Both the position numbers and the translations under genes were made by a program. This document shows, one piece after another, positions 1 to 50,900 of a stretch of DNA of 50,900 nucleotides (position 1 is the first letter of the stretch; every line of letters starts with the position of its first letter). The stretch comes from a virus: positions 5,979 through 56,878 of IMG/VR virus record IMGVR_UViG_3300030104_001004; one strand, given 5' to 3'. The notes beneath the pieces were generated by a model. That model was given only the letters and a program-made list of their open reading frames with translations. It did not search any database and had not been told where the DNA came from.

Positions 1-163
1 CACAGCACACAAGACAAGAAAAAGGAACCCTGATTTAAGAACAAAAATACAAGGCTTTATAATCAAAATAAAAAAGATATCTATCATTGTTGCTAAAATA
101 CCACAGTGCGGTACTAATTAGTAACTATTTAACTACTAAGGTATATTTTTTTATATATTACTA

Positions 164-192
164 TTGTAGATTTATAATAAATAGTGTATAAT
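164..192 (+). promoter_or_regulatory. Sigma70-like promoter for the terminase
   Basis: A TTGTAG -35 element (164-169), a 17-base spacer and a perfect TATAAT -10 (187-192) point toward the large terminase, leaving a leader of about 80 bases. The spacer matches two other rightward promoters in the window. A palindrome lies just downstream. Transcription by host RNA polymerase is inferred because no phage polymerase gene is present. Confidence 0.6.
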
Positions 193-203
193 ATATCTAT
201 AGA

Positions 204-219
204 GTAACTAAATAGTTAC
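204..219. promoter_or_regulatory. Perfect palindrome downstream of the -10 box, possible operator
   Basis: GTAACTA-AA-TAGTTAC is a perfect inverted repeat with 7-base arms and a 2-base centre. It begins 11 bases after the TATAAT at 187-192, so it would cover the expected transcription start, where operators often lie. No repressor gene is recognised in the window, so the operator role is inference only. It could instead be part of a packaging or replication signal. Confidence 0.4.
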
Positions 220-279
220 TAATTAACTACTAAGATATATTTTTTTTATAATTATAATATTAATAATAAGAATATTACT

Positions 280-1818
280 ATGGAACAACTACATAATAAC
301 TATATAGAGTCTTATATACAGCTTGAAGGGCTGTTGTCTCAGCAAGTTAATCAACAATGTAATACTGACTTCTTGTCTTTTGTAAGATTAGTAGCACCTA
401 GTCTTGTGTCTGGCTTCAAGATGGGTAAACACATAGAAGTTATCTCTGATAAACTACAACAAGTAGAATCAGGAGAGATAAAAAGACTGATGGTTTTTCT
501 ACCACCACGTTCTTCTAAGTCTGTTGTCTGCTCTAAACTGTTTCCTGCATGGTATATAGGTAGAAATCCTGAACATGAACTTCTAACTATCTCACATAGT
601 GACCAACTAGCTAGTGACTTTGGCAGATCAGTTCGTGATATAGTAAACACAGAAGAGTTTCAAAAGGTATTTCGTGGTGTGTCTTTACGAAGTGACGTTA
701 GAGCAGCAGGTAAATGGAAGACAAACCAAAATGGAATGTATTATGCTGCTGGTGTACGTTCACAAATAGCTGGACGAGGCGCACATGTAGCAATCTTAGA
801 TGATGCTATGTCAGAAGAAGATGCTATCTCTAGTGCAGGTAGAAGATTTATAAAAGAATGGTATCCTGCTGGACTTAGAACACGTATCATGCCTAACGGA
901 GCTATAGTAATAATAAATACAAGGTATCATTATGATGATCTTTGTGGTTGGCTTTTAAAACAACAAGAAAATATGTCTGACTATGAAACAATACCTTGGG
1001 ATGTTGTAAAGATACCAGCATGGTTAGATGAAGATGCAGCAGATCTTTTAGATCTTCCAATAGGATCTAGTTATTTTCCAGAGTGGAAACCAGATAGCGT
1101 ACTTAAAATAGATGAGAATGAAATTAAAGCTTCTAATGGTTCTCGTTATTGGAACGCTCTTTACATGCAAGATCCTACACCTGAAGAGGGTGGCCTCATA
1201 AAAAAACGATGGCTTAAAAACTGGGAGTATGATGAACCACCTACCTGTGACTTTGTAATACAAACTTATGATACAGCTTTCTCTACATCAAGCACTGCTG
1301 ATTATAGTGTAATACAAACGTGGGGTATCTTCTATATGTATAATCAAGATGATCAAGGATATGAAGACTATGCCCCACACTTGATACTTCTTGGTAATAT
1401 TAAAGGTAGGTTTGAATATCCAGAACTAAGGCGGCTGGCGCAGAAGCTGTATAACCAACATAAGCCTGATGTCTGTATGATAGAAAAGAAAGCATCTGGT
1501 CAATCACTTATACAAGATATGCGTAGAGCTGGACTACCTGTTTTAGATTATACACCAGACAGAGATAAGACTGCAAGAGTATATGCATCTACACCTATGA
1601 TGGAATCAGGTAGAGTATGGATACCTATGAATAAGAAGTGGGCAGATGATCTAGTAGAAGAATTAATAAGGTTTCCAAATGCTGCTCATGATGATCAGGT
1701 AGATGCTTTAACAATGGCTATACACTATATGAAAGACTCATGGAATCTTACACATCCTGACGATCCTGAATATGAAGATGGTGAAAGAACTAGAAGAGCA
1801 ACTTATTGGAATGTATGA
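280..1818 (+). CDS. terL: Terminase large subunit
   Basis: This is the ATP-driven DNA packaging motor and headful or cos nuclease, which docks on the portal. The 512-aa length is normal for the family. The N-terminal ATPase shows a Walker A-like PPRSSKS (residues 75-81), Walker B AILDDAMS (171-178) and a coupling motif INTRYHYDD (about 212-220). The C-terminal RNase H-like nuclease shows an acidic residue in QTYDTAF (D331), E402 in MIEKKASG and HDDQVDAL (470-477). There is no clear Shine-Dalgarno before the ATG, but the AT-rich leader has no better start. The matching small subunit is not next to it: it lies about 30 kb away on the other strand (31567-32031). Confidence 0.95.
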   Translation: MEQLHNNYIESYIQLEGLLSQQVNQQCNTDFLSFVRLVAPSLVSGFKMGKHIEVISDKLQQVESGEIKRLMVFLPPRSSKSVVCSKLFPAWYIGRNPEHELLTISHSDQLASDFGRSVRDIVNTEEFQKVFRGVSLRSDVRAAGKWKTNQNGMYYAAGVRSQIAGRGAHVAILDDAMSEEDAISSAGRRFIKEWYPAGLRTRIMPNGAIVIINTRYHYDDLCGWLLKQQENMSDYETIPWDVVKIPAWLDEDAADLLDLPIGSSYFPEWKPDSVLKIDENEIKASNGSRYWNALYMQDPTPEEGGLIKKRWLKNWEYDEPPTCDFVIQTYDTAFSTSSTADYSVIQTWGIFYMYNQDDQGYEDYAPHLILLGNIKGRFEYPELRRLAQKLYNQHKPDVCMIEKKASGQSLIQDMRRAGLPVLDYTPDRDKTARVYASTPMMESGRVWIPMNKKWADDLVEELIRFPNAAHDDQVDALTMAIHYMKDSWNLTHPDDPEYEDGERTRRATYWNV

Positions 1819-1819
1819 T

Positions 1820-1848
1820 TTGCGAATCTAGAAAAAGTATGATATAAT
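1820..1848 (+). promoter_or_regulatory. Sigma70-like promoter before the 461-aa gene
   Basis: TTGCGA (1820-1825), a 17-base spacer and TATAAT (1843-1848) lie directly after the terminase stop. The -10 carries an extended TGA context (ATGATATAAT), identical to the ten bases before the gene at 49713 on the other strand. The next ATG follows 30 bases after the -10. Confidence 0.65.
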
Positions 1849-1877
1849 ATAAGAGAGGTAAAATTTAGGGGATTTCT

Positions 1878-3263
1878 ATGGCACTACGAAAACTACCGGG
1901 ATATCGCAATGTAGATATGCGAAGATTCCGTAAACTATTACCAGTGTTAGGACCAGACTACTTAACTGAAGAAGATTATTTTAATGTAGGTGGACCTGAA
2001 GCAGCAGCATTTTATAAAGAATATGGTCAAGATTCTTTAATATCTGATCTTCTTAATAAATATAGTTTTGCTAGATTTGGTCTTGGCGATGATGAAAGTG
2101 CAGTATCTACTTTTGATAGAGATGCTCCTAGATTTAAAGAGGGACCGATAAGAGAATATATTCCCGGTGTTATTGATTATGACTTACCAGATGTTACAAG
2201 TATTCCTGCAACAAGTCTTCAAAAATTACGTGAGCAACTTGAGATGGCTGTTGAAGGTCAAGGGGATGCTGCACCTCAAATTAGTCCTGATGAAACATCA
2301 AGTGAAGAAAAAAGATTAGAAAACTTTAAAGAACAAGCTAGAAAAGATTTTATTAAATTTAAAGATTATCTTGGTGAAAAAGTTAGTGATGAAGAACGTA
2401 ATTTAGCTTATAACTATGATATAGATTATGAAGACTTTACTCCTATAGATGATAAAAAAAATGTAGAATATTCACCTATAATTAAAAGATCAACAGGTGG
2501 AGGAGTTGATCCAGATTACGAAGAAAAAGAAGCTGATTTATTTAAATCATCGGACGTACTATCAGATATAAAAGATCAAAAAGAATCTCTTGAAGATAGA
2601 TATGAAAAAGATAATCAGTTTGGTTATAATGAACTTCAACAATCAGGATATTTTGACTTAGTAGAAAATGAAATAGCTTTATCTAATGCTATACAAGCTG
2701 ATCAATTACAAAGTCAATTAAGAGATGAAGGACTAGAAGGTGTTACAGTTAATGTTGATAGAGATGGTATGTTTTCTTATGGAGGACCGGGTCTTGTAGG
2801 TTTACAAGCTGGCTTTGGTCAAATAGGTCAAGGTATAAAGGATCTTGGTAAACTAAGTTATGATTTTTATACAGGCTTAACATCTCTAACACCACAAGGT
2901 ATAATAAGAGATATATTAATTGGTGATTCTAAATTACCCGGTGGTGCTTTAAGAACAAATTTATTAGATAGAAAACAACCTTTTTTTGATAGTCCTTTTG
3001 CAAAAGGAATTACTAAAACAATTTTAGGTGATGCAACAGCATCTATAGATTTACGAGAAGCTTTTAAAAGTTTAACTACAAAACAACAAGAAGAAGTAGA
3101 AGAAAAAGTAAAAGAAGGAAAATCTACAAAACAAGCTATTGAAGAAGTTTTTAATAAAATAAATTTAGAGGGTGGTTTTAGAGTAGTAGATAATCCTATT
3201 ACTGGAGGAGCATTAACTATGGATACTCGTGATAGTGCTTTTCCTGAAGAAATAGAATATTAA
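1878..3263 (+). CDS. Unknown 461-aa protein between terminase and portal
   Basis: I do not recognise a named domain. The protein is acidic and rich in D, E and K, with long charged segments (about residues 140-260) that look helical or disordered, and a glycine-rich hydrophobic patch near residues 295-345 (GGPGLVGLQAGFGQ). Its extreme C-terminus reads TMDTRDSAFPEEIEY, closely matched by FDTSDSAFEEPEEY near the end of the protein at 11296-12378. Two otherwise different proteins sharing a terminal motif suggests a common partner or packaging/maturation tag. It has its own promoter (1820-1848). Position between terL and portal suggests a virion or packaging role, which is inference. Confidence 0.8.
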   Translation: MALRKLPGYRNVDMRRFRKLLPVLGPDYLTEEDYFNVGGPEAAAFYKEYGQDSLISDLLNKYSFARFGLGDDESAVSTFDRDAPRFKEGPIREYIPGVIDYDLPDVTSIPATSLQKLREQLEMAVEGQGDAAPQISPDETSSEEKRLENFKEQARKDFIKFKDYLGEKVSDEERNLAYNYDIDYEDFTPIDDKKNVEYSPIIKRSTGGGVDPDYEEKEADLFKSSDVLSDIKDQKESLEDRYEKDNQFGYNELQQSGYFDLVENEIALSNAIQADQLQSQLRDEGLEGVTVNVDRDGMFSYGGPGLVGLQAGFGQIGQGIKDLGKLSYDFYTGLTSLTPQGIIRDILIGDSKLPGGALRTNLLDRKQPFFDSPFAKGITKTILGDATASIDLREAFKSLTTKQQEEVEEKVKEGKSTKQAIEEVFNKINLEGGFRVVDNPITGGALTMDTRDSAFPEEIEY

Positions 3264-3280
3264 TAATGGAATAATAAAAT

Positions 3281-5836
3281 ATGGCTGTAGAACAAAATCC
3301 ACTTGAGCAGATACCTCAAGAAGAAAATGTAAAAGTAGTTCCTGAAGCTGCTATGGAAGATAATTTAAATGCTACCTTTGAAGTAGAAGATGATGGTGGT
3401 GTTATTGTAGACTTCACAGAAAATGCAGAGATGGAAGCTAAAGGTTCTGTTGCTGAATGGTTTGGTAATATAGTAGAAGAGTTAGATGAAGAAGATCTAG
3501 CTGATATAGCTAATACTGTTATTGAAAACTTTGAAGCAGATAAAGATTCTAGACAAGAGTGGGAGTCTATGTTTGAAAGAGGCTTTGATCTTTTAGGATT
3601 AAAGCTAGAACAAGGATCAGAACCATTTGAAGGTGCATGTACAGCAGTACATCCTCTTCTTATTGAATCTGCTGTTAAGTTTCAATCTAAAGCATCTACT
3701 GAATTATTTCCTTCAAGCGGTCCTGTTAAGACACAGATTATAGGACAAGCTACTCCAGAAAAAGAACTACAAGCTAATCGTGTTCAGAACTTTATGAACT
3801 ATCAACTTACTGAACAGATGCCAGAGTACTTTGATGAGTTTGAAAGAATGTTGTTCCATCTTCCTTTAATTGGTTCTGCATTTAAAAAGATGTACTACGA
3901 TGCTACAGTTAAACGTCCTAAGTCAGAGTTTATACCTATAGATCAGTTTTATGTATCTTACTATGCTACTGATCTTAGTAATGCAGATAGATACACACAT
4001 TTAATTTATCGTAGCCCTGTAGAAATACAAAGAGATATTAGGGCTGGTGTCTATGAAGATGTTGATCTACCAGAACCTTCTATGGGAACTACTACAAATT
4101 TTGGAGAGAAGATAGATACTATTATTGGTTTGTCTCCTTCTTCTGATAATGATCCACAATATGTTCTATTAGAACAACATTGTTATTTAGATATAGAAGA
4201 AGAGGATGAGCTTCTTCCATATATTGTAACTGTTGAGAAAGATTCACGACAGGTACTAAGTATTCGTAGAAACTATAAGGAGAACGATACAAACAAGGAG
4301 AAAATAAATCATTTTGTCCACTATAGGTTTGTACCCGGCTTTGGTTTCTACGGATTTGGTCTTATACATTTCCTTGGTAATCTCACCATGTCAGCAACTG
4401 CTGCAATGCGATCCCTAATAGATGCAGGACAGTTTGCTAATTTACCGGGAGGATTTAAGGCTAAAGGTGTAAGGATGGTTGGTGACAATGATCCTATAGC
4501 ACCCGGTGAGTTCAAGGAGGTTGAAGCAACTGGTGTAGACTTATCAAAGGCTATTGTTCCTCTCCCCTACAAAGAGCCTTCCTCTACTCTATTCCAGATG
4601 TTGAATTTTGTAACTGCTGCTGGTCAGAAGTTTGCAGATAGCACAGAGCAAGTTATCTCTGATGCTGCCTCCTATGGACCTGTCGGGACAACTATGGCAC
4701 TACTAGAAGCATCAAGTAAATTCTTTAGTGCGGTACATAAGAGATTACATAAAACACAAAAAGATGAATTTAGAATATTAGCACGTATTGATTTTGATTA
4801 TCTACCAATAGAATATCCCTATGATATTCCTTATGAATCTCGTAATGTATTTAAAAAAGATTTCGATGGTCGTATAGATATTCTACCTGTATCTGATCCT
4901 AATATTCCATCTAACGCTCACCGTATGATGATGGCTAATATGGCATTACAGATGGCACAACAGTCTCCACCGGGAATGTTTAATCTTGAAGCACTTAATC
5001 GCACAATATTAAATGCAGCTAATATGCCTAACATAGATCAGATACTTCCACCAAAGATTGAGCCTCAACAACTTGATCCTGTATCTGATATTATGGCAGC
5101 AACTAAAGGTGTGCCTATTGCAGCATTTCCCGGTCAGAATCATGATGCACATATTCAAATAAAAATGGCATATCTACAAGATCCTCAAAATGGTGCTAAT
5201 CCAGTGATGGAACGTATTGCTCCAATCTTACAAGCTAATATCCAAGAACATTCTATTATGAAATATCAAGAGCAAGTAAGTGGTGTTACACAACAGTTGA
5301 TGCAACAAGTTCCACCAGAACAAGCACAGAATCCTTCTGTAATAGAAGTTGTAATGGCTCAAGCTGCACAACAAGTTCTCAGTGCAAATCAAGCAATGGG
5401 TATGGCTCAATCTCCAGAACAACAACTTGTAGCACTTGAACAAGCAAAAGTAGAACTTGAAAAACAAAAGTTACAGTCTGATACAGCTAGTGATGCAGCA
5501 GAATTACAGCTTAAAAATAAAGAACTTGAAATAAAAGAAACTGCTCAAATTATAGATATGTTAAAAGCTACAGGTCAAAGTAAAACTAAAGAAGAACAAG
5601 CTCAACTTAATAGAGAATCTAAAGAAGCAATTAAAGAAGCAGAGCTACAAGCTAAAATACAAATAGAAGAAAGTAAAATAGATCTTGATAAAAGAAAAGA
5701 CTTAGCTAAATATATATCAGAGATGTTAAAGAAACAAATGGAAGATCAAAAAGAAATAGATCAAACAGCTATTGAAAATATGTTAAAAGTAGCAAATCAA
5801 CAAATGATGGAGATAAGAAATGATGAAGAAAGGTAA
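3281..5836 (+). CDS. Portal protein
   Basis: This is the dodecameric head vertex through which DNA is packaged and ejected. At 851 aa it is large, like podovirus portals with C-terminal barrels. The N-terminal third has the typical stretch around SEPFEGACTAVHPLLIES (about residues 112-130), followed by a long mixed alpha/beta clip and wing region. Residues from about 690 to the end are a very regular Q/E/K-rich coiled coil, consistent with a barrel inside the head. It follows the 461-aa gene by 17 bases and its last codons overlap the next small gene. Assignment rests on family-like sequence, size and position beside terL. Confidence 0.9.
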   Translation: MAVEQNPLEQIPQEENVKVVPEAAMEDNLNATFEVEDDGGVIVDFTENAEMEAKGSVAEWFGNIVEELDEEDLADIANTVIENFEADKDSRQEWESMFERGFDLLGLKLEQGSEPFEGACTAVHPLLIESAVKFQSKASTELFPSSGPVKTQIIGQATPEKELQANRVQNFMNYQLTEQMPEYFDEFERMLFHLPLIGSAFKKMYYDATVKRPKSEFIPIDQFYVSYYATDLSNADRYTHLIYRSPVEIQRDIRAGVYEDVDLPEPSMGTTTNFGEKIDTIIGLSPSSDNDPQYVLLEQHCYLDIEEEDELLPYIVTVEKDSRQVLSIRRNYKENDTNKEKINHFVHYRFVPGFGFYGFGLIHFLGNLTMSATAAMRSLIDAGQFANLPGGFKAKGVRMVGDNDPIAPGEFKEVEATGVDLSKAIVPLPYKEPSSTLFQMLNFVTAAGQKFADSTEQVISDAASYGPVGTTMALLEASSKFFSAVHKRLHKTQKDEFRILARIDFDYLPIEYPYDIPYESRNVFKKDFDGRIDILPVSDPNIPSNAHRMMMANMALQMAQQSPPGMFNLEALNRTILNAANMPNIDQILPPKIEPQQLDPVSDIMAATKGVPIAAFPGQNHDAHIQIKMAYLQDPQNGANPVMERIAPILQANIQEHSIMKYQEQVSGVTQQLMQQVPPEQAQNPSVIEVVMAQAAQQVLSANQAMGMAQSPEQQLVALEQAKVELEKQKLQSDTASDAAELQLKNKELEIKETAQIIDMLKATGQSKTKEEQAQLNRESKEAIKEAELQAKIQIEESKIDLDKRKDLAKYISEMLKKQMEDQKEIDQTAIENMLKVANQQMMEIRNDEER

Positions 5837-5987
5837 AGGCTATCCTGAGAATGTTAAAGAAACTGATAAAAGTTTTGGTGATGCATATGCTCAAGATGTA
5901 ACTGGTGGACGTAATATTCGTTCAGCACTTAATAAATGGGATGATTATTCTTGGAAAGGTGAGGAGAAAGGAACACTTAAACCATAA
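5820..5987 (+). CDS. Small unknown protein, 55 aa
   Basis: A complete ORF starting MMKKGKGYPENVKE and ending GEEKGTLKP. Two adjacent ATGs (5820 and 5823) are possible. GGAG at 5809-5812 sits 7 bases from the first, so 5820 is preferred. The start overlaps the end of the portal gene by 17 bases and its TAA overlaps the next ATG as TAATG, a sign of translational coupling. No domain is recognised. It is hydrophilic, with glycine, lysine and aromatic residues. The tight packing between portal and the next genes supports it being real. Confidence 0.7.
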   Translation: MMKKGKGYPENVKETDKSFGDAYAQDVTGGRNIRSALNKWDDYSWKGEEKGTLKP

Positions 5988-6181
5988 TGGATATATGGGA
6001 TGAAATAGTTTTAGAGTTTAATAAAGAAATAAATAAACTTCAAAGTAATCTTGGCAATGGTATAGCTGAAGATTATTCACACTACAGACAAGTTGTTGGC
6101 TCTATTGTTGGCATACAATGGGCTAGAGATAACTTAACTTCAATTTACAAAAAACGTCTACATATGGAGGATGACGAATAA
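5987..6181 (+). CDS. Small unknown protein, 64 aa
   Basis: A short, probably helical protein (MDIWDEIVLEFNKEINKL at the start, then VVGSIVGIQWARDNL in the middle), with no signal peptide. It starts in a TAATG overlap with the previous gene and its 3' end overlaps the 5' region of the GroES-like gene, so it is likely translated as part of the same operon. No function can be assigned. Small helical proteins of this kind next to portal genes are common in marine phages, which is general knowledge rather than evidence here. Confidence 0.75.
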   Translation: MDIWDEIVLEFNKEINKLQSNLGNGIAEDYSHYRQVVGSIVGIQWARDNLTSIYKKRLHMEDDE

Positions 6182-6182
6182 T

Positions 6183-6611
6183 ATGCAACAAGTACAAATG
6201 GGTGGGGCATTAAAAAATGATTTATGGATTACTGATCCAGAGGAAAAACCTGATCCATCACCTTTACCTGAGTTACCGGGATATCATGTCTTGGTTCGTC
6301 CAACCTCAGTAAAAAGTAAAACTAAAGGTGGTATTTTTATTCCTGACTCTACAAGGGAAGACATGTCATATCTTACCACAGTTGGTAAAGTAATTGGAAT
6401 AGGAGATCTAGCATATTGCGAAAAAGATAAGTTTCCAAATGGAGCATGGTGTAAAGTAGGAGACTATGTATGCTATGGAAAACATACTGGAACAAAGCTT
6501 TTTTATAAAGGTGTTCGTCTAATACTTTTATTTGATGATCAAATTAGTATGAGAGTTCCTGATCCAAAAGATCTTGATCCTACATTTAATTTAACAAGAG
6601 GATCAGATTAA
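6183..6611 (+). CDS. GroES-like co-chaperonin (Cpn10)
   Basis: The core from about residue 28 matches the Cpn10 fold: GYHVLVRPTSVKSKTKGGIF opens the barrel, the segment PDSTREDMSYLTTVGKVIGI covers the mobile loop and second strand pair, and VGDYVCYGKHTGTKLFYKG plus LILLFDDQI closes it. A phage GroES would cap host GroEL, as T4 gp31 does to fold its capsid protein. At 142 aa it is longer than bacterial GroES (about 97) through N- and C-terminal tails. An ATG at 6171 is in frame, but GGAGG ends immediately before it. The ATG at 6183 is 12 bases from that GGAGG, so 6183 is preferred, not certain. It lies just upstream of the scaffold and capsid genes. Confidence 0.88.
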   Translation: MQQVQMGGALKNDLWITDPEEKPDPSPLPELPGYHVLVRPTSVKSKTKGGIFIPDSTREDMSYLTTVGKVIGIGDLAYCEKDKFPNGAWCKVGDYVCYGKHTGTKLFYKGVRLILLFDDQISMRVPDPKDLDPTFNLTRGSD

Positions 6612-6612
6612 T

Positions 6613-6641
6613 TTGTGAGATTAGTATTTATATGTTATAAT
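6613..6641 (+). promoter_or_regulatory. Sigma70-like promoter before the scaffold and capsid genes
   Basis: TTGTGA (6613-6618), a 17-base spacer and TATAAT (6636-6641) lie immediately after the GroES-like stop, with the scaffold ATG about 50 bases downstream. This would allow extra transcription of the head genes. GGAG at 6683-6686 provides the ribosome site for the scaffold gene. Confidence 0.65.
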
Positions 6642-6693
6642 AGTATAAAGAAAAAAAACGTAATCGTTTAGATCGTGACTAACGGAGAAAATA

Positions 6694-7656
6694 ATGAGTG
6701 ATCAAAATGAAGGTTGGGATACAATAGAAGTCCCATCTAAAGAAGAAGAAAATAAAATAGAATTTGAAGTAGAAGGTGAAGAAGAAGAAGAAGTTCTTGA
6801 AGCTGTAGAAGAAAAACCAAAAGAAGAAGCTGCACCTCAAGAAGAAGAAGAAGTTAAAGAAGAACCTAAAGAATTAGAAGGTATTAAAACTAAAGGTGCT
6901 GAAAAAAGAATCAAACAACTTATACGACAACGTAAAGAACGTGAAGAACAGATTGAAAAATTATTAGCACAAAATGAGGAATTACAAAATAGTTTAAAAA
7001 CTAAGTCTAATGATTTAGTACAAGTTACAAGCTCAAGTATTAATACTAATGAACAAAACTTAGAAAGAACAGTTGAACTTGCTAGACAGTCTTATCTTGA
7101 AGCTTTTGAATCTGGAGATAAAGATAAATCTTTAGCTGCACAAGAAGCTTTATTAGAAGCTAAGACTGAATTAAAAGCTATAAAAAATTGGAAGAATAGA
7201 GTTGAAAGACAAGCTAAACAACAAGAACAAGAACAGGTACAACCACAAGTTCAACAGCAACAACAGGCTCAAACTGTAGATCCTAAAGCTCAAGAGTGGG
7301 CTGAAGAAAATGAATGGTTTGGTAAAGATACAATTAAGACTGCTGCTGCATTAGCATTAGATGCAGAATTAAAGAATGAAGGATATGATCCTAATGGTAA
7401 CGAATTTTACGAAGAAATTGATAAGAGGTTGGAAACGGCTTTTGGTCAAACTTCGCAACGTGTGCAGGACAACACGAAGCAACCTGCTCAAGTGGTATCG
7501 GGGAGTTCACGCTCATCTCCAACCTCTAGTAAAAAAGTTAAACTTTCAAAAGAAGACGTAAGACTTGCTAATAGATGGAATATACCACTTGAACAATATG
7601 CCGCTGAGAAAATGAAAGTTACTCAGGCTGATGGCGAATATACAGATATAAGATAG
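6694..7656 (+). CDS. Putative capsid scaffold protein
   Basis: This 320-aa protein has the composition and place of a head scaffold. It has an extremely acidic N-terminus (runs of E through residue 65), a lysine/arginine-rich helix, a long coiled coil of Q, E and K (about residues 75-200, including a polyglutamine-like stretch), and a basic C-terminal segment (SSKKVKLSKEDVRLANRW) of the kind scaffolds use to bind capsid subunits. It lies between portal/GroES and the capsid gene. No sequence family name can be read with certainty, so the assignment is by architecture and context. It has a strong promoter directly upstream. Confidence 0.75.
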   Translation: MSDQNEGWDTIEVPSKEEENKIEFEVEGEEEEEVLEAVEEKPKEEAAPQEEEEVKEEPKELEGIKTKGAEKRIKQLIRQRKEREEQIEKLLAQNEELQNSLKTKSNDLVQVTSSSINTNEQNLERTVELARQSYLEAFESGDKDKSLAAQEALLEAKTELKAIKNWKNRVERQAKQQEQEQVQPQVQQQQQAQTVDPKAQEWAEENEWFGKDTIKTAAALALDAELKNEGYDPNGNEFYEEIDKRLETAFGQTSQRVQDNTKQPAQVVSGSSRSSPTSSKKVKLSKEDVRLANRWNIPLEQYAAEKMKVTQADGEYTDIR

Positions 7657-7669
7657 CGTGGAGGAAAAT

Positions 7670-8158
7670 ATGACACGAAATGAATCACGGACTAAAAGTC
7701 AAAGAGAAAATTCAGTGAGAGAAGAAGAATGGACTTTTGAAGAGCCAAATGCTCTTGATATTCCTGAAGCTGTACAGCAGAGGTTTGATCAAGAACAAAT
7801 GGCATTACGTTGGATACGAGTCTCCCTTCAAGGTCAAGACGACTATATTAATGTTGGTAAAAAACAACAAGAAGGTTGGGTTTTTGTTGATCCTGAAGAA
7901 GTACCTGAAATGGCTTTATCCTCTGTCGTGAAAGAGGGTGGCAGGTATCAAGGCACAGTAAGTCGTGGAGACTTAGCTCTTGCTAAGATACCAGCAGGAA
8001 AAGCAAAGGCTAGACAGAAATTTTACGAAAACAAAGCTAATGACATGATGGATGCAGTTAATGCACAACTTATGCGAAGCTCTGATTCTCGTATGCCTAT
8101 TTCTAATACTAGCCGTTCTGTTACAACCAAAGGCAGACAACCGTCCTTTCAGGACTGA
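7670..8158 (+). CDS. Head-region protein of unknown function, 162 aa
   Basis: The start is taken as ATG 7670 because GGAGG at 7660-7664 sits 5 bases upstream. An in-frame GTG at 7658 lies before that ribosome site and is unlikely. The protein is charged and soluble, with a central segment (ALRWIRVSLQGQDDYINVGK, then GWVFVDPEEVPEM) that looks like a small beta domain, followed by a helical, arginine-rich tail. Proteins of this type sit between scaffold and capsid in many marine podovirus-like genomes, but their role is unknown to me. Confidence 0.8.
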   Translation: MTRNESRTKSQRENSVREEEWTFEEPNALDIPEAVQQRFDQEQMALRWIRVSLQGQDDYINVGKKQQEGWVFVDPEEVPEMALSSVVKEGGRYQGTVSRGDLALAKIPAGKAKARQKFYENKANDMMDAVNAQLMRSSDSRMPISNTSRSVTTKGRQPSFQD

Positions 8159-8190
8159 CTGTCTTTATATTTAATTAAGGAGAATGAAAC

Positions 8191-8805
8191 ATGTCTAGTA
8201 CCGCAGCATTTCGTGGTTTCATTCCTGCTCGTAAAAAAGGTGGTAACTATAATAATGAAGCTGTCACAGATACCATTGAGATTACCTCAACTGGTATGAC
8301 AGGTAGCCCCACAAATAAAATCTTTACTGGTGATCCAGTGGTTTTACCGGGTGCTAACTTTGCTACTATATCACCATTTATTGCTGCAACTCTAAAACCT
8401 TCAGGGGTTTTCATGGGTTGTCAGTATGTTGAAAATGGAGAACAAAAGTTCTCACGTTTTTGGCCGGGTACGGTTTCAGCCACGGACATTAAATTTTTTG
8501 TAATAACTGATCCTGATCAGACTTATTACATTCAAGCATCTCTTACCGTTTCTGCGGCTGAGTTGCTAATTGTTAAAAACTACAATGTGACCGTTAGCTC
8601 AACAGCTTCTAGTGGTAGCACGACAACAGGTCAATCCAGCTATTACCTTGATGGTGCATCTGGTGTTGAATCTGCTGCTGCTGTTCGTGCAATTGGACGA
8701 GCTAAGTTCCCAGATGAAGGTAGCGATGATGCAAAACCAATTCTTGAAGTTTGGTTGAACCATCACCGTGATCGTTTTGTAACTGCTACGGCATCATCGG
8801 CTTAA
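8191..8805 (+). CDS. Putative head decoration or minor capsid protein, 204 aa
   Basis: This is a glycine-, serine- and threonine-rich, beta-strand-like protein (MSSTAAFRGFIPARKKGGNY at the start; VTVSSTASSGSTTTGQSSYY in the second half) with a strong AAGGAG ribosome site 8 bases before the ATG. It lies 15 bases upstream of the capsid gene and shares its codon style, with CGT for arginine instead of the AGA used in most of the genome, suggesting high expression. The spacing and composition fit a decoration or accessory head protein. No catalytic motifs are seen and no family name is certain. Confidence 0.75.
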   Translation: MSSTAAFRGFIPARKKGGNYNNEAVTDTIEITSTGMTGSPTNKIFTGDPVVLPGANFATISPFIAATLKPSGVFMGCQYVENGEQKFSRFWPGTVSATDIKFFVITDPDQTYYIQASLTVSAAELLIVKNYNVTVSSTASSGSTTTGQSSYYLDGASGVESAAAVRAIGRAKFPDEGSDDAKPILEVWLNHHRDRFVTATASSA

Positions 8806-8820
8806 TAAGGAGGGTTTATT

Positions 8821-9741
8821 ATGGCTATTAATAGAGCTAGTATTAGCAAACAACTCCTTCCGGGTCTAAATGCTGTATTCGGAATGGAGTATGGAGAGGT
8901 AAACGATGAACACGCACCTCTCTATGAAACTGAAAACTCAGATCGTGCTTTTGAAGAGGAAGTGCTCTTCACTGGTTTTGGTACTGCCCCTGTAAAGGGT
9001 GAAGGTGCAACTGTCAGTTTTGACAATGCACAAGAAAGCTTCACGGCTCGTTATACACACGAGACTGTAGCTCTTGCTTTTGCAGTCACGGAAGAAGCAA
9101 TGGAAGATAATCTTTATGATTCTTTTGCTAAACTACGTGCTCGTGGCCTTGCTCGTGCAATGGCAAATACCAAACAAGTGAAAGCTGCTAATCTTTTCAA
9201 TAACGGTTTTTCTGACACCATTGGTGATGGTGCTGCGTTCTTTTCTGCCGCACACCCCACAATCTCTGATGGTAATCAGTCTAACCTTCTTGCAGCGGCT
9301 GATCTTACGGAAGCAACTATTGAAACAGCACTTACCAGTATTCAAAAGATCAAAGATGATCGTGGAATACTTATAGGTGCAAGTTGTATTTCACTTCATG
9401 TTCCTGTTGAAACTTGGGCGATTGCAGATCGTATCTTGGCAAGCCCCGGTAATACTCAAACGAGTGCTGCTGGTGCAAACCCAAATACGAATGCTATAAA
9501 CGCTACTCGTCACTTGGGCATGATTCCAGAAGGTTACTTTATCAATCGTAGATTTACGGATACAAACTCGTACTTCTTTAAAACTGATGTGCCTAATGGT
9601 ACAAAAATGTTTGTCCGTTCTCCACTTCAAACAAAAATGGAGCCGGATTTTGATACTGGTAACTTACGCTTTAAGGCACGAGAGCGATATAGCTTTGGTG
9701 TATCTGATTGGCGTGGCTTCTTTGGAAGTGCTGGTTCTTAA
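8821..9741 (+). CDS. Major capsid protein
   Basis: The 306-aa shell protein, expected to have the HK97 fold. Visible signatures are the N-terminal region MAINRASISKQLLPGLN, the EEAMEDNLYDSFAKLRARGL helix followed by AMANTKQVKAANLFNNGF (the long spine helix region) and the beta-rich P-domain ending in RFKARERYSFGVSDWRGFF. There is no large cleaved delta domain. A strong AGGAGG site precedes the ATG. Codon use is clearly shifted from neighbours (CGT arginines, more C and G), as expected for the most abundant protein. A hairpin follows the stop codon (9749-9781). Position after scaffold agrees. Confidence 0.92.
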   Translation: MAINRASISKQLLPGLNAVFGMEYGEVNDEHAPLYETENSDRAFEEEVLFTGFGTAPVKGEGATVSFDNAQESFTARYTHETVALAFAVTEEAMEDNLYDSFAKLRARGLARAMANTKQVKAANLFNNGFSDTIGDGAAFFSAAHPTISDGNQSNLLAAADLTEATIETALTSIQKIKDDRGILIGASCISLHVPVETWAIADRILASPGNTQTSAAGANPNTNAINATRHLGMIPEGYFINRRFTDTNSYFFKTDVPNGTKMFVRSPLQTKMEPDFDTGNLRFKARERYSFGVSDWRGFFGSAGS

Positions 9742-9748
9742 TAAGAGC

Positions 9749-9781
9749 GAGGGGGTGGCACTATGTCACCTCCTCCTTTAT
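9749..9781 (+). terminator. Hairpin after the capsid gene, possible weak terminator
   Basis: GAGGGGGTG (9749-9757) pairs with CACCTCCTC (9767-9775) through nine pairs including one G-U, with a nine-base loop, followed by CTTTATTA. The U-tract is short, so it may act as a partial terminator or as 3' protection for the capsid mRNA rather than a full stop. Confidence 0.5.
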
Positions 9782-9797
9782 TACATGGAGAATATAG

Positions 9798-10160
9798 ATG
9801 GCTTCAAATATTAAAGTAGCACATAACGTAAGCAGTGACGGTGCAATTATAACAGGATTTAGATTTGTAGATGCACCAACAGTAACATTAGGTGGTGATG
9901 GAACTGGTTCTAATCCTGTACCTACAGTTAATCGTGTTGTTGCTATACATACTTTTTCTACTGTTGCAGGTGAAATTGCAATATCAGGTAGCAAACAAAT
10001 TACAAATAAAACAGCAAAAGGTAATGCTATTCATTATCGTGTAGGTGCTACAGATTCAAATGATATGTACATAGGTGATATGGGTGTTCCTATACATGGT
10101 ATTGTAAGTGTCTCTGTATCAGGAGTTAATGCTCCTACTATTACATTATATGTAGGTTAA
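9798..10160 (+). CDS. Small beta-rich virion-region protein, 120 aa
   Basis: Starts MASNIKVAHNVSSDGAIITG after GGAG at 9787-9790. The whole sequence alternates small polar and hydrophobic residues (SVSGVNAPTITLYVG at the end), predicting a beta-sandwich with no catalytic residues. It could be a head decoration, head-fiber or neck protein. It directly follows the capsid transcription hairpin and precedes an adaptor-like gene by one base. No family is recognised with confidence. Confidence 0.75.
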   Translation: MASNIKVAHNVSSDGAIITGFRFVDAPTVTLGGDGTGSNPVPTVNRVVAIHTFSTVAGEIAISGSKQITNKTAKGNAIHYRVGATDSNDMYIGDMGVPIHGIVSVSVSGVNAPTITLYVG

Positions 10161-10161
10161 C

Positions 10162-10842
10162 ATGCCTAATTTTGCTCAACTAAAATCAGACATACAAGAG
10201 ACTTCTGAAAATGATGGCACTGAGTTCACCAGTGCTATTACTGGTTTTATACAACGAGCAGAGTTTCGTCTTGTAAAAGATCTTGATGATTTTGGATTAG
10301 ATGAATTTACAAATGTTTCTGTATCTGCTGGTAATGCTGGTGCAGTAACTCTTAATGATCGTGTACGTATAGTTCGTAATGTAAACTATATAGTTAGCAC
10401 TGGAACTACTGTTACTAATTTATTACCACGTACTTTTGAATATGTCAAGGACTATTGGCCTGTTAGTGCTTCCACTGGCACACCACGATATTATTCTAGA
10501 AAAGATAATCTTACATTAAAAATAGTTCCAACTCCATCATCTGTTATTACAACAGAAATACAAACACAATCTCAACCATTACCTCTAGCATCTGCTACAG
10601 GAACAAGTGTAACAACAACTAATTATTTTAGTGAATATTGTTATAATGCTTTATTTTATGCTTCATTAATGGAAGCTACAATGTTTAATAAAGATTGGAA
10701 TAATTTACAGTTTTGGGAAGCACAGTATGTAATACAAATTCAAGCATTACGTAATCAAGCTAGAAGAACAAGACAAGATGATATGGCTGTTGCAGGATCA
10801 CCTGCTGGTGGCCCAGATACAATACAACCAACAGCATCGTAG
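10162..10842 (+). CDS. Putative head-tail adaptor protein, 226 aa
   Basis: The N-terminus MPNFAQLKSDIQETSENDGTE and the repeated short helices around IQRAEFRLVKDLDDFGLDEF, followed by a beta region (VRIVRNVNYIV, YYSRKDNLTLKIVP) and a C-terminal helical pair (FSEYCYNALFYASLMEATMF), resemble phage adaptor proteins that bind below the portal. The layout is similar to the gp4-like protein at 16236-16910. Having both in one genome suggests either two neck proteins or a duplication, but I cannot align them well by eye. It starts one base after the previous stop. Confidence 0.7.
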   Translation: MPNFAQLKSDIQETSENDGTEFTSAITGFIQRAEFRLVKDLDDFGLDEFTNVSVSAGNAGAVTLNDRVRIVRNVNYIVSTGTTVTNLLPRTFEYVKDYWPVSASTGTPRYYSRKDNLTLKIVPTPSSVITTEIQTQSQPLPLASATGTSVTTTNYFSEYCYNALFYASLMEATMFNKDWNNLQFWEAQYVIQIQALRNQARRTRQDDMAVAGSPAGGPDTIQPTAS

Positions 10843-10852
10843 GAGAGTTGTA

Positions 10853-11047
10853 ATGTCAAAACTAATAAAAAAACGTCAAGCTGGTGGAGCTTTAAAACCT
10901 ATTGATCCTGAAACACAACCGGGACTAGCAGCTTTAAAAAAAGAAAGTCCAGACACAGTTAATAAAATGGGATATGCAAAAAAGGGTGGTAGAATAGTTT
11001 CTGCTATGACTGGTGGTCAAATTGTATCTATGATGTATGATGATTAG
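10853..11047 (+). CDS. Small basic protein with GG-rich end, 64 aa
   Basis: The ATG at 10853 has AGGAGAG at 10841-10847, five bases upstream, so the longer frame starting at 10778 inside the previous gene is not used. The protein begins MSKLIKKRQAGGALKPIDPE and ends with AKKGGRIVSAMTGGQIVSMM plus YDD. The lysine/arginine followed by GG-hydrophobic pattern near the C-terminus recurs in the proteins at 11296-12378 and 12559-14256, so it may mark virion proteins with a shared partner. Function unknown. Confidence 0.7.
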   Translation: MSKLIKKRQAGGALKPIDPETQPGLAALKKESPDTVNKMGYAKKGGRIVSAMTGGQIVSMMYDD

Positions 11048-11120
11048 TAGATCAAGTATTAAACAACAGGTGACTAAACCACCTAAAAAGAAACGAAAGA
11101 AAAAGAGGAGAAAGAAATGA
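11040..11120 (+). CDS. Tiny polybasic peptide, 26 aa
   Basis: An ORF of 26 residues whose second half is almost only lysine and arginine (KPPKKKRKKKRRKK at the end). Its ATG overlaps the end of the previous gene and its TGA overlaps the next ATG as ATGA. Both overlaps fit coupled translation, but there is no strong ribosome site, so it may be spurious: the GAGGAG it contains is the ribosome site of the next gene, which could by itself explain the purine-rich, lysine/arginine-coding sequence. Confidence 0.4.
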   Translation: MISRSSIKQQVTKPPKKKRKKKRRKK

Positions 11121-11293
11121 TTGGACCTCATACACTAATTAAACGTCCATATGATTTAGATGATATTGTAGGTAGACCTACTGGACAAGGCTATGGTGCT
11201 GCACGTAAAGGTCCAGATGTAAAAGGACCACCTCAAGATGTAGTTGTGGATGAAGACTACACTCAAGGTAAATCTTTTAAAGTAGAGAATTAA
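11117..11293 (+). CDS. Small unknown protein, 58 aa
   Basis: Begins MIGPHTLIKRPYDLDDIVGR and ends GKSFKVEN. GAGGAG at 11105-11110 is six bases before the ATG, a good ribosome site. The central segment TGQGYGAARKGPDVKGPP is glycine- and basic-rich, of a type seen in many small marine phage proteins. It sits between two lysine-rich genes in the head-tail region. No function is assigned. Confidence 0.7.
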   Translation: MIGPHTLIKRPYDLDDIVGRPTGQGYGAARKGPDVKGPPQDVVVDEDYTQGKSFKVEN

Positions 11294-11295
11294 TT

Positions 11296-12378
11296 ATGAG
11301 TAGAGATCAAACAAGGCAAACTTTACGTAGTCTTACAGGGACACCAGCAGAAAAGAGAGCTGTTCAAGCAGGACTAAGAGCTACTACTAAGGCTTTAAAT
11401 GAAGGTAAAAGTAGAGCAGAAGCTCAAAAAATTGGTGCAGATACTACTGCAAAATTAGATCGAGACTCACGTAGAACATTTGAAAAACGATTTGGTATGT
11501 TAGTTGCTAGTAGTGTTGTTGGTGGTGTTGGTGGTGCTGCTATTAGTAAAGGTTTAGGTGTAGCTGGTAAGGGTCTTTTAAAAGCTCTAAGAAGTCAAAA
11601 AGGAGCTGGTGCAAAAGCTATACAAAAAGCAAAAACAAAAAATAAACAATCACTTTCTGCACTGAATAGAGCTAAAAATAAAACTCCACCTAAAGTTAAA
11701 AAAACTCCACAAAAAAAAGTAGATAAAAGTCAAGATGCTGGACAGATAGAAAAAGCAAAAAGAGCATTAAATAAAACTTCACCTAAAGTTAAAAAAACTT
11801 CAACAACTAAGAAACCACCAGCATCTAAAATTAAAAAAACTTCACAAAAAAAAGTAAATAAAAGTCAAAATGCTGCTACAACTGGAATGAGTAAAGTTCA
11901 AAAAGCTATATTATTTGGAACTCCTCTAGTTGCTGGAGGTGCATATTTTGCTGCAAGAGATAAGAAAAAAGAAGCACAAGCAGCCCCTCCTGCTCCTAAA
12001 AGAAAACCTCCTGTTCCTAAAAGAAAACCTAAAATTCAAAGTTATAAACCAGATATGCCAACAGGAACAAAACCGTCAAATCAATCTTCTTCAGATCCTT
12101 TTGATGTAAAATCTAAAAAAGATAAAGCAATGTCTTTTGGTGAAATGGTAAAAGGTGCTGTAGGACTAAGAGGAAAAGAAGGACTAGAAGGTAAAAAACG
12201 TCTAGTTAAAACACCTTTTGGTAATGTAACTTTTGATACCAGTGATTCTGCTTTTGAAGAACCAGAAGAGTATAAAGCAGGTGGTAGAGTAAAACGTAAT
12301 ATGGGAGGTAAAGTTCGTGGTGTAGGTCAAGCTGTAAAAGGTTTTGGTAATGCTACTTATTCAAATAAACTTATATAA
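11296..12378 (+). CDS. Lysine-rich protein with internal repeats, 360 aa
   Basis: It has a helical N-terminal domain, a glycine-rich hydrophobic segment (SSVVGGVGGAAISKGLGVAG, about residues 71-90), a strongly basic repetitive middle with two related units (NKTPPKVKKTPQKKV and NKTSPKVKKTSTTKK, then IKKTSQKKVNKSQNA), a second hydrophobic stretch (AILFGTPLVAGGAYFAA) and a C-terminus containing TFDTSDSAFEEPEEYKAGG and GGKVRGVGQAVKGFG. The basic repeats suggest DNA contact inside the head. The DSAF motif matches the end of the protein at 1878-3263. A virion-internal role is inferred. Confidence 0.75.
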   Translation: MSRDQTRQTLRSLTGTPAEKRAVQAGLRATTKALNEGKSRAEAQKIGADTTAKLDRDSRRTFEKRFGMLVASSVVGGVGGAAISKGLGVAGKGLLKALRSQKGAGAKAIQKAKTKNKQSLSALNRAKNKTPPKVKKTPQKKVDKSQDAGQIEKAKRALNKTSPKVKKTSTTKKPPASKIKKTSQKKVNKSQNAATTGMSKVQKAILFGTPLVAGGAYFAARDKKKEAQAAPPAPKRKPPVPKRKPKIQSYKPDMPTGTKPSNQSSSDPFDVKSKKDKAMSFGEMVKGAVGLRGKEGLEGKKRLVKTPFGNVTFDTSDSAFEEPEEYKAGGRVKRNMGGKVRGVGQAVKGFGNATYSNKLI

Positions 12379-12557
12379 TGGCTTATAAAGTAGATAGTTC
12401 TAAAATAGATTATAGTGGACTTAGACCTCATAAAAGAGATTATAATTTTAAAATGAATTGTAATTGTAAAGAGTGTACAAAAGAATGGAAAAAGTATTGG
12501 GCTGATGTGTGTGAATTTTTAGTAAAGAAATTTAAAAATACTTATGTAAAGGTATAA
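12378..12557 (+). CDS. Small cysteine-containing protein, 59 aa
   Basis: A complete ORF that starts inside the previous stop codon (TAATG). The sequence contains MNCNCKECTKEW, a CxCxxC cluster with potential for binding a metal ion, in an otherwise basic, aromatic protein ending in a lysine-rich helix (EFLVKKFKNTYVKV). Tight coupling to both neighbours supports expression. No named family is recognised. Confidence 0.65.
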   Translation: MAYKVDSSKIDYSGLRPHKRDYNFKMNCNCKECTKEWKKYWADVCEFLVKKFKNTYVKV

Positions 12558-12558
12558 T

Positions 12559-14256
12559 GTGATAGATAGTAAAGAAAATATATCAAGTAGAATGAAAGCA
12601 GTTGAAAGAGATATTCAGCCGTTACCTGCTGATGTTGATAGAAGCTCAAGTCTTTCAGAAACACTTGAAGATATTTATGATAAAATGCCTACTCAAGATA
12701 AGATTGCTCTTTTAACAGCACCAATTCCTATTGTTGGAGATATTGCTGGTGGAATAGCTGATGCTATAGCTATTAAAGAAGATCCTAGTGCAGTAAATAT
12801 AGGTTTAGCTCTAGCTGGTTTATTACCTTTTGTACCTTCTGGTGGTGTAACTAAAGCTGGTTTAAAAGCAGCAGCAGGTCAAGCTTTGCCACAAATACCT
12901 AATTATCTTAGATACTTTTATAGTGGTAATCCAGTAGCAAAAGGATATGGCATAGTAGAAGGTGGCACAAAAGGATTAGCTAATATTATAGAAGCTAGAT
13001 ATTCTCCAAAAGCAAGAGCATTATCTAAAGAAGAAGGTATATCAGTTGCTGATCAAAAAGTTGCTCAAAAAAATTTAAAAGAATTATTAGAAAATAAAGG
13101 TGTAAAAAAAGATACATTATTATCAAAACTAGCTAAATCAAAACTAGCTAAAACAAAATTAGGTAAAAAAATTAAACTAGAAAAGTTAGAAGAGAAAGCT
13201 CCATCACCCGGTAAAATAAGCACAGGACAAGGAAGACAAAGTACTCTTTTTGGAGATCAATATGGTGATCGTTCTAAATTTCGTAGAGGAATTGAAGGTA
13301 TAGATGAGGTAGGTTTTGGTAATTTAAATCCTGATGAATATATAAAAATTTTAAAAGAAGTAGGTGGTGAAACTACAGGATTGAGTAAAAAAGATTTTAA
13401 TGATGTATTTAATGAAATTAAAAAAATTCAAAATGTAAATCCAAACAAAAATTATCGAATGACTGTTCGTAGAACTAATACACAAGCTGCTGGTAATTTA
13501 GACAACGCTGTTTTTAAGAAAAAAATATTTGGAGGAAGTAGTGCAACTAATTTAAAAGATGATGTATTTAAAGGAAAAAAATTTACAGGTAAAAAATCTA
13601 ATGAAAATTTTTTAGAAGCATTACAAAAAAATAATGTTAGAGTTAGAAATCCTAAAGAAGTATTAAAAGGTAAACCAGCTATTGTAGAGGAATCTATTAA
13701 ATCGGATGCATTAGAACTTGGTGGAGTTAATTACATATCTGCTATAAAAAAAGATGGTACTGGTGTTTCTTTTGTAAATGATGAAAATGATTTATTTAAT
13801 GCTAAAATTCCTTTAACAAATACAAGACTTTCTTTAAAAGCTCCACTTGCAGATAGAATGATAAGTGTTTCTACACCTATACCAATAGATTTTTTAAAGA
13901 AAAAAGATGGTATTAAGCGTGTTCCAAAAAGACTTGCTAAAACTGAAAAAGCTTTACGAAAAGCTAAAAAGATTAGAGCAGAAAAAGTTGAAAAAGATTT
14001 GTTAAAAAAATATCCAAAACTAATAGATACGAAACTTAAAACTCCACAAGGAATGACTAAAGCACAATTTTATACAATGCAAGTTGTTGCAAAAATAGAA
14101 CCTAGTAATCCAGATTATTCTAGACTTTTAAAAGAAGTAGGGCTTGCAGCCCCACTTAGAGCATCTAAACCTTTAAGCAGAGAGGAAGAAAATAGAAAAC
14201 GAGGTGGATCTGTAATAGAACGTAATCCATATAACTATCAACCAAGGGCAATATAG
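12559..14256 (+). CDS. Putative virion-internal protein, 565 aa
   Basis: It starts with GTG at 12559 after AAAGGT (12548-12553). The ATG overlapping it is closed by a stop at once. Residues about 50-100 form two hydrophobic, glycine/proline-rich segments (TAPIPIVGDIAGGIADAIAI and IGLALAGLLPFVPSGG) like those in membrane-active or ejected phage proteins. The middle is lysine-rich and helical, and the end reads KRGGSVIERNPYNYQPRAI. The GG-V/I-RN tail resembles AGGRVKRNMGG in the protein at 11296. A role in DNA ejection or as a packaged protein is inferred. Resemblance of the N-terminus to pre-toxin domains was considered, but no toxin domain follows. Confidence 0.75.
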   Translation: MIDSKENISSRMKAVERDIQPLPADVDRSSSLSETLEDIYDKMPTQDKIALLTAPIPIVGDIAGGIADAIAIKEDPSAVNIGLALAGLLPFVPSGGVTKAGLKAAAGQALPQIPNYLRYFYSGNPVAKGYGIVEGGTKGLANIIEARYSPKARALSKEEGISVADQKVAQKNLKELLENKGVKKDTLLSKLAKSKLAKTKLGKKIKLEKLEEKAPSPGKISTGQGRQSTLFGDQYGDRSKFRRGIEGIDEVGFGNLNPDEYIKILKEVGGETTGLSKKDFNDVFNEIKKIQNVNPNKNYRMTVRRTNTQAAGNLDNAVFKKKIFGGSSATNLKDDVFKGKKFTGKKSNENFLEALQKNNVRVRNPKEVLKGKPAIVEESIKSDALELGGVNYISAIKKDGTGVSFVNDENDLFNAKIPLTNTRLSLKAPLADRMISVSTPIPIDFLKKKDGIKRVPKRLAKTEKALRKAKKIRAEKVEKDLLKKYPKLIDTKLKTPQGMTKAQFYTMQVVAKIEPSNPDYSRLLKEVGLAAPLRASKPLSREEENRKRGGSVIERNPYNYQPRAI

Positions 14257-14561
14257 TGGCTGTACGTAAACGAAAAAGAAAAGGGACAGGTATGAAAGGA
14301 TTGACCATAGGAGGTGGTCATAAACGTCCTACTAAAACTGGTGCAGGTATGACTGCTAAAGGTGTAGCCGCATATAGACGTAAGAATCCCGGTTCTAAAT
14401 TAAAGACAGCCGTAACAGAATCAAAACCTAGAACAGCAAAAAGAGCAGCAAGGCGTAAGTCTTTCTGTGCAAGGTCAGCAGGGCAAATGAAGAAGTTTCC
14501 AAAAGCAGCTAAGAATCCTAATAGCCGCTTGAGACAAGCAAGAAGAAGATGGAGATGCTAA
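14256..14561 (+). CDS. Small strongly basic protein, 101 aa
   Basis: GTG start overlapping the previous TAG by one base, with AAGGG seven bases upstream. The protein is very rich in K and R and includes GMTAKGVAAYRRKNPGSKLK and KSFCARSAGQMKKFPKAAK, ending RQARRRWRC. This pattern matches a widespread small phage protein family of unknown role (I believe the DUF6321 type). It is the first of a block of short basic proteins to 16236. Likely DNA or RNA binding, by charge only. Confidence 0.82.
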   Translation: MAVRKRKRKGTGMKGLTIGGGHKRPTKTGAGMTAKGVAAYRRKNPGSKLKTAVTESKPRTAKRAARRKSFCARSAGQMKKFPKAAKNPNSRLRQARRRWRC

Positions 14562-14567
14562 ACTAAA

Positions 14568-15260
14568 ATGTCCTACTTAATATCAAACATCCCTCATTTT
14601 AAATGTTGGGTGCGTAAAGAGTTTACATATAATCATGAACAATATCACGGAGAATATTTACATGCAATGGCAATAGCCGTAAATACAATACCAGACAGAT
14701 CATTAAGTTTTCAAATTGTATTTACAGGTTGTGATGAAAAAGAAAATACATCTGGTGGAGCAATGTGGGCTAGGATGCCAATTAATGCTTTAGTAGCTGA
14801 TACACCATTAGAAGAATGGCCTAATCAAATGCCAACACATTTTGTACAACCTTGGGATTGTTCTGCTAGAAATCACAGTGTAATAGTTATGGATAGAACA
14901 TCTTCTAGTCCTTGGCTTTGTAAAATAAATGGAGAGTTTTATACAGGTAGATATATGTTTACAGTTGATTATACTGATAGTCATATATCTGATGATCCAG
15001 CACAACATAAACAATCACATGTGTTAGAGTTGATAGATGCTGGTGAATTTACAGGTAATATTGTAGCATTACCTAATAATAGAGTGAGAGTAACAAACCC
15101 TGCTTTATGGGAGACTGGAGAAGGAGCACCAGATTTTGTACCTAGTCAGTATATTCATTCAGCAGAAATAGATGATAGTTATATGAATCCTAATATTACT
15201 TTTAATAACTTATATGCAAAGGAGGAGAAATCCAATGGCAAAAGGAAGAAGCAAAATTAG
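14568..15260 (+). CDS. Conserved marine-phage protein of unknown function, 230 aa
   Basis: A compact, aromatic-rich soluble protein: FKCWVRKEFTYNHEQYHGEY near the start, SGGAMWARMPINALVAD in the middle and VRVTNPALWETGEGAPDFV towards the end. I recognise this as a conserved protein in marine phages that sits beside the small basic genes, but know of no function. Histidine, glutamate and cysteine residues are present without a clear catalytic arrangement. Its 3' end contains GGAGGAG, the ribosome site of the next gene, and overlaps that gene by 26 bases. Confidence 0.85.
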   Translation: MSYLISNIPHFKCWVRKEFTYNHEQYHGEYLHAMAIAVNTIPDRSLSFQIVFTGCDEKENTSGGAMWARMPINALVADTPLEEWPNQMPTHFVQPWDCSARNHSVIVMDRTSSSPWLCKINGEFYTGRYMFTVDYTDSHISDDPAQHKQSHVLELIDAGEFTGNIVALPNNRVRVTNPALWETGEGAPDFVPSQYIHSAEIDDSYMNPNITFNNLYAKEEKSNGKRKKQN

Positions 15261-15387
15261 ACGTATGGGTGGTGGCCGCATGATGAGCAAGACACGTACT
15301 CGTAAAGGAGGTGGTCGTATGATGACTAAAACACGTAGTCGTGGTGGAGCAGTTCGTAGGCGTGGCGGTGGACGAGCTAGGCGTTAA
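15235..15387 (+). CDS. Arginine/glycine-rich tiny protein, 50 aa
   Basis: A complete ORF with an excellent GGAGGAG site (15221-15227), seven bases before the ATG. It is built of repeats of GGGRMMSKTRTR and GGGRMMTKTRSR followed by RGGAVRRRGGGRARR. This RGG-type composition suggests nucleic-acid binding, possibly neutralising packaged DNA. No other residues of interest. It is one of six consecutive short basic genes. Confidence 0.75.
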   Translation: MAKGRSKIRRMGGGRMMSKTRTRKGGGRMMTKTRSRGGAVRRRGGGRARR

Positions 15388-15389
15388 TT

Positions 15390-15533
15390 ATGAAAACAGG
15401 AAATAGAGCTAAAGTTAAAAAGGTTATTAAAGGTTTAAAAAAAGCCTCTAAACTACATGCAGGACAAGCTAAAACATTAAAGAAAGTTTTAGGTAATGGT
15501 AAAAAGAAAAGATCCAAAAGTAGGAACAGGTAA
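15390..15533 (+). CDS. Small basic helical protein, 47 aa
   Basis: Begins MKTGNRAKVKKVIKGLKKAS and continues KLHAGQAKTLKKVLG before a K/R/S-rich tail. The segment ASKLHAGQAKTL resembles a short motif common in small marine-phage proteins. An amphipathic helix with a basic face is likely. Its 3' end overlaps the next gene by 38 bases in another frame. Function unknown. Confidence 0.7.
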   Translation: MKTGNRAKVKKVIKGLKKASKLHAGQAKTLKKVLGNGKKKRSKSRNR

Positions 15534-15819
15534 AAAACCTAAAGGCTCTGGACGTAGACTTTATACTGATGAAAATCCAAAAGATACAGTCAGTATAAAG
15601 TTTGCTACTCCAGCAGACGCAAGAGCTACTGTAGCTAAAGTTAAACGAGTTAAGAAACCTTATGCACGTAAAATACAAATACTTACAGTTATGGAACAAC
15701 GTGCAAAAGTAATGGGTAAGAATGAAGTTGTAAAAATAGCTAAACGAGCAAAGAAGGTATTAAAAGATGGCAATCAAAAGAGCAAAGCCAAAAACAAAAA
15801 GAAAAAAAGGATCACCTAG
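15496..15819 (+). CDS. Small basic protein, 107 aa
   Basis: Starts MVKRKDPKVGTGKKPKGSGR, then a short ordered part (RLYTDENPKDTVSIKFATPA, VKRVKKPYARKIQILTVMEQ), then a lysine-only style tail (KSKAKNKKKKRIT). The N-terminal half is characteristic of a conserved small phage protein of unknown function. It overlaps both neighbours in other frames, as is usual in this compressed block. Confidence 0.78.
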   Translation: MVKRKDPKVGTGKKPKGSGRRLYTDENPKDTVSIKFATPADARATVAKVKRVKKPYARKIQILTVMEQRAKVMGKNEVVKIAKRAKKVLKDGNQKSKAKNKKKKRIT

Positions 15820-15949
15820 ACCAACTAACCCTAGTCTCTATGCAAGAGTAAAGTCAGAGGCTAAACGTAAGTTCAAGGTATACCCTTCAGCATATGCAAA
15901 TGCTTGGCTAGTTAGAACCTATAAGAAACGTGGTGGTGGTTACGCATGA
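15767..15949 (+). CDS. DUF5872-like small basic protein, 60 aa
   Basis: NPSLYARVKSEAKRKFKVYP followed by SAYANAWLVRTYKKRGGGY is the hallmark of DUF5872, a short basic domain of unknown role seen in large DNA viruses and phages. Here it makes up nearly the whole protein. The ATG lies inside the previous gene and the TGA overlaps the next ATG (ATGA). Nucleic-acid binding is plausible from the charge. Confidence 0.8.
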   Translation: MAIKRAKPKTKRKKGSPRPTNPSLYARVKSEAKRKFKVYPSAYANAWLVRTYKKRGGGYA

Positions 15950-16236
15950 GCCTAAAAGACTGGTTTGGAAAAGGCCCAAAGGGTGATTGGGTTGATATTG
16001 GTGCTCCAAAGAAAAAGGGCAAGTTCCAAGCCTGTGGTCGTAAGTCTACTAAAACTAGCAAAAGGAAGTATCCAAAATGCGTACCAAGAGCTACTGCGAA
16101 ACGCATGACCAAAGGTCAGATCAAGAGTGCTGTTGCAAGGAAGAGAGCGAAAGCACAAGGAGTAAAAGGCAAGCCCACAATGGTCAGGACTTTCAAGAAG
16201 CGAAAGAAAGCCGTAAGAAGAAGGACTAAAAAATAA
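15946..16236 (+). CDS. Small basic protein with WVDIGAPKKKGKFQACGRK motif, 96 aa
   Basis: The N-terminal half (SLKDWFGKGPKGDWVDIGAP, CGRKSTKTSKRKYPKCVP) is a recognisable motif found with DUF5872-type domains in viral small proteins. Two cysteines, in ACGRK and PKCVP, could bind metal. The C-terminal half is an arginine/lysine-rich helix and tail. The start is coupled to the previous stop. Codon use is richer in G and C than in neighbours. Confidence 0.78.
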   Translation: MSLKDWFGKGPKGDWVDIGAPKKKGKFQACGRKSTKTSKRKYPKCVPRATAKRMTKGQIKSAVARKRAKAQGVKGKPTMVRTFKKRKKAVRRRTKK

Positions 16237-16910
16237 TGGCAGTGTCAGGAACATATAACTTTAATCTAGATATAGATGAAGTTATTCAAGAAGCTACAGA
16301 GATGATTGGTGGTGAAAGTACGCTTGGTAATGAGCCAGCATCTGCTAGACGTTCTATTAATCTTATGCTTAAAGATTGGCAGAATCGTGGTGTAATGCTT
16401 TGGAGTACATCTGTTTCTTCTTTAACTGTGACAGCAAGCACTGCTACATATTCATTAGATAGTTCTACTGTAGATGCTCTTGAGGTTGTTATTAATAGAG
16501 ATGATACAGATTTACAATTAGAAAGAATTAGCTCAGAAGAATATTTACTTATACCAAATAAAACACAAACAGGTAGACCTAATCAATACTCTATTCGTAG
16601 AGAAAGAGACAATCCTGTTTTACGTGTGTGGCCTCTACCAGATAATTCAACTGATGTTCTTAAATTAGAATTAGTAAAAGAATTACAAGATGTAAATAAA
16701 TCAGCAATACAAAATGCTGATGTACCTAAAAGATTTTTACCATGTTTAACAATGGGTTTAGCTTATTATATGTCTATAAAAAGACCATTAGTTCCAGCAG
16801 ATAGAATACAATTTTTAAAACTTAATTATGAAGAACTTCTTGCAAGAGCTATGCAGGAAGATAGACAGAGAGCTTCTATGTATGTAGTTCCAAAGTTAGG
16901 ATATATTTAA
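16236..16910 (+). CDS. P22 gp4-like tail accessory factor (head-tail connector)
   Basis: The 224-aa protein shows the gp4-type pattern: EVIQEATEMIGGE, SARRSINLMLKDWQNRGVML (the long helix that contacts the portal), a beta stretch, GRPNQYSIRRERDNPVLRVW and a C-terminal helical part (VPKRFLPCLTMGLAYYMSIK). In P22, twelve gp4 copies extend the portal ring and seal the head. It starts in an overlap with the previous stop and is followed by a zinc-ribbon protein and the tail fiber, as in other podovirus-like genomes. Confidence 0.88.
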   Translation: MAVSGTYNFNLDIDEVIQEATEMIGGESTLGNEPASARRSINLMLKDWQNRGVMLWSTSVSSLTVTASTATYSLDSSTVDALEVVINRDDTDLQLERISSEEYLLIPNKTQTGRPNQYSIRRERDNPVLRVWPLPDNSTDVLKLELVKELQDVNKSAIQNADVPKRFLPCLTMGLAYYMSIKRPLVPADRIQFLKLNYEELLARAMQEDRQRASMYVVPKLGYI

Positions 16911-17185
16911 TGGCAAGTACTAAAAATGCTTTAGCTATGTGTGACATTTGTGGGTTTGTTTATCCACATCGTCAAATGAGATTGAATAGCTATGGTATGT
17001 TAGTATGTCCAGAAGACTATGAAGGACAATACGATTTAAAAAATCATCCACAAAATAAAGTACCTGATGTTAGGGATAATCCTTCTATACTAAATCCAAG
17101 ACCAGATGATACAGGAAGAAATTTAACATGGGATCAAGCAGCAAGTACATATGATTCAACAGAACAGTATTGGCAATTAATATGA
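16910..17185 (+). CDS. Zinc-ribbon-like small phage protein, 91 aa
   Basis: The N-terminus has CDICGFVYPHRQMRLNSYGM followed by LVCPEDY, a CxxC pair with a later cysteine, and then YDLKNHPQNKVPD, a fragment typical of a conserved small phage protein found next to gp4-like genes. Metal binding is likely but not proven, since only three cysteines are visible, with histidines nearby. It starts in the stop codon of gp4 and overlaps the fiber start (ATGA). Confidence 0.8.
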   Translation: MASTKNALAMCDICGFVYPHRQMRLNSYGMLVCPEDYEGQYDLKNHPQNKVPDVRDNPSILNPRPDDTGRNLTWDQAASTYDSTEQYWQLI

Positions 17186-19971
17186 CAGATTTAACAGGAA
17201 GACTTATTTCAAATACTTATAAACAGCTTATACTTGTAAGTTCTGCTGTTAGTAATGAAGGTGTGAGCACATCTCTTAAACCTATACAAACAGGAGATGG
17301 TACTAATACAGCACTTAAAGTTGCAACTAATGCTGTGCAAGTTAGTGGTGCTTTAGGAGTTGCTGGTTCTGTTTCTCTTGATAATAATCTTCATGTAGAT
17401 AATAGAGTATGTGCCTCTGCATTTTATGGTGATGGTTCAAATATAACAGGTGTTACTGCTGTAATAGCAGGTAATATATCAGTTAGTAATGCAGTAGTAG
17501 GTGGTACATTGCAAGTATCTAGTACCGCAACTATAGTAGGAGCTACACATTTAAAATCAACTGTTACTGTGGGTGGTGCAGCAAACTTTGGTTCTACTGT
17601 AACTGTAGAAGGTAAAGCTGTATTTAAAGATGATGTATCTGTATCAGGAGCAGCTAACTTTGGTAGCACAGTAACCGTAGAAGGTGCAGCTATATTTAAT
17701 AATAATGTATCTGTTAGTGGTACATTTAATGTAGCAGGTGCAAGTACATTTACATCTAAAGCTACATTTGATAATGATGTTTCTGTAAGTGGTAGATTAG
17801 ATGTAGCTACCTCTGCTTCAGTTGGTGGCACATTTAGAGGCACAGGTAATGCAGGATTTAGTGGAGATGTTTCTGTAAGTGGTGATCTTAATGTAGGTGG
17901 CACAGTTACTATTGCAGGTACAAATATTCAAGCTACTAACGCTAGAGTTTGTGCGTCAGCATATCATGGAGATGGTTCTAATCTTACAGGTATAGCTGCT
18001 TCTATTATTACAGATGGTAGAATTGGTGGTAGTTTAGCAGTGTCTGCTGCATTATCAGTAGGAAGCACTTTAGATGTAGGTGGTAATACATCTATAGGTG
18101 GTACATTTATAGCAACTGGTGCTGCTACTTTTGATGATGATGTATCTGTTAGTGGTAATGTTAATATAGGTGGTACTACTACCATAGCAGGGGCAGTGAG
18201 TCTTGCATCCACTCTTAGTGTAGCAGGTGCTACTAATTTTGCAAGTACTGTTACAATAGCTGGTGCTACGAGTTTGGGAAGCACTTTAGATATTACTGGT
18301 AACACTTCTGTAGGTGGAACATTAATTACTACAGGCAAAGCTGAATTTGAAGACGATGTTTCAGTAAGTGGAAATGTTAATATTGGAGGAACGGTAACAG
18401 TAGCTGGTGCAGTAAGTCTTGCATCTACTCTTAGTGTAGGTGGAGCAACTAACTTTGCAAGCACTGTTACAGTAGTAGGAGCAGCTACTTTTAAAGATTC
18501 TGTATCAGTATCAGGTAATGTTAATATAGGAGGCACTACTACTATTGCAGGTGCAGTTAGTCTTGCTTCTACATTAAGTGTAGGAGGTGCTACTAATTTT
18601 GGTGATACAGTAACAGTTGCAGGTGCAGTTAGTCTTGCTTCTACATTAAGTGTAGGAGGTGCAACACATTTAGGATCTACTGTAACTGTAGCAGGGGCAG
18701 CTATATTTGAAGACAGTGTATCAGTTTCTGGAAATATAGATGTAGCAGGTAATGTTTCTGTAGGTGGTACATTATTTACTACAGGTAATATTACATTTGA
18801 TGGTAATGTTTCAGTAAGTGGTAATGTTAATATAGGTGGAACAACAACAATAGGTGGTGCAGTTTCACTTGCTTCTACTTTAAGTGTAGGAGGAGCTTCT
18901 AACTTTGGATCTACAGTAACAATAGCTGGAGCTACAAGTCTTGGTTCTACTCTAGACATTACAGGAAATACGTCTGTAGGTGGCACATTCTTAGCTACAG
19001 GCAAAGCAGAGTTTGAAGATGACGTATCTGTAAGTGGAGTATTAATTGTAGGTGGTGCTTCTCAACTTAACAGTACTGTTACAGTTGCTGGTGCAGCTAT
19101 ATTTAAAGATGCTGTTTCTGTAAGTGGTGCAGTTAATATAGCTGGTAATACATCTATAGGTGGCACGTTCTTAGCTACAGGTAAATCTGAATTTGAAGAT
19201 GACGTATCTGTATCAGGTGCATTGATTGTAGGTGGAACAGTTACAGTAGCAGGAGCTACTCATTTACAAAGTGATGTATCTGTAGGAGGTCAAGTTGGTA
19301 TTGGTGTAGATCCTAGCAATGACCTTCATATAAAGTCATCAAATCCTGTTATCAGACTTGAAGATAGTGATGGTGGTTCAACTATCTATGCTCAAATTTT
19401 TAGTGATGCTTCTGGTAAAGTTACAGTTCGGGCAGATCCTAACAATGCAGCAGGTTCAAGTAAAATAAATTTTGAAATTGATGGTTCAGAAGTTCAAAGT
19501 ATTGATGCAAGTGGTCATATTTTAAAACCTCTTAACTCAGCTTTCTCAGCAGTATTGGCCGCTGATCTTGATAATAAAACAGGTGATGGAACTACGTTTA
19601 GTATTGAGCCTAGTTTGGGTGCTTCTTTTACAGAAATTTATGATAAGAATAGTGACTTTGCTAATGGAATATTTACTGCACCTGTAACTGGTAGGTATCT
19701 TTTACACTGTGCAATATTTATGGATGGTTTCACTGCCAATCATAATTCTGGTATATTAAGATTTACAACATCTAATAGGAATTATGATTTCTTTTATAAT
19801 CCTAGAAACTATGCAAATGTTGGAACAAATCTCCATGCTCATGCTACAGTAATTGCAGACATGGATTCTACAGATACAGCTAGAATTGCAGTGTTTGTAG
19901 GTAGCACAGATAAAACGGTAGATATTAAAACAGCTTCAATTACTAGATTTGCTGGTGAGCTTTTAGGATAA
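17182..19971 (+). CDS. Long repetitive tail fiber with C1q-like C-terminal head
   Basis: A 929-aa fiber. The start at 17182 is chosen because it overlaps the previous stop as ATGA; an in-frame ATG at 17170 is possible. The shaft (about residues 50-710) is made of short beta repeats such as VSVSGNVNIGGTTTIAGAVS and LASTLSVGGATNFASTVTVAGA, with two VCASAFYGDGSNITGV-type motifs. The last 145 residues (FSAVLAADLDNKTGDGTTFS, FTAPVTGRYLLHCAIF, ending RFAGELLG) fit the C1q/TNF jelly-roll family, which forms trimers and binds ligands. It is thus likely the receptor-binding fiber. The antisense ORFs over this gene are artefacts of the repeats. Confidence 0.88.
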   Translation: MTDLTGRLISNTYKQLILVSSAVSNEGVSTSLKPIQTGDGTNTALKVATNAVQVSGALGVAGSVSLDNNLHVDNRVCASAFYGDGSNITGVTAVIAGNISVSNAVVGGTLQVSSTATIVGATHLKSTVTVGGAANFGSTVTVEGKAVFKDDVSVSGAANFGSTVTVEGAAIFNNNVSVSGTFNVAGASTFTSKATFDNDVSVSGRLDVATSASVGGTFRGTGNAGFSGDVSVSGDLNVGGTVTIAGTNIQATNARVCASAYHGDGSNLTGIAASIITDGRIGGSLAVSAALSVGSTLDVGGNTSIGGTFIATGAATFDDDVSVSGNVNIGGTTTIAGAVSLASTLSVAGATNFASTVTIAGATSLGSTLDITGNTSVGGTLITTGKAEFEDDVSVSGNVNIGGTVTVAGAVSLASTLSVGGATNFASTVTVVGAATFKDSVSVSGNVNIGGTTTIAGAVSLASTLSVGGATNFGDTVTVAGAVSLASTLSVGGATHLGSTVTVAGAAIFEDSVSVSGNIDVAGNVSVGGTLFTTGNITFDGNVSVSGNVNIGGTTTIGGAVSLASTLSVGGASNFGSTVTIAGATSLGSTLDITGNTSVGGTFLATGKAEFEDDVSVSGVLIVGGASQLNSTVTVAGAAIFKDAVSVSGAVNIAGNTSIGGTFLATGKSEFEDDVSVSGALIVGGTVTVAGATHLQSDVSVGGQVGIGVDPSNDLHIKSSNPVIRLEDSDGGSTIYAQIFSDASGKVTVRADPNNAAGSSKINFEIDGSEVQSIDASGHILKPLNSAFSAVLAADLDNKTGDGTTFSIEPSLGASFTEIYDKNSDFANGIFTAPVTGRYLLHCAIFMDGFTANHNSGILRFTTSNRNYDFFYNPRNYANVGTNLHAHATVIADMDSTDTARIAVFVGSTDKTVDIKTASITRFAGELLG
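18545..18662. repeat. Perfect 46-bp direct repeat inside the fiber gene
   Basis: Bases 18545-18590 recur exactly at 18617-18662, a shift of 72 bases or 24 codons, encoding AGAVSLASTLSVGGA twice. Many shorter, diverged copies surround it. Exact identity at synonymous sites suggests a recent slippage or recombination event that lengthened the shaft. Confidence 0.8.
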
Positions 19972-19982
19972 AGGAAAATATT

Positions 19983-20243
19983 ATGGCTATTACACTAAAC
20001 ATCACAGTATCTGATGAAAATGAAAAGATTTTAAAAAATGATTTACTTAGTCCAGAAGATTGGATTAAAGATGCAGTAGAACAAAAAATTGAAAACTGTT
20101 ACTCACGTTTTCAAAGTGAGTGGACAGTTAAATTAATGAATGATGCAAGTTTTTCTGACCCAATACCATCTAATAAATCAGATTTTATTACGTTGGTAAC
20201 AGGACGTTCAGATTATAAAAATAGGTCAGAAAGAGATTCATAA
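19983..20243 (+). CDS. Conserved small protein between fiber genes, 86 aa
   Basis: Soluble, helical, tryptophan-containing (ILKNDLLSPEDWIKDAVEQK, FQSEWTVKLMNDASFSDPIP). I recognise this type as a small protein often located next to tail fibers in marine phages, where a fiber assembly or chaperone role is imaginable, but its function is unknown. It has AAGGAAAAT upstream as a modest ribosome site and lies in the fiber operon between two fiber genes. Confidence 0.78.
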   Translation: MAITLNITVSDENEKILKNDLLSPEDWIKDAVEQKIENCYSRFQSEWTVKLMNDASFSDPIPSNKSDFITLVTGRSDYKNRSERDS

Positions 20244-20261
20244 TAATAAAAGGATAACAAA

Positions 20262-21470
20262 ATGTCTAGTACTTTTACCACTAACCTAAGACTTAATAAA
20301 CAAGGTGATGGAGACAACCCTAATAGTTGGGGACAAGTTCTTAATAATGGTGTTATAAGTCTTGTTGATGATGCAGTTGCTGGTTATACAACTATATCAG
20401 TAGGAACAACAGCTACTGTTACATTAACAGAAAATCAAGGTAGTGGTGATCAAGCTCGTTCTGCATTTCTTGAAATTAAAGGAAGTGTTGGTGGATCACA
20501 TAGTACAATTAATGTTCTTATACCTAATAATTCTAAAAGTTATGTAGTACGTAACTCTGTATCTTATGCTTCTGCTGGTGCAGATGTTATATTAAAAGTA
20601 GCTGGTAATACTGGTGTTACAATAAGACCAACAGAAAATCAATTTGTAATTACTAATGGAACAAGTGTTTTTAATGTTGCTCCAACAGAGTTTAGTTCTT
20701 TAACTGTAACTGGTGCAGCTACATTTGAATCTACTGTAACTGTAGAAGGAAATGGTACATTTAAAGGTCAGGTATCTACTAATAGTGATATGGCAGTAGG
20801 TGGTAATTTTGCAGTAAGTGGAGGATCTACTTTTAGTGGTACAGTTACAATAGCAGGTGCTAATGTACAAGCAGCAAATGCTAAAGTTTGTGCCTCTGCT
20901 TTTCATGGTGATGGTTCTAATTTAACTGGTATTGTTGCTATGCCTACTGGTGCGATTGTACCTTTTGGCGGTTCTTCTGCTCCTACTGGATTTTTACTAT
21001 GTTCTGGTCAAGCAGTAAGTCGTTCTACATACTCTGCATTATTTGGTGTTATAAGCACAACTTATGGTGCAGGTGATGAATCATCTACTTTTAATCTTCC
21101 TGATTTACGTGGTCGTGTTGTTGCTGGTCAAGATGATATGGGTGGATCAAGTGCTGATAGATTAACAGGACTAACAGGTGGTGTTGATGGTGACACACTT
21201 GCTGCAACTGGTGGTGCTGAGACACATGTTCTAACTACTGCTCAACTTGCTACACATACTCATGGTGCTACTAAATTTTATAATTCTGACCCCGGTCTTA
21301 CTAATACTAGATTTAGTCTTGTTACTGAACAAACTGATAGAGAAGATTCATTTCCCGGTTATCAGACAACCACAGGAGATACTAATAATATTATTAGCAC
21401 TACTGGTAGTGGATCAGCACATAATAACGTACAACCAACAATTATTCTAAACTATATTATTAAGATTTAA
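20262..21470 (+). CDS. Tail fiber or collar protein with phage tail collar domain
   Basis: The N-terminus (TTNLRLNKQGDGDNPNSWGQ VLNNGVISLVDDAV) is the start seen in many phage fibers. A short shaft (TVTGAATFESTVTVEGNGTF, then AKVCASAFHGDGSNLTGI) shares motifs with the 929-aa fiber. From about residue 226, MPTGAIVPFGGSSAPTGFLL, CSGQAVSRSTYSALFGVIST and TFNLPDLRGRVVAGQ form a clear tail collar domain, and HTHG plus NNVQPTIILNYIIKI close it, as in microcin-collar type fibers. This is likely a second fiber or the collar fiber that displays or anchors receptor binding. Confidence 0.9.
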   Translation: MSSTFTTNLRLNKQGDGDNPNSWGQVLNNGVISLVDDAVAGYTTISVGTTATVTLTENQGSGDQARSAFLEIKGSVGGSHSTINVLIPNNSKSYVVRNSVSYASAGADVILKVAGNTGVTIRPTENQFVITNGTSVFNVAPTEFSSLTVTGAATFESTVTVEGNGTFKGQVSTNSDMAVGGNFAVSGGSTFSGTVTIAGANVQAANAKVCASAFHGDGSNLTGIVAMPTGAIVPFGGSSAPTGFLLCSGQAVSRSTYSALFGVISTTYGAGDESSTFNLPDLRGRVVAGQDDMGGSSADRLTGLTGGVDGDTLAATGGAETHVLTTAQLATHTHGATKFYNSDPGLTNTRFSLVTEQTDREDSFPGYQTTTGDTNNIISTTGSGSAHNNVQPTIILNYIIKI

Positions 21471-21471
21471 T

Positions 21472-23310
21472 ATGGCAGAGTTAAAAACATTTAAACTAGC
21501 TCCGGGTTTTCATAGAGAATCTACCCAATATGCAGAAGAGGGTAAATGGTTTGATGGAAATCGTGTTAGGTTTCGTGAAGGTAAACCTGAAAATATGCGA
21601 GGCTATGAAACAAGAGCAGAGGGTGCAACATTTGATGGATCAGCTAGAGCATTACTAGCATGGAAACCTGCTGATAATATTTCTACTGCAATATTTGGTA
21701 CACCTGAAAAACTTTATATTCATGAGGGTGATGAGTTATATGATGTAACACCAATAACAGAAAAAGCTACATTAACAAACTGTTTTGGTACAAGTTCAGG
21801 TTCTACTAGAGTTTGTTGTTCTGATGCAGGGCATGGTAGAGCAGTTGGAGATTATGTTTTATTTACATCTTCAGCAGCATTTAATAATGTAAGTTTGCAA
21901 GGTAATACTTATGAAATTGTATCTATTGAAAGTGCAAATGTTTTTGCGATTACTGTAACTAATGCCGCTAATGCAACTGGTAGTGATGTAGGAAGTGCAA
22001 CATTTAATTATTATATACCAACAGGTAACTCTGTTGCAGCCGCAGGTTTAGGTTATAGTGCTGCTAAGTATCAAGCTACAGTATGTGCTTCACAAACAAG
22101 AGCATGGAATCAACCTGCATCAGCTAGTGCTAGTGGTTTATTTTTAGATATATCACAATGGAGTTTTGATAATTGGGGTGATGATGTTGTAGCTAATAGA
22201 AAAGGTGGTGGATTATTTTATTATGATTCTGATGCAAGTACAGAACCAACAAGAGCAACGTCTGTTACAACATCACCTGTAAGTACAAACTCTATTATTG
22301 TATCACCTAATGATAGACATCTTATATGTCTTGGTACAAATAGATTTGAAGCTACTGCTACAGTTAGTGGTGCATTTGATCCTATGCTTGTTCGTTGGTC
22401 TGATCAAGATGATAGAAATGAATGGAATCCAACTGCTGCTACAGATGCTGGTGAGGTTGTATTAACAGATGGAACTAGAATAGTTGGTGCTGTTCGTGCA
22501 AGAAATGCTATTAATATTTGGACAGATAATGCTCTTTGGCTTATGCAGTTTGTTGGTGGTAACTTTGTATTTAAGTTTCAACAAGTAGGAACTAATTGTG
22601 GATTAATAGGACAACATGCAGCTATAGATTATAATGGTACTACATATTGGATGGGTTATGATAATTTTTATGTTCATGCTGGTGCAGTGCAAATTTTAGA
22701 TTGCACAGTACGTAGATTTATATTTGATGATCTTAATACATCTTACTATGATAAAGTTTATTGTGGTATTAATTCTGAGTTTAGAGAAATTATTTGGTTG
22801 TATGTTTCTAATGGTAATACAGAGTGTAATAAATATGTTATCTATAATCCAGAAGAAAAATATTGGGTATATGGTGATATGATTTTTACTACGTTCACTG
22901 ATCGTTCTGTATTTGGAAATACAATAACAACTGGTGTAAGTGTAGCTGGTAATAATATTTATAATAATGAACCACCCTCTGTATTTACAGGTAGTGGAGA
23001 AACATTAACATCTTTTGTAGAGTCTGGTGACTTTGACATTAATGATGGTAATCAAGTTATGTTTATGAATAAGATTGTACCTGACTATGATTTATCAGGA
23101 GGTCAAATTAAATTTAAAATTATAACAAAGAAATATCCTGAAAGTACAGAAGAAACAGAAAAAGAATTTAATATATTTGATAATACAGAAAAAATTAATA
23201 TAAGAGCTAGAGGAAGGCAAGCTAAAATTAGGGTATCTTGTGGATCAAATAATGCTAGTTGGAGATGGGGATCAGTAAGAATAGCACTACAAGGTGATGG
23301 TGAAAGATAA
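21472..23310 (+). CDS. P22 gp10-like tail hub / packaged DNA stabilization protein
   Basis: The start MAELKTFKLAPGFHRESTQY and GKWFDGNRVRFREGKPENMR GY are characteristic of the gp10-type nozzle protein, which in P22 forms a hexamer below gp4 and helps keep DNA in the head. The rest is a beta-propeller-like fold with repeated hydrophobic and aromatic blocks (RSVFGNTITTGVSVAGNNIY and others), ending in a small beta domain. The length (612 aa) is longer than P22 gp10 (about 470) but common for marine relatives. It starts one base after the collar fiber gene. Confidence 0.85.
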   Translation: MAELKTFKLAPGFHRESTQYAEEGKWFDGNRVRFREGKPENMRGYETRAEGATFDGSARALLAWKPADNISTAIFGTPEKLYIHEGDELYDVTPITEKATLTNCFGTSSGSTRVCCSDAGHGRAVGDYVLFTSSAAFNNVSLQGNTYEIVSIESANVFAITVTNAANATGSDVGSATFNYYIPTGNSVAAAGLGYSAAKYQATVCASQTRAWNQPASASASGLFLDISQWSFDNWGDDVVANRKGGGLFYYDSDASTEPTRATSVTTSPVSTNSIIVSPNDRHLICLGTNRFEATATVSGAFDPMLVRWSDQDDRNEWNPTAATDAGEVVLTDGTRIVGAVRARNAINIWTDNALWLMQFVGGNFVFKFQQVGTNCGLIGQHAAIDYNGTTYWMGYDNFYVHAGAVQILDCTVRRFIFDDLNTSYYDKVYCGINSEFREIIWLYVSNGNTECNKYVIYNPEEKYWVYGDMIFTTFTDRSVFGNTITTGVSVAGNNIYNNEPPSVFTGSGETLTSFVESGDFDINDGNQVMFMNKIVPDYDLSGGQIKFKIITKKYPESTEETEKEFNIFDNTEKINIRARGRQAKIRVSCGSNNASWRWGSVRIALQGDGER

Positions 23311-23585
23311 TGGCAACATATCCTATTTTACCTTTTGCACTAACAAATGAAGACTTGGTGGATATGTATAACCAAGTAAGAACATGGGGAGATGTTTTAG
23401 TTCAAGAGTTAGATGCAAGAGATTTAGATATAGATAATGCGGCAGCATCTACTGTGTTTACTGTAACAACAGTAACTCAAATAGGTAGGCCACAAAAAGG
23501 TGACATAGCATACTCTGTAAGTTCAGGTAAATTTAAAGGATATGTTAGTCTTGGTACAGAAACTTCATGGCAGAATTTAAACTAA
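23310..23585 (+). CDS. Small unknown tail-region protein, 91 aa
   Basis: Starts in the stop codon of the gp10-like gene. Begins MATYPILPFALTNEDLVDMY, with a short helical start and a beta-rich second half (TQIGRPQKGDIAYSVSSGKF KGYVSLGT). The 3' end overlaps the next ORF by one base in a TAATG arrangement. No family function is known to me. It is probably co-translated with neck or tail proteins. Confidence 0.75.
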   Translation: MATYPILPFALTNEDLVDMYNQVRTWGDVLVQELDARDLDIDNAAASTVFTVTTVTQIGRPQKGDIAYSVSSGKFKGYVSLGTETSWQNLN

Positions 23586-23776
23586 TGTCTAAATTAACAG
23601 ATTATATAAATTTTATTAATAACAGTACTCTATTAGGTAATATGAATACTGGACAAGCTATTGATCCTAATAGATATAGACTTGATCAAAAACAAGAATT
23701 TGTGAAAATGAAGAAACTAAATTATAATAGTATGATGAATAATAATTTTAAAGGTGGATCAGATGGCAATACCTAA
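23585..23776 (+). CDS. Small unknown protein, 63 aa
   Basis: The TAATG overlap at 23583-23587 is taken as the start. A further in-frame ATG at 23567 would overlap the previous gene by 19 bases. The protein is hydrophilic, rich in N, K, M and Y, ends KGGSDGNT and overlaps the next gene by 14 bases. No domain, motif or signal peptide is seen. Its reality rests on packing and the absence of any gap. Confidence 0.6.
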   Translation: MSKLTDYINFINNSTLLGNMNTGQAIDPNRYRLDQKQEFVKMKKLNYNSMMNNNFKGGSDGNT

Positions 23777-24392
23777 AGATATTCTAGATACCGCTGGTGT
23801 TGTTGCAATGGATAACCTGTTAAAAAGAGCAGGAGTTACAACAGAACAATTTGAAAAAACATCACAAGCTATCAAACCTATAACACAAGAAGATGTTACT
23901 CGTAGTATGCAGCAAACTATGCCAATGCTACAACAAGATCCAAGTCAAAGATCTATGAGTGTTATGCCATCTGATCCAAATAGAATAGCTGGTGTAGAAA
24001 ATGTTAAAAGAGCTTTAGATTCTGGATCTTCTTTAGATACACTTGCTATGATGCGTATGCAACAACAACCTACTATGCAAGCAAAGGCTGGTACAGAAGG
24101 AATGACTATAAGTTTTGGTAGTGGATCTGTTCCCGGTGAAGGACATGGTATGCAAGATAATGTACAAATGCCTATAGTTGAAAAAGGTAATAAGGTAGCA
24201 ACTCTTGCTGTAAGTCCTGATGAATATATTGTAGATGCACATACAATGTCTGCTCTTGGTAATGGTAGTGCAGATGCAGGTGCAGATGTAATGGATAAAG
24301 TAGTAAAAGAAATTAGACAAAAAGCTTTTGGTACAACTAAACAACCAGAGCAAATAAATGGATTAGCTTCATTAAGATCAGCGATAGGATAG
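23763..24392 (+). CDS. Conserved marine-phage protein of unknown function, 209 aa
   Basis: The start is ATG 23763, because AGGTGG lies five bases upstream; the in-frame GTG at 23754 is within that site. The first half is helical with many M and Q; the second half has the segment VEKGNKVATLAVSPDEYIVD AHTMSALGNGSADAGADVMD, which I recognise from marine podovirus-like genomes beside internal proteins, without a known function. It is followed four bases later by a 582-aa gene and probably belongs to the tail or internal-protein module. Confidence 0.8.
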   Translation: MAIPKDILDTAGVVAMDNLLKRAGVTTEQFEKTSQAIKPITQEDVTRSMQQTMPMLQQDPSQRSMSVMPSDPNRIAGVENVKRALDSGSSLDTLAMMRMQQQPTMQAKAGTEGMTISFGSGSVPGEGHGMQDNVQMPIVEKGNKVATLAVSPDEYIVDAHTMSALGNGSADAGADVMDKVVKEIRQKAFGTTKQPEQINGLASLRSAIG

Positions 24393-24396
24393 TAAT

Positions 24397-26145
24397 ATGT
24401 TAGATGCAATATTTGGTAGAACTAAAACAAGCCCTACATCAACTGTAAGAACAGTCTCAAAGTTACCTGAAGAGATTGCACCTTATGTAAAAGAGGTCTT
24501 AAAAGAAGCTCAAGAGCAATATGCTCAAGATATTAAAGATCCCTATTTACCATATACAGGAGAAACTATTGCTCCTCGTGATCAATTAGAACTTGATGCT
24601 ATTGAAAGACAAAAAGGTTTAGTTGGTATACAAGATCCTAGAAGAAAAGAAGCTGAAGAAATAGTAAGAGGATTACCTACTGAGTTTACAGCAGAGACTG
24701 CTCAAAAATTTATGAGTCCTTACCAACAAGCAGTGGTTGATCTTGATAAACAAAAATCTATGGAGGACTTTGAACAGAGAATATTACCAACATTTGAAAA
24801 ACAAGCAATAGATGCTGGAGGATTGTCTGGTCTTGGTAGTCGTGCTGGTGTACAAGCTGCATTATTAGGTGACGCACAGGCTGAACGTCTTGGAAACATA
24901 CAGACTAGAGGATCACAAAAAGCTTATGAAGATGCATTAAGACAGTTTACTTTAGCAGGTGAGCTTGGTAGACAAAGGGCTGCTGATTTACAAAAATTTG
25001 GTTTAGATGAATTTAATGTAGGTGTAACTGAGGCTGGTATTTTAGAAAGATTAGGTCAGGCTGAAAGAGTAGAAGATCAAAAATTATTAGATAAAGATTT
25101 TTCTGACTTTTTAGAAGAAAAAGAATTTCCTAAACAAGCTCTTGCTCAATACTCTAGTTTTGTTTATGGTAATCCATTTTTAAGAAAACCTGATACAACA
25201 CAAACCACTACTGGTCCAGCAGGATCTAGGTTTGGTCAGTTACTTGGTGCTGGTCTTACTGGACTACAACTATATGGATTAGGCGGTGGTGGTACTAAAG
25301 ATGGATTTGGACTTCCTACTTTAGCAAAAAATGCTAGTAAATTTGCTATTGGTGCAACAGGTGGTAATGTAGGTGGATTAGTTAGATTGCCTGTAGTTAG
25401 AAAATTTCTAGGTGGTGGTAATTTATCTCAACTTATAAATAGACAAAAACAACTTATAGATGAACAAGGATTAGAAGATGAGATGGCAGGAGGAGGTTCT
25501 GCACCTATACAAAATGTATTGTATAATCAAAAACAAACAAACACTTTTGATCTTGGTTTAGGATCTCTAATTGAAACTGCAAAAGCACAAAAAGAAGCTA
25601 TAGCTAAAGGAAAAAAGGTTAGAGAAGCGGCTATTAAAAAACAAAAAGAAGAAATTTTAGCAGCTAAAAGAGCAGAAGCATTTGATGCTGCAAGAAAAGC
25701 AGCTTTAGAGACAGGAGGAATCCTACCAACTCTTGATGCATTTTTAGGTAAATCAATAAAAGGAAAAGCAGCAGCCGATGTTGTTATTTCTGAGAAAGAA
25801 GAAGCAGCAGCTAAACAAGATGTTGCTGACACAACAACAGCAATAACAACTCAATCAGCTTTATTACAAGCTAGAGCAGAGTTAGCTAAAGCTCGTAGAA
25901 AAGGATTACTAGATGCTAAAGATGCAGCAAAAATAATAAAAGATTTAGAACCAATTTTAGCTCAGGGTGGTGAAAAGGCATTAGAAGCATTTGCTAAAAA
26001 ATATCCTCAAATGTACTCAATATTAAAACCTCTTATTCAAAATAGACTAGGTCTTTCTGGCATGAGCAGAATTGGTGGTAGCCCACAATCAGTAAAAAAT
26101 TTAGTGCCTAAAGTAACAGTTAAACAATCATCACCTAAAGATTAG
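24397..26145 (+). CDS. Putative internal virion / DNA ejection protein, 582 aa
   Basis: The N-terminal 230 residues are long helices (YVKEVLKEAQEQYAQDIKDP, MSPYQQAVVDLDKQKSMED, DEFNVGVTEAGILERLGQAE) with the pattern seen in phage proteins that are packaged and ejected. A glycine-rich hydrophobic segment follows (about residues 275-345, GAGLTGLQLYGLGGGGTKDG), then charged coiled coils rich in A, K and E. The combination of helices and one membrane-prone segment resembles ejection proteins of T7 and P22. No enzyme motif is visible. The assignment is from architecture and position. Confidence 0.7.
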   Translation: MLDAIFGRTKTSPTSTVRTVSKLPEEIAPYVKEVLKEAQEQYAQDIKDPYLPYTGETIAPRDQLELDAIERQKGLVGIQDPRRKEAEEIVRGLPTEFTAETAQKFMSPYQQAVVDLDKQKSMEDFEQRILPTFEKQAIDAGGLSGLGSRAGVQAALLGDAQAERLGNIQTRGSQKAYEDALRQFTLAGELGRQRAADLQKFGLDEFNVGVTEAGILERLGQAERVEDQKLLDKDFSDFLEEKEFPKQALAQYSSFVYGNPFLRKPDTTQTTTGPAGSRFGQLLGAGLTGLQLYGLGGGGTKDGFGLPTLAKNASKFAIGATGGNVGGLVRLPVVRKFLGGGNLSQLINRQKQLIDEQGLEDEMAGGGSAPIQNVLYNQKQTNTFDLGLGSLIETAKAQKEAIAKGKKVREAAIKKQKEEILAAKRAEAFDAARKAALETGGILPTLDAFLGKSIKGKAAADVVISEKEEAAAKQDVADTTTAITTQSALLQARAELAKARRKGLLDAKDAAKIIKDLEPILAQGGEKALEAFAKKYPQMYSILKPLIQNRLGLSGMSRIGGSPQSVKNLVPKVTVKQSSPKD

Positions 26146-26168
26146 TCTAATTAATAAGGTATATTATA

Positions 26169-29100
26169 ATGTCTGAACCTAAAATAACTTATGATGGGTT
26201 ATTAGAAAATAAAGATTTTATTGATTCTACATATCATGTCTTACAAGGATTAGGAGAAAATGTTGCTTATGATCCTAAAGATATTCTAGATACTTTCTTA
26301 ACTAAGAAAAGATATTTTGATACTAATATACTTTCTACGTATAACACTGGTCAAGATATGAAAGATCTAGATGAAGATCGTAAACAATTATTAAGATATT
26401 CTCTAGAACAAGTAGAACAAATGCCAACTCTCTTTGAGGAAGGTGGAGCACCAGCAGGTTCTGCTTTAGCAGATTATCTATTAGCTGGTGCAACTGATCC
26501 CACTAACCTTGTAGCAGCTATTGCTTCAGCCTTTACATTAGGTTCTGGAGGTGCTGCTGTTATGGGAGCAAAAGAGTTAGCAAAACAAGGAGTTAGGTCA
26601 GCACTTAAATCTAGAGTAAAAGCTCTTACAACTAAACCTGTTCAATACAGTTTAGCTGTTGAAGGAGGTATTTCAGGAACAGGTGGTGCTGCTCAAAGTA
26701 TTATTGCTCAAGATGTTGAAAAAGATATAGGCTTAGAAAGAGATTCTATTTTAGATATAGGTGGTATAGATTTTGGTCGTGCTGCCTTACAAGGTTTAGC
26801 AGAGGGACTTATATCTCCTGCTGTTGGTGTGACAGGTAGTTTAGCAATAGGTGGTGTTAAAGATTCAGTTGGTAAACTTATTGATAATAGTGAAGCTGCT
26901 AAGACTGCATCAAATTTTTTAGCTAGAAACTTTTTACCTACTGCCAATCTTAAAGACTCAACTAGACGTTTAGCTGAAAGAAGAACTGGTGAGATTAAAC
27001 CATTCTCAGATAGAGCCTCTGAAATACAGGAACAATTTACTAAAGCATCTGAAAAAGAAAGTGTTGATGTTGATATTCAAAATAGAGCTTTAGAAAATGA
27101 TGCTGAAGCATTAGATATATTAAGAACAAATGCACCTGAGACTTATCAACAGGTTACAAACTTTAGAAGTCTTATAGATGAGACAACTAAGTATGCCTCT
27201 GAATCTAAATTACCAAATAAAGTTAGAGAAAAAATATTTGGAGATAATTCTAACTATGCTCGTAACGTAGCTGATTCATACTTTGCACTAACAAGAGAAC
27301 CTTTTAAAAAGTTTTTAGAAAAGAATCCTAATATAATTGAAGATTATAAAGCAACAGTTATCTTAAATAAGGATAAAGATACATACAAAAGTATTGCTGA
27401 TAAAATATTAGATAAAGATGGTAATATAGCTATGTCTGAAGAGGCAACTAATAAAATATTACTAGATAAAATAAAAGAATTATATACACCCTCTAGAGCA
27501 AAAAGAACATTAAAAGGTCCATATGAAAAAAAAGCACCAGAGGGTGATATACCTGATTCGGTAAAGACAATAATTGGTTATAATAATACTCCAGCTTTTC
27601 GTATATTAGATAGTGTAAATGGTATAACAGAAGCAGCCTCTAAAACAAATCTAGCTTCAGACATAGGTGCTGATGCACTTAATAAAAATTTAGGTGTACG
27701 TGCTAAAAGTGCAGGAGAAGCTTTTCAAAAATTTGATGGTAAAGAAGTTGTACGTCTTATAGATAGTTCTAGTTCTAAACCCGGTAAAAAAGCAACATCT
27801 GTTTTTCAATTACCTAGAGATTTTATTGAAAAAGATTTAAAAGATATTTATATAGAAAAAGATCATGCTAGTAAATTAAAAGAATTATTTGATGATAATC
27901 CATTTTTAAAAGATCGGTATAATAAAAATACTGCTTTTGGAGCAGCCTATAGAACTTTTCTAGGAACACAAGCTTTTGCTAAAGCAGGTAAAACTGTTTA
28001 TAGTCCTTTAGCTCAAGCAAGAAACTTTCTTGGAGCAATGGGATATGCTGCCTCTAGTGGTAATATTAAAGGCATATATGATGGTATTAATTTAACTAAT
28101 AAAGAAAAATCAGAAAAATTTGTAAAAGAGTGGACTGAGTTTCAACAACAAGGTTTACAAGGTTCTAATATTGATTTAAATCAAGCAGTAAACAGAATAC
28201 AGGATATTGCAGATACTACAGGTGATAGAAGTATAGCTTCTAAATTATTGTTCTTAGGTAAACCCGGAAAAAAAGCAAGAGAAATTTATCAAGCTAACGA
28301 TGATATATTTAAGTTTGGAGTCTATAAAAATGAAAAAATAAAAGAAGATAAAATATTTGATGCATTTACACCTGAAAAACAAAATGAATTACTGACAAAC
28401 TTTAAACGTGAATATAATATAGATGGGCCAGTAACAAAAGAAGATTATATTAAAGAAAGAGCAGCAATAAGAACAGCAAACTTAACTCCTATATATGATC
28501 GTATTCCTATAATATTAGAAAAAATAAGAGCATTGCCTATTATTGGTACGTTTACTGCGTATCCAGCAGAGCGTTTAAGAAACACTTATCAGTTATTTAA
28601 AACTGCTGCTGATGATTTAAACTTAGGATTTGAAACAAATAACAAAGAGTTACAAAAATCTGCGGCAGCAAGATTACTACAATTTAATGCAGCCCAAGGA
28701 GCAGTGTATAGTGCTGCTTTAGGTTTTAATGAACTATTTGGAACATCTGAAGTATTAGAAAATTTAAGACAATACATACTACCAGAGTATCAAAGAGATA
28801 ATGCTATTGTTGTAACTAGAGTAGATAAAGATGGTAATCCTTATATAAGAGATTTAAGTTATCTTAATGCAGATTCTCATCTAGCTAGTCTTGTAGCTCC
28901 TTTTATATTAAAAGCATCTAGAGGAGAAGATGTATCTAAAGATTTAGATAAAGCAATGCTTGATGCTGGAATAAAACTTCTTGATCCTTTTGTTAGTCAA
29001 TCACTTGCATTAGATGGAGCACAAGGTTTATTAGGTTATATAAAAACTGGTGATGTAGATCTTTTACGTACTACTGTAAAAGCTATTGAACCCGGATTTA

Positions 29101-29792
29101 TAAAACTTGCAAGAGATATGGTTATAGATTCTGGTGCATTAGATAATAAAGATAGTTCTCTTTATGATATAGATAAGTTTTTAAATCCTCGATACTATGG
29201 AGAAACTCCTCAAAGAGCAGAAGGTATTGTTGATCTTTTAGATATGAATGGTATTGCATTACCCGGACTTAAAGAAGAGAAAATAGATTTAACTAAAGCC
29301 ACTGGTTTTGCATTAAGACAATTAAGTAATAATGCTAATAGTAATTGGTCTGATTTTAATAGAGGTTTAAAAAATAAATTAAATGATCCAACCGCAGTTT
29401 ATGATTTAGCTCCTATCTTAAAAGATTATGATGAAGCTCAAAAAGATCAGTATGCTTTTCAACAAGGTCTTTCTAAATTATATACTGATCTTAGATATTT
29501 TTTACCTAAAGGTAAAGCTTTAAGATTATTTAATAATAATATTGATTTAGGTAGAGCAATACCTTCTAAAAAAGAATTAGGTTCAATATTTAGTGGTAGA
29601 TATGCTATAAAACAAATAAGTCAAGATTCAAAATATTTTGGAGATTTATTAAATAATCTTAGAAATAAAACTAATAGAAATTTTTCTGGAGAAATAAATA
29701 CTTTAAGAAGAAGTTTATTAGATGTAGAAAAATTTTATCGTGGTAGAGATTTAAGATTAGATCCACCTGATTTAATAATTGGAGAAGAGTAA
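26169..29792 (+). CDS. Very large putative internal virion / ejection protein, 1207 aa
   Basis: The largest gene here. Residues about 95-140 and 200-250 are glycine/alanine-rich and hydrophobic (GATDPTNLVAAIASAFTLGS and ISPAVGVTGSLAIGG), while the rest is long, charged and helical with conserved-looking blocks (FTAYPAERLRNTYQLFKTAA, RRLAERRTGEIKPFSDRASE, RAAIRTANLTPIYDRIPIIL). T7 gp15/gp16 and the largest P22-like internal proteins share this size and style. No lytic transglycosylase motif was found by eye. It lies directly before the lysis genes, overlapping the next ATG by one base. Confidence 0.72.
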   Translation: MSEPKITYDGLLENKDFIDSTYHVLQGLGENVAYDPKDILDTFLTKKRYFDTNILSTYNTGQDMKDLDEDRKQLLRYSLEQVEQMPTLFEEGGAPAGSALADYLLAGATDPTNLVAAIASAFTLGSGGAAVMGAKELAKQGVRSALKSRVKALTTKPVQYSLAVEGGISGTGGAAQSIIAQDVEKDIGLERDSILDIGGIDFGRAALQGLAEGLISPAVGVTGSLAIGGVKDSVGKLIDNSEAAKTASNFLARNFLPTANLKDSTRRLAERRTGEIKPFSDRASEIQEQFTKASEKESVDVDIQNRALENDAEALDILRTNAPETYQQVTNFRSLIDETTKYASESKLPNKVREKIFGDNSNYARNVADSYFALTREPFKKFLEKNPNIIEDYKATVILNKDKDTYKSIADKILDKDGNIAMSEEATNKILLDKIKELYTPSRAKRTLKGPYEKKAPEGDIPDSVKTIIGYNNTPAFRILDSVNGITEAASKTNLASDIGADALNKNLGVRAKSAGEAFQKFDGKEVVRLIDSSSSKPGKKATSVFQLPRDFIEKDLKDIYIEKDHASKLKELFDDNPFLKDRYNKNTAFGAAYRTFLGTQAFAKAGKTVYSPLAQARNFLGAMGYAASSGNIKGIYDGINLTNKEKSEKFVKEWTEFQQQGLQGSNIDLNQAVNRIQDIADTTGDRSIASKLLFLGKPGKKAREIYQANDDIFKFGVYKNEKIKEDKIFDAFTPEKQNELLTNFKREYNIDGPVTKEDYIKERAAIRTANLTPIYDRIPIILEKIRALPIIGTFTAYPAERLRNTYQLFKTAADDLNLGFETNNKELQKSAAARLLQFNAAQGAVYSAALGFNELFGTSEVLENLRQYILPEYQRDNAIVVTRVDKDGNPYIRDLSYLNADSHLASLVAPFILKASRGEDVSKDLDKAMLDAGIKLLDPFVSQSLALDGAQGLLGYIKTGDVDLLRTTVKAIEPGFIKLARDMVIDSGALDNKDSSLYDIDKFLNPRYYGETPQRAEGIVDLLDMNGIALPGLKEEKIDLTKATGFALRQLSNNANSNWSDFNRGLKNKLNDPTAVYDLAPILKDYDEAQKDQYAFQQGLSKLYTDLRYFLPKGKALRLFNNNIDLGRAIPSKKELGSIFSGRYAIKQISQDSKYFGDLLNNLRNKTNRNFSGEINTLRRSLLDVEKFYRGRDLRLDPPDLIIGEE

Positions 29793-30037
29793 TGCCAGAG
29801 AGTGCAATGATATGGAATCTTATACTTAGTGGCTTTGCTGGTGCTGTAGTATGGTGGATACGTGGTGTTAATACAAAACTAGATGATGCACGTATATTAA
29901 TTAGTAAGACTAGAGAAGAGTTTGCTAAAGAATATGCACGTAGAGATGATGTAGAACGAGACATGGAAAAACTAATGGATCGTTTTGATAAGTTAGAAAA
30001 TAAATTAGATAATATGATAGAAAGGATGAGCAAATAA
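29792..30037 (+). CDS. Small membrane protein with coiled coil, lysis candidate, 81 aa
   Basis: One transmembrane helix near the N-terminus (IWNLILSGFAGAVVWWI, about residues 7-23) followed by a basic then strongly charged coiled coil (SKTREEFAKEYARRDDVERD, MEKLMDRFDKLENKLDNMIE). It starts in the stop codon of the previous gene and sits immediately before the M15 endolysin gene. That location and topology fit a holin partner, XhlA-like or spanin-like protein, although XhlA itself has the reverse order. Specific class is uncertain. Confidence 0.65.
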   Translation: MPESAMIWNLILSGFAGAVVWWIRGVNTKLDDARILISKTREEFAKEYARRDDVERDMEKLMDRFDKLENKLDNMIERMSK

Positions 30038-30038
30038 T

Positions 30039-30425
30039 ATGTCAACACATTGGGTTTACTTTACAAAAAAAGAAATGAGATGTAAAGGTACAGATGAATG
30101 TGAGATGGATGAAAAATTTATGGAGAAACTAGAGTGTCTTCGTGAATGTTATAATAGACCAATGGTTATTACGTCAGGATATAGAAGTCAAGCACATAAT
30201 AGTGCAATAGGTGGCTCTCCTAATTCAGCACATGTACAAGGTCGTGCAGTAGATGTAGCTGTAGTAGGATCAGATGCATACGATCTTATTAAACTAGCAA
30301 TAGAGCATGGCTTTACAGGTATAGGTATAGCTCAAAGAGGAGCATACAATAAAAGATTTATTCATATAGATGATCTAGATGATTCAGATCGTACACCTAG
30401 ACCTACGGTATGGAGCTATAAGTAA
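30039..30425 (+). CDS. Peptidase M15-family endolysin
   Basis: A zinc-dependent peptidoglycan peptidase (D-Ala-D-Ala carboxypeptidase or L-Ala-D-Glu peptidase like) that would degrade the host wall for release. Key residues are visible in order: R49 in SGYRSQAHN, H65 in SAHVQGRAVDVAV with D72, and H109 in FIHIDDL, matching the HxxxxxxD...H zinc-site pattern of the M15_3 group. The length of 128 aa fits a single-domain lysin with no signal peptide, so a holin is needed. It is flanked by small membrane-protein genes. Confidence 0.93.
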   Translation: MSTHWVYFTKKEMRCKGTDECEMDEKFMEKLECLRECYNRPMVITSGYRSQAHNSAIGGSPNSAHVQGRAVDVAVVGSDAYDLIKLAIEHGFTGIGIAQRGAYNKRFIHIDDLDDSDRTPRPTVWSYK

Positions 30426-30655
30426 TGACTGAACCTGTATATTCTACACCTATGTCTGGTAGTGTAGCTCCAATAGAGACATATGTTAGATATACTATTA
30501 ATAAAGGTGGTGGTGATATAACACATGTCACTCGTGAGTATGAAATGAATGGACCAGTTACTAAAGTATCTGAGTCTTCATTTACAATATACGATAGATA
30601 TGGACAATTAGTAGAAATAAATAAGGACAGTAGTACGGTAGAAATTTTAGCATAG
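30425..30655 (+). CDS. Small unknown lysis-region protein, 76 aa
   Basis: The ATG follows the endolysin stop at 30423-30425 in an overlapping TAATG. A beta-strand-rich, polar protein (ETYVRYTINKGGGDITHVTR, SSFTIYDRYGQLVEINKDSS) with no signal peptide or membrane helix. It has no recognised family. The coupling suggests co-expression with the endolysin. Confidence 0.7.
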   Translation: MTEPVYSTPMSGSVAPIETYVRYTINKGGGDITHVTREYEMNGPVTKVSESSFTIYDRYGQLVEINKDSSTVEILA

Positions 30656-30666
30656 AGGGGGCAAAG

Positions 30667-31134
30667 GTGGTAGATCCAGTAACTATAATTAGTGGTATAG
30701 CTCTTGCCAATAAAGCATTTAAAGAAGTTAAACAACTTCTAGAAAATGGTAGATCTGTTAATGATTGTGCAAAACAATTAACTGATTGGGCCACAGGATG
30801 TTCACAAGTACATGAAGAGAATAATAAACAGAAACTTATGGGTAGTAGTACATCAGCATCTGCTATGGAAAGACTTATAAGTGTACAGAAAATTCAAAAA
30901 CAGAGAGAAGAACTGAGAGAGTTTCTACAATTATATGGAACTCCGGGTAGTTGGAATTTATTTCTTCAGTATGAAAGAGAAGCAAGATTAGAATTAAAAA
31001 AAGCAAAAGAAGACATGGCAAAAAAACGTGCTAATAGGTTGAATAAAATGAAAAATATATTTGTAGTATTTTTAGCTTTTATGTTCTTTGCTTTATTAGC
31101 AGCAATAGGAGCACTTATTTATCTTAATATATAA
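30667..31134 (+). CDS. C-terminally membrane-anchored protein, 155 aa
   Basis: Starts with GTG at 30667, preceded by a G-rich AGAGGGGGCAAAG site. The body is helical (VDPVTIISGIALANKAFKEV, VQKIQKQREELREFLQLYGT, ELKKAKEDMAKKRANRLNKM) and residues about 128-155 form a strong transmembrane helix (IFVVFLAFMFFALLAAIGAL). Similar DPVTI proteins are common in marine podoviruses near lysis genes. A role in lysis, for example as a spanin-like or holin accessory, is possible but unproved. Confidence 0.75.
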   Translation: MVDPVTIISGIALANKAFKEVKQLLENGRSVNDCAKQLTDWATGCSQVHEENNKQKLMGSSTSASAMERLISVQKIQKQREELREFLQLYGTPGSWNLFLQYEREARLELKKAKEDMAKKRANRLNKMKNIFVVFLAFMFFALLAAIGALIYLNI

Positions 31135-31143
31135 GGAGTAACA

Positions 31144-31404
31144 ATGGTGGGTGAGATGATGTATGAAGAAGATAAAAAAGATATGATACCAGATAAATCT
31201 GTATATCAAACAAATAGAAGACGTATGGCTTGGTTAGTTATGGGAATGTTGTTTGCTATGACTGTATGTATTGTAGCTGATCCAGATCGTTATGGTAATA
31301 ACAATGTCATGGAGATGGCTTATCTAGCTTTGTCAGGTTTGATTGCAGCTTACTTTGGTGCTGCTGCTTATCAGGCAGGTAAGTTAGGACGAAATCCACG
31401 TTAA
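31144..31404 (+). CDS. Two-helix membrane protein, class II holin candidate, 86 aa
   Basis: Preceded by AAGGAGTAACA. Charged N-terminus (EEDKKDMIPDKSVYQTNRRR) then two transmembrane helices (AWLVMGMLFAMTVCIVAD at about 29-46 and MAYLALSGLIAAYFGAAAYQ at about 57-76) joined by a short loop, and a basic tail GKLGRNPR. Size, two helices and the position after the endolysin match class II holins. A different holin-type protein is at 32533-32940 on the other strand, so which one sets the lysis time is unclear. Confidence 0.7.
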   Translation: MVGEMMYEEDKKDMIPDKSVYQTNRRRMAWLVMGMLFAMTVCIVADPDRYGNNNVMEMAYLALSGLIAAYFGAAAYQAGKLGRNPR

Positions 31405-31462
31405 GGGGGTATAGCTGCTCATACAGAGCAATCTATGTGTTTGTGGTAGTTTAGTATACTAG
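31405..31462 (+). other. Structured non-coding RNA segment before the terminator
   Basis: No gene fits the stretch 31405-31566 between the convergent arms. This part starts with GGGGG (31405-31409), then a perfect 5-base stem TGCTC-ATACA-GAGCA (31416-31430) and the palindrome TAGTATACTA (31451-31460). Its start, GGGGTATAGCTGCTCATACA, looks like a diverged copy of GGGGTTAGATGGCTACTCAG in the following terminator. A tRNA was considered and rejected (no T-arm). The span 31508-31566 holds nothing I can identify. Confidence 0.4.
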
Positions 31463-31507
31463 AGGGGTTAGATGGCTACTCAGAGGCCAATACAGCCCCT
31501 TTTTTTT
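31463..31507 (+). terminator. Intrinsic terminator of the rightward arm
   Basis: AGGGG (31463-31467) pairs with CCCCT (31496-31500), enclosing an inner TGGC/GCCA stem (31473-31476 with 31486-31489), and is followed by eight Ts ending at 31507. It lies 59 bases after the last virion-arm gene and before the end of the oppositely transcribed terS, so it ends rightward transcription. It has no T tract on the other strand, so it does not clearly stop leftward transcripts. Confidence 0.78.
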
Positions 31508-31566
31508 CAGAATAGTGTAGTGCAATCTTCTTACATGTAGTAATTATAATTATATTACCATTTAAA

Positions 31567-32031
31567 TCATATACTTTCCATTTCTTCAGCATGTTCTTCA
31601 TCTTGCCCCTCAAATATATTATTAGCAAAGTCACACTTCTCTAATAAATTAATAACTTTTTCCTCTCCTAATGTATTAAGACAACCTACTATGGCTGTTT
31701 CTAATGTATCTTTATCTAAACCAGTATTAATATCACTACCAGCACCACGTATTCTAGATAATAATTCTAGAGCTTTGAGTGCGCTATTAGAGTGACCGTT
31801 GTTCTTTGCAAACTCATATTGTTTTTCTAATTCATTTATAACATCTACATCTGTTTCAAGTTGCTGTTCTAGTTCATGTACTCTATCAACAACTTCTTGA
31901 TTCTGCATAAGACGGTAGCCTTGATTAGCTGCTGATTCAGGAGCATAGCCAGCATTCTTTGCAGCCTCTGTGGCATTACGATGTAGTATGTATGACTGTG
32001 CAAACTTTTCTTGTTTTTCATTAAGAGCCAT
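31567..32031 (-). CDS. terS: Terminase small subunit
   Basis: 154 aa. The N-terminal MALNEKQEKFAQSYILHRNA TEAAKNAGYAPESAANQGYR is a textbook terminase-2 helix-turn-helix region that recognises the packaging site, followed by coiled coils (NQEVVDRVHELEQQLETDVD and INELEKQYEFAKNNGH) for ring assembly and an acidic tail. AGGAG seven bases upstream gives the start, and the ATG overlaps the previous stop as TAATG. It is unusual that it lies on the opposite strand and far from the large subunit at 280-1818, at the very end of the leftward operon. Confidence 0.88.
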   Translation of the reverse strand: MALNEKQEKFAQSYILHRNATEAAKNAGYAPESAANQGYRLMQNQEVVDRVHELEQQLETDVDVINELEKQYEFAKNNGHSNSALKALELLSRIRGAGSDINTGLDKDTLETAIVGCLNTLGEEKVINLLEKCDFANNIFEGQDEEHAEEMESI

Positions 32032-32372
32032 TATTTTTCTCCTACTGTCTCACGATCTATATCATCATGATCAAACTCAGCCCAATATAATTCAAGAGCT
32101 TCTCCATCTGATACAGCTTCAAACTGATGATACTCTCCCGGCCCTACTGTAGTCCACTCTCCTTCTTTAATAAATGTTTCATCTACAAGATCATAATTAT
32201 TTTTCCATACTCTAATAATTAATTCACCTTTAGTAACATAGAATCCATTCCACTTATACTTGTGTTTATGTTTACTACATTTACTACCTTCATTAAATTT
32301 TATATGATGAAATTCAAATACACCGTTCTTAAATATAGAACAAGTTTCACCCCAAACTTTTCCTGCCTTCAT
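32031..32372 (-). CDS. Cupin-fold small protein
   Basis: A single cupin beta-barrel of 113 aa: motif 1 has H35 and H37 in KCSKHKHKYKWNGFYVTKGE, but the usual glutamate position is replaced; motif 2 has PGEYHQF with H82. So a metal site of at least three histidines is plausible. Cupins act as dioxygenases, isomerases or sugar/metal binding proteins; no specific reaction can be read here. It is translationally coupled to terS (TAATG) and lies in the modification cassette that also contains sugar and methyl transferases, where a role in nucleotide-sugar chemistry is a guess. Confidence 0.78.
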   Translation of the reverse strand: MKAGKVWGETCSIFKNGVFEFHHIKFNEGSKCSKHKHKYKWNGFYVTKGELIIRVWKNNYDLVDETFIKEGEWTTVGPGEYHQFEAVSDGEALELYWAEFDHDDIDRETVGEK

Positions 32373-32497
32373 AATACTTTCTTTTCAATTATTTTTAGTG
32401 TTATATCTTTTCTTCGTTCAATAGAGTTATACAATTTTTCTATAGCTTCGTTATCATTGTTACCATGAACATGTACAACATAAGGCTTTTTATACAT
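32369..32497 (-). CDS. Tiny unknown protein, 42 aa (or 55 aa)
   Basis: ORF with MYKKPYVVHVHGNNDNEAIE KLYNSIERRKDITLKIIEKK before the stop. Its TGA overlaps the ATG of the cupin gene. A TTG at 32536 that overlaps the holin stop as TTGA would give 55 aa with coupled translation. Neither start has a strong ribosome site. It fills the only gap between the holin and cupin genes, which supports it being coding. Confidence 0.5.
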   Translation of the reverse strand: MYKKPYVVHVHGNNDNEAIEKLYNSIERRKDITLKIIEKKVL

Positions 32498-32532
32498 TTC
32501 AGCTTTAACTTCAATTAAATATTTTATTTTAT

Positions 32533-32940
32533 TCAATTAATTTTCATATTGTTTCTAGCTACACCCTTCCACTTTTCTGCTGTTCTCATACCACCAAGTC
32601 CTAGTAATGCAAGAACTAAACTTGTAAGCTCACCTGTTTCTAGTATAGGTAGTGTAACCATTGGATACCAAGTTAAAATAACCCATGATGCTATAGGTGC
32701 AAGTATAAACTGCCAACCAAGAGCAAATGCACAGATCCACATAATAGCAGGTCTAGCCCCTGAAACAAATATAGAGGGATGTTTAGCTTGTTCTATATTA
32801 GCTTGTGCTTGAGCAAGATCAAGACTAATCATTTGTTGTTTTAGTTCAGCATTTAATTTAGTCTTGAGATCTTTATCTTCTACAAACTTATCAAGAACTT
32901 TACCAGCTACACCTATAACACTGTCTGCTATTCCTAACAT
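32533..32940 (-). CDS. GTA-type three-TM holin
   Basis: 135 aa in the GTA_holin_3TM style: an N-terminal helix (SVIGVAGKVLDKFVEDKDLK), a conserved linker FVSGARPAIMWICAFALGW starting the first membrane helix, a second (FILAPIASWVILTWYPMV), then MVTLPILETGELTSLVLALL, GLGGMRTAEKWKGVAR. Typical of holins in alphaproteobacterial phages and gene transfer agents. It has AAGGAGTAACATA before the ATG. It is separate from the M15 endolysin and lies in the leftward arm near SET and glycosyltransferase genes. Confidence 0.85.
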   Translation of the reverse strand: MLGIADSVIGVAGKVLDKFVEDKDLKTKLNAELKQQMISLDLAQAQANIEQAKHPSIFVSGARPAIMWICAFALGWQFILAPIASWVILTWYPMVTLPILETGELTSLVLALLGLGGMRTAEKWKGVARNNMKIN

Positions 32941-32951
32941 TATGTTACTCC

Positions 32952-33272
32952 TTATACTTCATAGTCTAAAAGTATTTCTTCATTCTTTAATATTTTTCTA
33001 GATGTTAGTATATTATAAATTAGATAGTCATCCCAATCTTGTGATATAACTAAATAACAATTTGGATTATCTGAATGATTTATAAAACCACCTAGAGGTG
33101 TTCTTATATAACCTATAATCATAGGATATTTAATATGAGTAGAACCTAAATCTGTTTTAGATTTAATATTTTCTTTAGCAAAGATACCATGACCATGTAT
33201 AGGACTTTCTCTAATTTCTACATTACTGGGTAATGGATCATAATAAAATCTATTATATTTTAATACAGTCAA
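32952..33272 (-). CDS. SET-domain protein lysine methyltransferase-like protein
   Basis: 106 aa, almost only a SET domain. Signatures: the N-terminal HGHGIFAKENI (about 26-36), the catalytic core GGFINHSDNPNC (61-72; the NHS..PN motif that binds the methyl donor) and EEILLDYEV (98-106), with Y104 in the position of the catalytic tyrosine. The start is TTG at 33272 immediately after the previous stop, with AAGGTGGG upstream. SET proteins methylate lysines of proteins, including viral or host ones. Target unknown. Short for the family but complete in motifs. Confidence 0.85.
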   Translation of the reverse strand: MTVLKYNRFYYDPLPSNVEIRESPIHGHGIFAKENIKSKTDLGSTHIKYPMIIGYIRTPLGGFINHSDNPNCYLVISQDWDDYLIYNILTSRKILKNEEILLDYEV

Positions 33273-33980
33273 TTAATCCCACCTTTGTAATTCTGATTTA
33301 TAATCTTTTTTAGGAGCTGTCTTTAATGGTATTATTGTTGGTCTTGGTATTATTTTATATGAGTTTAAACGATACTTATCATTATTTTTATCATCAGCAT
33401 AAACGTAGATAGTTAGATACGGATAGTCTACTGATATTCTAGCAATAAATTGTAGCCATTCTTCTACAGGATAAAGAGATACGTGTACATTCTCACCATT
33501 AGGAAAATGTTTCATTGCAGGTAGACAACATATATTAAGAAATACTACGTTAGTAGAGTAGTTTAATATCTCTTTAATAACCCAAGCTAGATCTTGATAT
33601 GGTACATGTTCTAAAACATCTGTGTTTACTACAATATCATAAACTCCAGTTGGTAATTTATTATGTTCTTCTTCACCGGGATCATAAAGAGTAACATCTT
33701 TTATACCCCAAAACTCATGTATTGGTTTATCTAAGAAATCAGAGTCAGGAACAGTATGAAACTTATCTGTATAAGGATGTCCTTTACCACAACCATAATC
33801 TAATAAAGTTTCACAACCATGCTTCTCAATTATTTGTTTAATTGGGCCAGCAAATCTTACTAGACTTCTACCATTAAACATACCCTCATCAAGTGAGTGC
33901 ATCTGTTCATATTGTTTTAGTAAATCTTTGTATCTTTGAGATGGGTTATCTCTACTATATTGTTCTTTATATTCAATCAT
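33273..33980 (-). CDS. Class I SAM-dependent methyltransferase
   Basis: 235 aa. Motif I LLDYGCGKGHPY (59-70) is the SAM-binding glycine-rich loop; LYDPG (98-102) and VVNTDVLEHV (117-126) are the acidic-loop and motif IV-like segments of methyltransferase_11/23-type enzymes. The ATG at 33980 with AGGA upstream is preferred over a TTG at 33992. The small substrate (sugar, lipid, protein) cannot be told. It overlaps the end of the large fusion gene by 8 bases and precedes the SET gene, so it is co-expressed with a glycan cassette. Confidence 0.85.
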   Translation of the reverse strand: MIEYKEQYSRDNPSQRYKDLLKQYEQMHSLDEGMFNGRSLVRFAGPIKQIIEKHGCETLLDYGCGKGHPYTDKFHTVPDSDFLDKPIHEFWGIKDVTLYDPGEEEHNKLPTGVYDIVVNTDVLEHVPYQDLAWVIKEILNYSTNVVFLNICCLPAMKHFPNGENVHVSLYPVEEWLQFIARISVDYPYLTIYVYADDKNNDKYRLNSYKIIPRPTIIPLKTAPKKDYKSELQRWD

Positions 33981-36354
33981 AATATCCTGCAAACGGTGGA
34001 CGTTTCTCCTTACTCTTTTTAATATCCCATAAAGCAGAGATCATTGTATTTTTACCATGAAGTTCTAATACACCTTCAAGGCCGGGATCTTCAAATACTT
34101 TCTCACAGTCTTGAGCCATAGCTAAAAGCTCACCTGTAGTCCAGTATGTAGTATCTCCTACATTAACTTGTATGTATTTAGGTTTAGGTGTTTCACCACC
34201 CTCTATATCACCTGTAGTTTCTGTCTTCTCTTCTGCTGTTGGTTCTTCACGGCAACAGTCATAACCAAAGAGATGTATTTCTCTGAAGCCCATTGTGTGC
34301 ATCAAACCTATACCACGCATAGCCGCACAAGTACCACCTGTAATTAACGTAGCTCCTTGTGGTATACCTAACTCTTCGTTAAGCTGTACAGTTTGATTAA
34401 CTATCTGTGTGCCTCGTTCTTGTTCTTTTCTCATGAAGTCTGTAAAAGCATGCCAACCCCATATTTTACCATCACTATCTTTAATATGTTTAGTAACAGA
34501 TGGGTCTGTCATAGATGCAACAAAGAATAAAGTATCTTTATCTATATCTTTAAACAAATCTTTACGCACAATATTATGTGTACTTTTACCTTCTATTGAA
34601 CGAGGATCAAGAACAATACATCCCCAAGGTTTTATACCATGTTTTAATAAATTAGGATAAGCATGTTTAACAGTTAGTATTTTAGGTCTAATACCTTTCT
34701 CTAATTGTTTATGTATAAACTCTTTTAGTTCTGCATAATTTAAATATGGGCCAGCAGATACAACAATACCTATTTCTCTATGAGATGGATGTTTAGAAAT
34801 CCATTTATCATTACCTATAAGTTTTATATTTGTTTGTATATTACTTACAATATAATCTTTAGGTACACAGTCTCTAGGATGCACTACTATAGGTACACGT
34901 TTAACATCCTCTGGTATATCTTTTAAATCAGGATCATGAAGGAAGACAACTAAGTGTGTAGTACCACCACCAAGAACTCTATCGCTAGATGGTAGCACAT
35001 ACTTTCTTGTTGTAGAATTATCATCAAAGGTATGCCAACCATCCACATCTGGAACTTCATCTGCTTTTACTTTTTTTGTAGGCACAGATTTAAAGACATC
35101 ATTTACACCCTGATAAATAGCAGGGGGCATTTCTTCTGCTTCATCTTTTGTAAAGTAATGATCAGCAACAACAATAGGAATATTTTTTAAACATAGATAT
35201 TCATGGGCTACAGTATCGTAGCTATTACCACTACCAATGAGAGCAAAATCAATACTGTTATTTTCTTTACTATCAAGTACATCTTTTACATCACCTTTAA
35301 TTAATTTAAAAGTAAACTCTTTACCTCTTTCTTTTTTAACAAACTCTTTAAACTCTTCTAGTCTAGCTGTTACAGCAGCTAAAGTATTATGAGCTTTAGA
35401 ATTAAATTCTTCTTGATCTATCTCTGATGTAGCATCTTCAAATAAATCATAACCAATGTAGTGTGCTTTATCTGACTTTTCAAATATAGCAAGAGCCATT
35501 TCTATAGCCCTACCACCATTCCATGTGCCTGTTTCTAAAACAGTCTGTGGTTTATAGTGTCTAATAATATCTGCAAGTTGTTTGTATCTTCCCGGTAATA
35601 TATCTGGTGATGTTTCTTTATCAGATAGAGGAACTATTCTATTACCTTTAGCATCTCGTAGTTTTCTAGATGCTGGATCACGTAGATCTACAAATAAATT
35701 ATTTAGTACCCCAATACTATTTTCTGTAAATAGTTTGTAGTTTAATCCTCGTGCTTGATACAAAGGTAAGATAGAACCTAGTATAAAATTAAATCCCCAC
35801 TCTCTATAATTTGTAAACCTGTCTGTAATATATGCTCCCTTTATATCAGCAAGAAGTTCTACTACAGGTTGGCTCTGTAAATTAAAAGCAGCAAAATGAT
35901 TTCTATGTTCAACTAAAGCTAGAGACAATGCATTATTATCGTCACTAAAAATAGTCTTTAAACTATTTAATCTTACATCTCTTACTGTGCAACAGTTTAC
36001 ATCTAACCAAAATAACCAAGAATCATTATCATTAAATGCTTGTTCACTTATAGAAAATAATTTAGGTGCTTCTGATATTACATCAATAATAGTATTATAT
36101 TCTACACTACCACCCTCTGTACCATCATGAGTTTTATTACGCTCCATAAACTCAGAGAAGCCATCTATATTATTTAAATTATGATAATAAATATTATCTT
36201 TATTAGGTAAAGAATAATTAGATATATCTAAATTATAATAATAACAATGAAACTCTATATTAGGTTGCCAGCTTGAGGAAAATTGTTCTATTAATTTTGA
36301 TCCATTAATTTTTAAAAGTGTTTCATCAAAACACGTAACTACTTTATATTTCAT
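33973..36354 (-). CDS. Glycosyltransferase-like / methyltransferase / DUF115 (MptE-like) fusion
   Basis: 793 aa with three parts. Residues 1-230 look like a glycosyltransferase-type domain (KVVTCFDETLLKINGSKLIE; DSWLFWLDVNCCTVRDVRLN, acidic residues where a metal-binding motif would lie). Residues about 250-420 are a SAM methyltransferase: TVLETGTWNGGRAIE (271-285) and IGYDLFE (300-306), with IKGDV at 352-356. Residues about 505-790 are DUF115: IGIVVSAGPYLNY (528-540) and ITGGTCAAMRGIGLMHTMGF REIHLFGYDCC (671-701). DUF115 proteins include MptE-like and flagellin-glycosylation (Maf-type) proteins. The fusion suggests a one-chain sugar-attachment and capping enzyme; the first domain is the least certain. 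Confidence 0.78.
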   Translation of the reverse strand: MKYKVVTCFDETLLKINGSKLIEQFSSSWQPNIEFHCYYYNLDISNYSLPNKDNIYYHNLNNIDGFSEFMERNKTHDGTEGGSVEYNTIIDVISEAPKLFSISEQAFNDNDSWLFWLDVNCCTVRDVRLNSLKTIFSDDNNALSLALVEHRNHFAAFNLQSQPVVELLADIKGAYITDRFTNYREWGFNFILGSILPLYQARGLNYKLFTENSIGVLNNLFVDLRDPASRKLRDAKGNRIVPLSDKETSPDILPGRYKQLADIIRHYKPQTVLETGTWNGGRAIEMALAIFEKSDKAHYIGYDLFEDATSEIDQEEFNSKAHNTLAAVTARLEEFKEFVKKERGKEFTFKLIKGDVKDVLDSKENNSIDFALIGSGNSYDTVAHEYLCLKNIPIVVADHYFTKDEAEEMPPAIYQGVNDVFKSVPTKKVKADEVPDVDGWHTFDDNSTTRKYVLPSSDRVLGGGTTHLVVFLHDPDLKDIPEDVKRVPIVVHPRDCVPKDYIVSNIQTNIKLIGNDKWISKHPSHREIGIVVSAGPYLNYAELKEFIHKQLEKGIRPKILTVKHAYPNLLKHGIKPWGCIVLDPRSIEGKSTHNIVRKDLFKDIDKDTLFFVASMTDPSVTKHIKDSDGKIWGWHAFTDFMRKEQERGTQIVNQTVQLNEELGIPQGATLITGGTCAAMRGIGLMHTMGFREIHLFGYDCCREEPTAEEKTETTGDIEGGETPKPKYIQVNVGDTTYWTTGELLAMAQDCEKVFEDPGLEGVLELHGKNTMISALWDIKKSKEKRPPFAGYYD

Positions 36355-37114
36355 GAGGTTTTATTTGTCCTGTTCCTGCAAGATAAGTATAATCATAATT
36401 CCACTCTGCTGCATACTGACCATCAATTTTTCTATTAGACTTCCAATCTTTAAACCAAGGACCACCTGTAGTAAAGTGTACATTCTTAGCTTCAATTTCA
36501 GCAGGTGAGTGATTGTCCAACCAATTCCATTCTTCGTGTATAGAACCAATATCAGCTTCTTTATCTGGCAACCAACTAAAAGCATGAAGCCATTGTCCTG
36601 TTTGAGAATTAACAACTTGTGGTGTTAGTCTTTTATTATAAGGATGACTACAATTCCAAAGAATAAAACTAGACCAGTTTTTTCTACGATAGTTTTGTTG
36701 TACTCTACCATCCATTTTAATACCATCACCCGGTTCATACTTATGTTTTACACAATATAAAGGAAAGAATTTATTATTATATTCTTCAAATAATGTATTA
36801 AAATCTATACGTGGATACATATCACAATCCATATACAATGCCCAACCTTCATGCATCTGCATAGCTGGTACAAGAAAACGTGTGAAACTAAACTCACTAG
36901 AAAAAGGTTTACCATCTATTTGATCAATCATTTGACCATCAACAACGTCATGTTTTCTAGTGTATAAACCATTAAGTTCTAAACGATCTTTTCTTATAGG
37001 TACTATGCGAATATGTTCTATTGCAGTGCGATCTAATGTAAATTTTAAAACATCATAGGCTACCTGTTCTTTAGGATCATAGCCTATGTAAATTGTATTT
37101 GGTCCTTTTTTCAT
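36344..37114 (-). CDS. Glycosyltransferase, GT8-like
   Basis: 256 aa with N-terminal IYIGYDPKEQVAYDVLKFTL, SSEFSFTRFLVPAM and the metal-binding DxD in WALYMDCDMYPRID (DCD at 96-98), then FTTGGPWFKDW near the end. These match a bacterial glycosyltransferase family with a GT-A fold that transfers a nucleotide sugar to a surface glycan or protein. The downstream fusion gene overlaps it by 11 bases. A hairpin at 37131-37156 separates it from hsp20. Likely partner of the fusion protein in glycosylation. Confidence 0.85.
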   Translation of the reverse strand: MKKGPNTIYIGYDPKEQVAYDVLKFTLDRTAIEHIRIVPIRKDRLELNGLYTRKHDVVDGQMIDQIDGKPFSSEFSFTRFLVPAMQMHEGWALYMDCDMYPRIDFNTLFEEYNNKFFPLYCVKHKYEPGDGIKMDGRVQQNYRRKNWSSFILWNCSHPYNKRLTPQVVNSQTGQWLHAFSWLPDKEADIGSIHEEWNWLDNHSPAEIEAKNVHFTTGGPWFKDWKSNRKIDGQYAAEWNYDYTYLAGTGQIKPHEI

Positions 37115-37130
37115 GTCTTCTCCAGAAAAG

Positions 37131-37156
37131 AGAGAGGTAGTTTTACCTACCCCTCT
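37131..37156 (-). other. Hairpin between hsp20 and glycosyltransferase genes
   Basis: AGAGAGGTAG (37131-37140) and CTACCCCTCT (37147-37156) form a 10-pair stem with one mismatch and a 6-base loop. On the minus-strand RNA it lies just after the hsp20 stop, followed by only a short C/T run, so it is a weak terminator or an attenuator/processing site. It would make hsp20 mRNA more abundant than the glycosyltransferase messages. Confidence 0.5.
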
Positions 37157-37162
37157 ATAGTT

Positions 37163-37585
37163 CTATTGTATTTCTATTTGTTTAGGTTTCTCTTCTTCAG
37201 GAACTACAATATTAATATGTAGTGTTAATAGTCCATCCTCAAAAGATACATCACTTATAACAGCATTTTGTAGTAGTGAGAACTTTTTTGTAAATGGTCT
37301 TTTAGCAATACCATTATGTATATATTTTTTATCTACAGTAGTTCCTACATCATTTATCTTTTTATTATTAGAGATAGTAACAGTATTTTTTTCTTGTATT
37401 ACAGCAATGTCTTCTTTAGAAAAACCAGCAAGTGCTAATGTAATCTCATAGGAAGTATTAGAGTGTTTAATTATATCATAAGGTGGGTACTGATTTGTCT
37501 GCTCCTTCAGACTGTATAATAAACTATCAAATCCTATTGAGTTTTCTAAAAAGTTTTTTACCATTGAATCTGTATATGGAAACAT
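37163..37585 (-). CDS. Small heat-shock protein (Hsp20/IbpA-like)
   Basis: 140 aa alpha-crystallin domain protein. YPPYDIIKHSNTSYEITLAL AGFSKEDIAV opens the domain, YIHNGIAKRPFTKKFSL is the IbpA-type dimer-loop region, and FEDGLLTLHINIVVPEEEKP KQIEI closes it with the IxI-like end. It holds unfolding proteins; in a phage it could protect assembly of virion parts along with the GroES-like protein at 6183. The ATG has GGAG upstream, and the promoter at 37642-37670 is a perfect consensus, so high expression is expected. Confidence 0.92.
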   Translation of the reverse strand: MFPYTDSMVKNFLENSIGFDSLLYSLKEQTNQYPPYDIIKHSNTSYEITLALAGFSKEDIAVIQEKNTVTISNNKKINDVGTTVDKKYIHNGIAKRPFTKKFSLLQNAVISDVSFEDGLLTLHINIVVPEEEKPKQIEIQ

Positions 37586-37641
37586 AATTAACTCCTATAT
37601 TAAGCTTAGTTAATGTGACCTATTATTAGCATCACTACTAT

Positions 37642-37670
37642 ATTATACAGTATAAATTACTATCTGTCAA
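37642..37670 (-). promoter_or_regulatory. Perfect-consensus sigma70 promoter for hsp20
   Basis: On the minus strand TTGACA (37670-37665), a 17-base spacer and TATAAT (37647-37642), both full consensus, precede the hsp20 ATG by 57 bases. The -35 overlaps the stop codon of the previous gene. This is the strongest promoter seen in the window and may drive the whole operon to terS. Confidence 0.85.
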
Positions 37671-37876
37671 GAACTTTTTTTATTTACCATTAATTTAAAA
37701 TCTAACTCTGATACTATTGCACTTGCTGTGTTAGTAAATAACCCCGGTACAATTGCATGTATAATAATAAATACTGTAGCAAAAAATAAATAGGGTAAAC
37801 AACTAAGAACAAATCTAAAGTGCTGCCAGTATGTCATGTTGACATCTTGTAAATGTTTTTTACTATTATCAAACAT
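37667..37876 (-). CDS. DUF6356-like membrane protein, 69 aa
   Basis: The ATG 37876 with GGGA upstream gives MFDNSKKHLQDVNMTYWQHF, and residues about 20-50 form a membrane helix region (VLSCLPYLFFATVFIIIHAI VPGLF). The HL-x-x-V-x-MTYWQHF start and the HAIVPGLF end match DUF6356, small proteins known from alphaproteobacteria such as SAR11 and rhizobia. This supports an alphaproteobacterial host or ancestry. A longer upstream frame overlaps the zinc protein and is unlikely. Confidence 0.78.
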   Translation of the reverse strand: MFDNSKKHLQDVNMTYWQHFRFVLSCLPYLFFATVFIIIHAIVPGLFTNTASAIVSELDFKLMVNKKSS

Positions 37877-38033
37877 TATTTTCCCAACCCTCTTTAGAAG
37901 AATAAAACATAGCAAAGCTATCACATTTTGGACAACTAAAATTTGTTGAGACTACATACGCTTCATAGTCTTCTTCTTCAGCATCGTGGTTGCCACCACA
38001 AATCATCTCAGTATTACAGTGTAAACATTTCAT
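37869..38033 (-). CDS. Small zinc-binding protein, 54 aa
   Basis: Two CxxC pairs: MKCLHCNTEMICGG near the start and FSCPKCDSFAMFYSS near the end, a likely zinc ribbon. HDAEEEDYEAYVVSTN links them. It begins directly after the NrdB stop and overlaps the next gene by 8 bases. Small two-knuckle proteins of this type are frequent in marine phages, function unknown. Confidence 0.75.
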   Translation of the reverse strand: MKCLHCNTEMICGGNHDAEEEDYEAYVVSTNFSCPKCDSFAMFYSSKEGWENNV

Positions 38034-39017
38034 TTAATTAGCCCAAACATCTGACCAGTCTCCTTGCAACGCACCTTTAGCATAGTCTGTAGCTCTGTTC
38101 TCAAAGAAGTTTGTATGAGTAGGAGCATTGATCATAGTCTCAACCCAAGGTAGTGGATTAGTTTTAACTTTGTAAATACCTTTCATACCCATAGATATTA
38201 ATCTACGATCTGCTATATAACGAATATACGTTTTAACTTCTTCAGGTGTGAGTCCATCCACTGCCCCCATCTTAAACGCCAGATCGACAAATTTATCCTC
38301 AAGATCAACCATCTTACTTGCCGTTTTATATATTTCTGATTTTGTTTTGTCATTCCAAACCTCTCTATTTTCTTCTATATAAGTTCTAAAAAGTTTGATC
38401 ATACCTTCTGCATGTTGTGTCTCATCTACAATAGACCATGTAACTATCTGTCCCATACCTTTCATCTTACCATGTCTAGGAAAGTTTAGTAACATGATAA
38501 AAGAAGAGAACAATGCTAGTCCCTCTGTGAAAGCAGAGATAGCTGCAATCTGTAGAGGTATTGGTACGTTTTGTTTTGATACATGATCTTTAAAGAACTC
38601 ATGCTTATCTCTCATAGCTTCATATTCATTGAACTCATTGTATGTGCTGTCTGGCATACCAAGAGATTCAATAAGATGTGAATATGCTGCTACGTGTAAT
38701 GCTTCTCTTGAACAGAAAGAAGACAGCATCATACGTACCTCTGGTTGTGGAAAATGTGGTAGATAATTTTCTACATAACCACCAGATACATCTATATCTG
38801 ATTGTGTAAAGAATCTAAATATATTAGTAAGAAAGTATTTTTCTTCTGTACTTAGTTTGTTTTTCCAATCTTTAACATCCTCAAGCATTGGTACTTCTGT
38901 ATGTAACCAATGTGATTGCTCATGCTTGAGCCATGCATCATAAGCCCAAGGATAATTAAACGGTTTAAAGTAATCTCTTTGATCTTGTAATTTTAATTTA
39001 TTCATGTTCGCCCCCAT
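38034..39017 (-). CDS. nrdB: Ribonucleotide reductase class I, small (beta) subunit NrdB
   Basis: Makes the tyrosyl radical that starts dNTP formation. Diiron ligands are visible with the E. coli spacing: D74, E105 and H108 in SREALHVAAYSH, E165 in AFTEGLAL, E199 and H202 in DETQHAEG, and the radical tyrosine Y112. So it appears to be a standard class Ia-like protein, not the tyrosine-less kind. 327 aa is normal. The start is either 39017 (MGANM) or ATG 39005; AGGA lies about 7 bases before the former, G-rich bases before the latter. Separated from nrdA by small genes and an HNH endonuclease. Confidence 0.95.
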   Translation of the reverse strand: MGANMNKLKLQDQRDYFKPFNYPWAYDAWLKHEQSHWLHTEVPMLEDVKDWKNKLSTEEKYFLTNIFRFFTQSDIDVSGGYVENYLPHFPQPEVRMMLSSFCSREALHVAAYSHLIESLGMPDSTYNEFNEYEAMRDKHEFFKDHVSKQNVPIPLQIAAISAFTEGLALFSSFIMLLNFPRHGKMKGMGQIVTWSIVDETQHAEGMIKLFRTYIEENREVWNDKTKSEIYKTASKMVDLEDKFVDLAFKMGAVDGLTPEEVKTYIRYIADRRLISMGMKGIYKVKTNPLPWVETMINAPTHTNFFENRATDYAKGALQGDWSDVWAN

Positions 39018-39315
39018 TTCCTCTTCCTAAACCACCTACAGATGTAGGAAATAATTTACCAAAAACATTTGGTTTTGTTTTAGCTAACTCAAAAGTAGTA
39101 GCTGTTACAAATAAACCTAACAATAAAAGTATATGTGCAATAGCAGATATACCAAATACAAAATATGATCCTAGATAAATACTAAATATAATACACCACA
39201 TCCATGCTAGTAATTGCATAATCATATGACGCACTACCATACTAGGTATATTACTTAGTGGGTTATATCTATGATCCATTATAGATAACCAACAACTACC
39301 TACAAACTTAATCAC
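38998..39315 (-). CDS. Small membrane protein, 105 aa
   Basis: GTG at 39315 overlaps the previous stop, and an internal ATG at 39279 (MDHRYNPLSNIPSMVVRHMI) is an alternative start. Two to three membrane helices follow (LLAWMWCIIFSIYLGSYFVF, AIAHILLLLGLFVTATTFEL), with a glycine-rich tail. DHRYNPL..IP..VVRH appears to be a conserved start in marine phages. No function known. It lies between two nrd genes, and its end overlaps nrdB by 20 bases. Confidence 0.7.
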   Translation of the reverse strand: MIKFVGSCWLSIMDHRYNPLSNIPSMVVRHMIMQLLAWMWCIIFSIYLGSYFVFGISAIAHILLLLGLFVTATTFELAKTKPNVFGKLFPTSVGGLGRGNGGEHE

Positions 39316-39572
39316 GTTTCAACACCTCTCTTGTTGTAGTCTTTAGGTAAGCAAAGAAACTGACTTACTTGTGCTCCCTCTATTTCTTTGTAAGAATTTC
39401 TAGCAAATTCAAGTAACTCATTAATATTATTAGTTACATATTCATAACACTCTCCTTGTTTTTCAAATACTAATTCCTTATTATCTTTATGACTAACAAC
39501 AAGAACATTACCTCTGTCATAGTCTTGTAAATTAGGAAAGAACATTACAATTATTATTACTAATTTACTCAT
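39312..39572 (-). CDS. Small unknown protein with hydrophobic start, 86 aa
   Basis: The first 13 residues (MSKLVIIIVMFFP) are hydrophobic and might be a short signal or membrane anchor. The rest is acidic and includes KQGECYEYVTNNINELLEFA and QVSQFLCLPKDYN. The ATG overlaps the end of the preceding zinc protein gene. No family is recognised. Confidence 0.65.
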   Translation of the reverse strand: MSKLVIIIVMFFPNLQDYDRGNVLVVSHKDNKELVFEKQGECYEYVTNNINELLEFARNSYKEIEGAQVSQFLCLPKDYNKRGVET

Positions 39573-39717
39573 CTTTACTTTTCCTTTCTAACATAGAATA
39601 ACATTCATAGCAAAGTTTTAATCCTTTCCTATCCCATGTAAATTCATACTGATCTCCTGTTACCCAACCTAGTTTACATATGTAACATACATTTTTAAAT
39701 TCTAAACTATTTACCAT
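39565..39717 (-). CDS. Zinc-ribbon-like small protein, 50 aa
   Basis: MVNSLEFKNVCYICKLGWVT contains CYIC, and LKLCYECYSMLERKSK contains CYEC, giving two CxxC pairs with about 27 residues between them, a likely zinc ribbon. The gene start overlaps the HNH endonuclease end and its TAA overlaps the next ATG. Small size and coupling support it; function unknown. Confidence 0.7.
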   Translation of the reverse strand: MVNSLEFKNVCYICKLGWVTGDQYEFTWDRKGLKLCYECYSMLERKSKDE

Positions 39718-40264
39718 GATTAGGGTGAAAATTATAATTTATATTAGCTATTCTTCTAGCTTCTACTGCTTCTTCTAGAGAATCATAAGATCCTAAATGG
39801 ATGTCCTTACTATTAATCCTAATACGTGCTCTATATTTATTTCTCTCTTCATACCATGACACTCCAGTATATCCAGTTTTACTATTTTTATTAAGTTTTC
39901 TATTTTTTTGATTTTCAAAACCAGATACTTCTCTAAGATTTATTATTCTATTATCAGTTGCATCATGATTAATGTGATCTATTTGATCTTTAGGCCAACA
40001 ACCATAGTAATGTAGCCAAATTATACGATGTGCGTAATAGCTTTTATCAAAAATTGAACCTACTTTTCTTGAAATTCTTACATGTTTTGAGCTATAGTCT
40101 TTATATTTAGTAATAAATGCTTTCTTACCAGCATATGTAGTGTTCCATCTACGTGCGGAACGTTCACTTTTAAAATATTTTAGAGGTCTTTCTTTCCAAA
40201 AAAGATCTCCAGTATCAGGATTATAATCTAATAACTCTCTAACTATTTCAGCAGTAAGTTCCAT
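39707..40264 (-). CDS. HNH endonuclease with AP2 domain, putative homing endonuclease
   Basis: 185 aa from ATG 40264, with AGGAG six bases before it; a longer frame starts inside nrdA. N-terminal HNH: AHRIIWLHYYGCWPKD with DQIDHINHDATDNRIINLRE (93-112). C-terminal AP2: GYTGVSWYEERNKYRARIRI, then HLGSYDSLEEAVEARRIAN (131-174). HNH-AP2 enzymes are usually free-standing mobile endonucleases that cut DNA at conserved genes. It sits directly behind nrdA and separates the nrd genes, a common target region for such elements in phages. Confidence 0.88.
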   Translation of the reverse strand: MELTAEIVRELLDYNPDTGDLFWKERPLKYFKSERSARRWNTTYAGKKAFITKYKDYSSKHVRISRKVGSIFDKSYYAHRIIWLHYYGCWPKDQIDHINHDATDNRIINLREVSGFENQKNRKLNKNSKTGYTGVSWYEERNKYRARIRINSKDIHLGSYDSLEEAVEARRIANINYNFHPNHGK

Positions 40265-40274
40265 AGTAATCTCC

Positions 40275-42065
40275 TTATCCTTCACAGGCAAGACACTCAT
40301 CTCCAGATGCTAGTGCTTCCATGTCTAACTCATTAATAATCTGTCGCTCAATCTTACGACTAACTTTGTCAGCCTTACCAATCTTTTCTGAACGACAATA
40401 GTACATAGTCTTCAGTCCTTTCTTCCATGCCATGTAGTGTATAGCATGTAGGTATTTAATCTCAGCATCAGGTCTAAAGAATACATTAAGAGATTGTGAT
40501 TGGTCAATGTATTGTTGTCTATCTGCTGCATGTTCTATAACCCATCGTTGATCTATCTCCATAGCAGTCTTAAATACTTCTTTCTCTTCAGTGGTAAAAG
40601 ATCTTAGATGTTGTACAGAACCATCGTTAGCTATGATACTAGACCAGATACGTTCATAGTTTAGCTTACTATCTTCCTCACACTTAGTCTTAATAATTTT
40701 ATCTAAGAACTTGTTTTTATTTAAGAAAGATCCACTAAGAGTATCTTGTCTATAGGCATTAGCTCTCCAAGGTTCTATTGATGGAGAAGTATTACCCATG
40801 ATAATAGAGCTAGATGCATTAGGTGCAATAGCCATTACATGACTACATCTTAGTCCTGTTCCTACAGCATCAGGAGCTTCACCTCGCAATAAAGCTAAAC
40901 TTCTATTAGCATAGTCTAAACCTTCTCTAATATGTTTAAACATTCTAATGTTATGAGATTTAGCTAACGCACAATCAAAGGGTATGTTTTTACTTTGTAA
41001 ATATGCATGGAATCCAAGTGCTCCAACTCCAACTGATCTCTCTCGCTTCGCACTATAACGAGCACGATGAATAGTATCAGGAGCGTTGTCAATAAAACTT
41101 TGTAAAACATTATCTAACATTTCTAATGTATCTGATAGAAAATCTTTGTCTTTAGACCACTCATCAAAGTACTCTAAGTTTACAGAAGACAAACAACATA
41201 CAGCAGTTCTTTCTTCTGATGTAGGTAGAATAATTTCAGAACATAAATTAGATTGATTTATTTTAAAACCTTTTTGTTTTAACCATGATGGCATTTCATT
41301 ATTAGACTTATCAATAAAATGTATATAAGGTTCTCCTGTTTGCATACGCATTTCTAATATACGTTGCCACAGTTCTTTAGCAGAAACAATATCTCTTACT
41401 TCACTACTGTGTGGATCAACTAGATCCCAACTATCATCAGCAAGTGGATTAACCATACAGTGTTCAAGAACACTCATAAACTTATCTGATATATTAATAC
41501 CATGATGCATATTGAGACAGCGAAAGTTTTGATCTCCTGTTGGTTTACGCATCTCAAGAAACATAAGCACATCTGGATGTGATATGTCTAGATATGCGGC
41601 ATAGCTACCTCTACGAGTTCTCCCTTGTCTGTATGCCAAGCTTGATGCATCATACATTTTGAGGTGAGGCATAACCCCTGTAGACTTATCATCAGATGAA
41701 CGAATACCAAAGCCAACACCAACACCACCACCCAACATTGAAAGCCAGTTTGTTTCACTTAAATTCTCCACTAATCCTTCAGAACTATCGTCAATATAAT
41801 TAAGATAACAAGAAATAGGAAGCCCACGTTTAGATCGTCCATACGATAAAATTGGTGTTGAATACGAGAGCCAATGTTTTGAAGCGTACTCATATAATCT
41901 TTGAGCATGTTCTTTATTAGAACCAAAACAGCTAGATACATGTGCAAACCTTTCTTGTGGTGAAATTTCATGATCCATCATGTAAGCTTCTTTAAGACGA
42001 GTGATCCCTAACTCATCAAAAAGATTATCTCTCTCAGGAGAGATTGTAATATCATCTTTAATCAT
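40275..42065 (-). CDS. nrdA: Ribonucleotide reductase class I, large (alpha) subunit NrdA
   Basis: Reduces ribonucleotides to deoxyribonucleotides. Visible catalytic parts: C86 in LPISCYLNY, N273-C275-E277 in SNLCSEI, a second redox cysteine in TAVCCLSS (290/291), the KTMYYCRSEK radical-transfer tyrosines near the end and a C-terminal DECLACEG cysteine pair for reduction by glutaredoxin-like partners. At 596 aa it is shorter than the 760-aa E. coli protein because the N-terminal ATP cone is absent, so dATP feedback of the usual kind is probably missing. ATG has an AGGGG site. nrdB is 1.3 kb downstream. Confidence 0.95.
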   Translation of the reverse strand: MIKDDITISPERDNLFDELGITRLKEAYMMDHEISPQERFAHVSSCFGSNKEHAQRLYEYASKHWLSYSTPILSYGRSKRGLPISCYLNYIDDSSEGLVENLSETNWLSMLGGGVGVGFGIRSSDDKSTGVMPHLKMYDASSLAYRQGRTRRGSYAAYLDISHPDVLMFLEMRKPTGDQNFRCLNMHHGINISDKFMSVLEHCMVNPLADDSWDLVDPHSSEVRDIVSAKELWQRILEMRMQTGEPYIHFIDKSNNEMPSWLKQKGFKINQSNLCSEIILPTSEERTAVCCLSSVNLEYFDEWSKDKDFLSDTLEMLDNVLQSFIDNAPDTIHRARYSAKRERSVGVGALGFHAYLQSKNIPFDCALAKSHNIRMFKHIREGLDYANRSLALLRGEAPDAVGTGLRCSHVMAIAPNASSSIIMGNTSPSIEPWRANAYRQDTLSGSFLNKNKFLDKIIKTKCEEDSKLNYERIWSSIIANDGSVQHLRSFTTEEKEVFKTAMEIDQRWVIEHAADRQQYIDQSQSLNVFFRPDAEIKYLHAIHYMAWKKGLKTMYYCRSEKIGKADKVSRKIERQIINELDMEALASGDECLACEG

Positions 42066-42071
42066 TTGCCC

Positions 42072-42368
42072 CTACCATAATACTTTCTTTTCTTTGTAAT
42101 ATAAATCTAAAATCATTTCTGCATAGTGTATTACTTTCTCTATATCTTTTCTACCCTCTCCTTTTGTACGATGTCTTGTTACATACTTTACAATATTACC
42201 TTCACAAAAACTTAAATTATTTTTTTCTATATATTCAACAGGTTGTATAACACAATTTTTATAATGCTTACCATCTACTTGTTTATCTAATGCTGATTCT
42301 TTCAAGTCTTTTTCCTCTCTTAATTTTCTAACTATATACTGATCTCTTGATTCATTTTTAATATTCAT
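42072..42368 (-). CDS. DUF3310-like phage protein, 98 aa
   Basis: The segment DGKHYKNCVIQPVEYIEKNN LSFCEGNIVKYVTRHRTKGE is characteristic of DUF3310 (SaV-like), a small family in phage nucleotide-metabolism regions; its precise role is not known. It includes a helix ending GRKDIEKVIHYAEMILDLYY. It lies immediately upstream of nrdA in the leftward operon, in keeping with a role near nucleotide supply. Confidence 0.82.
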   Translation of the reverse strand: MNIKNESRDQYIVRKLREEKDLKESALDKQVDGKHYKNCVIQPVEYIEKNNLSFCEGNIVKYVTRHRTKGEGRKDIEKVIHYAEMILDLYYKEKKVLW

Positions 42369-42378
42369 CTAATTCTTT

Positions 42379-42702
42379 CTATAAAAAAGAGTTTAACTTT
42401 TTTCTTATATCTGAATTATCTTTTACAGTCACAGCTTTAATTGCAAAAGTTCTTATTGTATTAGGATCAACACCTGCTAGTTCACAGGTATATGTGAAGT
42501 TCTCACAGGTAACACCAATAGAAGCAAAGACCCAAGCATTAGCTTGATCTCTCAGCAAAGATGTTTCTACATTTTCATTATCTACTTTAGGTTTAGATAA
42601 GTCAAGTAGTGCTCTTAGAATAATTGCTAAGTTTAAACTTCTATCAGGATTCTTTTCTGTTAAATCGTATAACGATTCGTTTTCTTCTAAATCATTTTCC
42701 AT
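42379..42702 (-). CDS. Unknown phage protein, 107 aa
   Basis: Acidic N-terminus (MENDLEENESLYDLTEKNPD), a middle (RDQANAWVFASIGVTCENFT YTCELAGVDPNTIRTFAIKA) with the look of a conserved marine phage helical domain, and a charged end. No DNA-binding motif is certain. The ATG overlaps the end of the GIY-YIG gene. I do not recognise a named family. Confidence 0.75.
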   Translation of the reverse strand: MENDLEENESLYDLTEKNPDRSLNLAIILRALLDLSKPKVDNENVETSLLRDQANAWVFASIGVTCENFTYTCELAGVDPNTIRTFAIKAVTVKDNSDIRKKLNSFL

Positions 42703-43087
42703 TTGGTGGTTCTTGTACTGGCCTATAAAATTTACCTCCTACATAATTATTGTAGAAGGCTGGCTCATCTGTTCCTTCTAATGTTGAAGTCAACACATGA
42801 TTCATTACTTGATAGTAACACTCATAATATTTTAAACTTCTTTTATTTTTACACTCACAAATAATTTCAAACTTAAATGCACGTTTACCTAATTTCTTTA
42901 TATCTTCATTAAGATATTTACTAGAGCCTGTATAAATTCTCCAGTTAGACTCTACCTTTTTTTTATTACGAGTTACGTAATATTGTTTACAGCCTATATA
43001 AGACTTATTAGTTTTCTTATTAGTTATTTGATATACAAAACCAAAGTGAACATGTGGTTCTGGTTTTTTATTAAACTTCCAATGCAT
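42692..43087 (-). CDS. GIY-YIG-type endonuclease
   Basis: 131 aa. GFVYQITNKKTNKSYIGCKQ (residues 16-35) holds the GIY-like GFVY and the YIG motif; WRIYTGSSKYLNEDIKKLGK has the conserved helix with K, and KYYECYY (86-92) carries a glutamate where the catalytic Glu lies. Free-standing GIY-YIG enzymes in phages are usually mobile or repair nucleases. Its 5' end overlaps the exonuclease gene by 17 bases and its 3' end the next gene, suggesting insertion into a packed operon. Confidence 0.8.
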   Translation of the reverse strand: MHWKFNKKPEPHVHFGFVYQITNKKTNKSYIGCKQYYVTRNKKKVESNWRIYTGSSKYLNEDIKKLGKRAFKFEIICECKNKRSLKYYECYYQVMNHVLTSTLEGTDEPAFYNNYVGGKFYRPVQEPPNGK

Positions 43088-43937
43088 ATACTTCTTCTAC
43101 ATCTGGTTCTCTCACAACCTGTGTTAAAAATTTATTACCCTTTGCATATTTAAATACACGTAGTCCTTTACCTTGATTAGAATCTGCCCAACATGTATGC
43201 TTATAATTACAATAGACACAACCAACAGCCAAGCTACGATTACCAGACTTGCCATCAGGCATATCAGTATAACACTTATCAGGCAAGCTATCTTTACCAA
43301 CAATGTTTTTAAGATGTTTGACCCTTGCTTCTGCATTAATCATATCCATCTGATGTAGTTTAGATAAACATATCTCTCCAGTAGATTTATTTATTGCAAG
43401 AAATGCAGCAGTATCTATACCATTTGCTTGAGCGTAAGCAGATATTTGAGCAACATATCCAAAAGGATCGTCTTCCACTAGATTATTTTTTCTAAACTTT
43501 TCAAATCCAAAACCACTGGCTGACTTACAGTCAACAAGAACACCATCAATAATAGAGTCTTGATGTCCAGCTACACCATCAACATGTACTTCTTTCTGTT
43601 GATCTTTAACATCATGTCCTGCAATAGTAGAACATAAAAGTAAAAGTTCTTCTAGAATATAACCATATAAAAACTTTATTCTAGTAGATGGTTTAAGTTG
43701 TTCTTCTTCAAGAGGACTATTAACATCTAACCAAATCTTTCTATCTGGTTTACCTATTGCAGAAAGTCTTAAACCTTTTCTATCTTTAGGAACTTCATAT
43801 AGAAAATCTTTTATATGAACCTTCAGCATTTCACCAAAGGTATCTATATGTTTATCTACTTCTTCTTCATCCATATCTATAGGATCAAGACTAAATAAAT
43901 TATATATATCTTCTACAAGAGTATCTACAGTTTTCAT
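43071..43937 (-). CDS. PD-(D/E)XK exonuclease (Cas4/RecB-like)
   Basis: 288 aa. Nuclease core: EELLLL (E97 region), GHQDSIIDGVLVDCKSASGF (124-143), providing D127, D136 and K138, then AQISAYAQANG as the conserved Q-Y motif. The C-terminal GCVYCNYKHTCW cysteines may form an iron-sulfur or zinc knuckle as in Cas4-type proteins. It probably degrades DNA ends during replication and host DNA recycling, like T7 gp6 functionally. There is no clear ribosome site before the ATG; a 9-pair hairpin lies 10 bases upstream (43947-43981). Confidence 0.87.
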   Translation of the reverse strand: MKTVDTLVEDIYNLFSLDPIDMDEEEVDKHIDTFGEMLKVHIKDFLYEVPKDRKGLRLSAIGKPDRKIWLDVNSPLEEEQLKPSTRIKFLYGYILEELLLLCSTIAGHDVKDQQKEVHVDGVAGHQDSIIDGVLVDCKSASGFGFEKFRKNNLVEDDPFGYVAQISAYAQANGIDTAAFLAINKSTGEICLSKLHQMDMINAEARVKHLKNIVGKDSLPDKCYTDMPDGKSGNRSLAVGCVYCNYKHTCWADSNQGKGLRVFKYAKGNKFLTQVVREPDVEEVYALEV

Positions 43938-43946
43938 AATAAATAT

Positions 43947-43981
43947 GGGGGAGTAATGCAGAGAGGAAACACTACTCCCCC
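43947..43981 (-). promoter_or_regulatory. Strong hairpin directly before the exonuclease start
   Basis: GGGGGAGTA (43947-43955) is perfectly repeated inverted as TACTCCCCC (43973-43981), with 17 bases between. It is the strongest G-C stem in the region. On the leftward transcript it ends nine bases before the exonuclease ATG (43937) and starts nine bases after the SSB stop. It has no U-run, so attenuation, RNA processing, or translational control is more likely than termination. Confidence 0.6.
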
Positions 43982-43990
43982 ACTCCTTAG

Positions 43991-44449
43991 TTAGAATGGA
44001 GCAGATGCTGATGCTTGTACATATCCACCATCAACAGGGGCAAAGTCTTCCTTACTATTTGCATATTCAATAAAATCAACAACCTGAACAGCAGCAAGGT
44101 CAGCAGATGTGCCAGACTTACCAGCATAATTCCATTCATAAGGAACTGCTTTTACATTAACAAGACTGCCATTGGCAATCAACTTATCATCCCACAGATT
44201 ATTCTGTGAGTCTTTAACAATAGGAGCTTTACGTTCACTCCCATCCTTTCTCATTACCTTTCGTTTAATAGTTACAAAATCACCACGATCATCGCCCTTG
44301 TTTGTTATTTTAAGATTAGCTCCTTCAATAACAGAACGATTATTATCATCAACCTCAACTTGTATTGACCACACTGGATCAAACTTTGTGTTAGGTTCAA
44401 CGATTGATGCGTAGTGACACTTGCCTGTAATGTAAATTGGATCGTTCAT
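43991..44449 (-). CDS. ssb: Single-stranded DNA-binding protein
   Basis: 152 aa with the OB-like phage SSB pattern (PIYITGKCHYASIVEPNTKF DPVWSIQVEVDD at the start, then DLAAVQVVDFIEYANSK near the end) and a short terminal segment VQASASAPF with a final phenylalanine, as in T7 gp2.5-type proteins that use an aromatic terminus. It would protect unwound DNA and work with the polymerase and primase-helicase genes next to it. A strong promoter (44516-44544) lies 67 bases before the ATG, and CGGAGAAA is the ribosome site. Confidence 0.8.
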   Translation of the reverse strand: MNDPIYITGKCHYASIVEPNTKFDPVWSIQVEVDDNNRSVIEGANLKITNKGDDRGDFVTIKRKVMRKDGSERKAPIVKDSQNNLWDDKLIANGSLVNVKAVPYEWNYAGKSGTSADLAAVQVVDFIEYANSKEDFAPVDGGYVQASASAPF

Positions 44450-44515
44450 GATCTTTATTTTCTCCGTTTAAATTTCACTGGACTATTCCAGCCTTGATTG
44501 TCTAGTAACTTTTAG

Positions 44516-44544
44516 ATAGTAACATAGTATTATTTGATTGTCAA
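44516..44544 (-). promoter_or_regulatory. Sigma70-like promoter for ssb and downstream genes
   Basis: On the minus strand TTGACA (44544-44539), a 17-base spacer and TACTAT (44521-44516). The -35 is full consensus and the -10 is 4 of 6. It lies between polA and ssb, letting ssb and the following operon be expressed apart from the polymerase gene. Confidence 0.7.
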
Positions 44545-44549
44545 GCACT

Positions 44550-46184
44550 TTAATGTGTTTCTGCCCAATTATTTCCAACTTTATAATCAGAATCTAAATC
44601 ACATTTAAAGTTAAATATCTTTTGTGTTTGATACATTGCCTCCTTTGTTAGTTTACAAAACCTTTGTACGTCTGGCTTGGCTACTTCAAATTGGTATTCA
44701 TCATGAACAGATGCTACCAACTTAGCATCAAGACCAGAGTTTCTAACCTTTTCATTTATCTGCACGAGCCATTGCTTACATACTATAGCACCTGCACCTT
44801 GCAGTAGAGTATTTAATGCTGCATGTTCTGATCTAATCTGTAGTCTTCTACCATCAAGACCTTTAATAGTACCAGCTTGAGCTGCTTCTGATACATTTGA
44901 TCTAAGTCTTTTCAAGGCTGGCATGTTAGATAAGAACTTAGATATTAATCTCTGTCCTGTAGAAGCAGAGCCGCCAACAACTTTACCTATTTTAGCTGGC
45001 CCTGCACCATAAAGAAAAGCATATATAAAAGTCTTAGCTTGATCTCTAGTTTTTAATCCTGCTGCTTTTTGATTAGCAGTATGCACATCACCAGTTAATA
45101 CTTCTTCTGTAAAATTAGTATCGTTCATGTAGTGTGCAAGACATCTAAGTTCAAGACCACTAGCATCAGTGCCTACAAGTTTGTGTGTGTCGCTGTTAGA
45201 CACTCCCCATAGTGCTCTACATTCTTTTCCATAAGGACTATAGACTGCTGGTACTTGTGCCATGTTGGGACTGTGATGAGCCATACGACCAGTGATAGTT
45301 TTAAGAGTAAGAACACTACCATGAACACGTAAATCATTACTACACTCCTTTATCCAAGACTTTAAAAGACCAGTTCTTTTTTGTAGTAGAAAATATCTAC
45401 TGAACATTTCAGCTTCTGGCATTTTAATTTTAGATAAGACAGCTTCATTAACTACAACATTACCTTTTTCTGTATGAACAGAGGGCTTCCACCCACGATC
45501 TATTAAACGATCTGCTATTTGTTTACGAGAAGCAATGTTAAATGGTATTTCTTTTGTCTTAGTTTTAAGTTGAACAATAGTAGGTTCAAACATCTCCAAT
45601 GATTGTTTCTCTAGTTCATGTTGCTCATCTTCTAATTTAGCTAAGAGTAATTGTCCTTCTCTTATATTAAATGCAAACCCATTACGTTCTTGTTGATCAA
45701 TAATAACTCGTATATTTCTTTCTAACTCGTAAGACTTTTTAGAAAACTCTACACTTTCTTTCTCTAATTCTTGTGCTACTTTTCTAGTTAGTGATACATC
45801 TTGTTTACAATAGTCTAACATCTCAAGAGTAAATTCATCAAAGTTATTGTAATCAATCTTATGATTATCTAATTTATTTCCCCATGCTTTTAGACTATGA
45901 CCGCCATCTCTAATAGGATTATAGAGTTGAGATTCTAATAGAGTATCACGTACTTTGATAGGAGATATTTTAGATCCTGTTAGTCTATTTAATACAGGTG
46001 CATCAAAACTAAGACCATTGTGCATTATAAATGTGTCTATCTTTTTTGACCACTCTCCAAACTCTTTACACTGATCTCCTATCCACTCACGCATCTCTCC
46101 TGTATGATAGTGTTGTGCAACTATACAATGTATACGACTAGCATCTAAGCTATCTGTCTCTATATCTACTACGGCTGTAGTCAT
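44550..46184 (-). CDS. DNA polymerase family A with 3'-5' exonuclease, T7-like
   Basis: 544 aa replicative polymerase. Exonuclease motifs: D7 and E9 in VVDIETDSLD, HNGLSFD with D61, and DYCKQDVSL with D129. Polymerase motif A DASGLELR (D340), motif B R380-DQAK-TFIYAFLYG with K384 and tyrosine Y388, motif C VHDEYQFEV (H494, D495). The O-helix tyrosine matches T7 and not E. coli, where phenylalanine is found at 762. It is shorter than T7 polymerase (704 aa), with a compact thumb region. It overlaps the preceding gene at its start (ATGA). Confidence 0.95.
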   Translation of the reverse strand: MTTAVVDIETDSLDASRIHCIVAQHYHTGEMREWIGDQCKEFGEWSKKIDTFIMHNGLSFDAPVLNRLTGSKISPIKVRDTLLESQLYNPIRDGGHSLKAWGNKLDNHKIDYNNFDEFTLEMLDYCKQDVSLTRKVAQELEKESVEFSKKSYELERNIRVIIDQQERNGFAFNIREGQLLLAKLEDEQHELEKQSLEMFEPTIVQLKTKTKEIPFNIASRKQIADRLIDRGWKPSVHTEKGNVVVNEAVLSKIKMPEAEMFSRYFLLQKRTGLLKSWIKECSNDLRVHGSVLTLKTITGRMAHHSPNMAQVPAVYSPYGKECRALWGVSNSDTHKLVGTDASGLELRCLAHYMNDTNFTEEVLTGDVHTANQKAAGLKTRDQAKTFIYAFLYGAGPAKIGKVVGGSASTGQRLISKFLSNMPALKRLRSNVSEAAQAGTIKGLDGRRLQIRSEHAALNTLLQGAGAIVCKQWLVQINEKVRNSGLDAKLVASVHDEYQFEVAKPDVQRFCKLTKEAMYQTQKIFNFKCDLDSDYKVGNNWAETH

Positions 46185-46660
46185 GGTATGTCTACGAGAG
46201 TTGCCTCTTGTACTGGTATATGAAAGAAACTCTCGCCCTCTCTTACGTATCTATTAGATATTTCTTTAACATCACAATGTAATAATATTTCTGCTTGTAT
46301 ATACCAAGCTTTCTTACAATCATTTCTAAATACTAGGAATGAAAATAGAGAATCTGGATAAAGCTCTTGCCATTTTTTAACTAATCTATTTTTTCTATGA
46401 GGTATACGTATCTCTTTCCAAGTCTCATTCCAATCTCCTTTCCAACTGTACTTAACTTCTACTTCAAATAAATGATGTGGTTTATTATCTACACTACAAA
46501 CTATATCAAAGTCTTTTGTTTCTTCAGTTGTAATTTGTGGGTAGTTCATTGGTTTAATAAATCTAAGTGCTGCATCTTTAGCTGCTTTATCAGAGGCTTC
46601 ATACATACCCCTATCAAATCTTTTTCTTTTACCTTGATATTGTTTAGTCATTTTCATCAT
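46181..46660 (-). CDS. Putative PD-(D/E)XK-like nuclease, 159 aa
   Basis: Small protein with FDIVCSVDNKPHHLFEVEVK (residues 51-70): D52, E66/E68 and K70 resemble the D...ExK nuclease motif. Then WKEIRIPHRKNRLVKKWQEL and SLFSFLVFRNDCKKAWYIQA suggest the conserved beta fold. It might be a junction or single-strand nuclease acting in replication, given its position between polymerase and primase-helicase. The assignment is by motif only. The ATG overlaps the helicase end; MTKQYQG (46651) is an alternative start. Confidence 0.6.
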   Translation of the reverse strand: MMKMTKQYQGKRKRFDRGMYEASDKAAKDAALRFIKPMNYPQITTEETKDFDIVCSVDNKPHHLFEVEVKYSWKGDWNETWKEIRIPHRKNRLVKKWQELYPDSLFSFLVFRNDCKKAWYIQAEILLHCDVKEISNRYVREGESFFHIPVQEATLVDIP

Positions 46661-48299
46661 CCATTAATGGGTTGTCAATTTGTGACATTCTACCAGAGTC
46701 TTTATCATAATGCAAGTAACAAGCTACACCAGTGTCACCAGTGTATCTATTCTTTAGAATACGTATGGTAGTAGTGTTAGCTTCTACGTCATCGTCTGCT
46801 TGTTGATTACGTTCTAAGGCTACCACTGCATCAGATAGGTGAGCAATAGAAGCAGAGCCACGTAGATGTGAGAGCGATACCTCACGCCCATCCTCATGAC
46901 CCCTATCACCTGATGGTCTACGTAGATGACTGACAAGCAATAGAGCTATGCCTGTTTCTTCTACAAGAGATCGTAGCTTAGTCATAAGAATATCTATAGA
47001 CTTACGTTCATCACCATTATCTTCCTGACCTGATACAAGAATAGATAAGTGATCTAAGAATACCCATTTACATTCAAGAGCCTTAGCCATGTACCTTACA
47101 CGATCTAGTATCTCATCGTTCTCAATAGAACCAAAGTGATCAAAGGCAAAGAACCTACCAGATCCCACAGTCTTATTCTGCCAACTACTTAACTGCTCTC
47201 TTGTATACTGTTCACGTATCTCTTTGATGTACAGTCTAGCATTAGCTTCAACACTCATAATATTAAATGCGGTATTGCGAGTGTTCTCTTCAAGAGCTAA
47301 CACGCCAATGTTATCCTGTGTGTTAGACATAATATGATGCATAAGCTCTCGCATGATACTGGACTTACCCATGCCAGCACCAGAGGTAAAGGTAATTAAT
47401 TCACCAGTACGCATACCATATGTCTTTTCATTCATCTTAGACCAAGGGTATAGACAAGTCTCATTTACCTTCTCATCGTAGAGAGATGCACCAAGATCAG
47501 CAAGATTAACTATACCTACTGGCGTATATGTTCTGGCGTTCCACCATGTATTAACAAACTTCTCACGTTGCCCTGTCTTGAGATACTCATTAGCATCTTT
47601 TAGATCAAGACCCATAATCTTACATTTGTTAGGCTCAAATAGCTTGGCTACCTTTTGTTCTGCTTCTCTGCCCTGCTTGTCATTGTCAAAGCATAGAACA
47701 ATCTGATCAAACTTATTAAGATAATCTAAAGATTGTTGGCAGTTCTTCAGTGCAGATGCCGCACCATTCTTAATAGATACAACAGGCCACTTAGAACCTA
47801 GTAACTCGTAAGCAGACATAGCATCTAACTCACCTTCACATACAGTAATGTACTTACCACCTTGATTAAACTTATTCTGCCCAAACAAAACTGCACCAGA
47901 CATATTACCCTCAGAGTAAAACTTTTTATCTTGTGTCTGTCTAAACTTTGTAGCTATGTGGTTGTTGTCTTTGTCGTAGTATTTATATTGGTGATCAGTA
48001 ATCATAGATCCTTGCATAGACACAGTAACACCATACTCTCTACAAGTCTTCTCACTAATTTTTCTGTCAGCTATTGCTGAAAAGTTAAAAGATTTATTAT
48101 TATTTATCTTATAAGAATTTTGTTGTAGCATGTTGCCCTCTGATTTATGATTTGGTGGGAAGTAAGTTTCACAACTGAAACAGTAGTAGTGTCCATCATC
48201 GTAACCTATACAAGCATCACTTGAATCACAGTCAAAGCAAGAGTTACGGCTGATAGCAAAAGAAGTGCCTCTATCATATTTTTTTAATCCTATATCCAT
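46644..48299 (-). CDS. T7 gp4-like primase-helicase
   Basis: 551 aa. N-terminal zinc-binding primase: C21, C24, C40 and C43 in CFDCDSSDAC and HYYCFSC. TOPRIM: VCEGELDAMS with E155 and LCFDNDKQG with D205/D207. C-terminal RecA-like DnaB helicase: Walker A SGAGMGKSS (306-314), LDHLSILVSG (T7-like), then LLVSHLRRPSG and HLRGSASIAHLSD. It would unwind DNA and lay RNA primers for the polymerase gene next to it. It has a GGGG ribosome site before ATG 48299. The end overlaps the next gene by 17 bases. Confidence 0.95.
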   Translation of the reverse strand: MDIGLKKYDRGTSFAISRNSCFDCDSSDACIGYDDGHYYCFSCETYFPPNHKSEGNMLQQNSYKINNNKSFNFSAIADRKISEKTCREYGVTVSMQGSMITDHQYKYYDKDNNHIATKFRQTQDKKFYSEGNMSGAVLFGQNKFNQGGKYITVCEGELDAMSAYELLGSKWPVVSIKNGAASALKNCQQSLDYLNKFDQIVLCFDNDKQGREAEQKVAKLFEPNKCKIMGLDLKDANEYLKTGQREKFVNTWWNARTYTPVGIVNLADLGASLYDEKVNETCLYPWSKMNEKTYGMRTGELITFTSGAGMGKSSIMRELMHHIMSNTQDNIGVLALEENTRNTAFNIMSVEANARLYIKEIREQYTREQLSSWQNKTVGSGRFFAFDHFGSIENDEILDRVRYMAKALECKWVFLDHLSILVSGQEDNGDERKSIDILMTKLRSLVEETGIALLLVSHLRRPSGDRGHEDGREVSLSHLRGSASIAHLSDAVVALERNQQADDDVEANTTTIRILKNRYTGDTGVACYLHYDKDSGRMSQIDNPLMDDEND

Positions 48300-48414
48300 A
48301 CTTTACCCCTAATACTCTAAGTAGTCCTTCTCTATTAATAATCTCTAATTCTGCATCCTTCTTTGTAGGAAAAGATTCAGGTAATATTTTACTATTTAAT
48401 ATTAATTTCCACAT
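48274..48414 (-). CDS. Tiny unknown protein, 46 aa
   Basis: MWKLILNSKILPESFPTKKD AELEIINREGLLRVLGVKYG followed by YRIKKI. The YGYRIKKI end looks like a conserved tail of small phage proteins. It overlaps the primase-helicase start by 26 bases in another frame. There is no strong ribosome site. The preceding gene ends three bases before its ATG. Confidence 0.6.
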   Translation of the reverse strand: MWKLILNSKILPESFPTKKDAELEIINREGLLRVLGVKYGYRIKKI

Positions 48415-48416
48415 AT

Positions 48417-48599
48417 CTATTCAAACATATCATCATCTAAAAAATATTCTAATATATTTTCTTTGTCTAACATAACTTCATTTACTTCTTCCTTTGCTAA
48501 CTTCTTAGCTTCTTTAGAAGTATATCCTTCTTCTTCGTATTGTCTAGTAAGATCACGGAATATATCATTGCGTTCTTTATCCCATAAATTTTTAGCCAT
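48417..48599 (-). CDS. Small acidic helical protein, 60 aa
   Basis: MAKNLWDKERNDIFRDLTRQ then YEEEGYTSKEAKKLAKEEVN, ending in an acidic LEYFLDDDMFE. GAGG eight bases upstream marks the start, and the ATG overlaps the previous gene's end. A soluble helical protein of unknown role in the early-gene ladder. Confidence 0.7.
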   Translation of the reverse strand: MAKNLWDKERNDIFRDLTRQYEEEGYTSKEAKKLAKEEVNEVMLDKENILEYFLDDDMFE

Positions 48600-48759
48600 C
48601 TTTTAAATCCTCGTAGAATTTATCTCTGTCTTCCTCTAAAGTAGGATCGTATCCATGTGCTTTCATAATCTTCCAATCTTCATAGGAAATACCAAGAGCG
48701 TTTCTTAATCTTTCTTCTTTCTGTAATCTGTAATAATCAAGATCGTATACTTTTGTCAT
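48592..48759 (-). CDS. Tiny unknown protein, 55 aa
   Basis: MTKVYDLDYYRLQKEERLRN ALGISYEDWKIMKAHGYDPT, a charged helical protein. It overlaps the downstream gene by 8 bases and the upstream one by 23 bases. GTTGAGTTAG lies before the ATG, so the ribosome site is weak. The pattern of three overlapping tiny genes in this stretch supports expression by coupled translation. Function unknown. Confidence 0.65.
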   Translation of the reverse strand: MTKVYDLDYYRLQKEERLRNALGISYEDWKIMKAHGYDPTLEEDRDKFYEDLKDG

Positions 48760-48886
48760 CTAACTCAACCCATTTACTTCTACTATCTTTTTCATACTGA
48801 GAAAGTTTTTTTCGTAGCTCCTTAATTTCACTATCTCTTTTCTCTATAATATCTTTTAGTTGTTTGATTTGTTTTTGTTCTATCAT
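48737..48886 (-). CDS. Tiny coiled-coil protein, 49 aa
   Basis: MIEQKQIKQLKDIIEKRDSE IKELRKKLSQYEKDSRSKWV: an almost pure heptad-repeat coiled coil. It overlaps the SleB gene's stop and the following tiny gene. No family assignment is possible. A role as a multimeriser or antagonist is conceivable but untested. Confidence 0.65.
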   Translation of the reverse strand: MIEQKQIKQLKDIIEKRDSEIKELRKKLSQYEKDSRSKWVELDDKSIRS

Positions 48887-49383
48887 TTTAATACCGTATT
48901 GTCAACATAAAATATATGTGTACCTATCATACCAAGCATTTGAAAGTTAGGACTCATGCTCCAATTAGGTGATACATAGTTAGCGTGATAGTGAGTAGCA
49001 CCCATTGTAGGTTCTACATAAACACCACTCATTGCAAGTGTAGCCGCATCTATTGCTTTCTTATATGCTTTTGTATTGTGTATTCTTTCTGGTTTACCAT
49101 CACACCAGTAAGAGAAGTGACATTTATTTCTTATAGGATTACCATTAATATATCTACCTTGGTGGACAACTTCACATATTGTATCAGGATAACTAGGGCT
49201 TCTAACTCTTTCTATAATTACATTAGCCACTGCTAACTGTGCCACAAAACTTTCTGATCGTGATTCAAAATAGATTGCCTCTGAAAGACAAGACAAATCA
49301 TCTGCTTTAGGTTTACTACTTATTAGAACAATCATTAATGTGCTAATAAGTAATCCTAATACTACTTGATAATTAATTTTCAT
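48883..49383 (-). CDS. SleB-type cell-wall hydrolase with signal peptide
   Basis: 166 aa with a signal peptide (residues 1-27, LGLLISTLMIVLIS then SSKPKA cleavage-like) and a cell-wall hydrolase (Hydrolase_2) domain: LSEAIYFESRSESFVAQLAV (33-52, carrying the glutamate expected to be catalytic), the CHFSYWCDG motif (88-96), and ATHYHANYVSP near the end. It is expected to cut peptidoglycan glycan strands in the periplasm. GAGAGGTTACA precedes the ATG. Export by the host Sec system is expected, so it does not need a holin. It is in the early arm, far from the M15 lysin. Confidence 0.88.
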   Translation of the reverse strand: MKINYQVVLGLLISTLMIVLISSKPKADDLSCLSEAIYFESRSESFVAQLAVANVIIERVRSPSYPDTICEVVHQGRYINGNPIRNKCHFSYWCDGKPERIHNTKAYKKAIDAATLAMSGVYVEPTMGATHYHANYVSPNWSMSPNFQMLGMIGTHIFYVDNTVLK

Positions 49384-49580
49384 TGTAACCTCTCTATAGC
49401 TACATTATTTAGAAATCTACCATTAACAAATGGTACTCCTTCATCTAATAAATATGCTGCGGCTTCTTCATAAGAATTAAAACTACATATAGTTTCATCT
49501 TCCTCAGATATAAGCACATCAAAATCTCTTAGATGTTTAACAATTCTATTTTCATATTGAGTAATTATAAATTTAGTCAT
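49380..49580 (-). CDS. Small unknown protein, 66 aa
   Basis: MTKFIITQYENRIVKHLRDF DVLISEEDETICSFNSYEEA AAYLLDEG, an alpha/beta small fold. The stop overlaps the SleB start (ATGA). It has no recognised family, and no signal peptide. Confidence 0.7.
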   Translation of the reverse strand: MTKFIITQYENRIVKHLRDFDVLISEEDETICSFNSYEEAAAYLLDEGVPFVNGRFLNNVAIERLQ

Positions 49581-49585
49581 TACAT

Positions 49586-49732
49586 TTAACAGCCCTCATC
49601 TAAGTAACAATTAAACGTGTGTATAACTTCAGCAAGATTATCTTTATCTTTTATTTTTATATCACCATTTAGATATAACATCTGAAGAACTTCTAGTGCT
49701 TCTTCTACAGCTTCATGCATTGAGAGGGTCAT
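49586..49732 (-). CDS. Tiny unknown protein, 48 aa
   Basis: MTLSMHEAVEEALEVLQMLY LNGDIKIKDKDNLAEVIHTF, then NCYLDEGC. Acidic helical protein ending in a cysteine. Starts within the previous gene by 20 bases. MHEAVEEALEVL with NLAEVIHTF is a helix-loop-helix-like composition. Function unknown, and the gap it fills is otherwise empty. Confidence 0.6.
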   Translation of the reverse strand: MTLSMHEAVEEALEVLQMLYLNGDIKIKDKDNLAEVIHTFNCYLDEGC

Positions 49733-49940
49733 TGATATACTCCTCGTATCCAGACCAAAACAAATTTACTTGGTACTCTATCCAACCATTTAAATCATCA
49801 TAATTTATGAGATCTAACGAACAACCAAAAGCAGGATAATTTACATACTCATCAAGAGCACTCAAAACTATTGGGTCAGAGTCCTTATCTCTGAGATAAT
49901 TATCTATTTGTTTTCTGTTTTTAAATGTAGGAATCTTCAT
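49713..49940 (-). CDS. Small unknown protein, 75 aa
   Basis: ATG 49940 (MKIPTFKNRKQIDNYLRDKD) is preferred to the ATG at 49943 because the AGAGG ribosome site is six bases away. The second half has aromatic, acidic residues (YDDLNGWIEYQVNLFWSGYE). It lies behind an extended -10 promoter (49952-49960) and the terminator of the preceding gene, so it opens a new transcription unit. Function unknown. Confidence 0.72.
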   Translation of the reverse strand: MKIPTFKNRKQIDNYLRDKDSDPIVLSALDEYVNYPAFGCSLDLINYDDLNGWIEYQVNLFWSGYEEYINDPLNA

Positions 49941-49951
49941 CATGAACCTCT

Positions 49952-49960
49952 ATTATATCA
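49952..49960 (-). promoter_or_regulatory. Extended -10 promoter for the early small-gene operon
   Basis: On the minus strand TGATATAAT (49960-49952) gives an extended -10; no good -35 is seen (TTTTAC, with a 17-base spacer). The ten bases ATGATATAAT equal those of the rightward promoter at 1820-1848. It follows the terminator at 49962-50007 at once, a terminator-promoter junction. Confidence 0.55.
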
Positions 49961-49961
49961 T

Positions 49962-50007
49962 AAAAAAGTGGAAAGTAAAAACTTAAATTAATAAGTCTTT
50001 ACCTTCC
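49962..50007 (-). terminator. Intrinsic terminator after the DUF932 gene
   Basis: On the minus strand GGAAGGTAAAGACTTA (50007-49992) pairs with TAAGTTTTTACTTTCC (49985-49970) through 16 pairs including two G-U, with a six-base loop, then AC and six T (to 49962). It lies 14 bases after the DUF932 stop and sets this gene apart from the following early genes. Confidence 0.85.
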
Positions 50008-50020
50008 ATAGTTTACTGCA

Positions 50021-50887
50021 TTATGCAGCTTCAGCGACAAACTCTTTCCAAGTATCAGAACGTAACCAGTTAGTTACTTTCTCTTGACGTTTGTAAAGTG
50101 TACCCTGATCTCCAGTACGAGTCAAGTTAAATGCACCTGTACCATGAGAGGCATAGTGTGTCATGGCAGACATTACAGAAAAAGCATTATCACCACGAGT
50201 ATATCTCTCAACATTGTACTGATTAGATAGTTTCTCTGAAAGTGTACCAGACCTTAGTCTATCTTTAACTTTAGTAAGAGTATTAAACAAGTTCACAACT
50301 TGTTCATGCTTTACTTTCTTATCTGCTAGTCTCTGATAACCATCAACAATTTCTTTATGATTATTCATAGTAACTTCAAAAGCATTTATAAAACCATCTG
50401 TATTAAAGTTACGAGTATGTCTCTTACGAGTTACATCATACTTACCTGTCACCGTACCATTTGTACAAAAGAAGTCTATCAGACCAGACCACATCACCAC
50501 TGATCCTTTACCATCAAAACTATTTTTGATGACAAATCTTAGACCAAAATCAGTCTTATGACCTACATCAGTTTCAATACCATGTTTAATTTTAGGAAAG
50601 ATGTATTCAGAATAACATACTTTACCATTTTTAAGTATAGTATCTTTAATTTGTACATCTTCTAGTACAATGGGATCAAAGTAATTTATCATCTGTTTTT
50701 GTAGTGGTTCTAATACTTTTCTGTTCTCTACTACACGGTAGTTCTTATTTACTACAGATATATAAGTACCTGTAACAGGCATTATATAACTTCCACGATA
50801 CAACATCTTCATGTCTGGTGCAGGTAACATCATTAAGCTACCCTGTACATTTTGCTCACGTACAGAAAACATAATATCTCTATTCAT
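50021..50887 (-). CDS. DUF932 family phage protein, possibly truncated at the window edge
   Basis: At least 288 aa. VMWSGLIDFFCTNGTVTGKY, MNNHKEIVDGYQRLADKKV and AFSVMSAMTHYASHGTGAFN are typical of DUF932 proteins, common in phages and plasmids, of unknown biochemical function and often near replication or early genes. The frame stays open to the window edge (four more codons before the ATG at 50887), so the true start may be outside. If the ends were joined, an in-frame TGA would lie at the junction and ATG 50887 would be the start, without a visible ribosome site. It is the first leftward gene and has its own terminator. Confidence 0.85.
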   Translation of the reverse strand: MNRDIMFSVREQNVQGSLMMLPAPDMKMLYRGSYIMPVTGTYISVVNKNYRVVENRKVLEPLQKQMINYFDPIVLEDVQIKDTILKNGKVCYSEYIFPKIKHGIETDVGHKTDFGLRFVIKNSFDGKGSVVMWSGLIDFFCTNGTVTGKYDVTRKRHTRNFNTDGFINAFEVTMNNHKEIVDGYQRLADKKVKHEQVVNLFNTLTKVKDRLRSGTLSEKLSNQYNVERYTRGDNAFSVMSAMTHYASHGTGAFNLTRTGDQGTLYKRQEKVTNWLRSDTWKEFVAEAA

Positions 50888-50900
50888 ATCAAGTAATTGT

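Follow-up and report, generated by a model that had tools for sequence, protein, structure and literature searches.

Organization of the hsp20 Locus

The DNA under study (50,900 nucleotides of a marine phage, hereafter the window) corresponds to bases 5979–56878 of a 56,878-base virus record. On its minus strand, we identified a gene for a 140-residue protein with an alpha-crystallin domain and a C-terminal IEI sequence of the IXI type, a motif described in PMC10474464. The gene is preceded by a promoter and a leader and followed by an intrinsic terminator (Table 1). The open reading frame matched the Pfam HSP20 family (PF00011; 51.8 bits, E = 9.1e-14, family cut-off 20.8) and PHROG 432, Hsp20 (E = 1.7e-37). 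By these sequence matches, the product is a member of the Hsp20/alpha-crystallin family, with predicted chaperone activity and predicted oligomer formation.

Table 1. Features of the hsp20 unit and the GroES-like gene, in window coordinates.
Feature	Position	Strand	Description
Conserved AAAAGTTC	37671–37678	−	Immediately 5' of the −35 box; from an alignment of close copies
−35 box, TTGACA	37665–37670	−	TTGACA in 25 of 27 group loci, TTGACG in 2
−10 box, TATAAT	37642–37647	−	Spacer of 17; 27 of 27 group loci
Hairpin 1	37615–37635	−	GTGAT-G(bulge)-CT-loop-AG-GTCAC; covariation and covariance model match
Hairpin 2	37587–37614	−	AUUAACU-AAG-CU-loop-AG-G-AGUUAAU; encloses the Shine-Dalgarno sequence; predicted fold and R1 match
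Shine-Dalgarno, AGGAG	37592–37596	−	Inside hairpin 2
hsp20	37163–37585	−	Encodes 140 aa with an alpha-crystallin domain and an IEI motif (IXI type) near the C-terminus; PF00011 and PHROG 432
Intrinsic terminator	37131–37156	−	10-bp stem, then CTTTTCTG; 3' of hsp20
GroES-like gene	6171–6611	+	Structural arm, outside the cassette; Pfam Cpn10; seen in 14 phage records

A hairpin with a T-rich tail was found 3' of hsp20 in 25 of 27 units, the sequences being quite different between units. Since promoter, leader, gene and terminator are all present, the locus constitutes a separate transcription unit. The leader that separates promoter and gene, and the terminator (37156–37131), are absent from an earlier note on this DNA. 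The gene 3' of hsp20 (window 36344–37114, minus strand; PNT.YIGYDP...) also lies 3' of hsp20 in two distant relatives (L126 and L127), indicating that the cassette keeps its place.

Pfam searches located ribonucleotide reductase, DNA polymerase A and a primase-helicase in the same arm as hsp20. A search for the T7-type polymerase (PF00940) gave no match, but the controls gave no match either. The portal protein of the window is 37–42% identical in amino acid sequence to those of the Pelagibacter phages HTVC023P and HTVC027P and the Roseobacter phages CRP-901/902, and these phages also resemble the window in carrying GroES in the structural arm. They differ in hsp20: no HSP20 match was obtained in any of the four records searched (HTVC023P, HTVC027P, CRP-902 and 023Pt_psg01). 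Among 20 of the 80 portal relatives, HSP20 was present in the five longest (47–59 kb) and absent in the other 15, which are fragments of 11–20 kb. We also considered a prophage or moron cassette serving lysogens and rejected it, as no phage integrase was found in the record, which may be incomplete (controls positive in 14 of 14).

Several neighboring genes were recorded in passing. A 106-aa protein (window 32952–33272, minus strand; GHGIFA ... NHSDNPNC ... LDYE), with PHROG matches that carry no function, resembles a small SET-domain protein. A 793-aa protein (33973–36354, minus strand) combines a methyltransferase-like part with an MptE-like (PF01973) part, and its gene adjoins that of a further methyltransferase-like protein; surface or virion glycan modification is a possible role. 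Similar, non-identical gene copies (MNRDIMFSV...) occur at window 50021–50887 (minus strand) and at L002 3–302 (minus strand), one per record end, and by their sequences represent a duplication near the record ends.

A GroES-Like Gene in the Structural Arm

The earlier note had pointed out that the phage carries two chaperone genes, one in each arm, and this holds: the structural arm has the Cpn10 match (38.5 bits), between its portal and major head genes, and the PF00011 match lies in the arm with the replication genes. The GroES-like protein has 146 residues with an N-terminal extension, and its gene is near portal and capsid genes in relatives as well. GroEL was not found in the record. The proposal that Hsp20 and GroES serve one folding-help programme had to be given up. 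GroES stands among the head genes, belongs to the core of HTVC023P-type genomes (PMC9599517) and was present in all four hsp20-less relatives searched; the two genes are thus independent.

The hsp20 Promoter

The −35 box begins 85 nt before the hsp20 ATG. Positions 37670–37642 hold the only TTGACA-N15–19-TATAAT arrangement of the window, and the exact sequence AAAAGTTCTTGACA occurs in the window at this one place. Within 31001–50900, it was the sole site with 12 of 12 consensus positions, the next best having 10, which bears out the earlier description of a perfect promoter. The score alone is not decisive: promoter-like sites in 31001–50900 were not above shuffled sequence (85 versus a mean of 99.8), and shuffled windows contained a mean of 0.31 such sites, with at least one in 27 of 100.

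A chance promoter was instead ruled out by conservation across relatives. Both boxes and the 17-nt spacing were identical in all 16 close copies (window included). TATAAT and the spacing of 17 were found in 27 of 27 group loci (window not counted), several of which are near copies of one another, over 19 different spacers. These 27 loci comprise 15 found with the Hsp20 protein and 12 found via the portal plus the HSP20 family or protein alignment. The 15 were drawn from 21 Hsp20-protein loci, after exclusion of L017 and L019, in which the upstream DNA is absent, and of L021–L024. The latter four are 37% relatives that lack this promoter, yet by eye have a ROSE-like leader. One scan selected for the promoter, and its boxes were left out of the conservation evidence. 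Outside the window's group, a perfect promoter preceded 6 of 67 phage hsp20 genes. Because the boxes are kept over 19 different spacers in every group locus, we conclude from the alignments that the hsp20 promoter is under selection and, with TTGACA-17-TATAAT kept across relatives, is of the sigma-70 type.

The Leader of the Window hsp20

Between promoter and gene, we identified two hairpins. Hairpin 1 starts 6 nt 3' of the −10 box in 27 of 27 units (the window and 26 loci), placing it at or adjoining the predicted transcription start. Across the units, it follows the pattern GTGATGC(C/T)...(G/A)G(G/A)TCAC with a bulged G. Hairpin 2 of the window reads CUAAGCU...AGGAG, with a closing stem of seven bases. 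The window and its closest relatives have UAAGCU instead of U(U/C)GCU; C-G and U-A pairs and a G persist in the enlarged internal loop.

We compared this leader with the ROSE family of RNA thermometers, which is marked by a 5' leader that folds into two to four hairpins upstream of a small heat-shock gene, a conserved hairpin 1 with compensatory changes, and U(U/C)GCU paired to the Shine-Dalgarno sequence with a bulged G. The window has two hairpins by predicted fold upstream of a PF00011 gene, and its hairpin 1 shows covariation and a covariance model match. The U(U/C)GCU pairing is absent from the window and present in L014–L016 and in the 13 leaders of the R1 alignment described below. No Rfam ROSE model matched the window even at E = 10. 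Since the family is defined by the motif, absent from the window, and by a thermal response, here predicted, we regard the leader from its sequence as ROSE-derived or ROSE-like, not as a ROSE member.

Homologous Leaders in Other Phages

The leader is more conserved than the protein: hairpin 1 is nearly identical in relatives whose Hsp20 is 36% identical. Compensatory changes in hairpin 1 include an A-T in place of the outer G-C pair (L129) and, beside the loop, a C-G in place of T-A. In the 36%-identity relatives, hairpin 2 reads CUUGCU-AUA-AGGAG, which is the ROSE motif with its bulged G, and in L014–L016 it reads CUUUGCU...AGGAGG. With lax limits, Rfam ROSE_3 matched all five of the distant relatives L125–L129 end to end (E = 8.4e-5 to 0.0068; 30.1–37.7 bits). 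ROSE_3 also matched L394 (phage Melnitz-3; E = 0.0028), L140 (0.0037) and L393 (0.62) among 20 sources, and L362 (SAR116; 0.54) among 8 sources. All ROSE_3 scores were below the gathering cut-off of 43 bits. We also considered, and dropped, the idea that the hsp20 coding sequence had been exchanged while the leader stayed in place, as a single clade with the other podovirus Hsp20s was not rejected (AU p 0.53); the first protein tree had placed the window Hsp20 clade weakly (82/81) beside a cyanophage clade.

We then built a covariance model, R1, from 13 leaders of distant relatives, leaving out the window's group. With filters off, R1 scored the leader of the window at 31.3 bits (E = 8.6e-6), against an E of 0.62 for the next best place; no other match in the whole record reached E ≤ 0.001. 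It also matched 12 of 12 loci of the window's group and L312. Among 58 further sources, 31 matched at E ≤ 1 (14 at ≤ 0.01), every match just upstream of hsp20; E. coli ibpA was not among the matches in those 58 sources. As controls, 148,669 bases of four hsp20-less relatives gave a best E of 0.098, and 15 loci with a similar promoter and no hsp20 gave one match at 0.52, with two positive controls at about 1e-19.

A protein search gave 80 loci, the best seven of which (L130–L136) are in the window's group. The other 73 were read, and a simple ROSE pattern fitted 47 of them. For the scan and the covariation analysis, 57 of the 73 were kept, the other 16 having an ambiguous start codon or a short upstream part; 47 of the 57 entered the R1 search of further sources. 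A rule-based scan of 67 phage hsp20 leaders found a hairpin in 64, in some of which "hairpin 1" is the Shine-Dalgarno hairpin itself (for example L139, L143, L149, L151, L152 and L196), and hairpin plus motif in 55. In 4000 random window stretches, the corresponding values were 1.8% and 0. Among the phages, 82 of 86 leaders could be anchored, and their 46 distinct arm pairs showed 80.9% standard pairs, a figure that is not blind, as the anchoring rule was changed after a weak first outcome in the wrong register (60.4% versus 52.2%). Under the same rule, shuffled arms gave a mean of 54.1% (maximum 64.3% of 5000) and slid arms at most 50%; the shuffles ignore kinship, and the margin over them is not a probability. 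The bacterial leaders considered below gave 72.9% paired versus 48.7% shuffled (maximum 61.2%).

Ten named phages, chosen from 506 records with a match, were also checked. The leader was present in nine: P-SSM4, S-SM2, Melnitz-3, Syn1, P-SSM2, Ettore (a Pseudomonas phage, motif UUGCG), Phosso (a Sinorhizobium phage), P-TIM40 and S-RIM8. Vibrio phage PWH3a-P1 had no such leader at its hsp20. Stem sequences differ in the ROSE-like leaders of other phage groups (L021–L024, L137–L209), and in T4-like phages hairpin 1 often has a UUCG loop.

Bacterial Counterparts and Known Systems

The nearest bacterial hsp20 genes found were those of SAR324, SAR86 and SAR116 (64 loci, L328–L391). Their leaders have hairpin 1, often a middle hairpin (by eye), and UCGCU or UUGCU before AAGGAG. 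R1 matched 26 of the 64 at E ≤ 1 (14 at ≤ 0.01, mostly SAR116). The SAR116 hairpin 1, GTGATGCCATAATGGGTCAC, is one loop base apart from that of the phage relatives, GTGATGCCAATAATGGGTCAC, and SAR116 leaders carry a Shine-Dalgarno hairpin with UCGCU; the often additional middle hairpin sets the bacterial leaders apart. Upstream of bacterial hsp20, a TTGAAA/TTGTAA −35 motif occurred in 51 of 61 loci (shuffled mean 18.7, maximum 28) and CTTGAAA, a mark of sigma-32 promoters, in 24 of 61 (shuffled mean 1.7, maximum 6). A perfect sigma-70 pattern preceded one of 61. Since the leaders are alike but heat-shock-like −35 motifs mark the bacterial loci and consensus boxes those of the phage group, the latter, by sequence comparison, shares with bacteria the translational part and not the heat-shock transcription signal.

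The nearest experimental parallel is provided by the Pseudomonas ibpA leaders (ROSE_3, RF02523), which likewise comprise two 5'-leader hairpins on a small heat-shock gene, the first stable and the second containing the Shine-Dalgarno sequence. With these two-hairpin ROSE-like leaders, a shift from 25 to 42 °C brought a 3.3- to 8.3-fold induction, and melting was confined to the second hairpin (Krajewski et al. 2013, PMC3669281). Their U(U/C)GCU with a bulged G also occurs in the phage relatives. The present leader differs in being phage-borne and in standing behind a sigma-70 consensus promoter, where a sigma-32 promoter was reported for Pseudomonas; the window subgroup differs from ROSE_3 in its UAAGCU, its closing stem and a score below the Rfam cut-off.

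The phage RNA thermometers covered in PMC11182007 are very few (lambda cIII, SPbeta blyA and a fourU element before a sigma-70 gene in a gut phage). They belong to other classes and other genes; the paper names no ROSE element among them, none of that class on a chaperone gene, and assigns none of them control of Hsp20. Cyanophages such as S-ShM2 also encode a small heat-shock protein, and the reports concerned (PMC3827213, PMC5028025, PMC8546028) are, in the parts considered, protein work; in a term search, the main text of PMC3827213 lacked the words promoter, thermometer, untranslated, upstream and temperature. The T4-like cyanophages P-SSM4, S-SM2, Syn1, P-TIM40 and S-RIM8 have ROSE-like leaders too. 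In searches of the open-access literature, mostly at the level of titles and the start of abstracts, we recognized no report of a ROSE element in a phage. ROSE elements as a kind are known; what appears to be new is their occurrence in a phage, the exchange of promoter and the altered core.

Folding Energies

Thermodynamics failed as a proof of a thermometer, the energies not being diagnostic. The predicted folding energies of the leaders were no better than those of shuffles (z −0.66 to −1.90). In openness, the Shine-Dalgarno sequence of the window had rank 8 among 57 gene starts, and an equal closure was reached by 313 of 1000 shuffles. The calculated opening of this sequence from 25 to 42 °C was 18-fold for the window leader, which is not special, as values up to 117-fold were calculated elsewhere in the window; for E. 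coli ibpA, the same calculation gave 1.4-fold, so that it lacks calibration.

Proposed Mechanism and Alternatives

We consider it likely that the locus is a self-contained cassette in which a consensus promoter, a ROSE-homologous leader that closes the Shine-Dalgarno sequence, heat-opened translation and a terminator act together. The host RNA polymerase with its housekeeping sigma factor would transcribe hsp20 steadily. The message would begin at or near hairpin 1 and run into hairpin 2, which would hide the Shine-Dalgarno sequence and, at low temperature, hold ribosomes off. Warming would open hairpin 2 and allow translation, possibly aided by titration of Hsp20 by aggregates, and the intrinsic terminator would end the unit. 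This arrangement suggests a message made all the time and translated under heat or protein-folding stress alone, to the presumed benefit of the phage; it is probably a stress-gated chaperone cassette on a constitutive promoter.

The strong promoter could also belong to an ordinary, constitutively expressed chaperone gene whose leader serves only to stabilize the message at its 5' end. Messenger RNA can be protected by a stable hairpin at its extreme 5' terminus, and the energies indicate no unusual closure of the Shine-Dalgarno sequence. This reading leaves unexplained the ROSE motif in the second hairpin of the relatives and the homology to small heat-shock protein leaders, and we judge it unlikely. 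Less probable still, and in our estimate improbable, is that the hairpin acts at the DNA level, as an operator to which a repressor binds in the manner of HrcA/CIRCE, with the Shine-Dalgarno hairpin incidental. The GTGAT/ATCAC inverted repeat does lie at the start site, where repressors bind. However, the inner pairs require an asymmetric bulged G, which is RNA-like and unlike a symmetric DNA site, pairing is maintained even though the arms differ widely in sequence from phage to phage, the same leader occurs behind quite different promoters, and it matches an RNA thermometer family.

A more serious contender, which we regard as possible without favoring it, is that the leader, under the control of Hsp20, senses aggregation more than it senses temperature. 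Hsp20 would bind its own 5' leader and block translation until misfolded proteins titrate it away. E. coli IbpA represses its own leader via Arg93, and binding to the 5' UTR needs Arg93, an aromatic residue at 34 and positive charge at 97 and 98 (PMC10474464). At the positions equivalent to IbpA 93, 34, 97 and 98, the window Hsp20 has R, Y, K and K, and it may bind its leader likewise. Across 87 aligned phage Hsp20 proteins, the Arg93 position is R in 82, K in 4 and S in 1, with Y or F at 34 in all 87. The S belongs to PWH3a-P1, the sole named phage without the leader, a single exception that yields no statistic. The leader-binding residues are common to proteobacterial IbpA proteins and may mark ancestry alone, most phage Hsp20 proteins from outside the window's group lack a basic residue at position 98, and L157, L185 and L188, all with the leader, have Lys at the Arg93 position, a substitution reported as inactive in E. 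coli IbpA. The sensor is also compatible with the thermometer reading, which we continue to prefer.

Under the thermometer reading, the perfect promoter reported in the earlier note stands, while the high output it implied does not: the leader folds the Shine-Dalgarno sequence into a hairpin related to ROSE thermometers, and the protein output is therefore probably gated after transcription. Of the purposes proposed there, heat stress is favored by the thermometer-like leader, and nothing was found in support of a need for folding large virion proteins. A flat Hsp20 level after infection at normal temperature would, taken alone, be misleading.

Implications

We tentatively extend this proposal, at well below even confidence, to phage hsp20 genes as a class: they may come equipped with a stress sensor in the form of a compact ROSE-type leader acted on by the phage Hsp20, through which the phage would read temperature and aggregation independently of the host heat-shock sigma factor. 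In the podovirus group, the sensor would stand behind a constitutive promoter, with the message ready. The phage Hsp20 could additionally bind the host hsp20 message and silence it, the host leader having almost the same hairpin 1.

That bacteria combine this kind of translational gate with a heat-shock-type promoter, and the phage group with a constitutive one, would reveal which control layer the phage kept. If the proposal is true, RNA thermometers would belong to the usual makeup of phage chaperone genes and would not be oddities confined to a handful of phages, as the two elements in 55 of 67 phage hsp20 leaders, against none of the 4000 random stretches, suggest. It would also open a way to ask under what conditions, and to what end, phages bring in chaperones of their own, and how the temperature of the ocean bears on infection.
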